A stretch of DNA of 64,000 bases from Deroplatys truncata (taxonomy: Eukaryota > Arthropoda > Insecta > Mantodea > Mantidae): the NCBI GenBank assembly GCA_030765065.1, contig CM060983.1, positions 51,954,067 through 52,018,066 on the forward strand, given 5' to 3'. The position numbers and the translations under genes are program-made. Shown here one piece after another: positions 1-64,000 of the stretch (the first letter of the stretch is position 1; every line of letters starts with the position of its first letter). Under the pieces are notes generated by a model that was not told the origin of the DNA, did not search any database, and saw only the letters and a program-made list of their open reading frames with translations.

Positions 1-26
1 TGTAACCACTACAGCACGGAGGACGA
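1..26 (-). repeat. End of a tRNA-like interspersed repeat
   Basis: The first bases match, with two differences, the tRNA-like sequence at 25501-25572, covering its A-box half and 5' acceptor strand. It is cut by the window edge. It belongs to the same interspersed tRNA-derived family and is not a functional tRNA gene as far as can be seen. Confidence 0.5.
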
Positions 27-162
27 CTGACGATTTTGGGAGAAGCGCTGTACGTATGGACATATTTATGGAGGGAAAGAAGTATCAACACATTACATAT
101 TTAGTTAACATGAATGAAGCCTTTAAGATAATTTATACGGAGAGTCTTCTAAAATGTCATGT
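27..162. other. Left flank of palindrome 1, no recognisable gene
   Basis: AT-rich single-copy-looking sequence between the tRNA-like scrap and the ATT microsatellite. It has no counterpart at the right end of palindrome 1, so it lies outside the inverted repeat. Confidence 0.6.
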
Positions 163-165
163 TGC

Positions 166-196
<31 letters not shown>
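163..196. repeat. TTA/ATT microsatellite holding the left target duplication
   Basis: About eleven ATT units run directly into the AGTAG terminus of palindrome 1. The last six bases (191-196, ATTATT) are the candidate left copy of a 6-bp target site duplication; the right copy is 19259-19264. Because the target is itself an ATT array, the duplication cannot be delimited exactly. Confidence 0.7.
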
Positions 197-197
<1 letters not shown>

Positions 198-924
198 GTA
201 GCAATAGAATAGCGACTTGAGCCCACAGAGAGATGCCGACAAGCGATAAAGTTCTTTGTTCTACGCTGACAAGCCCCGCCCCCTCCCTTTGAGGGCTCAC
301 ATGCCGCCAGGTCTCGTGTCGTTAGGCCCCGCCCCCTCTCGCTTTGTGTGCTCACCTAATGCCGACAGTGTCTGTGCTAACAGGTCCTACCCCCTCTCCC
401 ATGCGTTCTACTGTGGCGTCATGACTTGAGGGAATTGTTTTCTCGAGTCCTGCCGCCCCTCGGCAAATTAATTAGGTAATGTTCGTCAAACATTTTTTTT
501 ATGATTACTAAGGTCTGCAGATTGCATCCTCGAGCAATTAAGTTTTTTGATTAATGAATTGTTGACTGGAGCTTGAGTATAAGTAGTCTGCTCACGGTAA
601 CAGTCTGTCATGTAATGAAACACTGCAGCCTTCTTGTATCTGGGGAAATCGCTTGTCCATTAGCTGAACATGTTAGACGCTTTCAACACATTAATAGGCT
701 TTTAAGTTTACATTCTGGATCTGTTTACATACATTAGCGAACGACATACTTCCGCCAGGCGGTAACGGTGACCTCTATTAGCTGACCCGTTAGACGCTTT
801 CACCCCATTAGCGAACAATGTCAGTAATTGTTTTCCTAAGTGCTCTGCCCAACACTCAACACTTTAGATTTTAGCGATGGAAATGATATAACAAGCAGCA
901 GCTTCTCCAACGAGTTCCAAGTTG
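197..924. repeat. Left subterminal region with GC-rich direct repeats
   Basis: Three degenerate ~58-bp direct repeats at about 232-410 begin ATGCCGNC and carry GCCCCGCCCCCTC (twice intact, once as TCCTACCCCCTCTCC). A second pair of repeats (about 658-705 and 775-822) shares TTAGACGCTTTCA and CATTAGCGAAC. No convincing gene. The mirror copy is at 18531-19258. GC boxes near a terminus could be promoter elements, but this is inference. Confidence 0.6.
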
Positions 925-3900
925 ACCAGGATGGCCGGGTTCGAATTACAAATTCAGCTTCTAATAACTCAGAGACTAATTACGATAAAGACATCAAATA
1001 AAGTTTATTACATTAATGTCATTAGATAGTTTCTTGTGAATGTATATTTGGGTACATGGTGTCCAGGGTTCGAATACCGATAAAATGTAATTTAATTATA
1101 AATTTAATAACTCCTAAACTAATTAAGATAAAGACGCCAAATAAACTTTATTGCCTTTATTTTATTAGGTAGTATCTTGTGGATGTGTAATTAGCTACCT
1201 GACGTTCTGGGTTCGAGCCTAATGTTTAAATCGTCATTATCTCAGAAACTAAGAGAGGTAGAGGAATTGACCAAAGCATGATTGATAGCTCCTATGATGG
1301 GTAATTAATACTGTATATAATTTTCAATCAGTTGTCCTTACTTCGAATCCCGATCTTTCAATCACTTACTTATTTTTTCTCTATACTCTAGAATATGTCA
1401 CTTAGATTGATGCTGTAACTGCATACACAACCTTTAAACATATCAAACTAATATTGTAAATAATTTTGTTTCTGGTGTCCAGGGTTCGAATACCGATAAA
1501 ATGTAATTTAATTATAAATTTAATAACTTCTAAACTAATTAAGATAAAGACGCCAAATAAACTTTATTGTCTTTATATTATTAGGTACTATCTTGTGGAT
1601 GTGTAATTAGATACCTGACGTTCTGGGTTCGATCCTAATTTTAAATCGTCATTATCTCAGAAACTAAGAGAGGTAGACGAGTGAACCAAAGCATGATTGA
1701 TAGCTCCTATAAGGGGTAATTAATACTGTATATAATTTTCAATCAGTTGTCCTTACTTCGAATCCGATCTTTCAATTACATACTTATTTTTCTCTATACT
1801 CTAGAATATATCACTTAGATTGATGCTGTAACTGAATACAGCACCTTTAAACATATCAAACTAATATTGTAAATAATTTTGTTTCTGGTGTCCAGGGTTC
1901 GAATACCGATAAAATGTAGTTTAATTATAAATTTAATAACTTCTAAACTAATTAAGATAAAGACGCCAAATAAACTTTATTGCCTTTATGTTATTAGGTA
2001 TTATCTTGTGGATGTGTAATTAGATACCTGACGTTCTGAGTTCGAGCCTAATTTTAAATCGTCATTATCTCAGAAACTAAGAGAGGTAGACGAGTGAACC
2101 AAAGCATGATTGATAGCTCCTATGAGGGGTAATTAATACTGTATATAATTTTCAATCAGTTGTCCTTACTTCGAATCCCGATCTTTCAATCACTTACTTA
2201 TTTTTCTCTATACTCTAGAATATATCACTTAGATTGATGCTGTAACTGCATACAGCACCTTTAAACATATCAAACTAATATTGTAAATAATTTTGTTTCT
2301 GGTGTCCAGGGTTCGAATACCGATAAAATATAGTTTAATTATAAATTTAATAACTTCTAAACTAATTAAGATAAAGACGCCAAATAAACTTTATTGCCTT
2401 TATGTTATTAGGTATTATCTTGTGGATGTGTAATTAGATACCTGACGTTCTGGGTTCGAGCCTAATTTTAAATCGTCATTATCTCAGAAACTAAGAGAGG
2501 TAGAGGAATTGACCAAAGCATGATTGATAGCTCCTATGAGGGGTAATTAATACTGTATATAATTTTCAATCAGTTGTCCTTACTTCGAATCCCGATCTTT
2601 CAATCACTTACTTATTTTTCTCTATACTCTAGAATATATCACTTAGATTGATGCTGTAACTGCATACAGCACCTTTAAACATATCAAACTAATATTGTAA
2701 ATAATTTTGTTTCTGTTGTCCAGGGTTCGAATACCGATAAAATGTAATTTAATTATAAATTTAATAACTCCTAAACTAATTAAGATAAAGACGCCAAATA
2801 AACTTTATTGCGTTTATGTTACTAGGTAGTATCTTGTGGATGTGTAATTAGATACCTGCCGTTCTGGGTTCGAGCCTAATGTTTAAATCGTCATTATCTC
2901 AGAAACTAAGAGAGGTAGAGGAATTGACCAAAGCATGATTGATAGCTCCTATGAGGGGTAATTAATACTGTATATAATTTTTAATAAGTTGTCCTTACTT
3001 CGAATCCCGATCTTTCAATCACTTACTTATTTTTCTCTATACTCTAGAATATATCACTTAGATTGATGCTGTAACTGCATACAGCACCTTTAAACATATC
3101 AAACTAATATTGTAAATAATTTTGTTTCTGGTGTCCAGGGTTCGAATACCGATAAAATATAGTTTAATTATAAATTTAATAACTTCTAAACTAATTAAGA
3201 TAAAGACGCCAAATAAACTTTATTGCCTTTATGTTATTAGGTATTATCTTGTGGATGTGTAATTAGATACCTGACGTTCTGGATTCGAGCCTAATTTTAA
3301 ATCGTCATTATCTCAGAAACTAAGAGAGGTAGACGAGTGAACCAAAGCATGATTGATAGCTCCTATGAGGGGTAATTAATACTGTATATAATTTTCAATC
3401 AGTTGTCCTTACTTCGAATCCCGATCTTTCAATCACTTACTTATTTTTCTCTATACTCTAGAATATATCACTTAGATTGATGCTGTAACTGCATACAGCA
3501 CCTTTAAACATATCAAACTAATATTGTAAATAATTTTGTTTCTGGTGTCCAGGGTTCGAATACCGATAAAATGTAATTTAATTATAAATTTAATAACTCC
3601 TAAACTAATTAAGATAAAGACGCCAAATAAACTTTATTGCGTTTATGTTACTAGGTAGTATCTTGTGGATGTGTAATTAGATACCTGACGTTCTGGGTTC
3701 GAGCCTAATGTTTAAATCGTCATTATCTCAGAAACTAAGAGAGGTAGAGGAATTGACCAAAGCATGATTGATAGCTCCTATGAGGGGCAATTAATACTGT
3801 ATATAATTTTCAATCAGCTGTCCTTACTTCGAATCCCGATCTTTCAATCACTTACTTATTTTTCTCTATACTCTAGAATATATCACTTAGATTGATGCTG

Positions 3901-4050
3901 TAAATGCATACAGCACCCTTAAACATATCAAACTAATATTGTAAATAATATTGGTTCTGGTGTCCAGGGTTCGAATACCGATAAAATGTAATTTAATTAT
4001 AAATTTAATAACTCCTAAACTAATTAAGATAAAGACACCAAATAAACTTT
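925..4050. repeat. 414-bp tandem array with three B-box-like motifs per unit (left arm)
   Basis: About 7.5 units; the landmark TCTGGTGTCC recurs at 1471, 1884, 2298, 3127 and 3541, spaced 413-415 bp (variants at 2712 and 3956). Each unit has three TTCGAA-type cores about 132-142 bp apart: GGGTTCGAATACC, GGGTTCGAGCC and ACTTCGAATCCCG. These resemble the RNA polymerase III B box (GGTTCGANTCC). Sequence following the first two cores is itself similar (AACTAATTAAGATAAAG versus AACTAAGAGAGGTAGAG), so the unit looks like a diverged trimer of a ~138-bp monomer. No clear A box or tRNA fold was seen. Confidence 0.85.
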
Positions 4051-4680
4051 TATAGGGGAAAGGATGCTCTCCTGAAACATTAGGTCTCTAGATAGAAGTA
4101 TTTATAGGGGAGAGATAGGGAATACCAGGGCTGATGCTAGGCTAGTCAGATGCTAAAGGAGGGAGGGATATGCTTTATACGAGAGAGATAGGGAACACAA
4201 GGAAAGATGCTATACTAAACAGGACTTGAAGGGTAGAATATGAGCGATATAGCAAACCGAGGAGAGGTAATAGGATAGGAGTTTTGAATGATGGAGTAGG
4301 CGTTTATATGCGAGAGATAGGGAATACGAGGGTCGATGCTAGGCTAGACGGTGTTGAATGAGGGAATGCATCTTATATGAGAGAGGTAGGGGAATATGAG
4401 GAGAAGTGCTAGGCTAGTCGGGAAGGTCTGAATGAGAGAGTATACGTCTATATAGGAAAATATAGGGAAAACGAAGGTAGGTGCTAGGTTGAGAGAGTCT
4501 TCAAGGAGGAAAATGCATTTATATGAGAGCCGTAGGGTATACGAGGAGAGGTGCTAGTCTAGACATGGTTTGAGGATTAGAGTATACGTTTATATGGGAG
4601 AAATATGGAAAACAGGAGAGATACAAGGATAGACAGAGATTGAAGGAGGAGGAATGTAGGTTTATACTGTAATATAGAGA
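4051..4680. repeat. ~65-75 bp degenerate tandem repeat (left arm of palindrome 1)
   Basis: About nine diverged units with the pattern TTTATATGAGAGAGRTAGGG, then an ACGAGG-type stretch, then GTGCTAGGCTAGAC, then TTGAAKGAGGGA. The same family forms 32262-33900 of palindrome 2. On the opposite strand each unit carries a TATA-like CTCATATAAA. Non-coding. Confidence 0.75.
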
Positions 4681-4775
4681 GTAATTCGATTATAAAACTT
4701 TTCTCATCCAGCCTTACAACACTTTTTATATACTTAATTTCTAAACCTTACAAACTTTATATTTGTTAAACAGTA
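4676..4775. other. Segment conserved between the two palindromes (left copy, palindrome 1)
   Basis: Includes AGAGAGTAATT, TTCTCATCCA, TTACAACA, TATATACTT and TTACAAACTT in the same order and spacing as 35626-35745 of palindrome 2, although the surrounding sequence differs. Mirror copy at 14264-14364. Role unknown; non-coding by appearance. Confidence 0.65.
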
Positions 4776-5258
4776 GTGCGCGAGACGGAGAGGGACAAAC
4801 AGTATATCGGTTTACAGTGAAGTATACGTCCTAACCTATTCCCACCTTGTTTGTTCTGGATCTTCTCATTGTCTGTCATCTAACGTAACCACGTAACAAG
4901 ACGTAACACAGGAAATCATACATATGGCACATTAAAAAAAAAATAAAGGTATATATAATGAAACATAAACAAGTAGACAGAGGGTCGTCGATACATAGAA
5001 AACCAGGAGTTGTTTGTACTGAGACCATAGATTAGTATAGGCAAACAACAAAGAAGTGAATTTATAGTGTAAATAGCCTAATATTTTCAAATATTATTAT
5101 AGTCTAAAAGTATATAACTTAATTATGTATCGAGTATTGAGAAATAAACGTTATTCATTATTCACTAATCTCAGATCACTGCAATTGTATTGAATCAATT
5201 CACAATTGCTAATGCCATTCAACTTTCATTTGTCTCTGATACATAAACAAATTGCAAA
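4776..5258. other. Non-coding stretch between conserved segment and Myb/SANT relic
   Basis: AT-rich, no convincing gene or repeat; the mirror copy is 13781-14263. It contains a short cluster of GTAAC motifs (about 4885-4912) like those that recur in the 21-bp array. Confidence 0.5.
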
Positions 5259-5450
5259 ATGGAGAAGGACGAAAGTAATAAAAAAACTCAGGCAGCAAAT
5301 TTTAAGAAAGAAGAGAAAGATATATGACCGACATTGTTTCAGAACACAAATTAGTGTTGAAAATAAAATGACTGATAGCTCTGCTAAGCGTAAGGAAGAG
5401 ACATGGAAATAAATTGCAAATGAATACAATTCTAGGTTAGAAAAAGAAGA
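5259..5450 (+). pseudogene. Myb/SANT-like DNA-binding domain relic (left arm)
   Basis: An ATG at 5259 starts a frame with NFKKEEKD that stops at 5327. The similarity continues in another frame through SVENKMTDSS and KRKEETWK, a stop at 5410-5412, then IANEYNSR. This order matches the Myb/SANT-like DNA-binding domains (Pfam Myb_DNA-bind_5 type) common in insect transposon-associated proteins. At least one frameshift and one stop show it is dead. It points toward the palindrome centre; an identical broken copy is on the - strand of the right arm, so the damage predates the palindrome or was copied between arms. The family call rests on motif memory only. Confidence 0.45.
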
Positions 5451-5601
5451 TAAACAACATTCATGTAAACCAATTTTTAAAAATCAGTTTAACTGAATAC
5501 ATGTAAAAAAACATATCACTTTACAAAAAGTAATGCAGACAACATTTATTTTTATAAACATTATCCTATTACATTCCTTTACAAAAAACCATACATATTT
5601 C

Positions 5602-5811
5602 CTAAAGGCAAAGGTGATAGTCTAGACATTCTAAACACTCAGTTATATAATCATATACATCACACAGAAAGAGACCATCATTATCAGTAAAAAAACTAAA
5701 CATCTCAACAATGTCTGAATGATGTATTTTATAAGTACAAGTTTTTTGATATTTCAAAGTTCCTGTTAACCATGGCAGTAATTGATTAACGCAATTTCTC
5801 GATCCTGTCAT
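5602..5811 (-). CDS. Possible 69-residue ORF downstream of the finger protein (left arm)
   Basis: Its ATG overlaps the stop of the 155-residue frame (ATGA). The product is Cys/Tyr/Leu-rich in its second half and shows no recognised domain. An AATAAA-like signal lies further downstream (about 5543, read on the - strand). It may be a chance frame. Mirror copy at 13228-13437. Confidence 0.2.
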   Translation of the reverse strand: MTGSRNCVNQLLPWLTGTLKYQKTCTYKIHHSDIVEMFSFFTDNDGLFLCDVYDYITECLECLDYHLCL

Positions 5812-6275
5812 GCTATAACTTTAGATGCTTTCAGCTTACTTATAATTTCCTCAATCTCTTGTGTGTGTCTATTATTACCAGCATCCCTCGACGCAATTAG
5901 TAACCTCAATATATTTACTAGTCTATTCGGATTTTCAAGCGTTGATATCACTGAATCATCATCATATGAAGATTTCATATTCTCGCAACTTCCGATGTAT
6001 CCAGATTTTTCACCAACAGTAGTCTCCAGTGAAGGACAGAGGCTTGATACGGTATAACATTCCCCTCTATACATCTTCGGATCTTCAAGTGCAGGTGAGA
6101 GAGTCGATTCAGTATAACATGTTGCTCTATGAAACTTAAATCTTGACAAAGAACGATTCTTAAAAATCCGCCCGCATACACAGCATCTAATAACGCGTTT
6201 TCCTCCATGTGTAATGTATGAAAAATCGAGTTTCTCATTCGTCAGTTGCACAGATTTTCTCGGGCAGTAGCTCAT
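5808..6275 (-). CDS. Hypothetical 155-residue protein with a C2HC finger (left arm)
   Basis: Intact ATG-to-stop frame of 155 codons, the same length and translation as 12764-13231 in the other arm. Residues 31-53 give C-x2-C-x14-H-x3-C, a plausible zinc-binding finger preceded by a basic stretch. A Glu/Ser-rich middle and a C-terminal part that could be helical (about residues 117-152) follow. Upstream of the ATG is a pyrimidine tract ending TTTTAG that could be a 3' splice site, so this may be an exon rather than a whole gene. It overlaps the next frame by ATGA. I do not recognise the family; it is not a known Polinton core protein to my eye. Function not assigned. Confidence 0.5.
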   Translation of the reverse strand: MSYCPRKSVQLTNEKLDFSYITHGGKRVIRCCVCGRIFKNRSLSRFKFHRATCYTESTLSPALEDPKMYRGECYTVSSLCPSLETTVGEKSGYIGSCENMKSSYDDDSVISTLENPNRLVNILRLLIASRDAGNNRHTQEIEEIISKLKASKVIA

Positions 6276-6404
6276 GCTAAAACTAAAAGAAATTAAATGA
6301 ATACGTGAATGCTAACGCTCGAAGGAATTAAAAGCGAATGAATGAATTCATAACACGCACCTATGTATATATCCAGGATGAGGACGACGGAGGGAATTGC
6401 GATC

Positions 6405-6700
6405 AATGCATAGCAGGGAGAAAGGATACTCTCTTGAAACATTAGTCATCTAGACAACTATTGTTCACGGAGCCTGTAGACGTCAGGTTGAATGGGACAG
6501 ACCTCAGGTTCAAATCTTTAAGGGCACGGACCCAGCCTTTTGCCTGTCATGTATACTAAACCATCCTAACAGCGTAACATTACGTTACAACGACACGTAA
6601 CCAGAACATGGCGAGTGCGAGCATGGAAAAAAGGATGCTCTCTGGGAACATTACTGGAAAAGGATGCTCTCTGGAAACACTAGTCATCCACACAACGGGT
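6405..6700. repeat. Three copies of an AAAGGATGCTCTC motif block (left arm)
   Basis: Related ~35-bp blocks at about 6418-6455, 6626-6655 and 6656-6695 share RAAAGGATRCTCTC, then TGRRAACATTA, and two continue into AGTCATC. A further copy lies at 4057-4092 at the junction with the 414-bp array, and a partial one occurs outside the element near 62735. The mirror block is at 12340-12635. Role unknown. Confidence 0.55.
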
Positions 6701-6816
6701 TGTCCCTAACATTTCCAGATTTCGGGTCGTTCAACATCGTGACGCGCCCCTGTCATCTACATTTCGACGAAATTTTACCTCCTGAATTAAAGTTTGGTGA
6801 TCTGTATAGACCTGTA

Positions 6817-9352
6817 CAACATGCATTACGCTATGTAACAGACTCATCACGTTATGTAACAACACGATCACTCTAGGTAACAACATGTTCACGCTATGTA
6901 ACAACATGATCACGCTATGTAACAACATGATCACGCTATGTAACAACATGATCACGCTATGTAACAACATGATCACGCCATGTAACAACATGATCACGCT
7001 ATGTAACAACATGATCACGCTATGTAACAACATGATCACGCTATGTAACAACATGACCACGCTATGTAACAAAACGATCAAGCTATGTAACAACTGATCA
7101 CGCTATGTAACAACATGATCATGCTATGTAACAACCTGAGCACGCTATGTAACAACATGATCACGCTATGTAACAAACTGAGTACGCTATGTAACAACAT
7201 GATCACGCCATGTAACAACTGATCACGCTATGTAACATGCTCAAGCTATGTAACAACTGATCACGCTATGTAACAACATGATCACGCTATGTAACAACCT
7301 GAGCACGCTATGTAACAATCTGATCACGTTATGTAACAACTGATCACGCTATGTAACAACATGATCACGCTATGTAACAACATGATCACGCTATGTAACA
7401 ACATGATCACGCTATGTAACAACATGTTCACGCTATGTAACAACATGACCACGCTATGTAACAAAACGATCACGCTATGTAACAACACGATCACGCTATG
7501 TAACAACACGATCACGCAATGTAACAACTGATCACGCTATGTAACAACCTGATCAAGCTATGTAACAACTGATCACGCTATGTAACAACATGATCACGCT
7601 ATGTAACAACCTGAGCACGCTATGTAACAACATGATCACGCTATGTAACAACCTGAGTACGCTATGTAACAACATGATCACGCCATGTAACAACTGATCA
7701 CGCTATGTAACAACATGCTCAAGCTATGTAACAACTGATCACGCTATGTAACAACACGATCACGCTATGTAACAACCTGATCAAGCTATGTAACAACATG
7801 ATCACGCTATGTAACAACCTGAGTACGCTATGTAACAACATGATCACGCCATGTAACAACTGATCACGCTATGTAACAACATGCTCAAGGTATGTAACAA
7901 CATGTTCACGCTATGTAACAACATGATCACGCTATGTAACAACATGTTCACGCTATGTAACAACATGATCACGCTATGTAACAACATGACCACACTATGT
8001 AACAACATGATCACGCTATGTAACAAAACGATCAAGCTATGTAACAACACGATCACGCTATGTAACAACCTGATCAAGCTATGTAACAACTGATCACGCT
8101 ATGTAACAACCTGAGCACGCTATGTAACAACCTGATCACGCTATGTAACAACTGATCACGCTATGTAACAACGTGCTCAAGCTATGTAACAACATGATCA
8201 CGCTATGTAACAACATGTTCACGCTATGTAACAGCATGTTCACGCTATGTAACAACATGATCACGCTATGTAACAACATGGACACACTATGTAACAACAT
8301 GATCATGCTATGTAACAAAACGATCAAGCTATGTAACAACATGATCACGCTATGTAACAAAACGATCAAGCTATGTAACAACCTGAGTACGCTATGTAAC
8401 AACATGTTCACGCTATGTAACAACATGATCACGTTATGTAACAACATGATCACGCTATGTAACAACATGATCACGCTATGTAACAAAACGATCAAGCTAT
8501 GTAACAACCTGAGCACGCTATGTAACAACATGTTCACGCTATGTAACAACATGAACACGCCATGTAACAATACGATCACGCTATGTAACAATCTGATTAC
8601 GCTATGTAACAACTGATCACGCTATGTAACAACATGATCACGCTATGTAACAACCTGAGCACGTTATGTAACAACATGACTACGCTATGTAACAAAACGA
8701 TCACGCTATGTAACAACCGATCACGCTATGTAACAACCTGAGCACGCTATGTAACAACATGACCACGCTATGTAACAAAACGATCACGCTATGTAACAAC
8801 TGATCACGCTATGTAACAACCTGAGCACGCTATGTAACAACCTGAGCACGCTATGTAACAATACGATCATGCTATGTAACAACCTGATCACGCTATGTAA
8901 CAACCTGATTACGCTATGTAACAACTGATCACGCTATGTAACAACATGATCACGCCATGTAACAACCTGAGCACGCTATGTAACAACATGATCACGCTAT
9001 GTAACAACATGAACACGCTATGTAACAATACGATCACGCTATGTAACAATCTGATTACTATGTAACAACGGATCACGCTATGTAACAACATGATCACGCT
9101 ATGTAACAACCTGAGCACGCTATGTAACATCATGATCACGCTATGTAACAACCTGATCACGCTATGTAACAACATGCTCACGCTATGTAACAACTGATCA
9201 CGCTATGTAACAACATGATCACGCTAAGTAACAACCTGAGCACGCTATGTAACAACCTGAGCATGCTATGTAACAACATGATCACGCTATGTAACAACCT
9301 AATCACGCTATGTAACATGATCACGCTATGTAACAACATGATCACGCTATGT
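6817..9352. repeat. 21-bp minisatellite, left arm of palindrome 1
   Basis: About 120 units of a 20-21 bp repeat with core TGATCACGCTATGTAAC. Variants replace TGATCA with TGTTCA, TGACCA, TGAGCA or CGATCA. Some units are 20 bp. Since 21 is a multiple of three, stop-free frames of MITLCNN- or HSVIMLL-type repeats open on both strands; this is a by-product of period and not evidence of coding. TGATCA is a perfect 6-bp palindrome in most units. Confidence 0.9.
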
Positions 9353-9716
9353 AAATAGGGTGGACCATTTAAGTTGAGGCTATACAATATATCCAAAACT
9401 AAGCGTTGTAGAAAGAAATGTCTTTAATAAAACTTGATTGATATTATGGCGAAAGTAAATGCTGCTAGTCGTATTTCGTTTGGAGGACGTAGTGAGTGTC
9501 ATTTCAGGGTCTTTTTAAATGGGACCCTAATTGTAGGTTCCCATTTAAAAAAATAAATTGACCCAAAATGACCCTCATAACGGCCTCCAAACGAAACACG
9601 ACTAGCAGCATTTACTTTCGCCATAATATCAATCAAGTTTTATTAAAGACATTTCTTTCTACAACGCTTAGTTTTGGATATATTGTATAGCCTCAACTTA
9701 AATGATCCACCCTATT
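9353..9716. other. Central hairpin of palindrome 1
   Basis: Two ~180-bp inverted halves beginning TAGGGTGGAYCATTTAAG flank a tip at about 9515-9549, where TTTAAATGGGA faces TCCCATTTAAA across a short loop. The outer 130 bp of each half match almost perfectly; the inner ~50 bp carry several mismatches and a ~13-bp indel. It may be a separate foldback/MITE-like insertion or the original hairpin tip. No gene. Confidence 0.8.
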
Positions 9717-12219
9717 TACATAGCGTGATTAGGTTGTTACATAGCGTGATCATGTTGTTACATAGCATGCTCAGGTTGTTACATAGCGTGCTCAGGTTGT
9801 TACATAGCGTGATCATGTTGTTACATAGCGTGATCAGTTGTTACATAGCGTGAGCATGTTGTTACATAGCGTGATCAGGTTGTTACATAGCGTGATCATG
9901 ATGTTACATAGCGTGCTCAGGTTGTTACATAGCGTGATCATGTTGTTACATAGCGTGATCCGTTGTTGCATAGTAATCTAATCAGATTGTTACATAGCGT
10001 GATCGTATTGTTACATAGCGTGTTCATGTTGTTACATAGCGTGATCATGTTGTTACATAGCGTGCTCAGGTTGTTACATGGCGTGATCATGTTGTTACAT
10101 AGCGTGATCAGTTGTTACATAGCGTAATCAGGTTGTTACATAGCGTGATCAGGTTGTTACATAGCATGATCGTATTGTTACATAGCGTGCTCAGGTTGTT
10201 ACATAGCGTGCTCAGGTTGTTACATAGCGTGCTCAGGTTGTTACATAGCGTGATCAGTTGTTACATAGCGTGATCGTTTTGTTACATAGCGTGGTCATGT
10301 TGTTACATAGCGTGCTCAGGTTGTTACATAGCGTGTTCGGTTGTTACATAGCGTGATCGTTTTGTTACATAGCGTAGTCATGTTGTTACATAACGTGCTC
10401 AGGTTGTTACATAGCGTGATCATGTTGTTACATAGCGTGATCAGTTGTTACATAGCGTAATCAGATTGTTACATAGCGTGATCGTATTGTTACATGGCGT
10501 GTTCATGTTGTTACATAGCGTGAACATGTTGTTACATAGCGTGCTCAGGTTGTTACATAGCTTGATCGTTTTGTTACATAGCGTGATCATGTTGTTACAT
10601 AGCGTGATCATGTTGTTACATAACGTGATCATGTTGTTACATAGCGTGAACATGTTGTTACATAGCGTGCTCAGGTTGTTACATAGCATGATCGTTTTGT
10701 TACATAGCGTGATCATGTTGTTACATAGCTTGATCGTTTTGTTACATAGCATGATCATGTTGTTACATAGTGTGGTCATGTTGTTACATAGCGTGATCAT
10801 GTTGTTACATAGCGTGAACATGTTGTTACATAGCGTGAACATGTTGTTACATAGCGTGATCATGTTGTTACATAGCTTGAGCATGTTGTTACATAGCGTG
10901 ATCAGTTGTTACATAGCGTGATCAGGTTGTTACATAGCGTGCTCAGGTTGTTACATAGCGTGATCAGTTGTTACATAGCTTGATCAGGTTGTTACATAGC
11001 GTGATCGTGTTATTACATAGCTTGATCGTTTTGTTACATAGCGTGATCATGTTGTTACATAGTGTGGTCATGTTGTTACATAGCGTGATCATGTTGTTAC
11101 ATAGCGTGAACATGTTGTTACATAGCGTGATCATGTTGTTACATAGCGTGAACATGTTGTTACATAGCTTGATCATGTTGTTACATAGCGTGATCAGTTG
11201 TTACATGGCGTGATCATGTTGTTACATAGCGTACTCAGGTTGTTACATAGCGTGATCATGTTGTTACATAGCTTGATCAGGTTGTTACATAGCGTGATCG
11301 TGTTGTTACATAGCGTGATCAGTTGTTACATAGCTTGAGCATGTTGTTACATAGCGTGATCAGTTGTTACATGGCGTGATCATGTTGTTACATAGCGTAC
11401 TCAGGTTGTTACATAGCGTGATCATGTTGTTACATAGCGTGCTCAGGTTGTTACATAGCGTGATCATGTTGTTACATAGCGTGATCAGTTGTTACATAGC
11501 TTGATCAGGTTGTTACATAGCGTGATCAGTTGTTACATTGCGTGATCGTGTTGTTACATAGCGTGATCGTGTTGTTACATAGCGTGATCGTTTTGTTACA
11601 TAGCGTGGTCATGTTGTTACATAGCGTGAACATGTTGTTACATAGCGTGATCATGTTGTTACATAGCGTGATCATGTTGTTACATAGCGTGATCATGTTG
11701 TTACATAGCGTGATCAGTTGTTACATAACGTGATCAGATTGTTACATAGCGTGCTCAGGTTGTTACATAGCGTGATCATGTTGTTACATAGCGTGATCAG
11801 TTGTTACATAGCTTGAGCATGTTGTTACATAGCGTGATCAGTTGTTACATGGCGTGATCATGTTGTTACATAGCGTACTCAGTTTGTTACATAGCGTGAT
11901 CATGTTGTTACATAGCGTGCTCAGGTTGTTACATAGCATGATCATGTTGTTACATAGCGTGATCAGTTGTTACATAGCTTGATCGTTTTGTTACATAGCG
12001 TGGTCATGTTGTTACATAGCGTGATCATGTTGTTACATAGCGTGATCATGTTGTTACATAGCGTGATCATGTTGTTACATGGCGTGATCATGTTGTTACA
12101 TAGCGTGATCATGTTGTTACATAGCGTGATCATGTTGTTACATAGCGTGAACATGTTGTTACCTAGAGTGATCGTGTTGTTACATAACGTGATGAGTCTG
12201 TTACATAGCGTAATGCATG
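9717..12219. repeat. 21-bp minisatellite, right arm of palindrome 1
   Basis: Inverted counterpart of 6817-9352, core GTTACATAGCGTGATCA, about 120 units. Unit-by-unit variant order follows the left arm closely, with small differences (for example CTCAGTTTG, CATGATCG), so the two arrays share a recent origin and have not been reshuffled much. Confidence 0.9.
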
Positions 12220-12339
12220 TTGTACAGGTCTATACAGATCACCAAACTTTAATTCAGGAGGTAAAATTTCGTCGAAATGTAGATGACAGGGGCGCGTCAC
12301 GATGTTGAACGACCCGAAATCTGGAAATGTTAGGGACAA

Positions 12340-12635
12340 CCCGTTGTGTGGATGACTAGTGTTTCCAGAGAGCATTCTTTTCCAGTAATGTTCCCAGAGA
12401 GCATCCTTTTTTCCATGCTCGCACTCGCCATGTTCTGGTTACGTGTCGTTGTAACGTAATGTTACGCTGTTAGGATGGTTTAGTATACATGACAGGCAAA
12501 AGGCTGGGTCCGTGCCCTTAAAGATTTGAACCTGAGGTCTGTCCCATTCAACCTGACGTCTACAGGCTCCGTGAACAATAGTTGTCTAGATGACTAATGT
12601 TTCAAGAGAGTATCCTTTCTCCCTGCTATGCATTG
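12340..12635. repeat. Three copies of an AAAGGATGCTCTC motif block (right arm)
   Basis: Inverted counterpart of 6405-6700, with one SNP in the middle copy (GCATTC near 12375). The fourth copy of this arm is at about 14947-14983. Confidence 0.55.
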
Positions 12636-12763
12636 ATCGCAATTCCCTCCGTCGTCCTCATCCTGGATATATACATAGGTGCGTGTTATGAATTCATTCA
12701 TTCGCTTTTAATTCCTTCGAGCGTTAGCATTCACGTATTCATTTAATTTCTTTTAGTTTTAGC

Positions 12764-13231
12764 ATGAGCTACTGCCCGAGAAAATCTGTGCAACTGACGA
12801 ATGAGAAACTCGATTTTTCATACATTACACATGGAGGAAAACGCGTTATTAGATGCTGTGTATGCGGGCGGATTTTTAAGAATCGTTCTTTGTCAAGATT
12901 TAAGTTTCATAGAGCAACATGTTATACTGAATCGACTCTCTCACCTGCACTTGAAGATCCGAAGATGTATAGAGGGGAATGTTATACCGTATCAAGCCTC
13001 TGTCCTTCACTGGAGACTACTGTTGGTGAAAAATCTGGATACATCGGAAGTTGCGAGAATATGAAATCTTCATATGATGATGATTCAGTGATATCAACGC
13101 TTGAAAATCCGAATAGACTAGTAAATATATTGAGGTTACTAATTGCGTCGAGGGATGCTGGTAATAATAGACACACACAAGAGATTGAGGAAATTATAAG
13201 TAAGCTGAAAGCATCTAAAGTTATAGCATGA
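12764..13231 (+). CDS. Hypothetical 155-residue protein with a C2HC finger (right arm)
   Basis: Inverted duplicate of 5808-6275, with identical translation. The start ATG follows TTTCTTTTAGTTTTAGC, which looks like a pyrimidine tract plus acceptor AG, so an upstream exon is possible. It reads outward, away from the palindrome centre, with the 21-bp array upstream and the 69-residue frame downstream. Identity of two copies is a product of recent duplication or arm-to-arm conversion and does not by itself prove selection. Codon-level conservation against other copies in the genome would be needed to decide whether it is expressed. Confidence 0.5.
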   Translation: MSYCPRKSVQLTNEKLDFSYITHGGKRVIRCCVCGRIFKNRSLSRFKFHRATCYTESTLSPALEDPKMYRGECYTVSSLCPSLETTVGEKSGYIGSCENMKSSYDDDSVISTLENPNRLVNILRLLIASRDAGNNRHTQEIEEIISKLKASKVIA

Positions 13232-13437
13232 CAGGATCGAGAAATTGCGTTAATCAATTACTGCCATGGTTAACAGGAACTTTGAAATATCAAAAAACTT
13301 GTACTTATAAAATACATCATTCAGACATTGTTGAGATGTTTAGTTTTTTTACTGATAATGATGGTCTCTTTCTGTGTGATGTATATGATTATATAACTGA
13401 GTGTTTAGAATGTCTAGACTATCACCTTTGCCTTTAG
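13228..13437 (+). CDS. Possible 69-residue ORF downstream of the finger protein (right arm)
   Basis: Mirror of 5602-5811, beginning in the ATGA overlap with the 155-residue frame. An AATAAA at about 13490 could serve as polyadenylation signal for both frames. No family recognised; weak support. Confidence 0.2.
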   Translation: MTGSRNCVNQLLPWLTGTLKYQKTCTYKIHHSDIVEMFSFFTDNDGLFLCDVYDYITECLECLDYHLCL

Positions 13438-13588
13438 GAAATATGTATGGTTTTTTGTAAAGGAATGTAATAGGATAATGTTTATAAAAAATAAATGTTG
13501 TCTGCATTACTTTTTGTAAAGTGATATGTTTTTTTACATGTATTCAGTTAAACTGATTTTTAAAAATTGGTTTACATGAATGTTGTTT
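13438..13588. other. Spacer between small ORFs and Myb/SANT relic (right arm)
   Basis: AT-rich; contains AATAAA near 13490. Mirror of 5451-5601. Nothing else recognised. Confidence 0.4.
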
Positions 13589-13780
13589 ATCTTCTTTTTC
13601 TAACCTAGAATTGTATTCATTTGCAATTTATTTCCATGTCTCTTCCTTACGCTTAGCAGAGCTATCAGTCATTTTATTTTCAACACTAATTTGTGTTCTA
13701 AAACAATGTCGGTCATATATCTTTCTCTTCTTTCTTAAAATTTGCTGCCTGAGTTTTTTTATTACTTTCGTCCTTCTCCA
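13589..13780 (-). pseudogene. Myb/SANT-like DNA-binding domain relic (right arm)
   Basis: Mirror image of 5259-5450 with the same frameshift and stop. Both copies face inward toward 9535. Shared lesions mean neither arm keeps an intact gene. Confidence 0.45.
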
Positions 13781-14359
13781 TTTTGCAATTTGTTTATGTA
13801 TCAGAGACAAATGAAAGTTGAATGGCATTAGCAATTGTGAATTGATTCAATACAATTGCAGTGATCGGAGATTAGTGAATAATGAATAACGTTTATTTCT
13901 CAATACTCGATACATAATTAAGTTATATACTTTTAGACTATAATAATATTTGAAAATATTAGGCTATTTACACTATAAATTCACTTCTTTGTTGTTTGCC
14001 TATACTAATCTATGGTCTCAGTACATACAACTCCTGGTTTTCTATGTATCGACGACCCTCTGTCTACTTGTTTATGTTTCATTATATATACCTTTATTTT
14101 TTTTTTAATGTGCCATATGTATGATTTCCTGTGTTACGTCTTGTTACGTGGTTACGTTAGATGACAGACAATGAGAAGATCCAGAACAAACAAGGTGGGA
14201 ATAGGTTAGGACGTATACTTCACTGTAAACCGATATACTGTTTGTCCCTCTCCGTCTCGCGCACTACTGTTTAACAAATATAAAGTTTGTAAGGTTTAGA
14301 AATTAAGTATATAAAAAGTGTTGTAAGGCTGGATGAGAAAAGTTTTATAATCGAATTAC

Positions 14360-14989
14360 TCTCTATATTACAGTATAAACCTACATTCCTCCTCCTTCAA
14401 TCTCTGTCTATCCTTGTATCTCTCCTGTTTTCCATATTTCTCCCATATAAACGTATACTCTAATCCTCAAACCATGTCTAGACTAGCACCTCTCCTCGTA
14501 TACCCTACGGCTCTCATATAAATGCATTTTCCTCCTTGAAGACTCTCTCAACCTAGCACCTACCTTCGTTTTCCCTATATTTTCCTATATAGACGTATAC
14601 TCTCTCATTCAGACCTTCCCGACTAGCCTAGCACTTCTCCTCATATTCCCCTACCTCTCTCATATAAGATGCATTCCCTCATTCAACACCGTCTAGCCTA
14701 GCATCGACCCTCGTATTCCCTATCTCTCGCATATAAACGCCTACTCCATCATTCAAAACTCCTATCCTAATACCTCTCCTCGGTTTGCTATATCGCTCAT
14801 ATTCTACCCTTCAAGTCCTGTTTAGTATAGCATCTTTCCTTGTGTTCCCTATCTCTCTCGTATAAAGCATATCCCTCCCTCCTTTAGCATCTGACTAGCC
14901 TAGCATCAGCCCTGGTATTCCCTATCTCTCCCCTATAAATACTTCTATCTAGAGACCTAATGTTTCAGGAGAGCATCCTTTCCCCTATA
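14360..14989. repeat. ~65-75 bp degenerate tandem repeat (right arm of palindrome 1)
   Basis: Inverted counterpart of 4051-4680 with the same order of diverged units; the repeated CATATAAA and GTCTAGCCTAGCA motifs are read on the + strand here. Confidence 0.75.
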
Positions 14990-17900
14990 AAAGTTTATTT
15001 GGTGTCTTTATCTTAATTAGTTTAGGAGTTATTAAATTTATAATTAAATTGCATTTTATCGGTATTCGAACCCTGGACACCAGAACCAATATTATTTACA
15101 ATATTAGTTTGATATGTTTAAGGGTGCTGTATGCATTTACAGCATCAATCTAAGTGATATATTCTAGAGTATAGAGAAAAATAAGTAAGTGATTGAAAGA
15201 TCGGGATTCGAAGTAAGGACAGCTGATTGAAAATTATATACAGTATTAATTGCCCCTCATAGGAGCTATCAATCATGCTTTGGTCAATTCCTCTACCTCT
15301 CTTAGTTTCTGAGATAATGACGATTTAAACATTAGGCTCGAACCCAGAACGTCAGGTATCTAATTACACATCCACAAGATACTACCTAGTAACATAAACG
15401 CAATAAAGTTTATTTGGCGTCTTTATCTTAATTAGTTTAGGAGTTATTAAATTTATAATTAAATTACATTTTATCGGTATTCGAACCCTGGACACCAGAA
15501 ACAAAATTATTTACAATATTAGTTTGATATGTTTAAAGGTGCTGTATGCAGTTACAGCATCAATCTAAGTGATATATTCTAGAGTATAGAGAAAAATAAG
15601 TAAGTGATTGAAAGATCGGGATTCGAAGTAAGGACAACTGATTGAAAATTATATACAGTATTAATTACCCCTCATAGGAGCTATCAATCATGCTTTGGTT
15701 CACTCGTCTACCTCTCTTAGTTTCTGAGATAATGACGATTTAAAATTAGGCTCGAACCCAGAACGTCACGTATCTAATTACACATCCACAAGATAATACC
15801 TAATAACATAAAGGCAATAAAGTTTATTTGGCGTCTTTATCTTAATTAGTTTAGAAGTTATTAAATTTATAATTAAACTATATTTTATCGGTATTCGAAC
15901 CCTGGACACCAGAAACAAAATTATTTACAATATTAGTTTGATATGTTTAAAGGTGCTGTATGCAGTTACAGCATCAATCTAAGTGATATATTCTAGAGTA
16001 TAGAGAAAAATAAGTAAGTGATTGAAAGATCGGGATTCGAAGTAAGGACAACTGATTAAAAATTATATACAGTATTAATTACCCCTCATAGGAGCTATCA
16101 ATCATGCTTTGGTCAATTCCTCTACCTCTCTTAGTTTCTGAGATAATGACGATTTAAACATTAGGCTCGAACCCAGAACGTCAGGTATCTAATTACACAT
16201 CCACAAGATACTACCTAGTAACATAAACGCAATAAAGTTTATTTGGCGTCTTTATCTTAATTAGTTTAGGAGTTATTAAATTTATAATTAAATTACATTT
16301 TATCGGTATTCGAACCCTGGACACCAGAAACAAAATTATTTACAATATTAGTTTGATATGTTTAAAGGTGCTGTATGCAGTTACAGCATCAATCTAAGTG
16401 ATATATTCTAGAGTATAGAGAAAAATAAGTAAGTGATTGAAAGATCGGGATTCGAAGTAAGGACAACTGATTGAAAATTATATACAGTATTAATTACCCC
16501 TCATAGGAGCTATCAATCATGCTTTGGTTCACTCGTCTACCTCTCTTAGTTTCTGAGATAATGACGATTTAAAATTAGGCTCGAACCCAGAACGTCAGGT
16601 ATCTAATTACACATCCACAAGATAATACCTAATAACATAAAGGCAATAAAGTTTATTTGGCGTCTTTATCTTAATTAGTTTAGAAGTTATTAAATTTATA
16701 ATTAAACTATATTTTATCGGTATTCGAACCCTGGACACCAGAAACAAAATTATTTACAATATTAGTTTGATATGTTTAAAGGTGCTGTATGCAGTTACAG
16801 CATCAATCTAAGTGATATATTCTAGAGTATAGAGAAAAATAAGTAAGTGATTGAAAGATCGGGATTCGAAGTAAGGACAACTGATTGAAAATTATATACA
16901 GTATTAATTACCCCTCATAGGAGCTATCAATCATGCTTTGGTTCACTCGTCTACCTCTCTTAGTTTCTGAGATAATGACGATTTAAAATTAGGCTCGAAC
17001 CCAGAACGTCACGTATCTAATTACACATCCACAAGATAATACCTAATAACATAAAGGCAATAAAGTTTATTTGGCGTCTTTATCTTAATTAGTTTAGAAG
17101 TTATTAAATTTATAATTAAACTATATTTTATCGGTATTCGAACCCTGGACACCAGAAACAAAATTATTTACAATATTAGTTTGATATGTTTAAAGGTGCT
17201 GTATGCAGTTACAGCATCAATCTAAGTGATATATTCTAGAGTATAGAGAAAAATAAGTAAGTGATTGAAAGATCGGGATTCGAAGTAAGGACAACTGATT
17301 AAAAATTATATACAGTATTAATTACCCCTCATAGGAGCTATCAATCATGCTTTGGTCAATTCCTCTACCTCTCTTAGTTTCTGAGATAATGACGATTTAA
17401 ACATTAGGCTCGAACCCAGAACGTCAGGTATCTAATTACACATCCACAAGATACTACCTAGTAACATAAACGCAATAAAGTTTATTTGGCGTCTTTATCT
17501 TAATTAGTTTAGGAGTTATTAAATTTATAATTAAATTACATTTTATCGGTATTCGAACCCTGGACACCAGAAACAAAATTATTTACAATATTAGTTTGAT
17601 ATGTTTAAAGGTGCTGTATGCAGTTACAGCATCAATCTAAGTGATATATTCTAGAGTATAGAGAAAAATAAGTAAGTGATTGAAAGATCGGGATTCGAAG
17701 TAAGGACAACTGATTGAAAATTATATACAGTATTAATTACCCCTCATAGGAGCTATCAATCATGCTTTGGTTCACTCGTCTACCTCTCTTAGTTTCTGAG
17801 ATAATGACGATTTAAAATTAGGCTCGAACCCAGAACGTCAGGTATCTAATTACACATCCACAAGATAATACCTAATAACATAAAGGCAATAAAGTTTATT

Positions 17901-18530
17901 TGGCGTCTTTATCTTAATTAGTTTAGAAGTTATTAAATTTATAATTAAACTATATTTTATCGGTATTCGAACCCTGGACACCAGAAACAAAATTATTTAC
18001 AATATTAGTTTGATATGTTTAAAGGTGCTGTATGCAGTTACAGCATCAATCTAAGTGATATATTCTAGAGTATAGAGAAAAATAAGTAAGTGATTGAAAG
18101 ATCGGGATTCGAAGTAAGGACAACTGATTGAAAATTATATACAGTATTAATTACCCATCATAGGAGCTATCAATCATGCTTTGGTCAATTCCTCTACCTC
18201 TCTTAGTTTCTGAGATAATGACGATTTAAACATTAGGCTCGAACCCAGAACGTCAGGTAGCTAATTACACATCCACAAGATACTACCTAATAAAATAAAG
18301 GCAATAAAGTTTATTTGGCGTCTTTATCTTAATTAGTTTAGGAGTTATTAAATTTATAATTAAATTACATTTTATCGGTATTCGAACCCTGGACACCATG
18401 TACCCAAATATACATTCACAAGAAACTATCTAATGACATTAATGTAATAAACTTTATTTGATGTCTTTATCGTAATTAGTCTCTGAGTTATTAGAAGCTG
18501 AATTTGTAATTCGAACCCGGCCATCCTGGT
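14990..18530. repeat. 414-bp B-box-like tandem array (right arm)
   Basis: Inverted counterpart of 925-4050 with about 8.5 units, one more than the left arm; this explains the 415-bp shift between inner and outer mirror coordinates. Units differ by scattered SNPs, and different variants (GACGAGTGAACC versus GAGGAATTGACC on the left strand) are interleaved, as expected of unequal exchange. Confidence 0.85.
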
Positions 18531-19257
18531 CAACTTGGAACTCGTTGGAGAAGCTGCTGCTTGTTATATCATTTCCATCGCTAAAATCTAAAGTGTTGAG
18601 TGTTGGGCAGAGCACTTAGGAAAACAATTACTGACATTGTTCGCTAATGGGGTGAAAGCGTCTAACGGGTCAGCTAATAGAGGTCACCGTTACCGCCTGG
18701 CGGAAGTATGTCGTTCGCTAATGTATGTAAACAGATCCAGAATGTAAACTTAAAAGCCTATTAATGTGTTGAAAGCGTCTAACATGTTCAGCTAATGGAC
18801 AAGCGATTTCCCCAGATACAAGAAGGCTGCAGTGTTTCATTACATGACAGACTGTTACCGTGAGCAGACTACTTATACTCAAGCTCCAGTCAACAATTCA
18901 TTAATCAAAAAACTTAATTGCTCGAGGATGCAATCTGCAGACCTTAGTAATCATAAAAAAAATGTTTGACGAACATTACCTAATTAATTTGCCGAGGGGC
19001 GGCAGGACTCGAGAAAACAATTCCCTCAAGTCATGACGCCACAGTAGAACGCATGGGAGAGGGGGTAGGACCTGTTAGCACAGACACTGTCGGCATTAGG
19101 TGAGCACACAAAGCGAGAGGGGGCGGGGCCTAACGACACGAGACCTGGCGGCATGTGAGCCCTCAAAGGGAGGGGGCGGGGCTTGTCAGCGTAGAACAAA
19201 GAACTTTATCGCTTGTCGGCATCTCTATGTGGGCTCAAGTCGCTATTCTATTGCTAC

Positions 19258-19258
<1 letters not shown>
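18531..19258. repeat. Right subterminal region, mirror of the left
   Basis: Reverse complement of 197-924, with the same GC-box direct repeats (about 19045-19225) and the TTAGACGC pair. A 68-residue reading frame over the GC-box repeats is open in both arms, but in the right arm it continues into the ATT microsatellite, so I do not call it a gene. Confidence 0.6.
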
Positions 19259-19300
<42 letters not shown>

Positions 19301-19301
19301 G
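19259..19301. repeat. ATT microsatellite holding the right target duplication
   Basis: About fourteen ATT units follow the CTACT terminus of palindrome 1. The first six bases (ATTATT) are the candidate right target duplication. Unique sequence resumes at GGCGAACTAAGC, unlike the left flank. Confidence 0.7.
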
Positions 19302-19668
19302 GCGAACTAAGCATTTCCTCTACCACAAAACGAACATGTCTTAAATTTGCCATTGCATAAATAGTTCAAAGGATTAAAATTGTTGATTGGAACTACGAAT
19401 TTTAATTATACAATGTTTAAAAGCCAATATGAAATCAATTCACTATCATTTAATACACACACACTCACTATCTCTCTCTCTCTCTCTCTCTACGTGGTTC
19501 ATATGCTCCGGCATTTGAATTAGATTTTCGCTGTGCAGACCGTACAAACCACTTGCCGAATTTAAAGACAATGCTCTTTCTTTATTCACTTTTTTTTCAT
19601 AAATGTATAAACAGTATCATTGATATTGCCGCTTCTGCACAGCAAACTTTCAAATTGTCTGTGTGCGC

Positions 19669-19731
<63 letters not shown>

Positions 19732-20060
19732 ATTCAATGAAACTATTTTTTTTTAATTTTGTGGTAAACAAATTAAAAAATGAATGAGATTATTATCAAC
19801 AATGTGTCACTTTATGCAATACAATAAAGCATTTTATTTTTTTTAAAATTATGTACCGCAAATAAACAGTAATCTGACAGTCCACTATGCATATCTAATC
19901 ATTTTTGTTAGCGCATCAACAAGACTAACATCAATTTCTCTCAATATTGTCTTTAGGTGCACAAGAGAGCAGACTAAATAGTTCCAACAAGATGGTTCCA
20001 GAGCACACACCGCTAGAATTTCCATGTGCTTAGGGAATCAAGTTATCTTGAAAAATATGT
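19302..20060. repeat. Flank with CT and GT microsatellites
   Basis: Holds a (CT)n tract near 19472-19491 and a long (GT)n tract at about 19674-19729. Otherwise AT-rich with no recognisable gene. Confidence 0.7.
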
Positions 20061-20370
20061 TACATTCACGTGAATTTGTCTACCCCGCTATTGTTTATTA
20101 GTGGGTGTATAAACTACTCTTACGAAAGCTTATTTTTTCTATCTACTGCATTTTAAGAGAGATAAACCTTCGCATAAATATCTACATTACACATTTCGTT
20201 ATTGTTACAAAGGGAACAGCGACAGTCAAATGTTTAAGTACTGGACGCTATTTGCTGGCCTTAAAATTCCATTCTGTTTCAATGCAATCATGAGAAGCAA
20301 TAAATGTTGAGAGGACTTTAAGAGAATGACCAAGAAATGAACAATTCCAAGATTTAATAACGGATATATC
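20060..20370 (+). repeat. Interspersed repeat, first part (beta), copy 1
   Basis: Shares with 27300-27600 and 49735-50150 the ordered landmarks GTTTATTAGTGGGT, TCTACTGCATTTTAA-like, ACAGTCAAATGTT, CTGGCCTTAAAATTCCAT and AATGACCAAGAAATGAACAA. Unclassified repeat family without visible coding capacity. Confidence 0.6.
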
Positions 20371-21380
20371 ATCCCCAGCGGGGCTCTGGAGTGGCCTAAC
20401 AGCTCGTAAGCCCCTAACACCGAACCTTGAGTGGATCCCGGAGGCGTCGGCAGGTAGTGGATAGCTGGCAGCTGATTAGCGGCGTCGGTTGATTGCTGAC
20501 ACGTGAATCAATAATTTCAGTATTCATTATTCAGATATCAGTAATATATGAATAATGAATAGGAGACCGGAAAACACTCCCTAAGGTGTTATGTGATGTG
20601 TTGGGTGCACGGCATATGGGTAGATGTGTCACAAACGAAACTCTGAGATACCTGACTATCTCTCAGAGTATATACTCTTACCCAGGCAGGTAGGGCTCTG
20701 TTTGGGCGGACCTGATTTATCCCTAGCTAATCGAAGGAACTATTGAAGATGAAAGTTCCAATAAACCGGAGGGCTCTGTATTAAGGGGCCCCAAGAGAAC
20801 TAAAGCCGAAGTTGAGGCGGCTGGTTCCTCAAAAGAGGACTCTGCCGTCGAGACTTAGGAAAGGGATAGGAACTGCAACTTCTAGAGATGTGGAGAAGCA
20901 GGCGCTATACCTAAAACCGAACGTCCCTTTTAGGAGCACCGGATTATTTATAAAGGTAAGTGCCGGGCCTGGGGCCCTAGTAGGGAACCCGAACCCGCGA
21001 GATATATCATGGGTGGTAGGAACTGCGACTGCTGAAGATGTGGAGATGCAGGCACTGCCTCCCGAGAAGGATATACAGTCTGATGTTTTGTGGGAAATGA
21101 CAAAAGTGGTCAGTACCCCTAAAATTAAAGCCTAAGTATGCTAGTGGGGCAGAGAAGAGGAGGAGGAGAAGAAAGGCTAAGCGACTGGCCGGGAAGAGCA
21201 AGTGTCTAGTCATAGGGACCTTGAGGAAGCCGCGACTCGGTCGGAGCCAGGCCCTTCTGGAAACTCAAAAAGAGGTCCGGATTGGAAGAGGGATTCATAT
21301 CCCTCAGATAACCCATCAGAGTACCTGAGGATCTTAGAAGTGCCATTTCCAATAGGAAAGTGTTTAAGTGGACAGGGTAA

Positions 21381-21873
21381 ACTGAGATGATTTCGTTCAT
21401 TCAGGCTAACTTACAACACAGTATAACTGCCTCACGAGTGCTCTTAAAGTAACACAATGAGGTATGCAGTAGATGCCATCATGATACAGGAACCCTGGCT
21501 TCGACAGAGTCGCATCATGGGACTGGATTTGGATATTAAACCTTTTACTAGTTTCAGCGCTTCGTCTGAGGTAAAACCTAGAGCACGTGCCATTACTAGA
21601 CTCGGTAATACCTGGGCCCTGCCAGGATTTCTTACTAAAGTCCTAGTGAGGTATGAGGAACGCCACGTCAGGTATTTCCCACATGACTCCGAGGAACCAC
21701 CTCCTCCTCCGTTCAAAGACCTTGTGATTTATTGCAAGGATAGAATTCTCAACCTGCTGAAGGGCTGTGATTCCAACGCGCATCATAGCTTTTGGGGCAA
21801 CACGGACATCAACGGTAGAGGGGAGAAGCTGCTCGAGTACCAGCACTCTACAGATCTCAAGATCCCGAATTAA
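21381..21873 (+). pseudogene. LINE apurinic-like endonuclease remnant
   Basis: A frame at 21389 reads FIQANLQHS, the usual start of R1/LOA-type endonucleases, and stops at 21450. A second frame (21457-21873) gives AIMIQEPWLRQ and later GCDSNAHHSFWGNTDI followed by GRGEKLLEY, the family's catalytic NAHH/W block. An internal region between them is missing or scrambled (about residues 45-90 of the 138-codon frame). Inactive. Confidence 0.75.
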
Positions 21874-22489
21874 GGGAATGTTCCGGCGTTTGTTAATTAT
21901 CAAAGGGAGGAGGTTATAGAATTGTCACTAGTGTCCTTTGGGATATTAGAAATGTTAAGGAATAGAGGGTTTTCTCTGAACCCTCCATGTCCAGTCACAG
22001 ACATATACGCTTTAGTCTTGAGGGAAAAGTAAAGGACAACCTGTGCAGGAACCCAAGGAGGACCAATTGGGACTCCTTTAGAACGGACCGGGAAGGCGAA
22101 CTGTGGAATGGGCCCCAGACTAAGCTAAGCAATGCGGAGGATCTGGAGTGTTACGTGCAGTTTCTCACGAAACTCTGGTGTCTTCATATGAAAGAAATTG
22201 CCCCATCATACACGAGATTCGGGTGAAAGATAATTCAGGTGGAATTCCTTTCTAAGTTCCATGAAGCAAAAGACACGATGGCTATACAATGCGTATAAGA
22301 CCAATAAGTCTTGTAACTCATGTAAGGAGCCCAAAAAATATATAAAAATAAAATCAGGAATACCTTCGAGGAATCTTGGTGGCTCTTCTGTGATAATGCA
22401 CAGAAGCAGTCGAGTGCTGCTCACCTGAATAAATGTTTGGTCTCCGGAGCTAAAGACAGAATGGCCTATAACATCCCTCCGGTGCTATG

Positions 22490-23560
22490 ACTCAGTCGGA
22501 GGTGAGACTTTGAGGCTGTTGCTTGAGACCCATTTCCCGGAGGCTTGCTTACAAATCAAGAACCAAACTCTGGAAGGACACTCCGGCCTTTGCAGGAAGG
22601 CAGTGCAGTGCCCACCGAGATTGTTACTTTTAAAAGACTAAAATGGGAAATATATACTTTTGAGCCCTATAAGAGCGCAGGTGTATATGGGACCTTCCCG
22701 GCTCTCCTTCAAGAGGGCTAGGAGATCATTTCATCCCACTTAGTGAGAATATTCAAGGCCTGTCTCGATATGAGGCATATTTTTCGCCTCTGTAGCCAGG
22801 CTAATGTGTCTTTATACCTAAACCTCTTAGGCAATCCTACCACAGGCCTAGGGATTTTCGTTCTATCAGTCTAACGTTCTTTATGTAAAACGCTCTGGAA
22901 AGATAATTTTTTAGGAATGGCGTACTGGTGGACAGACCCATACACCCTCATCACTATGCCTACTGGCCGGGTAAATCCACGGATACTGCGCTCCATCAGC
23001 TTGTTGTGAGGCTGATGAGGGCGCTGGACTGTGGAGAACTTGCCATGACAGTTTTCCTGGACATCGGCGGTGCCTTTAATAACATACTTTAGGAACCATG
23101 AAATGTCTGGAGAGTAGGGGAGTCCATCCGGTTGTAACGGACTGGATTATGACCTCCTTGGAAGGCTAGCAGGCTGTGGCGACTCTGGAGAGTGTGTCCG
23201 TGAGAGCAACAGTGCCCCGAGATTGCCCACAAGTAAGATTTTGTCACCCTGTGGTGTCTGGAGCTAGATGCATTGCTGAATAGACTAAACGGGGGAGGAA
23301 TTCATGTTCAAGGCTATGCTGATGTCATATGGTTTGTAGCAAGTGAAAAATTACCGAACATTGTTTCGGAGCTCATACAAGGCTCCGTACAGGCGTTAAC
23401 CCGAACAAGACTGAAATAATGACCTTCACGGAGGAGGCTGCCAGATTTGGTAGAGTCCCACCTGTTTGAGAAGAAGCTCAAGCTTTCCCGAGTGGTCAGG
23501 TATCTAGGAGTTATTCTAGATGCTATGCTGAGCTGAAAAAGCATGTATATTATAAAGTTA
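22490..23560 (+). pseudogene. LINE reverse transcriptase remnant
   Basis: Pieces in several frames: ETLRLLLETHFPEA (about 22505), KRLKWEIYTFEPYKSAG (about 22633), RPRDFRSISLTF (about 22842), FLDIGGAFNNI (about 23057) and GYADVIWFVAS (about 23311), where the catalytic YADD has become YADV. The intervening frames are interrupted repeatedly. Order and spacing match an R1/LOA-type reverse transcriptase. Confidence 0.75.
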
Positions 23561-24059
23561 GGAAGGCCTACAATGCCTTGTGGGGCTGTCGAAGATCAAT
23601 AAGACTGAGGTGAGACCTGAGACCCAAGGTGGTCAAATGCCTATACACCTCGGTTAGTAGACCGGCAATAACTTATGCAGCACTGATCTAGTAGCCTGCC
23701 TCTCTAGTGAAGGTAGCGGCTGCTAGGCTGGATTTGCTGCAAAGATTGGCATGTATGATGATAACACGGGCGATGCGCACGACTCTTCACTCTGCCTTAA
23801 TAGATTTTGGTGGACCTTCCACCTCGTGCGTGTTTGTGGGGGAGGTTGCTGGGATGAGTACACACCGCCTCTGGACTGTAGGGGGCAGTGCTTCAAGCTA
23901 CCCACCAAGGGCACTCACTTATCCTTTCTGGATTGCAGGAGAATTATCCTATAACCTAGATGATCGGGGACTTTATGGGGACTATGTGTAACCTACGTTC
24001 ATCCTACTCTATGGCAATATCTTCCAGAGAAGAGTGAGATCCAGAGAAAACGGGTCTCT

Positions 24060-24535
24060 CTCGATGGCTGGAGGCATGACGTGGTTCACGGACGGTTTCC
24101 GCCTCGGAGGTAGGACGGGGTCTGAGGCCTATGGCGATTTGCCACAGTTTTCAAGGCTGAGGTCTTTGCAATTTTAGCCTGCGTTATGCATATTTATAAT
24201 ATGCCACGTAGACGAGCGGATGTATACATCTGCTGGGCAGCTTTGAAAGCCTTTATGACTTAAAACCACGTCCAGACTGCTGTTGCAATGCCGGAGGATA
24301 TTGGATAGACTGTGTACCAGCTGTCCGGGGCATGCGGTATTAGAGGCAATGAGATGGCAGATGCTGTAGCGAGGAGGGGATCGGGGCTCGATTTTATAGG
24401 TCCAAGCCCTTTTGCGGAGTGTATGCTAGGAATGTCAAGTATGAGATTACGGAGCTCACGGCGAGGGCTCATCCTGAGGTCTGGAGTAAGCAAACCACTG
24501 CCAGGCAGGCCTACGATTTTTATCTGGCACTGACT
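24060..24535 (+). pseudogene. LINE RNase H remnant
   Basis: WFTDGFRLGGRTGSEAYG (about 24081) corresponds to the first RNase H catalytic block, with the usual Ser after TDG replaced by Phe. GACGIRGNEMADAVARRG (about 24327) matches the HCGIxGNExAD block. Stops and frameshifts separate them. An RNase H domain after the reverse transcriptase suits R1/LOA/I-type elements. Confidence 0.65.
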
Positions 24536-24909
24536 GGAGAGTGAGTTCCTCCTGAATTTAGCTAGAGTTAAGCTCAGAGGGATTGTGGGCTATCTTACAG
24601 GTCACAACACTCTGCGCAGACATTTATACATAATGGGTATTGTACAGGACCCTTTATAAAGGAAATACGTGAGGGACTTTGAGACCTCACAGCACATACT
24701 ATCCGAATTCGAAGGTTTCGCTGTGAATAGATATGTATCCTTATGGTTCTTCTTTTTGAAACCTGAGGATATAAAAAGGCAGATAACAAGGAGGTGGCCC
24801 GTTTTATTCGGGCCATTGAACTAGAGTAACGCCAGAATATGGGGCGTAATGAGCTCTTGAGACTACGTGCATGGCTTCCTTTAGAGGCCACTCATTTATC
24901 ATCATCAAA

Positions 24910-25420
24910 GGATATCCCAGAAACGGCTTATGCAACAAATAAACTTGTTTTAAATATATTGTGCGTTTTGAAGAGAACTACATTTTTGTGTAGCACGTTT
25001 ACGTCTTATCACTCAACGCTTACCAGCTAAACAAGATTATATAAAATTTCTTCCGAATGAAGAGGACTTCATGAGCTACTCCCGAAAAATTCAAAGCTAT
25101 ACATTTTATTAATCATGAAAATATTTTTAATATGTAGCATTTTAATCAAAATCGTTAGAGTCAATTTTCAGAAAATCAAAAATTTCGAAGAATGTTGCAC
25201 GTGAAAGGTAATTTGGGGTGGGAGGATTTTGTTGGAAATCTTTGTGGCAATCTTTGGAAGATGTTTAACCTTAGGTTAAACACTTTTCTCTTCGAGTTAT
25301 GCAAAATTAAATTGAGTTTTATTTATGAACGCTCTTTAGCTGCTGCGGTTCTTAGCGTCCCATACTATATTGGGCGTGAAAGACCGGGAATTTTGCTCAG
25401 AGGCCTTTTTTATCAGGCTT
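24910..25420 (+). repeat. Interspersed repeat, second part (alpha), partial copy
   Basis: Shares with 50150-50980 the landmarks TGTGCGTTTTGAAGA, TACATTTTTGTGTAG, AATCGTTAGAGYCA and AATGTTGCACGTGAAAGG. It diverges after about 25280. No gene. Confidence 0.55.
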
Positions 25421-25500
25421 GAGGTTCTTTTACGCGCCGTAAATCTATTTCTCTTCCGAAGGAAGCCATGCTAAGTTTTTTACGCGCGAAAAAATCCATC
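25421..25500. other. Short unassigned stretch
   Basis: Contains two TTTTACGCGC occurrences (25429 and 25479) just upstream of the tRNA-like sequence; it may be part of that repeat. Confidence 0.3.
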
Positions 25501-25572
25501 GCCCTCCGCTGGGTTTGAACCCGCGACCTCAGAACTAAAGACTAGGATGGTAACCACTACACCACGGAGGAC
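25501..25572 (-). repeat. tRNA-like sequence (tRNA-derived SINE head or pseudo-tRNA)
   Basis: On the - strand a 72-nt stretch has acceptor strands GTCCTCC and GGAGGGC that pair fully (one G-T), an A box TGGTGTAGTGG and a B box GGGTTCAAACC. The T stem has one mismatch, and the anticodon stem pairs poorly, so an anticodon cannot be assigned. A second, partial copy starts the window (1-26), which suggests a dispersed SINE-like family rather than a functional tRNA gene. Confidence 0.55.
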
Positions 25573-26150
25573 GACTTCGATAATCTCCTCTTACAGTGTG
25601 CCCCACAGCGATGAAAATGATGTGTCGTAAGTCAAACAGATGTCACTCTATGCCATACGCTTGCTCTAACGTAATGCTGCCAACATATGAATAATGCCAC
25701 CGAAGCCGGTAAGATACTCAGCCTCAAGGCGTAGCCGAGAGATTGAGAGCCCTCAGCCTCAAAGCGTAGCCGAGGGATGTTTTTTAGAAGGAGAGGAGTG
25801 TAGCAAGTTACTGCGAAGCGACGACAGGGCGTAGCCGAGGGATCTGCGCGTCTAAAACTCGAATCATTCACGTTCGCAGAAACAACAGCACATCGCATAT
25901 TTAGTGCATTTCACTTTCTATTTAGGTTGGCAGAACCCACTTTGCATGTGATTAATCGGAAAAATGGCTACGTTTGTTGTGTTCCTGACGCGATTTGCCT
26001 ATATACATAAACCACCTAAAACGGGCGAGCAAGTGGGCACCAGATATAGAGGAGACCACATCATGTTCTAAACTCACTCCTAAGGTAATTTATTCGCTTT
26101 CGTTTTGATTTTATAAGCATTTTCTACGGGCATACTATAAGACAAGATTA
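25573..26150. other. Unassigned region with three GCGTAGCCGAGGGAT motifs
   Basis: GCGTAGCCGAGRGAT occurs at about 25731, 25763 and 25830. No gene recognised. An 88-codon frame on the - strand here lies over the repeated motifs and is not supported. Confidence 0.4.
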
Positions 26151-26179
26151 GCCGACGACTTTGAGTTATGGAGTTCACA

Positions 26180-26219
<40 letters not shown>

Positions 26220-26420
26220 TACGGGAATGTTTCCAAAAATGCTTTTATTTCCGCTGAAATCTCGTTATCAAAGTTTTGGGTGATATGCAATACTTTCTCT
26301 ACTTACTATATGTAGTAGAGAACGATTTGGAAGGTCTCAAAGCATACATTTTGGTGAAACCTCGGTATCGAATGCAATAACTTCTCTACTTGTAAGTACG
26401 TGTTAGAGAAAGTGTTAAGA
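26150..26420 (+). repeat. Interspersed repeat alpha, 3' half, with CA tract
   Basis: Contains TTATGGAGTTCACAGACACAC, a (CA)n tract (about 26179-26212), TTTCCAAAAATGCTTTT, AATCTCGTTATC and a terminal TACTTACTATATGTAGTAGAG. The same order is found at 27900-28115, 50800-50980, 51110-51215 and 54890-55050. Confidence 0.65.
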
Positions 26421-27170
26421 GACAGTATGGCCTTTAAGATCCCAAGATTTCTCTGTCTGTGATTGCTTTCTTTGGAGGTATTTGAAGAGCGAGCTTTATT
26501 AAACTCGTTTAAAAGCCGCTATCAAATTTGTGTTCGTAAATGTTGTAGTGACCATGCAAATTTTGTTGTCCAAACATAATCCTCAAAAACGCCCGAAGTT
26601 TGTTAAATATATCCTCATCTTCAGAAGAGCCTGGCATGGCAGAATTCAACTATAAATAATTTCATTTTCAATCAAATTAAAAGTATTTCTGCATATATAA
26701 CATTTGTCGCAATGTTAGCTATCAGCATAAAAAGCTAACGACACAACACAGTTCCTGGCTATATAGTTCCCATGCAGTAGCCACGAGATAACAAAAAGGA
26801 TAAAAAGGACAAGAAATTAATAACGGTAATAAAGAAGCCGAGAGAGACGAGTGAGCGAGTTGTATAAGGAATACCCAGTCTGTCTGCATTTAATTATGGG
26901 TTCAACAGCATCTTTATGATGTATAATAGTCATCCCTGACATTTTATAGCAAATTCATTCTTAATCTGACGTTCTAAACAGGCGCTTTATTCAACACAAG
27001 AGCCACAATTTCTACAAGAATGCTTTCGTTTTGTTTCCTCTACCTCTGCTGGAGTTCCAGTCTAGAATAAGCAACTCTTACGTAATGGCTATTTTATAGC
27101 ATCCCTTACGTAGCATTATCCTCATCATGGAAATCAAGATATCAATTTCTTTGCCTTTCTACTATTCGTT
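26420..27170. other. Unassigned AT-rich region
   Basis: No gene or clear repeat recognised. Short frames are scattered and lack protein-like composition. Confidence 0.4.
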
Positions 27171-27270
27171 TTACTTTCTCTACTACTTACATATAGTAAT
27201 CGATATCGAGATTTTACAGAAAATACACGTTTTGAAACTCCTGAATGCAAAATCAAATGTACAAGCATAA
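27170..27270 (-). repeat. Inverted fragment of interspersed repeat alpha
   Basis: TACTTTCTCTACTACTTACATATAGT followed by a TCGATATCGAGATTTTACAGAAAAT block is the reverse complement of the 3' end of the alpha repeat, described here only by its short landmarks TTTCTCTACTACTTA and CGAGATTTTACAG. Confidence 0.5.
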
Positions 27271-27289
27271 CTGAGAAACCTCATACATT

Positions 27290-27935
27290 CGCATGACCTC
27301 ATTCCTCTAACGTTTATTAGTGGGTATACAAAGTATTCTTACTACTCCTTGTTTTTCCGTCTACTTATTGTAATCCAAGTAAACCTTTACAGAAATAGCT
27401 ATATTACACATATCATTATAGATACAAAGGGAACAGAGACAGTCAAATGTTAAAGAACTGGACGCTGGACGCTATACGCTGGCCTTAAAATTCCATACTG
27501 TTTCCATGCAACCGCGAGAAACAACTGAATGGTTAAAGGACTTTAAAGAATGAACAAGAAATGAACAATTCGAACTATTAATAACGGATATCTCAAAAAT
27601 GCCACATTATGCCACAAAAATCTTGCTTTAAAGAGATCTACATTTCTTGTGTAGTTAGTTTTCGTCTGTCACTTAACATTTATCAGTTATATAAGATAAT
27701 ACAATTTTTTTCCCAGTCCAGTCAGGCTATTCCTAGAAAATTCAAGATATAACATTTTATTTGTCATGTAAATATCTTTAATATATGGTATTTTAATCAA
27801 AATCATTAGAGCCATTAGTTAGAAAATCAACATTTCTTTCTTAAAAATCTTTGTGTCGCTTCCTTGGAAGATACTAAACTTAAATAACAACTTTGGCACT
27901 TAACCTACTTTTCTTTTTGAGTTATGCTGTTCACA

Positions 27936-27989
<54 letters not shown>

Positions 27990-28115
27990 GACATTTTTCT
28001 AAAAATGTTTTTTTTTATTCAAGGGGCCTAAAACATGCATTTCTGTTTACATCTCGGTATCGAACTTTTGGGTGGAAGGCATTCCGTCTCAACCTACTAT
28101 GTACATGGTAGAGAA
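27290..28115 (+). repeat. Interspersed repeat beta plus alpha, long copy
   Basis: The beta landmarks (TTTATTAGTGGGTATA, ACAGTCAAATGTTAAAGAAC, CTGGCCTTAAAATTCCAT) are followed directly by the alpha landmarks (TACATTTCTTGTGTAG, CAAAATCATTAGAGCCATT, GTTATGCTGTTCACAGACAC), a (CA)n tract at 27935-27986 and the GTAGAGAAAGTAAAAAT end. This shows beta and alpha form one ~0.8-1.2 kb unit. No coding capacity seen. Confidence 0.65.
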
Positions 28116-28119
28116 AGTA

Positions 28120-28529
28120 AAAATTAGGAAAAGGTCCGTGTGTGTGTTTGCGCGCGCGCGCGCGTGCGCATACGAGACGGAAAAAGAGAACAGCATAATA
28201 TCCAAAGATGAGATTTTCAAGTAAAGCTTCCTTTCCTAAACTACATGAATGGTTTGATTTTCTCAAAGAAGGCTAATCGTTTTTGCTTTCCCTGCCACGT
28301 ACCTAGTAGATAGGGAAGGTATTGTAATCTACCCAAAAATTCGATACCAAGATTTCACCGAAAATATTGTTTTGAAGTCCCCTGAATTTATAAGAAAATA
28401 CCTCTTTAGAAAATGGTCGGTGTGCGTGCGCGCGCGTCCAAAACTTAGATATCAAAATTTCATAGGACATACCTACACCTTATGAGACCCCCTGAATAAA
28501 AAAAATAGAAAAAAGTGTGTGAGAGAGGA

Positions 28530-28573
<44 letters not shown>

Positions 28574-28700
28574 AGCATAATATCCAAGGATGAAATACGA
28601 AGATTTTCAAGAAAAACTTCATACCCTGAACTCCCAAATTTTCATTATTTTGTTTTATTTTCTCATACATGCCTAACCATTTTTATTAAAATAAAGTGTT
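28120..28700 (-). repeat. Inverted alpha-repeat pieces with CG, GT and AG tracts
   Basis: Two reverse-oriented alpha 3' ends lie at about 28285-28400 and 28440-28500 (ATACCAAGATTTCACCG, GAGACCCCCTGAATAAA), with a (CG)n tract near 28150-28166 and an (AG)n tract at 28532-28571. Together with 27290-28115 they form an imperfect inverted repeat. No gene. Confidence 0.5.
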
Positions 28701-29780
28701 TAAGATATCTACATGGCTAATAAATTTATATTTTGATTTTTTTGCGAAATCCTTTTGCGCAATGTTGTTTAACTGCTAAACCCTAAGAGATAGAAAAAAA
28801 AACTTGCACTATAAATGGAGATATCGTTAAAATAATCAATTTACAACAAATATGTTTTTTGTGTCATTAACCATTTCCGAGATATTCGTTGCTATTGGTT
28901 GGAATTTTCCAATACTTTATCACACATTTTACTATTATTTTGTCGTGATGTCATGCAAACAATGAAATTTAAAAACCAGCATTAACCTGCTGCACCCACC
29001 TTGTACCTGCAACGAAATGTGTAAAAAAACTATTTCTAAAAACATCGCGTCGTTGTTTCTAACGCTCCCCATATGGCCTATGACCTTCGGGGATTACCTC
29101 ATTCCACAAGCGATGAGTGCACCCATTTCTGAGATGGAAGTATCCGGCTGGCGGAATCCATTGCCCCCGATGGTAGGGTGATGATGAGAGTAGCGTAGCC
29201 AGAAACATTTTAAGGGGTGGTTAGTATAGGGGTGCATTTTTTAAACAGTTTGTATCAGTTCAAATGATAAATATGAAATAATCCTGAGTTGAAATATTTA
29301 AGTAAATCAATTTTATAAATTAAAACTAGGGTAGCGTGGTTTTGCGTATTCTATGAGGCAAATGTGTTTTAACGTTAGAATTAATGACCACTGTGAAGTA
29401 TTTTATATTACTGGTGTAGGCGATTTTCTTTCAAAAATAGGTTTTCTAATTATGTTCGAATCTAGGAGATATTGCACTCATTTGGAACTCATATCACACA
29501 TGCCACATATCTTAATATAGCTGTATCAACGCCATTTAAACTAGAATTTCTCTTTCTGTCACCTTTGGCCATATTGTCTAAAACCTGCGGCGTAAATATA
29601 GCACTACCAGTGATACGATTAGGAACCATCTCTTTTCGACCAACCTAGAAAGATGTTATTAGTTTAACAAAGCTATTTTCACTGTTAATTTTTACATTAG
29701 CAAGGGAGGTTCTAACCTCCAAAACCCCTCCCTAGCTAGTCTCTGGATGAGGAGCATGGCAGTAGAATAAGAGGACCTAC
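28700..29780. other. Unassigned region
   Basis: No gene, array or known element recognised on either strand. Confidence 0.4.
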
Positions 29781-29955
29781 AGCTTTTACCGTGGACACCG
29801 AAACACGTTGGGCCTAGGGGATACTTCACATGAGCAAGTCAGAGGTGAAGGCGTGGATGGGGCCGTCTTAAAATCGCCACCCCAGAGCCGGGAATCGAAA
29901 ACCATACCATGCGAGAGCCGGAAACAAAACCACTGCGCTACCCTGACGCCCATCT
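29780..29955 (-). repeat. tRNA-derived SINE-like repeat
   Basis: On the - strand, GGGTAGCGCAGTGGTT (A-box region, about 29929-29944) is followed by GGTTTTCGATTCCCGG (B box, about 29886-29902) and a ~100-bp tRNA-unrelated body. This is the head structure of a tRNA-derived SINE. No poly(A) or target duplication was delimited. Confidence 0.55.
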
Positions 29956-30099
29956 GCAAGCGTTTATCATGACTAACATGAAATAGGTAGAAAAATAAGT
30001 GTTTACAATATAGTTTGTAGAGGAGAGATAAAAATAAACCATCATGGATGGAGAAAGTCATATGAAACTATCACACTAGAGTTTTAGAAATATGTATGT

Positions 30100-30102
30100 G
30101 TT

Positions 30103-30140
<38 letters not shown>
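30100..30140. repeat. TG microsatellite
   Basis: (TG)n tract with one interruption, about 30103-30140. Confidence 0.8.
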
Positions 30141-30553
30141 CGAGTCTGTATGTCTATCAACAACATAAATCAAAAATGAAAAATTGGAAAAATACTAAAA
30201 TTCACACTAGTCAGACACTGTTTGAACACGTCACTTTAGCTTCTCACAAAGTGTGATACAGAACAGCTGATATAGCTTTAACTCGTGTAATTCGGCAGAA
30301 TTCACTGTTGAAGTAGGAAATGCTGCTTTCAGGAACATTTTATGATAGAATCAGTAAGTGGAATATAGCCTGTTATTAGTTCATTGTTTAGGTAAGTTAA
30401 AATTTATAAAATAGAATGATAGTACTAGTGCAATTTAGTGTGTGATAACGGGTCTTGCCATGGTTAAAATGCTTGAAGCTACATGGAATTTCATTAACAC
30501 AATGGAAATATTTCCCGACCAGCTTTTACCCATGGCTTCAACCACATGGATAT

Positions 30554-32235
30554 TGTAGCGACCCTTAGGGCAGTTAACTCCGGTAGCTGCTTACAACAGG
30601 GGGGAATAGGTTCAGATGGTAGAGATGTCTGTGCCAGGATAATACGTGCCATAGGAAATGTTCGGGTCTTGAGGGGGAGTTAAATAAAAACTCGGGGGTT
30701 ACATAAAAATCTAATGACGATATTCTTAAATAAATGGAAGTAGCGTTGGAGGGAGGACTCTGGAGAGAGATCGTACGTGCAAGAATTTAATCGTATCCAC
30801 ACATTCCTTACCTGTAGAGCTTTCGGAGATCTTGCTGATACACAGTGTTAAATGTTAAGTCATTAGGGTGGGGCACGGAGCCCTTGACAGACGTGGTCTC
30901 GGCGTCGTTTGAGTATCGAATATAATTAAGCGAGACATGACCAACATTCGTGGTCAATATATATAATTTTAGGCGACGACTCAGCTCTCTGGTGTTCCCA
31001 AAGTCGACACTAACCTCGTTATCGTGATCTGATGCAATCCTACCGTCCTCGGATCGTCTTCCACTATGGTCCGCTACAATACTCGCCCGCATTGTATCAG
31101 AGTTACATGAAATGTGAACTAAATTGCACAAATGTACCATAATTGTTCCAGTAATTGTGGAAACGTAAAGCCTAGCCCAAGTGTATACTAAATAATAAAT
31201 TGCTCAGAGGGATTGATAGTTATTACAAGGCTTACTAATGGAAGTACAAAAATCTCAAGGCAAATAGTAACACACGAAAATTTATAGTTATACACTTTTA
31301 TTGCTTCTTTCAATTCGTACTGAATGTACAATGAACTATACTTTGCAGATTAAACTTTGTATACAAACCGAGTTAAAAAATTAGCAAACTTATACTTCAA
31401 TGCTTGAAAACCATTATGTTAAAATTCCCCTTTCTCTATAGACTCCAAAGATTTGACAATGTTAAAAAGATTTCTGTTTCACTTCGCTGGTTAATACATT
31501 AGCACGCGCAATTCAACTATTCAGTTATTCTTCGTCCGCACTACTCAAATTCCCAAAAGGTATGCACCGGTACTGCAGAAGAGCAATGTGTAATAAATTT
31601 TGCAATAAAGCTTACAACAATGTGATGAAAATGTTGCAAAGGTCCGAAAAGGTTACTCGAGAATACCTTGCCGGTTGCTCGCCCAAACTCGCTTGTCGTC
31701 TGGTCTGTTCTCCATGCTAGTCCGTTGCGTAGTTTCTTGACTCGATCCGAGGTGACCTGCTCCTTGGACGCAAACCACCATAGCGCTGCTGTCGGTGACC
31801 TAGTTTCCTGTTAGCCAATCCCCATGCACGAGCGTCCATGACGTCACGCTACCGTGTGTGCTGAACTCAGACCACAGAATCCTTTACTTGTCGCTCTTGA
31901 TGTCGAGATCTGGTCCTGTTATTAGAACTACAGGGGTGAAAACTCGCCAAATTAGTGGCATAAATCGCTAAAACAATGTCTTGCATCAAAAACACAGTCG
32001 GAAGTATTTCTAAAGCTATATCCGCATGCACTTGCTGCCAAAGTGTTTCGACTCAGTTGCGATTTTACTTTTCTTTTAAACATGTATAACAGCTAGATAA
32101 CAACTAACCACAGCATCTACTGTGTGTAACATTCTACAAGGTAAAGGTAGTAGTGTAATATTGACCTCGTTCTGGGTAGCCTAGTTCATGTACCTAAGAT
32201 ATTTGCAGTTCAGTTTACCTTTTTTGTCATGATAC
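30554..32235. other. Unassigned region, possibly LTR-like at its start
   Basis: TGTAGCGACCC at 30554 resembles the start of some Gypsy-type LTRs, and ...AACTACA ends near 31933, but no matching target duplication was found, so no LTR is called. A 110-codon frame on the - strand (30808-31140) has mixed composition but no recognised domain. The region ends at the left target duplication of palindrome 2. Confidence 0.3.
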
Positions 32236-32241
32236 ATAGTG
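32236..32241. other. Left target site duplication of palindrome 2 (ATAGTG)
   Basis: ATAGTG immediately precedes the AGTAGGTTATTTAGG terminus, and ATAGTG recurs immediately after the other terminus at 49260-49265. Six-bp duplications are characteristic of Polinton/Maverick insertion. Confidence 0.85.
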
Positions 32242-32261
32242 AGTAGGTTATTTAGGAGAGA

Positions 32262-33900
32262 TCGAGCACAGTTTTTTGGGCATATATGGGAAAGGATAGG
32301 GAAAACGAGGCTAGATGGGGAGGTTCAAGGAGGAAAATGGGTTTATATGGGGGAGATAGGGAATACGACGTCTGATACTATGCTAGACAGGGTTGAAGGA
32401 GGGAAATACGTTTATATGGAAGAAATAGTAGAGAGGTGTTAGGCTAGACAGAGGTCGAGAAGTAGAGCATGGTTTATATGAAAGGTATAGGAAAACGAGG
32501 AGGGGTGTTAGGCTAGACAGAGGTCGAGAAGTAGAGCATGGTTTATATGAAAGGTATAGGAAAACGAGGAGGGGTGTTAGGCTAGACAGAGTTGAAGGTT
32601 AGAGCATGTCTTTTATATGAGAGAGGTAGGGAACAGGAGCAGAGGTGTTGGGCTAGGCAGAGGTCAAGAAGTAGAGTATGGTTTATATGAAAGGTATAGG
32701 AAAACGAGGAGGGGTGTTAGGCTAGACAGAGTTGAAGGGCAGAGCATGTCTTGTATATGAGAGAGGTAGGGAACAGGAGCAGGGGTGTTAGGCTAGGCAG
32801 AGGTCAAGAAGTAGAGTATGGTTTATATGAAAGGTATAGGAAAACGAGGAGGGGTGTTAGGCTAGACAGAGTTGAAGGGTAGAGCATGTCTTGTATATGA
32901 GAGAGGTAGGGAACAGGAGCAGGGGTGTTAGGCTAGATAGAGGTCAAGAAGTAGAGTATGGTTTATATGAATGGTATAGGAAAACGAGGTGGGCTGTTAG
33001 GCTAGACAGAGTTGAAGGGTAGAGTATGTCCTTTATATGAGAGAGGTTGGGAACAGGAGGAGGGGTGTTAGGTTAGGAGAATTGAGTATGTGTTTATAAG
33101 GAGAGACGAGAAAACGGAGAGAGATCCTATGCTAGGATAGACAGGTGTTAAAGTTAGGTTAGATAGGAAACCAAGGAGTGATACTCAGCTAGAGGGGGGC
33201 AGGAGGAATGCGCTTTATGAGAGGTAGGGGATACGGGGAGTGGTGTTAGGCTAGACAGAGGTTGAGAGTAGAGTAGGCGTTTATATGTATGAGAAGTATA
33301 GAACAGGAGGAGGGGTGTTAGGCTAGACACAGGCTGAGAGTAGAGTATGCGTTTATATGTATGAGAGGTATAGGAGCAGGAGGAGAGGTGCTAGGCTAGA
33401 CAGAGGTTGAGTAGAGTATGGGTTATATGAGATAGGTAGGGAACAGGAGGAGAGGTGTTAGGCTAGACAGAGGGTTAGGAGTAGAGTATGGTTTATATGA
33501 GAAATATAGGAAAAACGAGGCGAGGTTTTAGGCTAGACAGAGGTCGAGGAGTAGAGTATGGCTTATATGAGAGGTATAGGAAAACGCGGAGAGCTATTAG
33601 CTTAGGAGAATTGAGTATGTGTTTATAAGGAGAGATGAGAAAACGAAAAGAGAACCTATGCTAGGATAGACAGGTGTTAAAGTTAGGTTAGATAGCAAAC
33701 CAAGGAGTGATACTCAGCAAGAGAAGGGCAGGAGGGAATGCGCTTATGAGAGGTAGGGGATACGGGAGTGGTGTTAGGCTAGACAGAGGTAGAGGAGTAG
33801 AGTATGGTTTATATGAGAGGTATAGGTAAAACGAGGAGAATCGGTAGGCTAGACAGATAGTGAAGCAGTAGGAATATGGACTTATATACAGGAGAGATAG
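32262..33900. repeat. ~70/139-bp tandem repeat (left arm of palindrome 2)
   Basis: GTTTATATGAAAGGTATAGG recurs at about 32471, 32542, 32681, 32820 and 32961 (steps 71, 139, 139, 141), alternating with a GAGAGAGGTAGGGAACAGGAG half-unit; each half ends GTGTTAGGCTAGACAGAG. Units become more degenerate toward both sides. Same family as 4051-4680. Confidence 0.85.
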
Positions 33901-34003
33901 GGGCTAGACTTTGAAATCGACTTTAGGCGAGAACTTCATGGAAATATGTTTCATGTCAATGTTAGAGCGCTAATTCTAGACATTCTCATCACGTAACCTA
34001 TTC

Positions 34004-34748
34004 AGGGAAAAGGTGACCAGCAAAGGGAAAAAGGTGACCAGGAAAGGGAAAAAGGTGACCAGGAAAGGGAAAAAGTGACCAGCAAAGGGAAAAAGGTGAC
34101 CAGCAAAGGGAAAAAGTTGACCAGCAAAGGGAAAAAGGTGACCAGCAAAGGGAAAAAGGTGACCAGCAAAGGGAAAAAGGTGACCAGCAAAGGGAAAAAG
34201 GTGACCAGCAAAGGGAAAAAGGTGACCAGCAAAGGGAAAAATGTGACCAGCAAAGGGAAAAAGGTGACCAGGAAAGGGAAAAAGGTGACCAGCAAAGGGA
34301 AAAAGGTGACCAGCAAAGGGAAAAAGGTGACCAGCAAAGGGAAAAAGGTGACCAGCAAAGGGTAAAAGGTGACCAGCAAAGGGAAAAAGGTGACCAGCAA
34401 AGGGAAAAAGGTGACCAGCAAAGCGAAAAACGTGACCAGCAAAGGGAAAAAGGTGACCAGGAAAGGGAAAAAGGTGACCAACAAAGGGAAAAAGGTGACC
34501 AGCAAAGGGAAAAAGGTGACCAGCAAAGGGAAAAAGGTGACCAGCAAAGGGAAAAAGGTGACCAGGAAAGGGAAAAAGGTGACCAGCAAAGGGAAAAAGG
34601 TGACCAGCAAAGGTAAAAAGGTGACCAGCAAAGGGAAAAAGGTGACCAGGAAAGGGAAAAAGGTGGCCAGCAAAGGGAAAAAAAGGTGACCAGCAAAGGG
34701 AAAAAGGTGACCAGCAAAGGGAAAAAGGTGACCAGGAAAGGGAAAAGC
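34004..34748. repeat. 21-bp minisatellite, left arm of palindrome 2
   Basis: About 35 units with core GGTGACCAGCAAAGGGAAA and few variants (AGGAAAGGG, TTGACC, CGTGACC). Stop-free frames (TSKGKKV on +, FFPLLVT or CWSPFSL on -) result from the period being a multiple of three. Confidence 0.95.
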
Positions 34749-34759
34749 TAACCCACTCA

Positions 34760-35625
34760 CACTAACAGGTAAGTAATTCAGTTAGTATCACAGGGTAGGA
34801 CATATCCCAAGGAAGCGGATATAGCATAGTTCCGTATGATGTTGCAGGTAATTCAGAGAGTATCGTAGGTATTTAGGATAATTCAAGTAACATAAGTGTT
34901 TAGAGTCACTCAGCTAGTATCACAGGAGGATAGTTTCCTGGAGCAGGACGTATCATAGCTGCATATTTTGCACAGGCAATTCAGTTAGTATCGGAGGGCA
35001 TTTAAGCTAATTCAGCTAGTATTACAAGAGGCTGACTGCATCATAGCAGTGTATGATTTCACAGGTAATTCAGTTAGTATTGTAGGTATTTAGGCTAATT
35101 CATCTAGTATCACAGGAGGATAGATTCCAGGGGTTGGGTATAGCATAGTTTCGTATTTCACAGGTAACTCAGCTAGTATCGTAGGTATTTAGCATAATTC
35201 AAGCGTCATAGGTGTTTAGAGTAATTAAGCTAGCATTACAGGAGGGTAGGTTCCAGGGTTGGTTATAACGTAGTTTTCGTATTTTACAGATAGTTCAGGT
35301 AATATCGTAAGTATTTGGGTAATCAGCATAGTTTCACAGATACTCGTGATAATTTAGATCAGAGATTTGTATCACAGCTATTTAAGGTAAATGCAGGTGA
35401 TTCAGGTTGTATCAATGGTATTTGAGTCATTTTAACAGGTAATTCATCTAGTATCATTGGTATTTAAGACAAACCAGATAGTGTCACAGGTGATCGTGCT
35501 AATTTAGAACAGGAATTCGTATCAGAGCTAGTTAAGGTAATTTCACATGATTCGACTAGTATCACAGGTATTTAAGTCATTTTAGCAGGTAATTCAACTA
35601 GTATCACAGGTACGCATGGTAATAT
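34760..35625. repeat. Degenerate ~30-45 bp repeats (left arm of palindrome 2)
   Basis: Loosely periodic blocks of GTAATTCAGYTAGTATCACAGG and GTATTTAGGMTAATTCA, each broken by extra sequence; some units carry AGGATAGRTTCCAGG. No gene. Mirror 44784-45649. Confidence 0.7.
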
Positions 35626-35745
35626 AGAGAGTAATTAGATCATAAACATTTCTCATCCAACGTTACAACAATTTATATACTTTTTTCTAAATCTTACAAA
35701 CTTATTATATGTTAAACAGTTATAAACTGCAGAGATAAACTGCAT
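35626..35745. other. Segment conserved between the two palindromes (left copy, palindrome 2)
   Basis: AGAGAGTAATTAGAT, TTCTCATCCAACGTTACAAC, TATATACTT, TTACAAACTT and TTAAACAGT follow in the same order as in 4676-4775. Mirror copy at 44664-44783. In both elements it lies between tandem repeats and the gene-bearing part. Confidence 0.65.
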
Positions 35746-36224
35746 ATGGCTCACAAATTAAAAAGCTTTGCGTCAACATACCTTTATTTAAGTTCGTTGT
35801 AGGTACCTCTCCCCTTTATCTAGGCTTCAGACTAACACTAGTATTTGCTCCTAATGGCAGGGTTACCACCGTCCCTTCCATCTTACCCTTTCTTCACCAT
35901 TTGTCTGCTAGTTACATACACAGCACATGAGTAAACTTTAATTATTTAAATTGTAGACTCGCTGAGAAAATCTTCATCTTCGGGTTTCATTCTCTTAAGT
36001 ACTGTTTGTAATACTGTAATGTCCATACGCATAGGTAGTTATTCCATCCTCAGCAATAATTCTTTTATCATCAAAGGGATTCAATGTAATTTTATTCACT
36101 TGCACTGTGGTAACAGCATGCTTTCGTGATAGGATTAGATTCATGGGCGTTCAGATGATTTCACAGGTTTTAAGACAGTCTGTATAGCTGTCAAACGAAA
36201 TGTACTGCTTAATAGCGCTACGTT
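35746..36224. other. 3' flank of the outer polymerase copy (left arm)
   Basis: Carries ACTAACACTAGTATTTGCTCC and TTCTTCACCATTTGTCTGCTA-type blocks that recur at about 37640-37735 after the inner polymerase copy, showing that the polymerase end and its 3' flank were tandemly duplicated. No separate gene. Mirror 44185-44663. Confidence 0.5.
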
Positions 36225-36623
36225 TTATACCTTTAATCTTTTTATCATTGATCCTTGAATATCTAAGGCATACATCTTAGGACGTAGTCCAACAAAGCGC
36301 AGGATGATTTTGCTATTAGCCTCATCTTTAAATTTCCCCAATACCTTCTTGTTCTGAGTAGAGTAACATATATGGTTGGCAAGGTAATCAGCTGTATCGA
36401 GGTGCTCAAGAAAACGTAGCTTGTCCTGGTACACATCTTCAGTTGTTACACGATGAATGAATGAATCAGTGTCCATATACATAAGCTTCAGGTTTTCAGC
36501 TCCATAATAAGGCAACAACACGTCGTAATGATAGTGATACATTAATGTCTTGGAGATGTCCAACACACTCATACCAATGAATATAGACTTGTTGAATACA
36601 ATCTGACGAGAGGCCATATGTAC
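36225..36623 (-). pseudogene. Polinton-type DNA polymerase B, C-terminal piece, outer copy (left arm)
   Basis: The last ~132 codons of a 214-codon frame match the protein-primed family B polymerase of Polintons. IGMSVLDISKTLMY leads to the catalytic motif C as LMYMDTDSF (YMDTDS at frame residues 131-136), then KKVLGKFKDE and FVGLRPKMYALD. Both motif C aspartates are kept. Motifs A and B and the exonuclease and TPR regions are absent, because the frame upstream enters the GCTGCTACAG repeat block (36612-37560) instead of polymerase sequence. It is therefore a fragment fused to repeats. It reads outward. Confidence 0.8.
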
Positions 36624-37560
36624 AGCAGCTACAATGATAGCAGCAATAGATCCTGCAGCTACAGAAACATCACCCGCAGCCTGGACAATAGCTGTAACAG
36701 AAGCAAATACAATAGCTACCGTAGCAGATACAGCAGCTGTACGACAATAGATGTAACAGATCTTACAGCTGTAGCAACATCTGCTACAATAACAGCAGCG
36801 ACAAACACCAGTTACATAACAGCTGTAGGGGCAGCAGCAGGAAAGATTTAGCACTCTTAGCAATAGCAAGCATCACAGCAAAGATATTCCAGCTATAGCT
36901 TCACCCACCACAGCAACAGCAGTCATCACTCCAGATGTAACATCAAATACGGAGCTGAAGTAGTAGATACAACACTGTAACATCAGCTACAGCAATAACA
37001 GTATCAGATCAGGTAGCTGTAACAGCATTAGACATAGTCAGCACAATACCTATAGCAGAAGCAAATACAGCAGCTATCGTAGCAGATACAGAGACTGTAC
37101 AACAATAGCTGTAACAGACCCCACAGCTGTAGCAGCATCCGCTATAACAATAGCAGTAGCCGTCGCATTACATAACAACTGCAGCAGCAGCTAGAGATTT
37201 AGCAGTGTTTAGCAATAGCAAGCATCACAGCAATGATATTCCAGCTGTAGATTCCCCTACCACAGCAAAAGCAGTCATCACAACATCAACAGTAAATACG
37301 ACAGATGTAGTATCAGATACAGCATCTATAGCAACAGCAGCTACAACGATAGCAGCAATAGATCCTGCAGCTGTAGCAGCATTAGACACAATCAGCACAA
37401 TAGCTGTAGCAAAAGCAAATACAATTACTATCGTAGCAGATACAGCAGCTGTACAACAATAGATGTAACACATCCTACAGCTGTAGCAACATCTGATACA
37501 ATAATAGCAGAGACAACAACCGGTTACATTACAGATGTAGCAGCAGCTAATCCATTTTTT
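36612..37560. repeat. ~357-bp repeat block rich in GCTGTAGCAG (left arm)
   Basis: Three tandem units, each itself built of degenerate GCWGCTACAGCTGT-like triplet repeats, and each containing CAGCTGTACAACAATAG and GCTATTGCTAAnnnTGCTAAAT on one strand. Frames through it are low complexity (Ala/Thr/Val or Cys/Tyr). It separates the two polymerase copies. Mirror 42849-43797. Confidence 0.75.
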
Positions 37561-37564
37561 GTTC

Positions 37565-37863
37565 AAATGTAACAGCTTTATCAGTTAAATCATTGCTTCA
37601 TTAAACAAGGATTGTAAGGGTAGACGTCTCTTCCCTTTATATAGGCCTGAGACTAACACTAGTATTTGCTCCTAATGGTTACCGCCTCCCCTTCCATCTT
37701 CTCCTTTCTTCACCATTTGTCTGCTATGTGCATACACAGCACATGAGTAAACATTAATTTTTAACATGGTAGATTCGCGGAGATCATCAAAGGGATTCAA
37801 TGTAATTTTATTCACTTGCACAGTAGTATCAGCATGCTTTCATGATAAGATTCATAGGTGTTC
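37565..37863. other. 3' flank of the inner polymerase copy (left arm)
   Basis: Diverged duplicate of part of 35746-36224 (shared ACTAACACTAGTATTTGCTCC and CACAGCACATGAGTAAAC). No gene. Mirror 42546-42844. Confidence 0.5.
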
Positions 37864-38809
37864 TCATGATTTCACAGGTTTTAGGACAATCAGTATAACT
37901 CTCAAATGTAATGTAATGCTTAATAGCACTACGTTTTTACCCTTAATCTTTTTTACCATTGAGCCGTGGATATCTAAGGCATACATCTTAGCTCGTAGTC
38001 CGACAAAGCGCTGGATGATTTTATCATTAGCCTCATCTTTAGATTTCCCAAGCAATTTGTTTAGAGCTGAATAGCATATATAGTTGACAGGGTAATCAGC
38101 AGTAATCAGATGTTCAAGTAAACGTAACTTATCCTGTTCCACATCTCCAGTTGTTACACGATGAATGAATGAATAAGTATCCATATACATAAGCTCCATA
38201 ATATGATAACAGCACATCGTAATGATGGTGATACATTGTCTCGGAGATGTCCAACACACTCATACCAATGTATACAGGCTTGTCGAGAGACCATAAATAC
38301 AACAGCTAGAACAGCAGCATATATCGACCTATCAATAAACGTAGGCTTGGCGATCAGCTTCTCTAGTCTTCTCATTTATCACCAGTCGTATATCCATACG
38401 ATCAGGCAGATTCTCCAGTTTTTCCAAACATGACGTTGTTAAAGAGCTGTAGACGTCCTTCTCGAAATCATTAGCAGCTTATTGTAGTAGCCTGTTGTTA
38501 AATTCCGCATAAGGTTTTAACCACTGTGTCTGTTGGAATTGCAGCACACTATGGATTTTTTAGTCGTAACCCATGATTAAGAGCTTGATTCAAAGCTATG
38601 TAATGTACTACATACTTCTTTCGAGGTCCAAGACGAGGTATCAGTTTCTTTGTATATGATTTCAATGGTTTCATACACTCAGGCAGGAAAGGTAGATCGT
38701 TAAGTTCTATAGGTTGCTCGATGTCTGTGACGTCACACCCAGAGACAGGATGTCTGCCAGTATCAAACACGTTTAAACTCGTCTCGTAACTACCTGTATA
38801 TGCTGTCAC
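37864..38809 (-). pseudogene. Polinton-type DNA polymerase B, inner longer copy (left arm)
   Basis: Fragments in several frames cover more of the palm than the outer copy. An 86-codon frame (38549-38809) holds PFLPECMKP, RKKYVVHYIALNQAL and HGLRLK. Then come WLKPYAEFNNR, a motif B-like FNNVMFGKT in a shifted frame, and RMDIRLVINEK. Last is a 131-codon frame (37864-38259) with motif C as YMDTYS: the second catalytic aspartate is Tyr. KSKDEANDKII and FVGLRAKMYALD follow. Frameshifts, stops and the lost aspartate make it inactive. The N-terminal exonuclease half is missing. Confidence 0.8.
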
Positions 38810-39330
38810 ATCAACAAGAGAAGTATTCCCACACGCTCATTCAGTCAGATGTTACATTCAAAGCCTACCACCACCCATTACACCGAAGCTAGCACAATCT
38901 CAAAGGCTTAAAAGGTCACGTAGAAGATTTTCCCCCTTACTTACTTAAATGTGTGTATATACTACATTATTTCATGTTTTCATTCCCTTTTCAATTCTTC
39001 CTTTCCATCTTCTTCTAGAAAGACCATTACATTTCACTACAATCACGAGAAAAGCAATTTTTCCAGAGTTTCACAGATTCTAAGCTTCTAGAATCGAACC
39101 CGCTAATAGTTTTAATAAATGTATTTTTAGTAATTTAGCTCCCTCGCATCAGCATCTACCATTTAATCTTTACTCGAACCTGATAGGATTCATAGGCTTG
39201 AAGATATATGAAATCACCCCTTCGGGATTCGATCTGAGTACTTTAAAGTACTTTTTGTCATAATAACGATATTTAGGAACTAGGTACTCTGTTTACGGTT
39301 TACTTGACGTGTCTATTAAAATTAGATTAC
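38810..39330. other. Unassigned stretch between polymerase and B-box repeats (left arm)
   Basis: No gene recognised. Contains a GGGATTCGATCTGAG-like and an AGAATCGAACCC motif (about 39091 and 39227), further TTCGA-type cores in the style of the 414-bp repeat. Mirror 41079-41599. Confidence 0.4.
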
Positions 39331-39990
39331 GAGTTATTAAATTTGCAAGTAAATTTCATTAAATCGGTATTCGAACCCAGAACACCAGGAACAAAATAAT
39401 TTATAATATTAGCTTGACATGTTAAACAAAGCTGTGTGCAGTTACGCTATCAATCTAAGTGATATATTTATAAAATTAGTTTGCTATGTTAAAAAGAGTT
39501 GTATACAGTTACGCAATCAATCTAAGTGATATATTCTAGTATACAGAGAAAAATTAAGGAAATCATTTAAAAATCGGGATTCGAAATAGGGACAACTGAT
39601 TAAAAATTATATACATTATTAATTACACATTATAACAGCTATCAAACATGCTTTGGTTCATCCCTCTACCTCTCTTAGTTTCCGAGATAATTGAGATTTA
39701 AACTTAAGGATCGAACCCTGGACGTCAGGTACCCTAATATACATTCAGAAGAAACTACCTAATGATATAAATGTAATAAAATTTATTCGACGTCTTTATC
39801 TTAATTAGTCTCTGAGTTATTAGAAGTTGAATTTGTAATTACTCGTGGGATTCGAACCCAAGCATCCCGGACAACTCGGATTAATATCTCAAGGACGCGG
39901 CGCATTCCAAAGAATTGATTAGTTTTTATCCCATTGTTCTATCTCTCTTCATTCAGGAGATATAAGCGATTAAACAGTAGTAGGGAAATG
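39331..39990. repeat. B-box-like repeat, truncated array (left arm of palindrome 2)
   Basis: Related to the 414-bp unit of palindrome 1: GGTATTCGAACCC (39366), GGGATTCGAA (39573), GGATCGAACCC (39708) and GGGATTCGAACCC (39847) are B-box-like motifs in reverse orientation. A ~347-bp piece present in the right arm is missing here; the junction (near 39469) shows only 3-4 bp of shared sequence. Confidence 0.75.
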
Positions 39991-40075
39991 ACAGTTCTGG
40001 CGCAATTAATTTATGCATGGAATGCAATTAATATGCTAATTAGGCCCACCCCCACTAATTAGCCCCCCTCTCATT
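39991..40075. other. Central spacer of palindrome 2
   Basis: About 80 bp that do not pair as arms. It contains a small inner palindrome TGCATGGAATGCA (40013-40025) and asymmetric C-rich sequence (40044-40080). The arm sequence TATAAGCGATTAAACAGTAG resumes on either side. Confidence 0.7.
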
Positions 40076-41078
40076 TCCCCCCTACTGTTTAATCGCTTAT
40101 ATCTCCTGAATGAAAAGAGATAGAACAATGGGATAAAAACTAGTCAATTCTTTGGAATGCGCTGCGTCCTTGAGATATTAATCCGAGTTCTCCGGGATGC
40201 TTGGGTTCGAATCCCACGAGTAATTACAAATTCAACTTCTAATAACTCAGAGACTAATTAAGATAAAGACGTCGAATAAATTTTATTACATTTATATCAT
40301 TAGGTAGTTTCTTCTGAATGTATATTAGGGTACCTACGTCCAGGGTTCGATCCTTAAGTTTAAATCTCAATTATCTCGGAAACTAAGAGAGGTAGAGGGA
40401 TGAACCAAAGCATGTTTGATAGCTGTTATAATGTGTAATTAATACTGTATATAATTTTCAATCAGTTGTCCCTAGTTCGAATCCCGATTTTTAAATGATT
40501 TCCTTAATTTTTCTCTGTATACTAGAATATATCACTTAGATTGATTGCGTAACTGTATACAACTCTTTTTAACATAGCAAACTAATTTTATAAATAATTT
40601 TGTTTCTGGTGTTCTGGGTTCGAATACCGATAAAATGTATTTTAATTATAAATTTAATAACTCCTAAACTACTTAAGATAAAGACGTCAAATAAACTTTA
40701 TTACATTTATATCAATAGGTAGTTTCTTGCGAATCTATATTTGGGGATCTGGTGTCCTGAGTTCGATTCTTAATTTTAAATCTTCATTATCTCTGGAACT
40801 AAATGAGGTAGAGGAGTGGGCCAAAGCATGTTTGATAGGTTCTGTACTGGGTAATTAATGCTGTATATAATTGTCAATCAGTGGTGCTTGGTTCGATTCC
40901 CATCTTTTAATGAGTTCCTTAATTTTCCTCTGTACACTAGAATATATCACTTAGATTGATAGCGTAACTGCACACAGCTTTGTTTAACATGTCAAGCTAA
41001 TATTATAAATTATTTTGTTCCTGGTGTTCTGGGTTCGAATACCGATTTAATGAAATTTACTTGCAAATTTAATAACTC
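40076..41078. repeat. B-box-like repeat array (right arm of palindrome 2)
   Basis: GGGTTCGAATCCC (40203), a near-perfect B-box consensus, then GGGTTCGATCC (40345), AGTTCGAATCCCG (40475), GGGTTCGAATACC (40617), GAGTTCGATTC (40759), GGTTCGATTCCC (40890) and GGGTTCGAATACC (41031), spaced about 130-142 bp. TCTGGTGTTC and CCTGGTGTTC mark unit starts 415 bp apart (40605, 41020). Confidence 0.8.
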
Positions 41079-41599
41079 GTAATCTAATTTATATAGACAC
41101 GTCAAGTAAACCGTAAACAGAGTACCTAGTTCCTAAATATCGTTATTATGACAAAAAGTACTTTAAAGTACTCAGATCGAATCCCGAAGGGGTGATTTCA
41201 TATATCTTCAAGCCTATGAATCCTATCAGGTTCGAGTAAAGATTAAATGGTAGATGCTGATGCGAGGGAGCTAAATTACTAAAAATACATTTATTAAAAC
41301 TATTAGCGGGTTCGATTCTAGAAGCTTAGAATCTGTGAAACTCTGGAAAAATTGCTTTTCTCGTGATTGTAGTGAAATGTAATGGTCTTTCTAGAAGAAG
41401 ATGGAAAGGAAGAATTGAAAAGGGAATGAAAACATGAAATAATGTAGTATATACACACATTTAAGTAAGTAAGGGGGAAAATCTTCTACGTGACCTTTTA
41501 AGCCTTTGAGATTGTGCTAGCTTCGGTGTAATGGGTGGTGGTAGGCTTTGAATGTAACATCTGACTGAATGAGCGTGTGGGAATACTTCTCTTGTTGAT

Positions 41600-42545
41600 G
41601 TGACAGCATATACAGGTAGTTACGAGACGAGTTTAAACGTGTTTGATACTGGCAGACATCCTGTCTCTGGGTGTGACGTCACAGACATCGAGCAACCTAT
41701 AGAACTTAACGATCTACCTTTCCTGCCTGAGTGTATGAAACCATTGAAATCATATACAAAGAAACTGATACCTCGTCTTGGACCTCGAAAGAAGTATGTA
41801 GTACATTACATAGCTTTGAATCAAGCTCTTAATCATGGGTTACGACTAAAAAATCCATAGTGTGCTGCAATTCCAACAGACACAGTGGTTAAAACCTTAT
41901 GCGGAATTTAACAACAGGCTACTACAATAAGCTGCTAATGATTTCGAGAAGGACGTCTACAGCTCTTTAACAACGTCATGTTTGGAAAAACTGGAGAATC
42001 TGCCTGATCGTATGGATATACGACTGGTGATAAATGAGAAGACTAGAGAAGCTGATCGCCAAGCCTACGTTTATTGATAGGTCGATATATGCTGCTGTTC
42101 TAGCTGTTGTATTTATGGTCTCTCGACAAGCCTGTATACATTGGTATGAGTGTGTTGGACATCTCCGAGACAATGTATCACCATCATTACGATGTGCTGT
42201 TATCATATTATGGAGCTTATGTATATGGATACTTATTCATTCATTCATCGTGTAACAACTGGAGATGTGGAACAGGATAAGTTACGTTTACTTGAACATC
42301 TGATTACTGCTGATTACCCTGTCAACTATATATGCTATTCAGCTCTAAACAAATTGCTTGGGAAATCTAAAGATGAGGCTAATGATAAAATCATCCAGCG
42401 CTTTGTCGGACTACGAGCTAAGATGTATGCCTTAGATATCCACGGCTCAATGGTAAAAAAGATTAAGGGTAAAAACGTAGTGCTATTAAGCATTACATTA
42501 CATTTGAGAGTTATACTGATTGTCCTAAAACCTGTGAAATCATGA
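41600..42545 (+). pseudogene. Polinton-type DNA polymerase B, inner longer copy (right arm)
   Basis: Mirror of 37864-38809 with the same frameshifts and the same YMDTYS change, so the lesions were present before the arms were copied or were homogenised afterward. Reads outward. Together the palindrome holds four polymerase fragments, none complete. Confidence 0.8.
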
Positions 42546-42848
42546 GAACACCTATGAATCTTATCATGAAAGCATGCTGATACTACTGTGCAAGTGAATA
42601 AAATTACATTGAATCCCTTTGATGATCTCCGCGAATCTACCATGTTAAAAATTAATGTTTACTCATGTGCTGTGTATGCACATAGCAGACAAATGGTGAA
42701 GAAAGGAGAAGATGGAAGGGGAGGCGGTAACCATTAGGAGCAAATACTAGTGTTAGTCTCAGGCCTATATAAAGGGAAGAGACGTCTACCCTTACAATCC
42801 TTGTTTAATGAAGCAATGATTTAACTGATAAAGCTGTTACATTTGAAC

Positions 42849-43797
42849 AAAAAATGGATTAGCTGCTGCTACATCTGTAATGTAACCGGTTGTTGTCTCT
42901 GCTATTATTGTATCAGATGTTGCTACAGCTGTAGGATGTGTTACATCTATTGTTGTACAGCTGCTGTATCTGCTACGATAGTAATTGTATTTGCTTTTGC
43001 TACAGCTATTGTGCTGATTGTGTCTAATGCTGCTACAGCTGCAGGATCTATTGCTGCTATCGTTGTAGCTGCTGTTGCTATAGATGCTGTATCTGATACT
43101 ACATCTGTCGTATTTACTGTTGATGTTGTGATGACTGCTTTTGCTGTGGTAGGGGAATCTACAGCTGGAATATCATTGCTGTGATGCTTGCTATTGCTAA
43201 ACACTGCTAAATCTCTAGCTGCTGCTGCAGTTGTTATGTAATGCGACGGCTACTGCTATTGTTATAGCGGATGCTGCTACAGCTGTGGGGTCTGTTACAG
43301 CTATTGTTGTACAGTCTCTGTATCTGCTACGATAGCTGCTGTATTTGCTTCTGCTATAGGTATTGTGCTGACTATGTCTAATGCTGTTACAGCTACCTGA
43401 TCTGATACTGTTATTGCTGTAGCTGATGTTACAGTGTTGTATCTACTACTTCAGCTCCGTATTTGATGTTACATCTGGAGTGATGACTGCTGTTGCTGTG
43501 GTGGGTGAAGCTATAGCTGGAATATCTTTGCTGTGATGCTTGCTATTGCTAAGAGTGCTAAATCTTTCCTGCTGCTGCCCCTACAGCTGTTATGTAACTG
43601 GTGTTTGTCGCTGCTGTTATTGTAGCAGATGTTGCTACAGCTGTAAGATCTGTTACATCTATTGTCGTACAGCTGCTGTATCTGCTACGGTAGCTATTGT
43701 ATTTGCTTCTGTTACAGCTATTGTCCAGGCTGCGGGTGATGTTTCTGTAGCTGCAGGATCTATTGCTGCTATCATTGTAGCTGCTGTACATATGGCC
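42849..43797. repeat. ~357-bp repeat block rich in GCTGCTACAGCTG (right arm)
   Basis: Inverted counterpart of 36612-37560. Equivalent points GTTGTACAGCTGCTGTATC (42953), GTTGTACAGTCTCTGTATC (43306) and GTCGTACAGCTGCTGTATC (43664) mark the three units. Confidence 0.75.
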
Positions 43798-44184
43798 TCT
43801 CGTCAGATTGTATTCAACAAGTCTATATTCATTGGTATGAGTGTGTTGGACATCTCCAAGACATTAATGTATCACTATCATTACGACGTGTTGTTGCCTT
43901 ATTATGGAGCTGAAAACCTGAAGCTTATGTATATGGACACTGATTCATTCATTCATCGTGTAACAACTGAAGATGTGTACCAGGACAAGCTACGTTTTCT
44001 TGAGCACCTCGATACAGCTGATTACCTTGCCAACCATATATGTTACTCTACTCAGAACAAGAAGGTATTGGGGAAATTTAAAGATGAGGCTAATAGCAAA
44101 ATCATCCTGCGCTTTGTTGGACTACGTCCTAAGATGTATGCCTTAGATATTCAAGGATCAATGATAAAAAGATTAAAGGTATAA
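43786..44184 (+). pseudogene. Polinton-type DNA polymerase B, C-terminal piece, outer copy (right arm)
   Basis: Mirror image of 36225-36623 with identical translation, including YMDTDS. The enclosing frame starts at 43540 in the trinucleotide-like repeats, which contribute a low-complexity Ala/Val/Cys-rich N-terminal part. In life the polymerase would copy linear DNA from a protein primer; this piece alone cannot. Confidence 0.8.
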
Positions 44185-44783
44185 AACGTAGCGCTATTAA
44201 GCAGTACATTTCGTTTGACAGCTATACAGACTGTCTTAAAACCTGTGAAATCATCTGAACGCCCATGAATCTAATCCTATCACGAAAGCATGCTGTTACC
44301 ACAGTGCAAGTGAATAAAATTACATTGAATCCCTTTGATGATAAAAGAATTATTGCTGAGGATGGAATAACTACCTATGCGTATGGACATTACAGTATTA
44401 CAAACAGTACTTAAGAGAATGAAACCCGAAGATGAAGATTTTCTCAGCGAGTCTACAATTTAAATAATTAAAGTTTACTCATGTGCTGTGTATGTAACTA
44501 GCAGACAAATGGTGAAGAAAGGGTAAGATGGAAGGGACGGTGGTAACCCTGCCATTAGGAGCAAATACTAGTGTTAGTCTGAAGCCTAGATAAAGGGGAG
44601 AGGTACCTACAACGAACTTAAATAAAGGTATGTTGACGCAAAGCTTTTTAATTTGTGAGCCATATGCAGTTTATCTCTGCAGTTTATAACTGTTTAACAT
44701 ATAATAAGTTTGTAAGATTTAGAAAAAAGTATATAAATTGTTGTAACGTTGGATGAGAAATGTTTATGATCTAATTACTCTCT

Positions 44784-45649
44784 ATATTACCATGCGTACC
44801 TGTGATACTAGTTGAATTACCTGCTAAAATGACTTAAATACCTGTGATACTAGTCGAATCATGTGAAATTACCTTAACTAGCTCTGATACGAATTCCTGT
44901 TCTAAATTAGCACGATCACCTGTGACACTATCTGGTTTGTCTTAAATACCAATGATACTAGATGAATTACCTGTTAAAATGACTCAAATACCATTGATAC
45001 AACCTGAATCACCTGCATTTACCTTAAATAGCTGTGATACAAATCTCTGATCTAAATTATCACGAGTATCTGTGAAACTATGCTGATTACCCAAATACTT
45101 ACGATATTACCTGAACTATCTGTAAAATACGAAAACTACGTTATAACCAACCCTGGAACCTACCCTCCTGTAATGCTAGCTTAATTACTCTAAACACCTA
45201 TGACGCTTGAATTATGCTAAATACCTACGATACTAGCTGAGTTACCTGTGAAATACGAAACTATGCTATACCCAACCCCTGGAATCTATCCTCCTGTGAT
45301 ACTAGATGAATTAGCCTAAATACCTACAATACTAACTGAATTACCTGTGAAATCATACACTGCTATGATGCAGTCAGCCTCTTGTAATACTAGCTGAATT
45401 AGCTTAAATGCCCTCCGATACTAACTGAATTGCCTGTGCAAAATATGCAGCTATGATACGTCCTGCTCCAGGAAACTATCCTCCTGTGATACTAGCTGAG
45501 TGACTCTAAACACTTATGTTACTTGAATTATCCTAAATACCTACGATACTCTCTGAATTACCTGCAACATCATACGGAACTATGCTATATCCGCTTCCTT
45601 GGGATATGTCCTACCCTGTGATACTAACTGAATTACTTACCTGTTAGTG
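44784..45649. repeat. Degenerate ~30-45 bp repeats (right arm of palindrome 2)
   Basis: Inverted counterpart of 34760-35625, with CCTGTGATACTAGCTGAATT and TACCTACGATACT as recurring cores. Confidence 0.7.
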
Positions 45650-45660
45650 TGAGTGGGTTA

Positions 45661-47498
45661 GCTTTTCCCTTTCCTGGTCACCTTTTTCCCTTTGCTGGTC
45701 ACCTTTTTCCCTTTGCTGGTCACCTTTTTTTCCCTTTGCTGGCCACCTTTTTCCCTTTCCTGGTCACCTTTTTCCCTTTGCTGGTCACCTTTTTACCTTT
45801 GCTGGTCACCTTTTTCCCTTTGCTGGTCACCTTTTTCCCTTTCCTGGTCACCTTTTTCCCTTTGCTGGTCACCTTTTTCCCTTTGTTGGTCACCTTTTTC
45901 CCTTTGTTGGTCACCTTTTTCCCTTTGCTGGTCACGTTTTTCGCTTTGCTGGTCACCTTTTTCCCTTTGCTGGTCACGTTTTTCCCGTTGCTGGTCACCT
46001 TTTTCCCTTTGCTGGTCACCTCTTTCCCTTTGCTGGTCACCTTGTTCCCTTTGCTGGTCACCTTTTTCCCTTTGCTGGTCACCTTTTTCCCTTTGCTGGT
46101 CACCTTTTTCCCTTTCCTGGTCACCTTTTTCCCTTTGCTGGTCACCTTTTTACCTTTGCTGGTCACCTTTTTCCCTTTGCTGGTCACCTTTTTCCCTTTC
46201 CTGGTCACCTTTTTCCCTTTGCTGGTCACCTTTTTCCCTTTGCTGGTCACCTTTTTCCCTTTCCTGGTCACCTTTTTCCCTTTGCTGGTAACATTTTTCC
46301 CTTTGCTGGTCACCTTTTTCCATTTGCTGGTCACCTTTTTCCCTTTGCTGGTCACCTTTTTCCCTTTGATGGTCACCTTTTTCCCTTTGCTGGTCACCTT
46401 TTTCCCTTTGCTGGTCACCTTTTTCCCTTTGCTGGTCACATTTTTTCCCTTTGCTGGTCACTTTTTCCCTTTGCAGGTCGCATTTTTCCCTTTGCTGGTC
46501 ACATTTTTCCCTTTGCTGGTCACCTTTTTCCCTTTGCTGGTCACCTTTTTCCCTTTGCTGGTCACCTTTTTCCCTTTGCTGGTCACCTTTTTCCCTTTGC
46601 TGGTCACCTTTTTCCCTTTCCTGGTCACCTTTTTCCCTTTGCTGGTCACGTTTTTCCCTTTGCTGGTCACCTTTTTCCCTTTGCTGGTCACCTTTTTCCC
46701 TTTGCTGGTCACGTTTTTCCCGTTGCTGGACACCTTTTTCCCTTTGCTGGTCACCTTTTTCCCTTTCCTGGTCACCTTTTTCCCTTTGCTGGTCACCTTT
46801 TTCCCTTTGCTGGTCACCTTTTTCCCTTTGCTGGTCACCTTTTTCCCTTTGCTGGTCACCTTTTTCCCTTTGCTGGTCACCTTTTTCCCTTTCCTGGTCA
46901 CCTTTTTCCCTTTGCTGGTCACCTTTTTCCCTTTGCTGGTCACCTTTTTCCCTTTGCTGGTCACCTTTTTCCCTTTCCTGGTCACCTTTTTCCCTTTCCT
47001 GGTCACCTTTTTCCCTTTGCTGGTAACATTTTTCCCTTTGCTGGTCACCTTTTTCCATTTGCTGGTCACCTTTTTCCCTTTGCTGGTCACCTTTTTCCCT
47101 TTGATGGTCACCTTTTTCCCTTTGCTGGTCACCTTTTTCCCTTTGCTGGTCACCTTTTTCCCTTTGCTGGTCACCTTTTTCCCTTTGCTGGTAACATTTT
47201 TTCCCTTTGCTGGTCACTTTTTCCCTTTGCAGGTCGCATTTTTCCCTTTGCTGGTCACATTTTTCCCTTTGCTGGTCACCTTTTTCCCTTTGCTGGTCAC
47301 CTTTTTCCCTTTGCTGGTCACCTTTTTCCCTTTGCTGGTCACCTTTTTCCCTTTGCTGGTCACCTTTTTCCCTTTGCTGGTCAACTTTTTCCCTTTGCTG
47401 GTCACTTTTTTCCCTTTGCTGGTCACTTTTTCCCTTTCCTGGTCACCTTTTTCCCTTTCCTGGTCACCTTTTTCCCTTTGCTGGTCACCTTTTCCCTG
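45661..47498. repeat. 21-bp minisatellite, right arm of palindrome 2
   Basis: About 87 units, 52 more than the left arm (1092 bp). A distinctive variant series (TGGTAACATTTTTCCC, then CCATTTGCTGG, then TTTGATGG, then TTTGCAGGTCGC) appears twice, 735 bp apart (46321 versus 47056), so 35 units were duplicated as a block. This yields a 616-codon open frame of FFPLLVT repeats that I do not consider a gene. Confidence 0.95.
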
Positions 47499-47600
47499 AA
47501 TAGGTTACGTGATGAGAATGTCTAGAATTAGCGCTCTAACATTGACATGAAACATATTTCCATGAAGTTCTCGCCTAAAGTCGATTTCAAAGTCTAGCCC

Positions 47601-49240
47601 CTATCTCTCCTGTATATAAGTCCATATTCCTACTGCTTCACTATCTGTCTAGCCTACCGATTCTCCTCGTTTTACCTATACCTCTCATATAAACCATACT
47701 CTACTCCTCTACCTCTGTCTAGCCTAACACCATTCCCGTATCCCCTACCTCTCATAAGCGCATTCCCTCCTGCCCTTCTCTTGCTGAGTATCACTCCTTG
47801 GTTTGCTATCTAACCTAACTTTAACACCTGTCTATCCTAGCATAGGATCTCTTTCCGTTTTCTCATCTCTCCTTATAAACACATACTCAATTCTCCTAAG
47901 CTAATAGCTCTCCGCGTTTTCCTATACCTCTCATATAAGCCATACTCTACTCCTCGACCTCTGTCTAGCCTAAAACCTCGCCTCGTTTTTCCTATATTTC
48001 TCATATAAACCATACTCTACTCCTAACCCTCTGTCTAGCCTAACACCTCTCCTCCTGTTCCCTACCTATCTCATATAACCCATACTCTACTCAACCTCTG
48101 TCTAGCCTAGCACCTCTCCTCCTGCTCCTATACCTCTCATACATATAAACGCATACTCTACTCTCAGCCTGTGTCTAGCCTAACACCCCTCCTCCTGTTC
48201 TATACTTCTCATACATATAAACGCCTACTCTACTCTCAACCTCTGTCTAGCCTAACACCACTCCCCGTATCCCCTACCTCTCATAAAGCGCATTCCTCCT
48301 GCCCCCCTCTAGCTGAGTATCACTCCTTGGTTTCCTATCTAACCTAACTTTAACACCTGTCTATCCTAGCATAGGATCTCTCTCCGTTTTCTCGTCTCTC
48401 CTTATAAACACATACTCAATTCTCCTAACCTAACACCCCTCCTCCTGTTCCCAACCTCTCTCATATAAAGGACATACTCTACCCTTCAACTCTGTCTAGC
48501 CTAACAGCCCACCTCGTTTTCCTATACCATTCATATAAACCATACTCTACTTCTTGACCTCTATCTAGCCTAACACCCCTGCTCCTGTTCCCTACCTCTC
48601 TCATATACAAGACATGCTCTACCCTTCAACTCTGTCTAGCCTAACACCCCTCCTCGTTTTCCTATACCTTTCATATAAACCATACTCTACTTCTTGACCT
48701 CTGCCTAGCCTAACACCCCTGCTCCTGTTCCCTACCTCTCTCATATACAAGACATGCTCTGCCCTTCAACTCTGTCTAGCCTAACACCCCTCCTCGTTTT
48801 CCTATACCTTTCATATAAACCATACTCTACTTCTTGACCTCTGCCTAGCCCAACACCTCTGCTCCTGTTCCCTACCTCTCTCATATAAAAGACATGCTCT
48901 AACCTTCAACTCTGTCTAGCCTAACACCCCTCCTCGTTTTCCTATACCTTTCATATAAACCATGCTCTACTTCTCGACCTCTGTCTAGCCTAACACCCCT
49001 CCTCGTTTTCCTATACCTTTCATATAAACCATGCTCTACTTCTCGACCTCTGTCTAGCCTAACACCTCTCTACTATTTCTTCCATATAAACGTATTTCCC
49101 TCCTTCAACCCTGTCTAGCATAGTATCAGACGTCGTATTCCCTATCTCCCCCATATAAACCCATTTTCCTCCTTGAACCTCCCCATCTAGCCTCGTTTTC
49201 CCTATCCTTTCCCATATATGCCCAAAAAACTGTGCTCGAT
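47601..49240. repeat. ~70/139-bp tandem repeat (right arm of palindrome 2)
   Basis: Inverted counterpart of 32262-33900; the + strand shows TCTCATATAAACCATAC and CTCTGTCTAGCCTAACACC in every half-unit. CATATAAA gives a TATA-like motif per repeat. No gene. Confidence 0.85.
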
Positions 49241-49259
49241 CTCTCCTAAATAACCTCCT

Positions 49260-49265
49260 ATAGTG
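49260..49265. other. Right target site duplication of palindrome 2 (ATAGTG)
   Basis: Directly follows the ...CCTAAATAACCTCCT terminus and equals 32236-32241. Confidence 0.85.
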
Positions 49266-49600
49266 GAAATAATCTTATGTAAAGCTGTGTGTAGTCATCA
49301 TGGAGAATACTTAGGAGCAGTGTGTTTATTGTGTTACGTTTTGCTCATGGACTGCCACCTTGAATTTAAAAAGAAATTCCTCGTGTCATCGTTCCTAACA
49401 AATTCCTATTTATATGTTGTTAGAAACGTTCTAACCGAAGAAAAAATAGACGAGATAGGAACTGTCGTGGAAAGAAGTTCCAGAAAATCGTTGCCCAAAA
49501 TTGCATGTTTATGCTGACAGATTAATTAGCTGACCTGCTCGCCCTCCAGATCTAAATCCATGCTATTATTTTCTGAGAATTGAGAAAACTCGACCCGAGG
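49266..49600 (+). pseudogene. Internally deleted transposase relic flanking palindrome 2
   Basis: VLTEEKIDEIG and SSRKSLPKIA (about 49429-49495) resemble the linker after the helix-turn-helix of mariner-like/DUF4817-type insect transposase proteins. PARPPDLNPCYYFLR (about 49532, in another frame) resembles the catalytic-domain end (PxxSPDLNPxDYFLW). The middle of the protein is missing. Palindrome 2 sits at its 5' side. Confidence 0.45.
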
Positions 49601-49734
49601 TTTAACGCTATATATCATCTAAACAGTATTACTCACTTAAATGGCAATATAAAGCTTTGAAAACCGCCAAATTTAAAACAACAAAGTGATATGAAACTAC
49701 GGATAATAAAAATAATTATGTGATACATACACCC

Positions 49735-50980
49735 TTTAACGTTTATTAATGGTATACAAACTATTCTTACTGAAGCTTATTTTTCTGTCTTCTACATTTT
49801 AATCCAAATAAACCTTTGCAGAAATAGCTATATTGCACCCTTCGTTATAGATACAAAAGGGGCAGCGACAGTGAAATATTTAAGAACAGAGCGCTATATG
49901 CTGGCCTTAAAACTCCATACTGTTACCTGGAACACCCAACTTTTTTAATAATTTTTGCATACATACAAATATATAATTAAATTAACCATTGTACCAATAT
50001 TCAAGCTTTCAAAAAAAAACTAATTTATCAAAAAAAAGTATGTTTTTTTTAAACGTTTTCCACGAGAAACAACCTATGTTGAAAGGACTTTAAGAATGAC
50101 CAAGAAATGAACAATTCGAAAATTTAATAACCGATAGCTCAGAAACGGGTATTGCCACAAGAAAAACTTATTTTAAATAAATTGTGTGTTTTGAAGATAT
50201 CTACATTTTTGTGTAGTACGTTTTCGTCTATCGCTTAACGTTTACCGGTTATACAAGATTACAGAAAATTCCTTCCAAAAGAAAAGGATTTTTTAGGATA
50301 TTCCCCGCAAAATTAAAATATACATTTTATTTACCATATAAACATATTTAGGATACAATATTTTCATCAAAATCGTTAGAGCCATTTGTTAGAAAATAAA
50401 TAACAAGCAATATCTCGAAAATGGTTCACCCAACAACAAAAAAATGAATATGACAAACTGTATATTTTAACGCGATCTACATTTTTTGTGTAGTAAACTT
50501 TTGCCTATCTCTTATGGTTTACCAGTTATGCAAAAGTCGTTCACAATGAAGTATATTTTTGGAGACATTACCAGAAAATTCGAGATATATTTCATTTGTC
50601 CTAAAAATATCTTAAACGTATGATATTTTAATCAAAATCGTTAGAGCCATTTTTGAGAAAATTAAAATTTTCGAAAAATGTTCCATGTAGAGGGTAATCT
50701 GGGGTGGGGGATTTTTTTGAAATCCTTCGTATCACATCCCTGGAAGACACTGAACCTAAATACCAAGTTTGGTGTTTATCCGATTGTTCGTTACTGAGTT
50801 ATGCTGTTCACAGACAGCCACACACACACAGACACACACACGGACATGTTTCCAAAAATGCTTTTTTTGGATTCAGGGGGTCTCAAAATATATATATTTT
50901 CGGTGAAATCTCGGTATCGAATTCTTGGGTGGAATACAATACTTCCCCTACTTACTATACGTAGTAGAGAAAGTAAAAAT
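49735..50980 (+). repeat. Interspersed repeat beta plus alpha, longest copy
   Basis: Beta landmarks at 49740-49925 and 50060-50140 (interrupted by ~125 bp of AT-rich sequence), then alpha landmarks: TGTGTTTTGAAGATATC, TACATTTTTGTGTAGTACG, two diverged copies of the CATTTTTTGTGTAGT block, GTTATGCTGTTCACAGACAG, short CA tract, TTTCCAAAAATGCTTTTT and TACGTAGTAGAGAAAGT. Non-coding by appearance. Confidence 0.7.
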
Positions 50981-50984
50981 GTTG

Positions 50985-51240
50985 AATATTTCCCATGTAA
51001 AGGGTCGCTTTGGGTGGGAGATTTTTGTTGAAAATCTTCGTGTCAAATCTTTGAAAGATATTGAACCTAAATACCATTTCGGTATTTCTGCGACTTCGTT
51101 TTTGAGTTATGCCGTACACAGACACACACGCACGGATATGTTTCCTAAAATGCTTTATTTAGATTCAGGAGGCCTCAAAACATATATTTTCGGTGAAATT
51201 TCGGTATCAAATTAAAAATTTAAATTGGGGTCATTTTTTC
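50985..51240 (+). repeat. Interspersed repeat alpha, tandem second 3' half
   Basis: Directly follows the previous copy and repeats CATGTAAAGGGT, GATATTGAACCTAAATACC, CCGTACACAGACACAC, GTTTCCTAAAATGCTTTAT and TTCGGTGAAATTTCGGTATC. It lacks the last ~60 bp. Confidence 0.65.
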
Positions 51241-51354
51241 TGTTGCAAATTTCATTGATGTACTTGTCATAATCACATTGAAGTTTGGATCAGCTGTTTG
51301 CAAAGACTTACATCGAAATTATACAGTGCAACTATTCCAATGTGAGGGTTGAAT

Positions 51355-51396
<42 letters not shown>
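51355..51396. repeat. TTA microsatellite
   Basis: Uninterrupted (TTA)n of about 13 units. Confidence 0.85.
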
Positions 51397-51398
<2 letters not shown>

Positions 51399-52120
51399 AG
51401 TAATGAGATCTGATACAGAGGGTCTATCCTACTGCCACAGGAAAGCATATTTGTGAATCTATATTTTAGTTTTTCTCCCCCTGCATTTCGCGATGCTATC
51501 TCGTAGTTTTAATTACGTTGCTAACCCTGGACACATGTGTGTAACAAGCACGCCCCAAATCAACAAAGAGCCCCGCTATAGATTTGTTTTCATATGCTCT
51601 CATCCTACTCAATGAGTAAGCATCCTCCTAAAATGGAAACGCGTGCGGGGGAGGGGATCTTATTCACCCGATAGCCTTGGGGTTCTCTGAGAAAACCGAA
51701 ACAGCACATCATCTATAATTACATTACTACGCTACCTACATTGTGTCAGTCGGCTCCATCACTATCGGGGCCCCCGAGGGTGCACTTTGAAGGGTTGCTT
51801 CCCCCCTTCTTCCCAAACATATGGAAACTGAGGGCTAGATACCAACAACGGCACTAGTTCACAATCAAACCTCAAACGGACGTGCCGTGGTCAGCCAGCC
51901 CCTTATCATTCTTCAAAGTATGCAACACAGCAAGGCCCTGTGGCCGGAAATCTCATCTCTAACAGTCCTCTGGCCATTAACATACCAAAAGCTATTCACA
52001 TAAACCAGCTATATCATTTATACCGCTTACCTAAGGCACAGTGCGTAATATTCTATGCCAAAGAACCAGCAGAAAAGAAGTTTTAAGGCCAATCGAATAA
52101 AAAGAACTGTAATGTGTTAC
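51397..52120. other. Unassigned region
   Basis: No gene or repeat family recognised; relatively G/C-richer than its surroundings, with a CGGGGCCCCCGAG block near 51767. Confidence 0.4.
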
Positions 52121-53364
52121 AATCACACGGCTTTCTCTACCACCACAGTTTCCTTTATTACCTATTCTACAAACTATGAGTAAAACAAACTAGATGTTAC
52201 ATTCACATTACTTTCTCAACCCTGGTTTACTTTTATATATCTCTCCTGCAATCTATTCTTTAAAAAGCTTTATTTTTTTATTTACTTTAGGTTAATCCAG
52301 ATAACGCTTGCAGAAATGCTTTCCTTACTAATTTCGTTTAAGGCACAATGAAAATACATGAGATGCAATGGTCAAATGTTTAAAAAAGGGTCACTATATC
52401 CTGGCCTTAAAACTGACACCACGAAAAGTCACTGAATGATGACTACTTAAAAAAATCTTATGTGTTACACTCACATGACTTTCTCTACTCTTATACAAAC
52501 TATTTTTACAAACGCTTATTCTCCATGTGCTTCATGTTAATCGAGATGTTAATCTTATTGCTAATTTCCTTGTGGATGCGAGGGGAATATGGTAGACTTT
52601 AAGCGATAGTCAAATATTTTAAGAAATAGTTTTACAAGAGCAGAGAAAATCATGTGAGTGTAACACATCAGATTTTTTATAATGTGTTACTGCTTCCTCT
52701 GGTGATGAAAAAAAGTGATTCCATGCATTTTATATTTAATTTTTGGAAACAAAAAGAAATCTCAAGGTGTTAGGTCAGGGCTTTATGGTGGAGGTTCCAT
52801 GGTGCTGATGCTCAATATTTAGTCTTGCTGTATATAACTGTAAGATTATTTCTCCTCCTGGGCGGTTTTCACAAACTTTTTAAAATTTTTGCAATAAACA
52901 GACATCTGTGTATCATTTGGCAGGAACTGTACGTCTATCTTCTAATGCTATAGTAGCAATATAGAAAAAAAAATCTGATGTGTTACACTCACATGACTTT
53001 CGCTACCTTTGTACAAACTATTTTTACAAACGCTTATTCTCCATCTACTTCATGTTAATCGAGATAAAGATTTGCAGACTCTATCTTATTGCTAATTTTC
53101 TTTTAGATGTAAGGGTAATATATATTTACAAGGGCAATGTAGAAATACAGTAGCCTTTAAGCACATACATATCTCTTAATAGCTGGTTGCTAGGTGCAGC
53201 ACCATTCCCTTTCCCACAAATTAATACTCTTTCCATATCAAAGACAAAAAATGAATAATTTGAGAAAATAAGTATTGCAAAATTTAAGGGAATAACAAGC
53301 AATATCTAGAAAATGGTTTACTCAACAACAAAAAATGTATATGTCATAAATTGTGTATTTTAAC
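52120..53364 (+). repeat. Several diverged beta repeats around a mariner scrap
   Basis: TGTGTTACANTCACATGACTTTC and CTTATTCTCCATSTRCTTCATGTT-like blocks begin near 52468 and 52978, with an older copy near 52180. TCATGTGAGTGTAACACATCAG at 52651 is an inverted end. The piece between 52690 and 52970 is a transposase fragment. Confidence 0.5.
52690..52965 (-). pseudogene. Mariner-like transposase C-terminal scrap
   Basis: On the - strand, SPDLTP followed by DFFLFPKIKYKMHG (about 52730-52790) resembles the SPDLxPxDFFLFPKLK segment of mariner-type transposases, which bears the third catalytic acid. Interrupted by stops. It lies between inverted TGTAACACATCAG ends. Confidence 0.5.
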
Positions 53365-54559
53365 TGCGGCGATCACCTCCTCATCCGTTGCTGTTAGGCT
53401 TACCTTGATGCTTCTCCCGTTGGTTCCAGAAGTTCGCCTTGTGTTGGTTCTCTTCACTTTTATCCTCGGCTAGCTGCAGTAGTTTTCTTTAAACTATATA
53501 GGAGCATGGACTTATCCTCGGTAAAGGAAAACGTAGATCTCGGGTGGTGATATAGGAAGACATAGACTTGCTTTGTTTATGAAAAGATGACACTGCCGTT
53601 TCTTTTTATTTAATTAACACTCGTAGTATACAAAACTGGTATTGCCGCTGTAAAATACTGTCCACCGCTGTTAAACTACGGCGCGGATATGACACGAAGT
53701 TTAAATATGCTTATTATCTCTTTTCGAGTAGCGGATCTCAGGTGTGTTTCTAAAACTATCTTGGTTCCCTGTTTTGGCGCGATATCTCACACATCCTGCA
53801 GCATCTCTCCCTGACCACACATGACAAAAACTGTCTGATAAACTTCCCTGCTAAAACTCCATGATAAAACTGTCTTGCTAAAACTGCCTCACTGCAATGC
53901 TAAAATTCCATGACAAACTGTCTTTATTCCCTTTTTGGCGCGATATCTCACACATCCTGCCGCATCTCTCCCTGACCACACATGACAAAAACTGTCCCGA
54001 ATTTGCTCCAAACAGATCCATTTATAGTCGCAGGCTTCTGGGGCTGCTTCCTTTCCTATTGGTCCATTTTTAGCGCGACTCGACGCGTCTAACTATTTCG
54101 AATAAACTTCCAGAGATCTCATTGGTCCAAGTTTAATATAAATCGCGGCTTTTCCTACATTTACCGTTAGGCTATCTGTCTCGCTCACTTGGTCACGGCG
54201 AATTATCAAATAAAGGGACAAAGGCCTACACCCTCGCTGTAGGAATAATGGCACTGCGACCGAAGAGAGGTAATAAAACTAGGTTTTCTGCCTTCGAAAG
54301 CACTATTCCTGTAGCTAAAACATTTCATCGTGGACATTATTTTAACATAGCGCTTAAATTATTTACATTAAACCATTTATAACTCTACTAATATTAGTAG
54401 CCTAGATAGATACATAACGTTAAATCACCCTTCTTAAAATAAACAAGCAGTATGAGAAAAAGATATTTACATAGTACGATTTAATATCAATAAAAGTTAA
54501 TTAATAAATTATCTGTAATTACAGTTCTTGGGCTCGGCCTAGAGTTGCCGTTTCATAAC
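53361..54559. mobile_element. Solo LTR with TAAC target duplication
   Basis: A 1191-bp sequence (53365-54555) starts TGCGGC, ends TTTCA and is flanked by TAAC on both sides. It splits a copy of the alpha repeat exactly where other copies read TTTTAACGCGATCTAC. TG...CA ends and a 4-bp duplication fit a Gypsy-type solo LTR. Inside, a ~75-bp block containing GGCGCGATATCTCACACATC is present twice (53773 and 53937). Confidence 0.75.
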
Positions 54560-55050
54560 GCAATCTACATTTTTTGTGTACTAAAATTTTGTCTATCTCG
54601 TATGGTTTACCAGTTATGCAAAAGTCGTTCACAATGAAGAATACTTTTGGAGACATTCCCAGGAAATTCAAGATATACATTTTATTTGTCATAAAAATAT
54701 CTTAAACATATGATATTTTAATCAAAATCGTTAGAGCCATTTTTGAGAAAATTAAAATTTTCGAAAAATGTTCCATGTAAAGGGTAATCTGAGGAGGGGG
54801 CATTTTCTTGAAAACCTTCGTGTCGCATCTCTGGAAGATACTGAACCTAAATACCAAGTTTGGTGTTTATCCGACTGTTCCTTTCTGAGTTATGCTGTTC
54901 ACAGACAGACAGACACACACATGGACATGTTTCCAAAAATGCTTCTTTGGATTCAGGGGGTCTCAAAGCATGTATTTCCGGTGAAGTCTCGGTATCGAAT
55001 TTTTGGGTGGAATACAATACTTCCCCTACTTACTATACGTAGCAGAGAAA
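54560..55050 (+). repeat. Interspersed repeat alpha, continuation after the solo LTR
   Basis: Resumes the alpha repeat interrupted at 53364: CATTTTTTGTGTACTAAAA, AATCGTTAGAGCCATTTTTG, GTTATGCTGTTCACAGACAG, TTTCCAAAAATGCTTC and the TACGTAGCAGAGAAAGTAA end. Confidence 0.7.
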
Positions 55051-55700
55051 GTAACTAGCAACCATCTGCTTACCAGCACTAAGAATTCCTCGGACTTTTG
55101 TAGGCTTTGATTCTGATTGAAAGACCCATTGAGACGATGGACGTTTCTTTTTAGGATCATAACAATAAATCTATGATTCATCACCAGTAACGTTATTCCA
55201 AACCGCACTTGAAGTGCCGCCATGGAATGCGTTATTGTTTTTGATCGGGAGTAGGTTTATCTTGAATCCATCGACAACAAAGTTTTCTCACGTCTATCTT
55301 GATGTAAAAATGTTTTCGATTTGACGCATACCTAGGTCCAATGTCGCCCGAATAAATTCATCAGATGTTCGATCTTCCTCAAGCATTGCTCAAACAGGAG
55401 CAATACTTTCATCAGTAACAGCAGTTCTTGGGCGTCCTTCACGAAATTCAGCACTAAGAAAAGAATTATCTATTTTGAATTCGCTATACCAATTAAAAAT
55501 TGTTGCTTTAGATAGAGCTTCTTCGTCAAATGCATTTCTACGTCGATCTTCACATTGTATAGGCGTTAATGGCGATTTAAATTCATAAAAAAATCATAGC
55601 TCGAAACGTTTTCCAGTCAAATTCATTTTTGGGTGAACACAAAATCTTTAAATGATGATAATTAAGAAACCATTAGAGAAAAATCGAACAGACTATACGG
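55051..55700 (-). pseudogene. Mariner-type transposase relic
   Basis: On the - strand the pieces run: an N-terminal part near 55620, ATIFNWYSEFKIDN (about 55470), REGRPRTAVTDESIAPV (about 55400) and VTGDESWIYCYDPKKKR (about 55125-55180), with TGDESWIY carrying the first catalytic Asp of the mariner D,D34D triad. Frameshifts and stops interrupt it, and the second half of the catalytic domain is absent. Truncated next to the alpha repeat at 55050. Confidence 0.65.
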
Positions 55701-55839
55701 TAATCAACTCGCAAAACATTAAAAATTAGCTGTGAAATATAAATAAATCTAATTTGTTCTTAAAAAATGTTAATCTAAACTTTTCCATTTTTATTCCGCG
55801 AAAGTATTGCAAAAACAGGTCCATTAAATACCAATAGTC

Positions 55840-56640
55840 TGAGAAAAGTATTGTGTTTACGTTGTTTGCCCCACGTTTAGCGCCAATTTGAAGAAGATAG
55901 TTTCTACTGTTGCTTTAAATATTATATATATGTTTGCCTCGGCTGCGTCAGTATTTATTTTAGAGACATGAAAGTCTTGGCAGGACGTGATACGACAAGA
56001 ATGTAGGCTTACACAGATTTTAAGTTTTAATTAACTCCTTTTTATTAATCCTTGACACAAATTAAATAGCACTTCACTGATATCGAGAGCTGTGAGATCA
56101 TTCTATCTAATACTTGCACTTTTTAAACACGTATACTATTTTCGTCTCACACGAATACGTAATTAATTTCTCGAGGACACATCTCGCATCCAGTTATAAA
56201 CACTGTCCGCAGGCAACTGAACTGATTTCAAGCGCCTAAACTTTGTAAATTTATGTATTTAAAGTCTTTGATTGGTTAATCCTAGTCCAATAGAATACCT
56301 TCATTTAACTAAAGCTTTTTCTGGTTGTTGATTGGCTATTTTATAAACTGTCACTAAAATTACATTATTGTTACTCCAATAATCAGAAGTAGTATTATTA
56401 AACTCTCAAACTCATTATTACCTCATTGTTACCTCATTGTTAGCAAAGTTTAACTTATTATTCTCACAGCTCCTACATTATTAAATTACTTAATACATTC
56501 ATATAACATTATTGAACATGTATACAATAATATAAGCATATGCAATGACTGTTACATAGATATTACAAATTATTACATACACATGTTGCTTCAAGGCGGG
56601 CTGTTATTGAATTTACATATTATATAATTAGACTGAAATC
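55840..56640 (-). repeat. Possible LTR-related sequence
   Basis: The block at 55869-55905 read on the - strand (CTTCAAATTGGCGC, then AAACGTGGGGC) matches the 3' part of the solo LTR at 58605-59616. GGCGCNNAACGTGGGGC resembles a tRNA-Lys primer binding site. The outer end was not found, so the extent is approximate. Confidence 0.35.
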
Positions 56641-56669
56641 ATTTAAGTGTTAAAAATGCTGCCTCATGT

Positions 56670-57130
56670 CTCAGAATTTTCCTCCCGCCAAACACTTCCC
56701 GCCACCTCTTCCGTGAGGGCTGTTTTTTTGTGATAGCAACCCTACAGTATTTTTACTTTTGTGAATATAAGATGTTTTAAATTTCCCATTCCTATTTGAA
56801 AATTCTAAATTCCTCCCATTGAACTATTTTAAATCTCATCTTCCATTAGGTGTGGTTCTTTGAAGAGAGCAACATTTATACTTTTAGTTAGCAAAATTAT
56901 TTAGAAAACAAGCCCTTTCATGCTAAATTCCTGAAAATTGCCTCCCGCTGAAATGTTTCCAGCCTCTCTTTTGTTGATAGCGATTTTTTCGTAATAGCAC
57001 CCCAACAGTATTTTTAATCTGTGCTAAACAATACAGGCATCAAATTTCCCATTCATTCAAAAATCCTCCAAGTGCTTCGTATAAAACAATTTTCATCCCC
57101 ATCTCGAATTAGGGGTGGCTTTTACATTAG
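56670..57130. repeat. Two-copy diverged tandem duplication (~260 bp unit)
   Basis: CTCCCGCCAAACACTTCCCGCC (56690) and CTCCCGCTGAAATGTTTCCAG-like (56941) start two units that both continue through ACAGTATTTTTA and AAATTTCCCATTC. No gene. Confidence 0.5.
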
Positions 57131-57149
57131 CGCCTCTAAAAGAATTAGG

Positions 57150-57236
57150 ATAGCCGCATTTACCTTACTAGGTATCAAATTTTTGGGTGGAAGACAATAC
57201 CTTCTCTACCTACTATGTACGTGGTAGGGGAAGTAA
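57150..57236 (+). repeat. 3' end of interspersed repeat alpha
   Basis: GGTATCAAATTTTTGGGTGG, ACAATACCTTCTCTACC and a GTGGTAGGGGAAGTAAAAA end match the terminal 85 bp of the alpha repeat. Confidence 0.6.
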
Positions 57237-58125
57237 AAACAAGTAAGTAATTGTAATTTATATAATTTGCTACACTTTATTCATGGAATAGTCCTAATAT
57301 ACGACATTCGAGGTTACGAGTTTCGTAAATGAAATGTTCGTGCTTTGCATTCGCGCATTTATGGATAAGCCAGTAGCCTCTCGTGGTATTAACTATGATA
57401 ATTATCAGAGCGCAATTATCACAATATCAAACTCACTCGTGTTATTACTTATGATTATTATTAACTCAACGACACTGAACTAGCACGACATAGACAACTC
57501 ATAGGTAGCATTACGCTCCGTCCACTTTTTGGTATCACTTAAGCAACTTGATCGAGAGACTAGGATTGTGCAATAGGGGAGACGGAGAGGGCAGCTACAT
57601 ATATCAATACTAGCTTAAATCTCTTCATTCCTGTTTGGACCACTTTTTCTACTCCCAAGCGTACATCGATTTATAAACAGCTGACTAAACGTCAAAAAAC
57701 ATACATTATCGAGGTATTAACTGATTCAAACAGTTTCTATGTAGCTACTTACTGTGATTTACAAGAAATAAACCTTTTTCACTCCAAGTTTAAAGTAGAA
57801 GTAAACAACACTTAACGCAGCACTCCGCAGAGCACATGGCAGCACCACGTGGAGATGACCGAAGCGAAGTACTCACAAGAGGGAATTGCTGGAATTCCAC
57901 AAGCGGAGCTTGGGGCTCGTTAGCTTTTAAACATTTTATGTCCTATTCATATATTTTTCCTTACATCCTAAACTTCTAACACATAAAACTAAGAGTAGAC
58001 AAATAAAAGTGGTACTTGAACAGTTCGGTATCAGTGATTAAAAGTACTGGATTACACTGTTACTAACTTCAGGTCTTAAGGCTGGTTCATAAGAACCAAG
58101 AACGACAATATTGTAATATGAGGTG
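57237..58125. other. Unassigned region
   Basis: AT-rich, no gene or repeat recognised. Adjacent to the left TA of the mariner element. Confidence 0.4.
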
Positions 58126-58189
58126 TATTCCAAAACTAAGGTCCGTTTGGTCATAACAGCAATATCGCTCATGAGCCAAGGTTTTTATT

Positions 58190-58600
58190 GACAGTAATAT
58201 GTGCCTACATATATACTTTACTTCTCCACATAATCGCCGCTCACATCTATACACTTGCTGTAACGCTGCACCAGCTTCTTTAACCCCTCGGTATAGAAGT
58301 CTACCGCCTGGGTCTTGAACCAGTTGGTAACACTCGCCTTGAGATCATCGTCGGTTTGAAATCGTTGTCCATACAGGCACCGTTTCAAATGCAAGAAGAG
58401 GAAATAGTCCCTTGGTGCCAGGTCGGGACTGTACGGAGGAGGGTCAAAGAGTTCTCAACGAAACTCTTGAATCTTCTCTTTTATTTTCGCAGCGGTGTGC
58501 GGGCATGCTTTGCCGTGCAGGAGGATGATGCCAGACGGCAGTTTCCCACGCCGTCGATTTTGGATCGCACGTCTCACTTTGGTAAGGCGTTGCACAGTAT
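58190..58600 (-). pseudogene. Mariner transposase, C-terminal part
   Basis: On the - strand: HGKACPHTAAK, FDPPPYSPDLAPRDYFLFLHLKR (third catalytic residue region), then NWFKTQAVDFYTEGLKKL and KCIDVSGDYVEK before a stop, the typical C-terminus. One stop or frameshift lies near 58450. It was separated from the N-terminal part by insertion of the LTR at ACGT. Confidence 0.75.
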
Positions 58601-59620
58601 ACGTTGTGGCAGTATTTTATATCACAACAATGTAAATGCCAGAGTGATTGTAGTGTAAATAAGCATTATTGTATGACATTGACTTGAGATATTTGTTAAT
58701 TATAAGCATTGTTAGGAAATAAGTTTACACGGCCTCACTGAAACTGACAATAAGAGCGGGTAACAATGAGCGAGGGGGTGAGTTGTTTATCAATTATTAG
58801 AGACAAGCAAATGACGTCAGATTAGCGCGCTTTTCTTAGAAATGGAGGGAATATTTTCCCTAGAGCATATGTGTTCGTAATTTTGATTGGATATAAATAT
58901 AGACGCTAATGTTAGCGCATTTTATTAACCAATAGCAGCTCGGTTATAATCTTTAGGCATATCGGGGCGAGGGAGTATAAAAAGCTAAAGCCAGAGGCAA
59001 GTATTGTCCAGTTCAACAAAATCATCCACGCGTTACACGTCGCTGAGTCCAACAGAATCATTCAGAAGTTAAACGTCGCTCAGTTCATCAGAATCGTTCG
59101 CGGGTTACACGTCGCGTAGTTCAACGGAAGCATACTTAAAGTACACGTTACGCAATTCTACAGAATCTCTCGCGTCGTAAAGTTAGTTGTAAATGTGAAA
59201 TACGCGAATTAATAATGTTCAGCAAATAAGTGATTATAGTAACAGAAAATATAACAGTTTCAGTCAGGCGTGTATCAAAAGTCAATATGTGAAATTGAAT
59301 AATGTGTGACGACAATAAAAGTGTAAAAACAAATTCTTTTATCAGTGTTATCTTTCAGTGACAACTCCTTTCCGTTTACACACCCTGTTTAAGAGATTTG
59401 CTCGACCGAGAAATAATAGCTAGCCAGAGGACAATGAACCCAACATTCAAAGTAGTAAAACAATAATAGGCGCTCAGAAATAAGATAACACGAAGTGACC
59501 GCGACAAATTGGCTCCTATACGTTGTGCATATAAACATAAAGCATCTACCAACTACCAACAAATATTCCACTTCAAATTGGCGCCCAAACGTGGGGCTAA
59601 CAAACATACTACTTCAACGT
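58601..59620 (+). mobile_element. Solo LTR inside the mariner element, ACGT target duplication
   Basis: A 1012-bp sequence (58605-59616) begins TGTGGCAG, ends ACTTCA and is flanked by ACGT on both sides; the mariner frame reads across one ACGT. TATAAA-like GAGTATAAAAAGC at 58973 and four spaced ~45-bp repeats with ACGTCGC and TTCAACAGAATC (about 59010-59160) look like promoter and 5' leader features. A primer-binding-site-like TGGCGCCCAAACGTGGGGC occurs at 59578, unusually inside the presumed LTR. Confidence 0.75.
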
Positions 59621-60266
59621 CAGTTGTAATTGTTGACCCACGGTCCATGAAATCAATCAAAAGTACGGTAGCCATCATTTTGCGATTCGTGTACGTTAAT
59701 TGCTTATACTATTTTGGTTTGGTGCACCGGAACGGCGTCACTGCATTGACTGTTGTTTCCATTCTGCGTCGGTGTACGCTATCCGTGCCTCTTCGCCCAT
59801 AACAATGTGAGAAATAACCAACTCCATCTTGCCTATAGCGCTCCAAAAACTGTCGTGCACTACGCATTCCTTGCTATTTGTGCTGACCGGTGAGCAGTTT
59901 TGGCACTCACCTCGCACAAAGTTTCCTATATCCAAGCTGTTCAGTGACAATCCTGCAAAATGAGGTTTGAGCAACATTTGGAAATTCATCAGCCAGACCA
60001 ATCTTCAAACGCCGATCACTTCGAAGTTTTTAGTTCACTTGCTCAACGATGTCGTTGGTCCGAATACTGGGCCCTACCACTCCACTGTTCATCGTGCACA
60101 TTTGTGCGGCCTTTCGAAATTGACACCAGTGTCGAACCTGTCTGTCACCCATTAGTCCTGTCCATAACTCACGATGGATGTCCGCAGCTGACGATCCTTT
60201 TTCCAGCAAAAATCTAATCGCACCACGCACTTCACAGCTGGCAGGATCTACGATTGTCGCGGCCAT
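59621..60266 (-). pseudogene. Mariner transposase, N-terminal and central part
   Basis: Frame 60266-60030 starts with EVRGAIRFLLEKGSSAADIH and DRQVRHWCQFRKA, the helix-turn-helix region of mariner transposases. A second frame (59738-60001) gives FAGLSLNSLDIGNFVRG-like sequence and later SHIVMGEEAR. The third block reads ATVLLIDFMDRGSTITTDV (to 59621), the second catalytic region. Frame changes show it is dead. It continues beyond the solo LTR at 58600. Confidence 0.75.
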
Positions 60267-60420
60267 TGCGAGTTGCTCTCACCGACTGGCAAACGCCTAC
60301 TGTGGCACACCAACACTGCGGTAGATTCCTCAGGAGTTGGTAGACAGCACTACAGGCGTGAAACGTCATTCAGGTCTCCCATCCGTTAAGAATTGTTCAC
60401 CGGACCTTAGTTTTGGAATA

Positions 60421-61228
60421 TGCTTCGTACATGTATTCTAATGGGAGCGTTCACAATTGACGGGAAGCTTTTCCGGGTCCCGAGATCGGAAAAGAAGACT
60501 TGGCCAAGTTTTAAATTTCACGTTCTCGTTCCCGGGCACGGCAAAAATGAGTCATATAGTGAATGCCAACTTTTTATAAGTCTTAAACTGCACAGCGCCT
60601 TGTCTACACAATACGCAATACAGTTGTGTAGCCGCTGCAGCAAGTTGTTGTACGGCATTATTAAACCCTCCATGTACCTTCATTGTAGCGCTCTGGCAAA
60701 GCGTAGGTACTCCTGTTCATAATTTCATTCTTGTCGCACATTTGTATCTTGTTGGATATCAAGAGACGGTCCAGGTGTGTTGTGGCAGCTTGAGGACACA
60801 CTGTACGGCGTGCGATATACGGTGATACTTGAGAATATTTTGATTCCCTCTGAGAGAATAAGATATCCTGATGGAACTGCTGAATTCGTACAGGTTTCTG
60901 GCCTCAAATTCAAGAAGCTGGGATGTTGTATCTTCTCGTCCATTATACTACAGATTTAATTTCATCTAGAACCCGAAAATGAGGGCAGTTGTACTGCTCA
61001 GGGTTCATACGCCCAATATTAATTTTGGTTTATTTTTTGTGTTTTATTTTTAGAAGGTAATAGTTTATCTGTTTATTTCTTTAGTTACTTAAAACGAGTG
61101 TTTTAATACAACCGTGTTTTTGTGTGCTTGGATATGCCTAAAACTTAAAATTTTAAAGTTATATTAATGCAATATTATATTCTATACACCCAGTCATAAA
61201 ATTAACAATATAAAAATAACAATAACTA
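60421..61228. other. Unassigned region
   Basis: No gene recognised; open frames up to 100 codons here lack protein-like composition or known motifs. Confidence 0.4.
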
Positions 61229-61300
61229 ATGGGAGATTTGAACCAATGAGCTTATGAGCGCAAGCGGTACCTTCTTAACCTTTCGGCCAACGAAACATTT
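61229..61300 (-). repeat. tRNA-like sequence (Ser/Leu-type head)
   Basis: On the - strand, GTTGGCCGAAAGGTTAAGA resembles the D-arm/A-box of tRNA-Ser or tRNA-Leu, and TTGGTTCAAATCTCC is a B box. The acceptor stem is poor. Pseudo-tRNA or SINE head. Confidence 0.4.
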
Positions 61301-61880
61301 TTCCGGGCTTAGTTTTCAGTAGCTTATAAGCGTCACTACCGAGAAACACCGCTATAAGGTGACCATTGCGCTCAGAAGGCAGAGACAATTCTACAGTTCC
61401 TGCATGTGCGTTGTGAACACAGCTAATACAAAGGTACACGATGCCCTCCAATCGTCACATTGAATCTGGGGATGAGTCATTTTTGTTCCACTGGTGTACA
61501 TATTAAGAATCTTCATTGTCGAGATTACTCTAGGCGGCCTGACGTAAAACATCCGCTGGTGCTCTCTCTAGAATTCGTAAGCTGGGAACATGTAACTGGA
61601 AGAAATTCTAGCATATGTGCGTCCTAACCTCGGATCCTGACACCCGCAGATTCATTGAGCGTTGTTTCTTCTAGTGAAAGAGTCATCTGTAGTTTATTTA
61701 TATGTAAACCAAACCTGGCTATTGCCTAAAAAAGCAATAGCAAAAACTACAAAGAACAGCAAAAAACCAGTGTAAATCAAACAAAGAACAATAAACAACT
61801 TTAATTTACAGCATTAAATAAACAAATGAAAGTTTGGTACGACTAGAGAATCGGAAATATAATGGATTTGCATTTGGATA
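61300..61880. other. Unassigned region
   Basis: Nothing recognised beyond the tRNA-like sequence on its left. Confidence 0.4.
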
Positions 61881-62235
61881 ATGTTTACTGAATTGGAAAC
61901 AGGTGAAAAAATGTGATGTGTTTTCGAGATATTGCTTGTTATTCCCTTAAATTTTCGAGTACTTATACTTATTCTCAAATTCGTTATTCATTTTTCATTT
62001 TTTTTATGTCCTGGACATACAAAGAGAATGGAATGCGCCACATAGCAACCAGCTCTTAAATACTTGACTATCGCTTAAAGCCTAGCAATTCACCTTGCAT
62101 CTACAAGAAAATCAGCAATAAGATTAACATCTCGATTAACATGAAGCATATGAAGAGTAAGCGTTTGTAAAAATAGTTTGTACAAGAGTAGTGAAAGTCA
62201 TGTGAGTATAACACATCAGATTTTTTTATTTCTTT
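61880..62235 (-). repeat. Interspersed repeat beta, reverse copy
   Basis: TGAAGCATATGAAGAGTAAGCG, TTTGTAAAAATAGTTTGTAC and GTCATGTGAGTATAACACATC are the reverse complement of landmarks at 52468-52550 and 52978-53050. Confidence 0.55.
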
Positions 62236-62579
62236 TTAGTTTCTCTGCACAAGAATACTCAAAATGTTACGATCTGGACCTGTTTTATATAGAGAAACAG
62301 ACGATATGCTAAGCAGGAAAAGTTGTAGTTTTCCCACCAGCCAATGAGGTGCTCTATTGACACACGGTTTTGTGTACAACTCTTTTGAACTTAAAGTGAA
62401 ACCACTTTGGATGGAAAAAATATTTTGCATAAACATTAGAGGCTTAGTATTACGATACAATGTGGAGGGGAACTTAACACGTTGACCACATACATCTTTT
62501 GTACCTATGCCCTGGCTGGGGCGCCCCAGAGAGGGAGAGATGAGTGAGAGGAAATAGAAGGCGGTCAAACCAGGGGGCA

Positions 62580-63003
62580 CGACAAGTTGAGGGCAGGGTC
62601 GCTACCATATACAGATTTAAACACCCCGGAGGGGCTCTGGTGCAGCCGTCTCCCCTCCCCCCTGTAGGCTTACACATCCCCTGAGGGGTCCGGAACCCGG
62701 AGACCGCCCCATTCCGGGGAATGAAGTTTTCCACAGAGCATCCTTTTCCCCTATCATGCACACACCGAGATCTCCTCCCAACTCTAGAAGAGAGACCAAG
62801 CATATGAAAGGTGCATTGAAATGAGAATGGAGGTGAAGTGGAGGGACAGGAAATTCGTGGGATATAATTATCCTTCCCAGATTCGCCTAGCGACCCGGGG
62901 AAACCCCGAACAAACCCATGGGTCAAAGGTCAGCAACGGGAATCGAACTCGCTCCTCCCGAATGCAGACCACACACGTTACCGCCTGAACCATCCGCACG
63001 GTA
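62580..63003 (-). repeat. tRNA-derived SINE-like repeat
   Basis: The - strand begins with GGATGGTTCAGGCGGTAACG (A-box region), then GAGTTCGATTCCCG (B box), then ~350 bp of tRNA-unrelated sequence. The body contains GGGGAAAAGGATGCTCT near 62735, the motif that recurs in palindrome 1. The 150-codon frame across it is not supported as a gene. Confidence 0.5.
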
Positions 63004-63776
63004 TAAACACTATAAATCGAATTTTTACGCAATGGTAATGGGGGAAGAAATCGTGTGATCGTCATGCACTAGGGATTTTATTTTAAAGAAGCCTACGAAA
63101 TTTAAAAAACCTCAGTTATTTTCCAGCAGTTTATGTAGAAAACATTTTAGTTTTTTTGCGAGTATTCGCGAGCACTTGTGCATGCTGAAATAAATCGGCG
63201 TCATTTGCTACTGTAACGCTCGGAGCTATGACACTAGCAAATTTATTTTGTGCTGGTATTGTTGTTTCACATGAGAGAAGAGGTTTCCCCATGATGCACA
63301 CTGTACGTACCTCCCAGCAGAAATTGAATCAACATAGGCGCCACACACATGACTGCTCCGAAACACGCATGCGCATACAACGTGTTGACAGATCCGATGC
63401 GCGCGTCTCGTCAATTAGTGCTCCACACCCGGTCACTAAGTGCCAAATAAATATTTACTCTATGTTTACATGTACCCTAGCTGCTTTCATTTTCAACCCC
63501 CGTTTCATAATTAATAGAGCTTTGGATCTTTTATACTAGCCGACTGTTTCCAATTTTTGTAACAGCATTTCCATTGCCTGTAACTAAAATGATACCAAAA
63601 AACAGATGTTATATATTTATATAAAAAAAATTCCAGTACTTTCTCGCAGCGCTTCGAACGAAAGGAATGTTATCAAACTGGCATTTTGTCCGCTATCTCC
63701 GTGAGAAATTTTGCTATAGACCCACATACATAGGAAAAAATAAGATTATTTTACTGAATTAAAATATATTAAATAT
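63004..63776. other. Unassigned region
   Basis: No gene or repeat recognised. Confidence 0.4.
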
Positions 63777-63962
63777 GTGGATATTGAAAATGGTTTTAAG
63801 CCACAGCTTATTAACAATTTAATTACTAAGTACAAAAAGAAACATACTGTACATACAACTAGCACTTTACAGAACCCTAATGAAAAGGACTTAATATATA
63901 AAAAATTTACATACCATCCAGTGATGTTTAAATATTTTGAAAAATTAAAAATTATTCAGTAA
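63777..63962 (+). pseudogene. Possible retroelement reverse transcriptase scrap
   Basis: A 61-codon frame with a basic stretch (KYKKKH) and KKFTYHPVMFKYFEKLKI weakly resembles the linker W-x-T-F-T-Y-x-x-x-I-x-K-x-T-x-L-F-K found after the reverse transcriptase in some arthropod LINE or Penelope-like proteins. It stops at 63962. Low certainty. Confidence 0.25.
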
Positions 63963-64000
63963 ATTTAATATCCAGCTTGCACCTCAGAATGTGTATAACT

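Follow-up and report, generated by a model that had tools for sequence, protein, structure and literature searches.

A near-perfect 17-kb palindrome with Polinton-like ends, and a second mirror-image insertion 13 kb away, as possible products of hairpin copying

The 64-kb stretch of DNA analysed here (the window) contains two large insertions that are mirror images of themselves. On balance, we favour the reading that one of them, E2, is a non-autonomous Polinton-like element made palindromic by hairpin (snap-back) copying, and that the other, E1, is probably a second. The Polinton-like identity of E2 is supported at the sequence level by AGT-type ends, a perfect 6-bp duplication and fragments of a related family B polymerase (PolB).

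Results

E2 spans 32242-49259 (17,018 bp) and is a mirror image from end to end, its arms meeting at a loop of roughly 73 bp around 40031 (Table 1). ATAGTG flanks it perfectly on both sides, and 6 is the only length between 1 and 15 at which the flanks are identical, confirming the duplication proposed in a preliminary description of this DNA. The left junction reads CATGATAC ATAGTG followed by AGTAGGTTATTTAGG, and the right junction reads CCTAAATAACCTCCT followed by ATAGTG GAAATAATC. The Polinton-type termini claimed earlier can also be read from the letters: the ends, AGTAGG and AGGAGG, agree with the AG- or AGT-starting inverted terminal repeats of Polinton/Maverick elements. For vertebrate Mavericks, end motifs of (AG)3 and (AGT)2 are described, along with duplications of 6 bp (PMC8097293). 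The span first proposed, 32236-49265, does hold the palindrome but takes in both duplications, and the spacer estimate of about 80 bp was roughly correct. The arm-against-arm layout stands as a palindrome, although its centre lies off the midpoint and its arms are unequal, at about 7.75 kb (left) and 9.2 kb (right). While the 17-kb palindrome was recognised, the second complete palindrome, E1, was overlooked.

Self-BLAST, a self-inverted middle and an exact-repeat test all bear out the near-perfect palindrome. Self-BLAST matched 34004-39468 to 46407-40941 (99.5%) and 32245-34746 to 49256-46757 (98.8%), and the middle, 39465-40596, is self-inverted and pairs down to the loop, with 56 of the first 60 positions pairing outward from 39994/40068. 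The longest exact inverted repeat within E2 is 4,793 bp. In 20 first-order Markov sequences with matching make-up it never exceeded 18 bp, and the stretches on either side of E2 reach 51 and 35 bp. Leaving aside the 21-bp array and the loop-side stretch, we count 6 mismatches between the arms in 6,414 aligned bases, and over one continuous stretch 4,650 of 4,652 bases agree. Mismatches are denser on the loop side (12/597 in E2, 7/151 in E1), so the differences between arms are unevenly spread; we use these pairwise figures in place of an inner-arm divergence figure of 94.6%, which counts each difference twice. The E2 arms are unequal because the right 21-bp array, at 1,835 bp, is 2.5 times as long as the left one (743 bp), the right arm holds about one additional 415-bp unit, and the left arm carries a 67-bp tandem duplication. 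The mismatch count within the 21-bp array depends on the alignment (26 in one, 4 in another).

Table 1. Features of the two palindromic insertions (window positions).
Feature	Position	Strand	Remarks
E1 left flank ATTATT within (TTA)n	191..196	.	compatible with 6-bp duplication
E1 left arm, end AGTAGCAATAGAATAGCG	197..9511	+	inner edge approximate
E1 left 415-bp array, 7.2 copies	1057..4050	+	
E1 167-aa reading frame	5811..6311	-	same in both arms; no homologue found
E1 left 21-bp array	6813..9354	.	
E1 apex, small inner hairpin, ~40 bp	9512..9552	.	edges approximate
E1 right arm, end AGTAGCAATAGAATAGCG as in left	9553..19258	-	inner edge approximate
E1 right 21-bp array	9716..12226	.	
E1 167-aa reading frame, mirror copy	12728..13228	+	
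E1 right 415-bp array, 8.2 copies	14990..18398	-	
E1 right flank ATTATT within (TTA)n	19259..19264	.	
E2 left target-site duplication ATAGTG	32236..32241	.	sequence
E2 left arm, end AGTAGGTTATTTAGG	32242..39994	+	
E2 left 70/140-bp arrays	32431..33600	.	same in both arms (1,170/1,170)
E2 left 21-bp array, 35 copies	34004..34746	.	
PolB fragment copy 1, left arm	36019..36710	-	reads outward; YMDTDS kept; residues 1072-1307 of 1,313-aa reference in L001; several frames
PolB fragment copy 2, left arm	37777..38692	-	reference residues 964-1293; YMDTYS instead of YMDTDS; broken
E2 apex loop, ~73 bp	39995..40067	.	edges accurate to within a few bases
E2 right arm (reverse complement of left), end AGGAGGTTATTTAGG	40068..49259	-	
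415-bp units adjoining E2 apex	40240..41111	+	common to E1
PolB fragment copy 2, right arm	41717..42632	+	mirror
PolB fragment copy 1, right arm	43699..44390	+	mirror
E2 right 21-bp array, 87 copies	45663..47497	.	
E2 right 70/140-bp arrays	47901..49070	.	
E2 right target-site duplication ATAGTG	49260..49265	.	sequence

Both E2 arms carry outward-reading C-terminal fragments of a family B polymerase of the protein-primed type. A profile of 34 database proteins, with window rows left out, placed 10 of 1,987 six-frame pieces above the inclusion threshold; all 10 lie within E2, where each arm has five in mirror-image order (best E 3e-60). The preliminary description had already noted polymerase fragments in both arms. 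They cover approximately residues 964-1307 of 1,313, about the last quarter, as two broken copies per arm. Homologues at E <= 1e-3 make up 466 of 478 candidate proteins, and the fragments reach 46-47% in the best segment against a related polymerase of a viral contig. In that contig the polymerase has an rve integrase and a packaging ATPase of the A32 type as neighbours. Scans of viral contigs returned relatives from only two contigs. Neither of the two is palindromic as far as fetched (the largest inverted self-match is 37 bp in one, and 46 bp among the matches listed in the second), and the scans gave no match to either terminus or to the E2 21-bp unit. No Pfam family matched the E2 pieces, and none matched the full-length references either, which indicates that Pfam is insensitive here; the name PolB is based on the homologues (of the 120 listed, one, P0021, carries a precomputed PF03175), the alignment and tblastn.

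The two PolB copies within one arm share 65% amino-acid identity. They are far more diverged than the arms themselves, so gene decay preceded the last equalising of the arms. PolB similarity ends at 38692, about 1.3 kb short of the loop, with 415-bp units intervening, so, barring a later change at the apex, the fold would not lie simply within PolB.

No other Polinton-type gene was recovered among 126 reading-frame pieces (at least 30 aa) of the E1 and E2 left arms. A retrovirus-like integrase was found neither among these pieces nor by tblastn with one rve integrase, and no capsid or ATPase remnant was found in the same pieces or by tblastn, the reference set being one without a protease, in which capsids were labelled by eye and matched no Pfam family. 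As a non-autonomous copy could be missing its integrase, we file E2 as Polinton-like and derived rather than as a complete Polinton. The earlier term "defective" is supported by this gene content. Rfam gave no match at the gathering score.

E1 (197-19258; 19,062 bp) is palindromic throughout, starts with AGTAGC and sits 13 kb from E2 in a run of (TTA)n, where a 6-bp duplication would fit. This repeat at the site fixes the duplication length only to a multiple of 3: lengths 3, 6, 9, 12 and 15 fit, and 4, 5, 7 and 8 are excluded. Beyond this run the two flanks differ from each other. With arrays and the apex side left out, the arms mismatch at 6 of 3,622 aligned bases. Neither six-frame profile search nor tblastn found PolB in E1. 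The 167-aa frame had no homologue among 13 candidates, and its interpretation as a polymerase zinc-finger remnant found no support. Elsewhere in the window, a reverse-transcriptase-like frame at 21448 had no homologue among 26 candidates.

Two things recur in both E1 and E2: the letters AGTAG and, at about 83% identity, a tandem unit of 415 bp. The insertions share architecture and little sequence, so either the shape arose repeatedly or it characterises the group. A shared terminal motif extending beyond AGTAG found no support, as 3,618 of 5,000 random AGTAG pairs score as well over the first 40 bases in what is a weak test with end gaps free. E1 probably belongs with the Polinton-like elements, by its ends and shape alone.

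Discussion

From the palindromes we infer a snap-back origin, followed by mobilisation in trans. A linear, protein-primed element would be copied by strand displacement, and the free or broken 3' end of the displaced strand may then fold on a short inverted match and prime its own copying, giving a hairpin whose base is the true terminus. One further round of copying would open this hairpin into a linear duplex with the same terminus mirrored at both ends, which a Polinton integrase supplied in trans could insert with a 6-bp duplication. Afterwards, the arrays in each arm would alter in length independently. The same terminus is indeed found at both ends, and the arms run continuously to a short loop. 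A second, largely unrelated mirror-image insertion 13 kb away suggests that such elements arise through hairpin self-copying. The snap-back origin suggested in the preliminary description gains from full palindromes in two elements, but the distance of the PolB break from the loop, the unequal arrays and the lack of PolB in E1 leave it unproven; a 21-bp array so much longer on the right is unlike a fresh hairpin product.

Other protein-primed linear replicons yield palindromes or hairpins: adenoviruses have defective genomes that are palindromic, and the linear plasmids of yeast have hairpin derivatives; a literature search aimed at such molecules listed no paper on them. The snap-back genomes of AAV described in PMC8235507 are symmetric or looped, and resemble E1 and E2 in being self-complementary, with a single kind of terminus at their two ends and a loop that may be small or large. 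They belong to another virus with another priming system, however, and are packaged subgenomes rather than chromosomal insertions. Polinton/Maverick elements and adinto-like viruses resemble E2 in their AGT-type ends, 6-bp duplication and protein-primed-type PolB, and the two insertions in their 17-19 kb size, whereas E2 is inverted repeat throughout, with only remnants of PolB and no integrase, ATPase or capsid gene found.

Very long, internally tandem-repeated inverted repeats with unequal arrays also characterise Foldback and Galileo of Drosophila. Foldback makes 9-bp duplications. Galileo makes 7-bp duplications (PMC3573991) and encodes a P-type transposase, where E2 has PolB; only 6 bp fits E2, while E1 excludes 7 and not 9. 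It is conceivable, though we consider it unlikely, that the terminal repeats of integrated Polinton-like elements grew inward in this style, by chromosomal recombination and gene conversion, until they met, with no hairpin genome. Much of each arm consists of tandem arrays of unequal length, and Galileo terminal repeats, 18 to 1,250 bp in the account of PMC3573991, enlarge by array expansion and by recruiting neighbouring sequence. Those repeats are several times shorter than the 7.75-9.7 kb arms here, however, and stepwise growth should usually leave a unique core, whereas both elements are palindromic up to a short loop and E2 has its long, almost uninterrupted stretch of agreement. There is a somewhat greater, though still minority, chance that E2 alone is Polinton-like and that E1 represents a different transposon superfamily, as a foldback element. 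E1 has no PolB or recognisable gene, its duplication length is loosely fixed, and its terminal 40 bases share nothing with E2 past AGTAG in the weak test above; against this stand the AGTAG start, whole-length palindrome, 21-bp arrays and 415-bp unit common to both, and the exclusion of 4-, 5-, 7- and 8-bp duplications.

A hairpin cap could also have come from the host, through foldback priming during repair of a double-strand break in a linear copy or a chromosome, the palindrome integrating later. Yeast work describes such priming where a break lies near inverted repeats, together with fill-in synthesis and ends capped by hairpins (PMC10622511), and the expected product would look alike. We regard this route as improbable: the proper ends and 6-bp duplication of E2 require later integration of an extrachromosomal palindrome, and two cases in a single window, albeit one chosen for its features, make a rare accident less likely. 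Least probable of all is an assembly artefact in which fold-back reads or forced assembly created the mirror images. Consensus polishing can equalise near-identical arms, and array lengths in the assembly as it stands may be unreliable; fold-back reads, however, would have mirrored the flanks too, whereas those of E2 differ and join it at precise termini, with a perfect duplication, those of E1 differ as well beyond the (TTA)n run, and differences are scattered between the arms.

Hairpin copying may also have a more far-reaching form, which we entertain only as a doubtful extension: palindromy could be the working form of hairpin-genome Polintons, parasites of autonomous ones. Either displaced strand would then fold along its whole length into a hairpin whose base forms a duplex origin, and each copying round would rewrite one arm from the other. 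This would explain why the arms are about 99.8-99.9% alike while inner genes decay, and why the same shape recurs in two largely unrelated elements of one window.

Extrachromosomal Polinton replication has been little tested. Full palindromes that keep true ends and duplications would be hairpin intermediates preserved as fossils; if that is true, Polinton copying would be tied to the snap-back products of other DNA viruses. Palindromes of 17-19 kb are normally unstable, and two such insertions 13 kb apart are a natural test of the tolerance for them in an animal-type genome.

Structure of the two palindromes

E2, the Polinton-like insertion, is 17,018 bp long and is flanked on each side by a copy of ATAGTG. 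The range of 32236-49265 in the preliminary description takes in both flanking copies. The left terminus is AGTAGGTTATTTAGG and the right terminus, read on the opposite strand, is AGGAGGTTATTTAGG. Self-comparison bears out the claim that E2 is palindromic: the arms are spanned by blocks in inverted orientation, 99.5% and 98.8% identical, and the apparent 1.5-kb spacer at the centre (39465-40596) is also self-inverted. When aligned, its two halves pair as far as an apical loop of roughly 73 bp. The apex lies off-centre because the arms differ in the 21-bp array (743 bp in the left arm and 1,835 bp in the right), in 415-bp units, of which the right arm has about one extra, and in a 67-bp tandem duplication in the left arm.

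A second whole-length palindrome, E1 (19,062 bp, AGTAG ends), is absent from that description. It carries AGTAGCAATAGA at both termini, and a single self-inverted BLAST block (16,993 columns, 97.9%) spans its centre. (TTA)n runs in the same direction on both flanks and is therefore part of the target, not of E1. The flanks are identical at lengths 3, 6, 9, 12 and 15, with 4, 5, 7 and 8 excluded, which allows a 6-bp duplication.

The inverted repeats of both elements are beyond chance expectation. The longest exact repeats measure 4,793 bp in E2 and 1,149 bp in E1; in first-order Markov sequences (n = 20 per element) they reach at most 18 bp and 28 bp, respectively, and in the window's flanking stretches 51 and 35 bp. 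Mismatches are denser near both apices (39995 and 40067; 9505 and 9565) than along the arms, at 12/597 versus 6/6,414 in E2 and 7/151 versus 6/3,622 in E1.

Mismatches between the arms of each element
Element	Segment	Mismatches
E2	Terminus	1/189
E2	70/140-bp arrays	0/1,170
E2	Further arm segment	3/403
E2	Polymerase region	2/4,652
E2	21-bp array (best alignment)	4/743
E2	Beside loop	12/597
E1	Terminus	1/860
E1	Unique part	5/2,762, plus one gap
E1	415-bp array	26/2,993
E1	21-bp array	12/2,482
E1	Beside apex	7/151

Shared arrays and other features

A 415-bp tandem unit is common to E1 and E2 (about 83%). It lies close to the outer ends of E1 and next to the apex of E2, and self-comparison places it nowhere else in the window. 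GTTCGA, which resembles a tRNA B box, is abundant in this unit; its sites number 33 in E1 and 14 in E2, with 3 in the stretch between the elements and 5 beyond the right end of E2. ARAGORN called no tRNA in the 415-bp units. Arrays of exact 21-bp period, unlike in sequence, occur in both elements, and since 21 is a multiple of 3 they hold long open frames on both strands.

None of the 13 candidates compared with the 167-aa frame of E1 was a homologue at E <= 1e-3; the frame has a zinc-finger-like match that is weak and below cut-off (E 0.089). Between the elements, an endonuclease/reverse-transcriptase-like fragment under the Pfam cut-off (E 0.00027) is probably a retrotransposon remnant, and an ARAGORN tRNA call (anticodon tta, bacterial code) is probably spurious.

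Positions of features in the window
Feature	Position	Strand	Remark
E1	197-19258		
E2	32242-49259		
415-bp units, E1	1057-4050, 14990-18398		
415-bp units, E2	40240-41111		
21-bp arrays, E1	6813-9354, 9716-12226		
21-bp arrays, E2	34004-34746, 45663-47497		
354-bp-period arrays, E2	36622-37547, 42861-43787		
E1 167-aa frame	5811-6311	-	Identical to mirror copy
E1 167-aa frame, mirror copy	12728-13228	+	Identical to left-arm copy
Endonuclease/reverse-transcriptase-like fragment	21448-21870	+	
ARAGORN tRNA call	25499-25573	-	

Polymerase remnants in E2

Fragments of a protein-primed-type family B polymerase (PolB) had been claimed in both arms of E2, and we recover them: frames in both arms match family B polymerases, with 466 of the 478 candidates reaching E <= 1e-3. 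Among the matches listed, the best is 57% over 99% of the E2 piece, and one is 72% over 79%. We listed 120 of the polymerase matches and aligned 34 for a profile, which matches E2 alone. Each arm holds two broken copies, corresponding to residues 1072-1307 (copy 1) and 964-1293 (copy 2) of a 1,313-aa reference polymerase whose N-terminal three quarters have no match in E2. Copy 1 has YMDTDS and copy 2 YMDTYS at the same place, presumably catalytic motif C. An array of 354-bp period with GCA/ACA-like triplets separates the copies in each arm.

In the viral contig of a related reference, the polymerase adjoins an rve integrase (E 6.4e-8) and an A32-type ATPase (E 5.6e-11). Two results count against this reading. 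Pfam assigned no family to the E2 pieces, nor to the two full-length references, and other Polinton-type genes were not found in 126 pieces from the left arms, in which each of seven families had a single match, all weak (best E 0.0081).

Origin of the palindromes

Snap-back (hairpin) copying followed by integration in trans is the most likely source of E2. Strand-displacement copying of a protein-primed linear element exposes long single strands, and a prematurely ended strand could fold onto a short inverted match and prime itself. One more round of copying would convert the hairpin into a linear palindrome bearing the same terminus twice, which an integrase acting in trans would insert with a 6-bp duplication. 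E2 has exactly the form predicted for this product, and E1 fits it by shape. The best-documented parallel that we found is the snap-back genomes of AAV, symmetric or asymmetric with a loop (PMC8235507). No paper on palindromic Polintons was among the matches listed, and as subscription journals lay mostly outside the search this is weak evidence of absence.

Growth of terminal repeats within the chromosome, as reported for Galileo (PMC3573991), accounts for the arrays and the unequal arms, but it leaves two complete short-loop palindromes unexplained. Host foldback repair, as reported in yeast (PMC10622511), would yield the same hairpin as snap-back copying, the sole difference being the maker. 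In an artefact, unlike flanks would not be linked by a 6-bp duplication.

Two observations count against a simple form of snap-back copying. PolB similarity stops at 38692, about 1.3 kb short of the E2 loop, so that either the fold lay elsewhere or the apex was later rebuilt with 415-bp units. The unequal array lengths between the arms point to later change or misassembly. A third observation tells about timing: the PolB copies within one arm share 65% protein identity, whereas the arms share about 99.9%, which makes the decay of the gene much older than the last equalisation of the arms. Either a dead element recently turned palindrome, or the arms have repeatedly been rewritten from each other.
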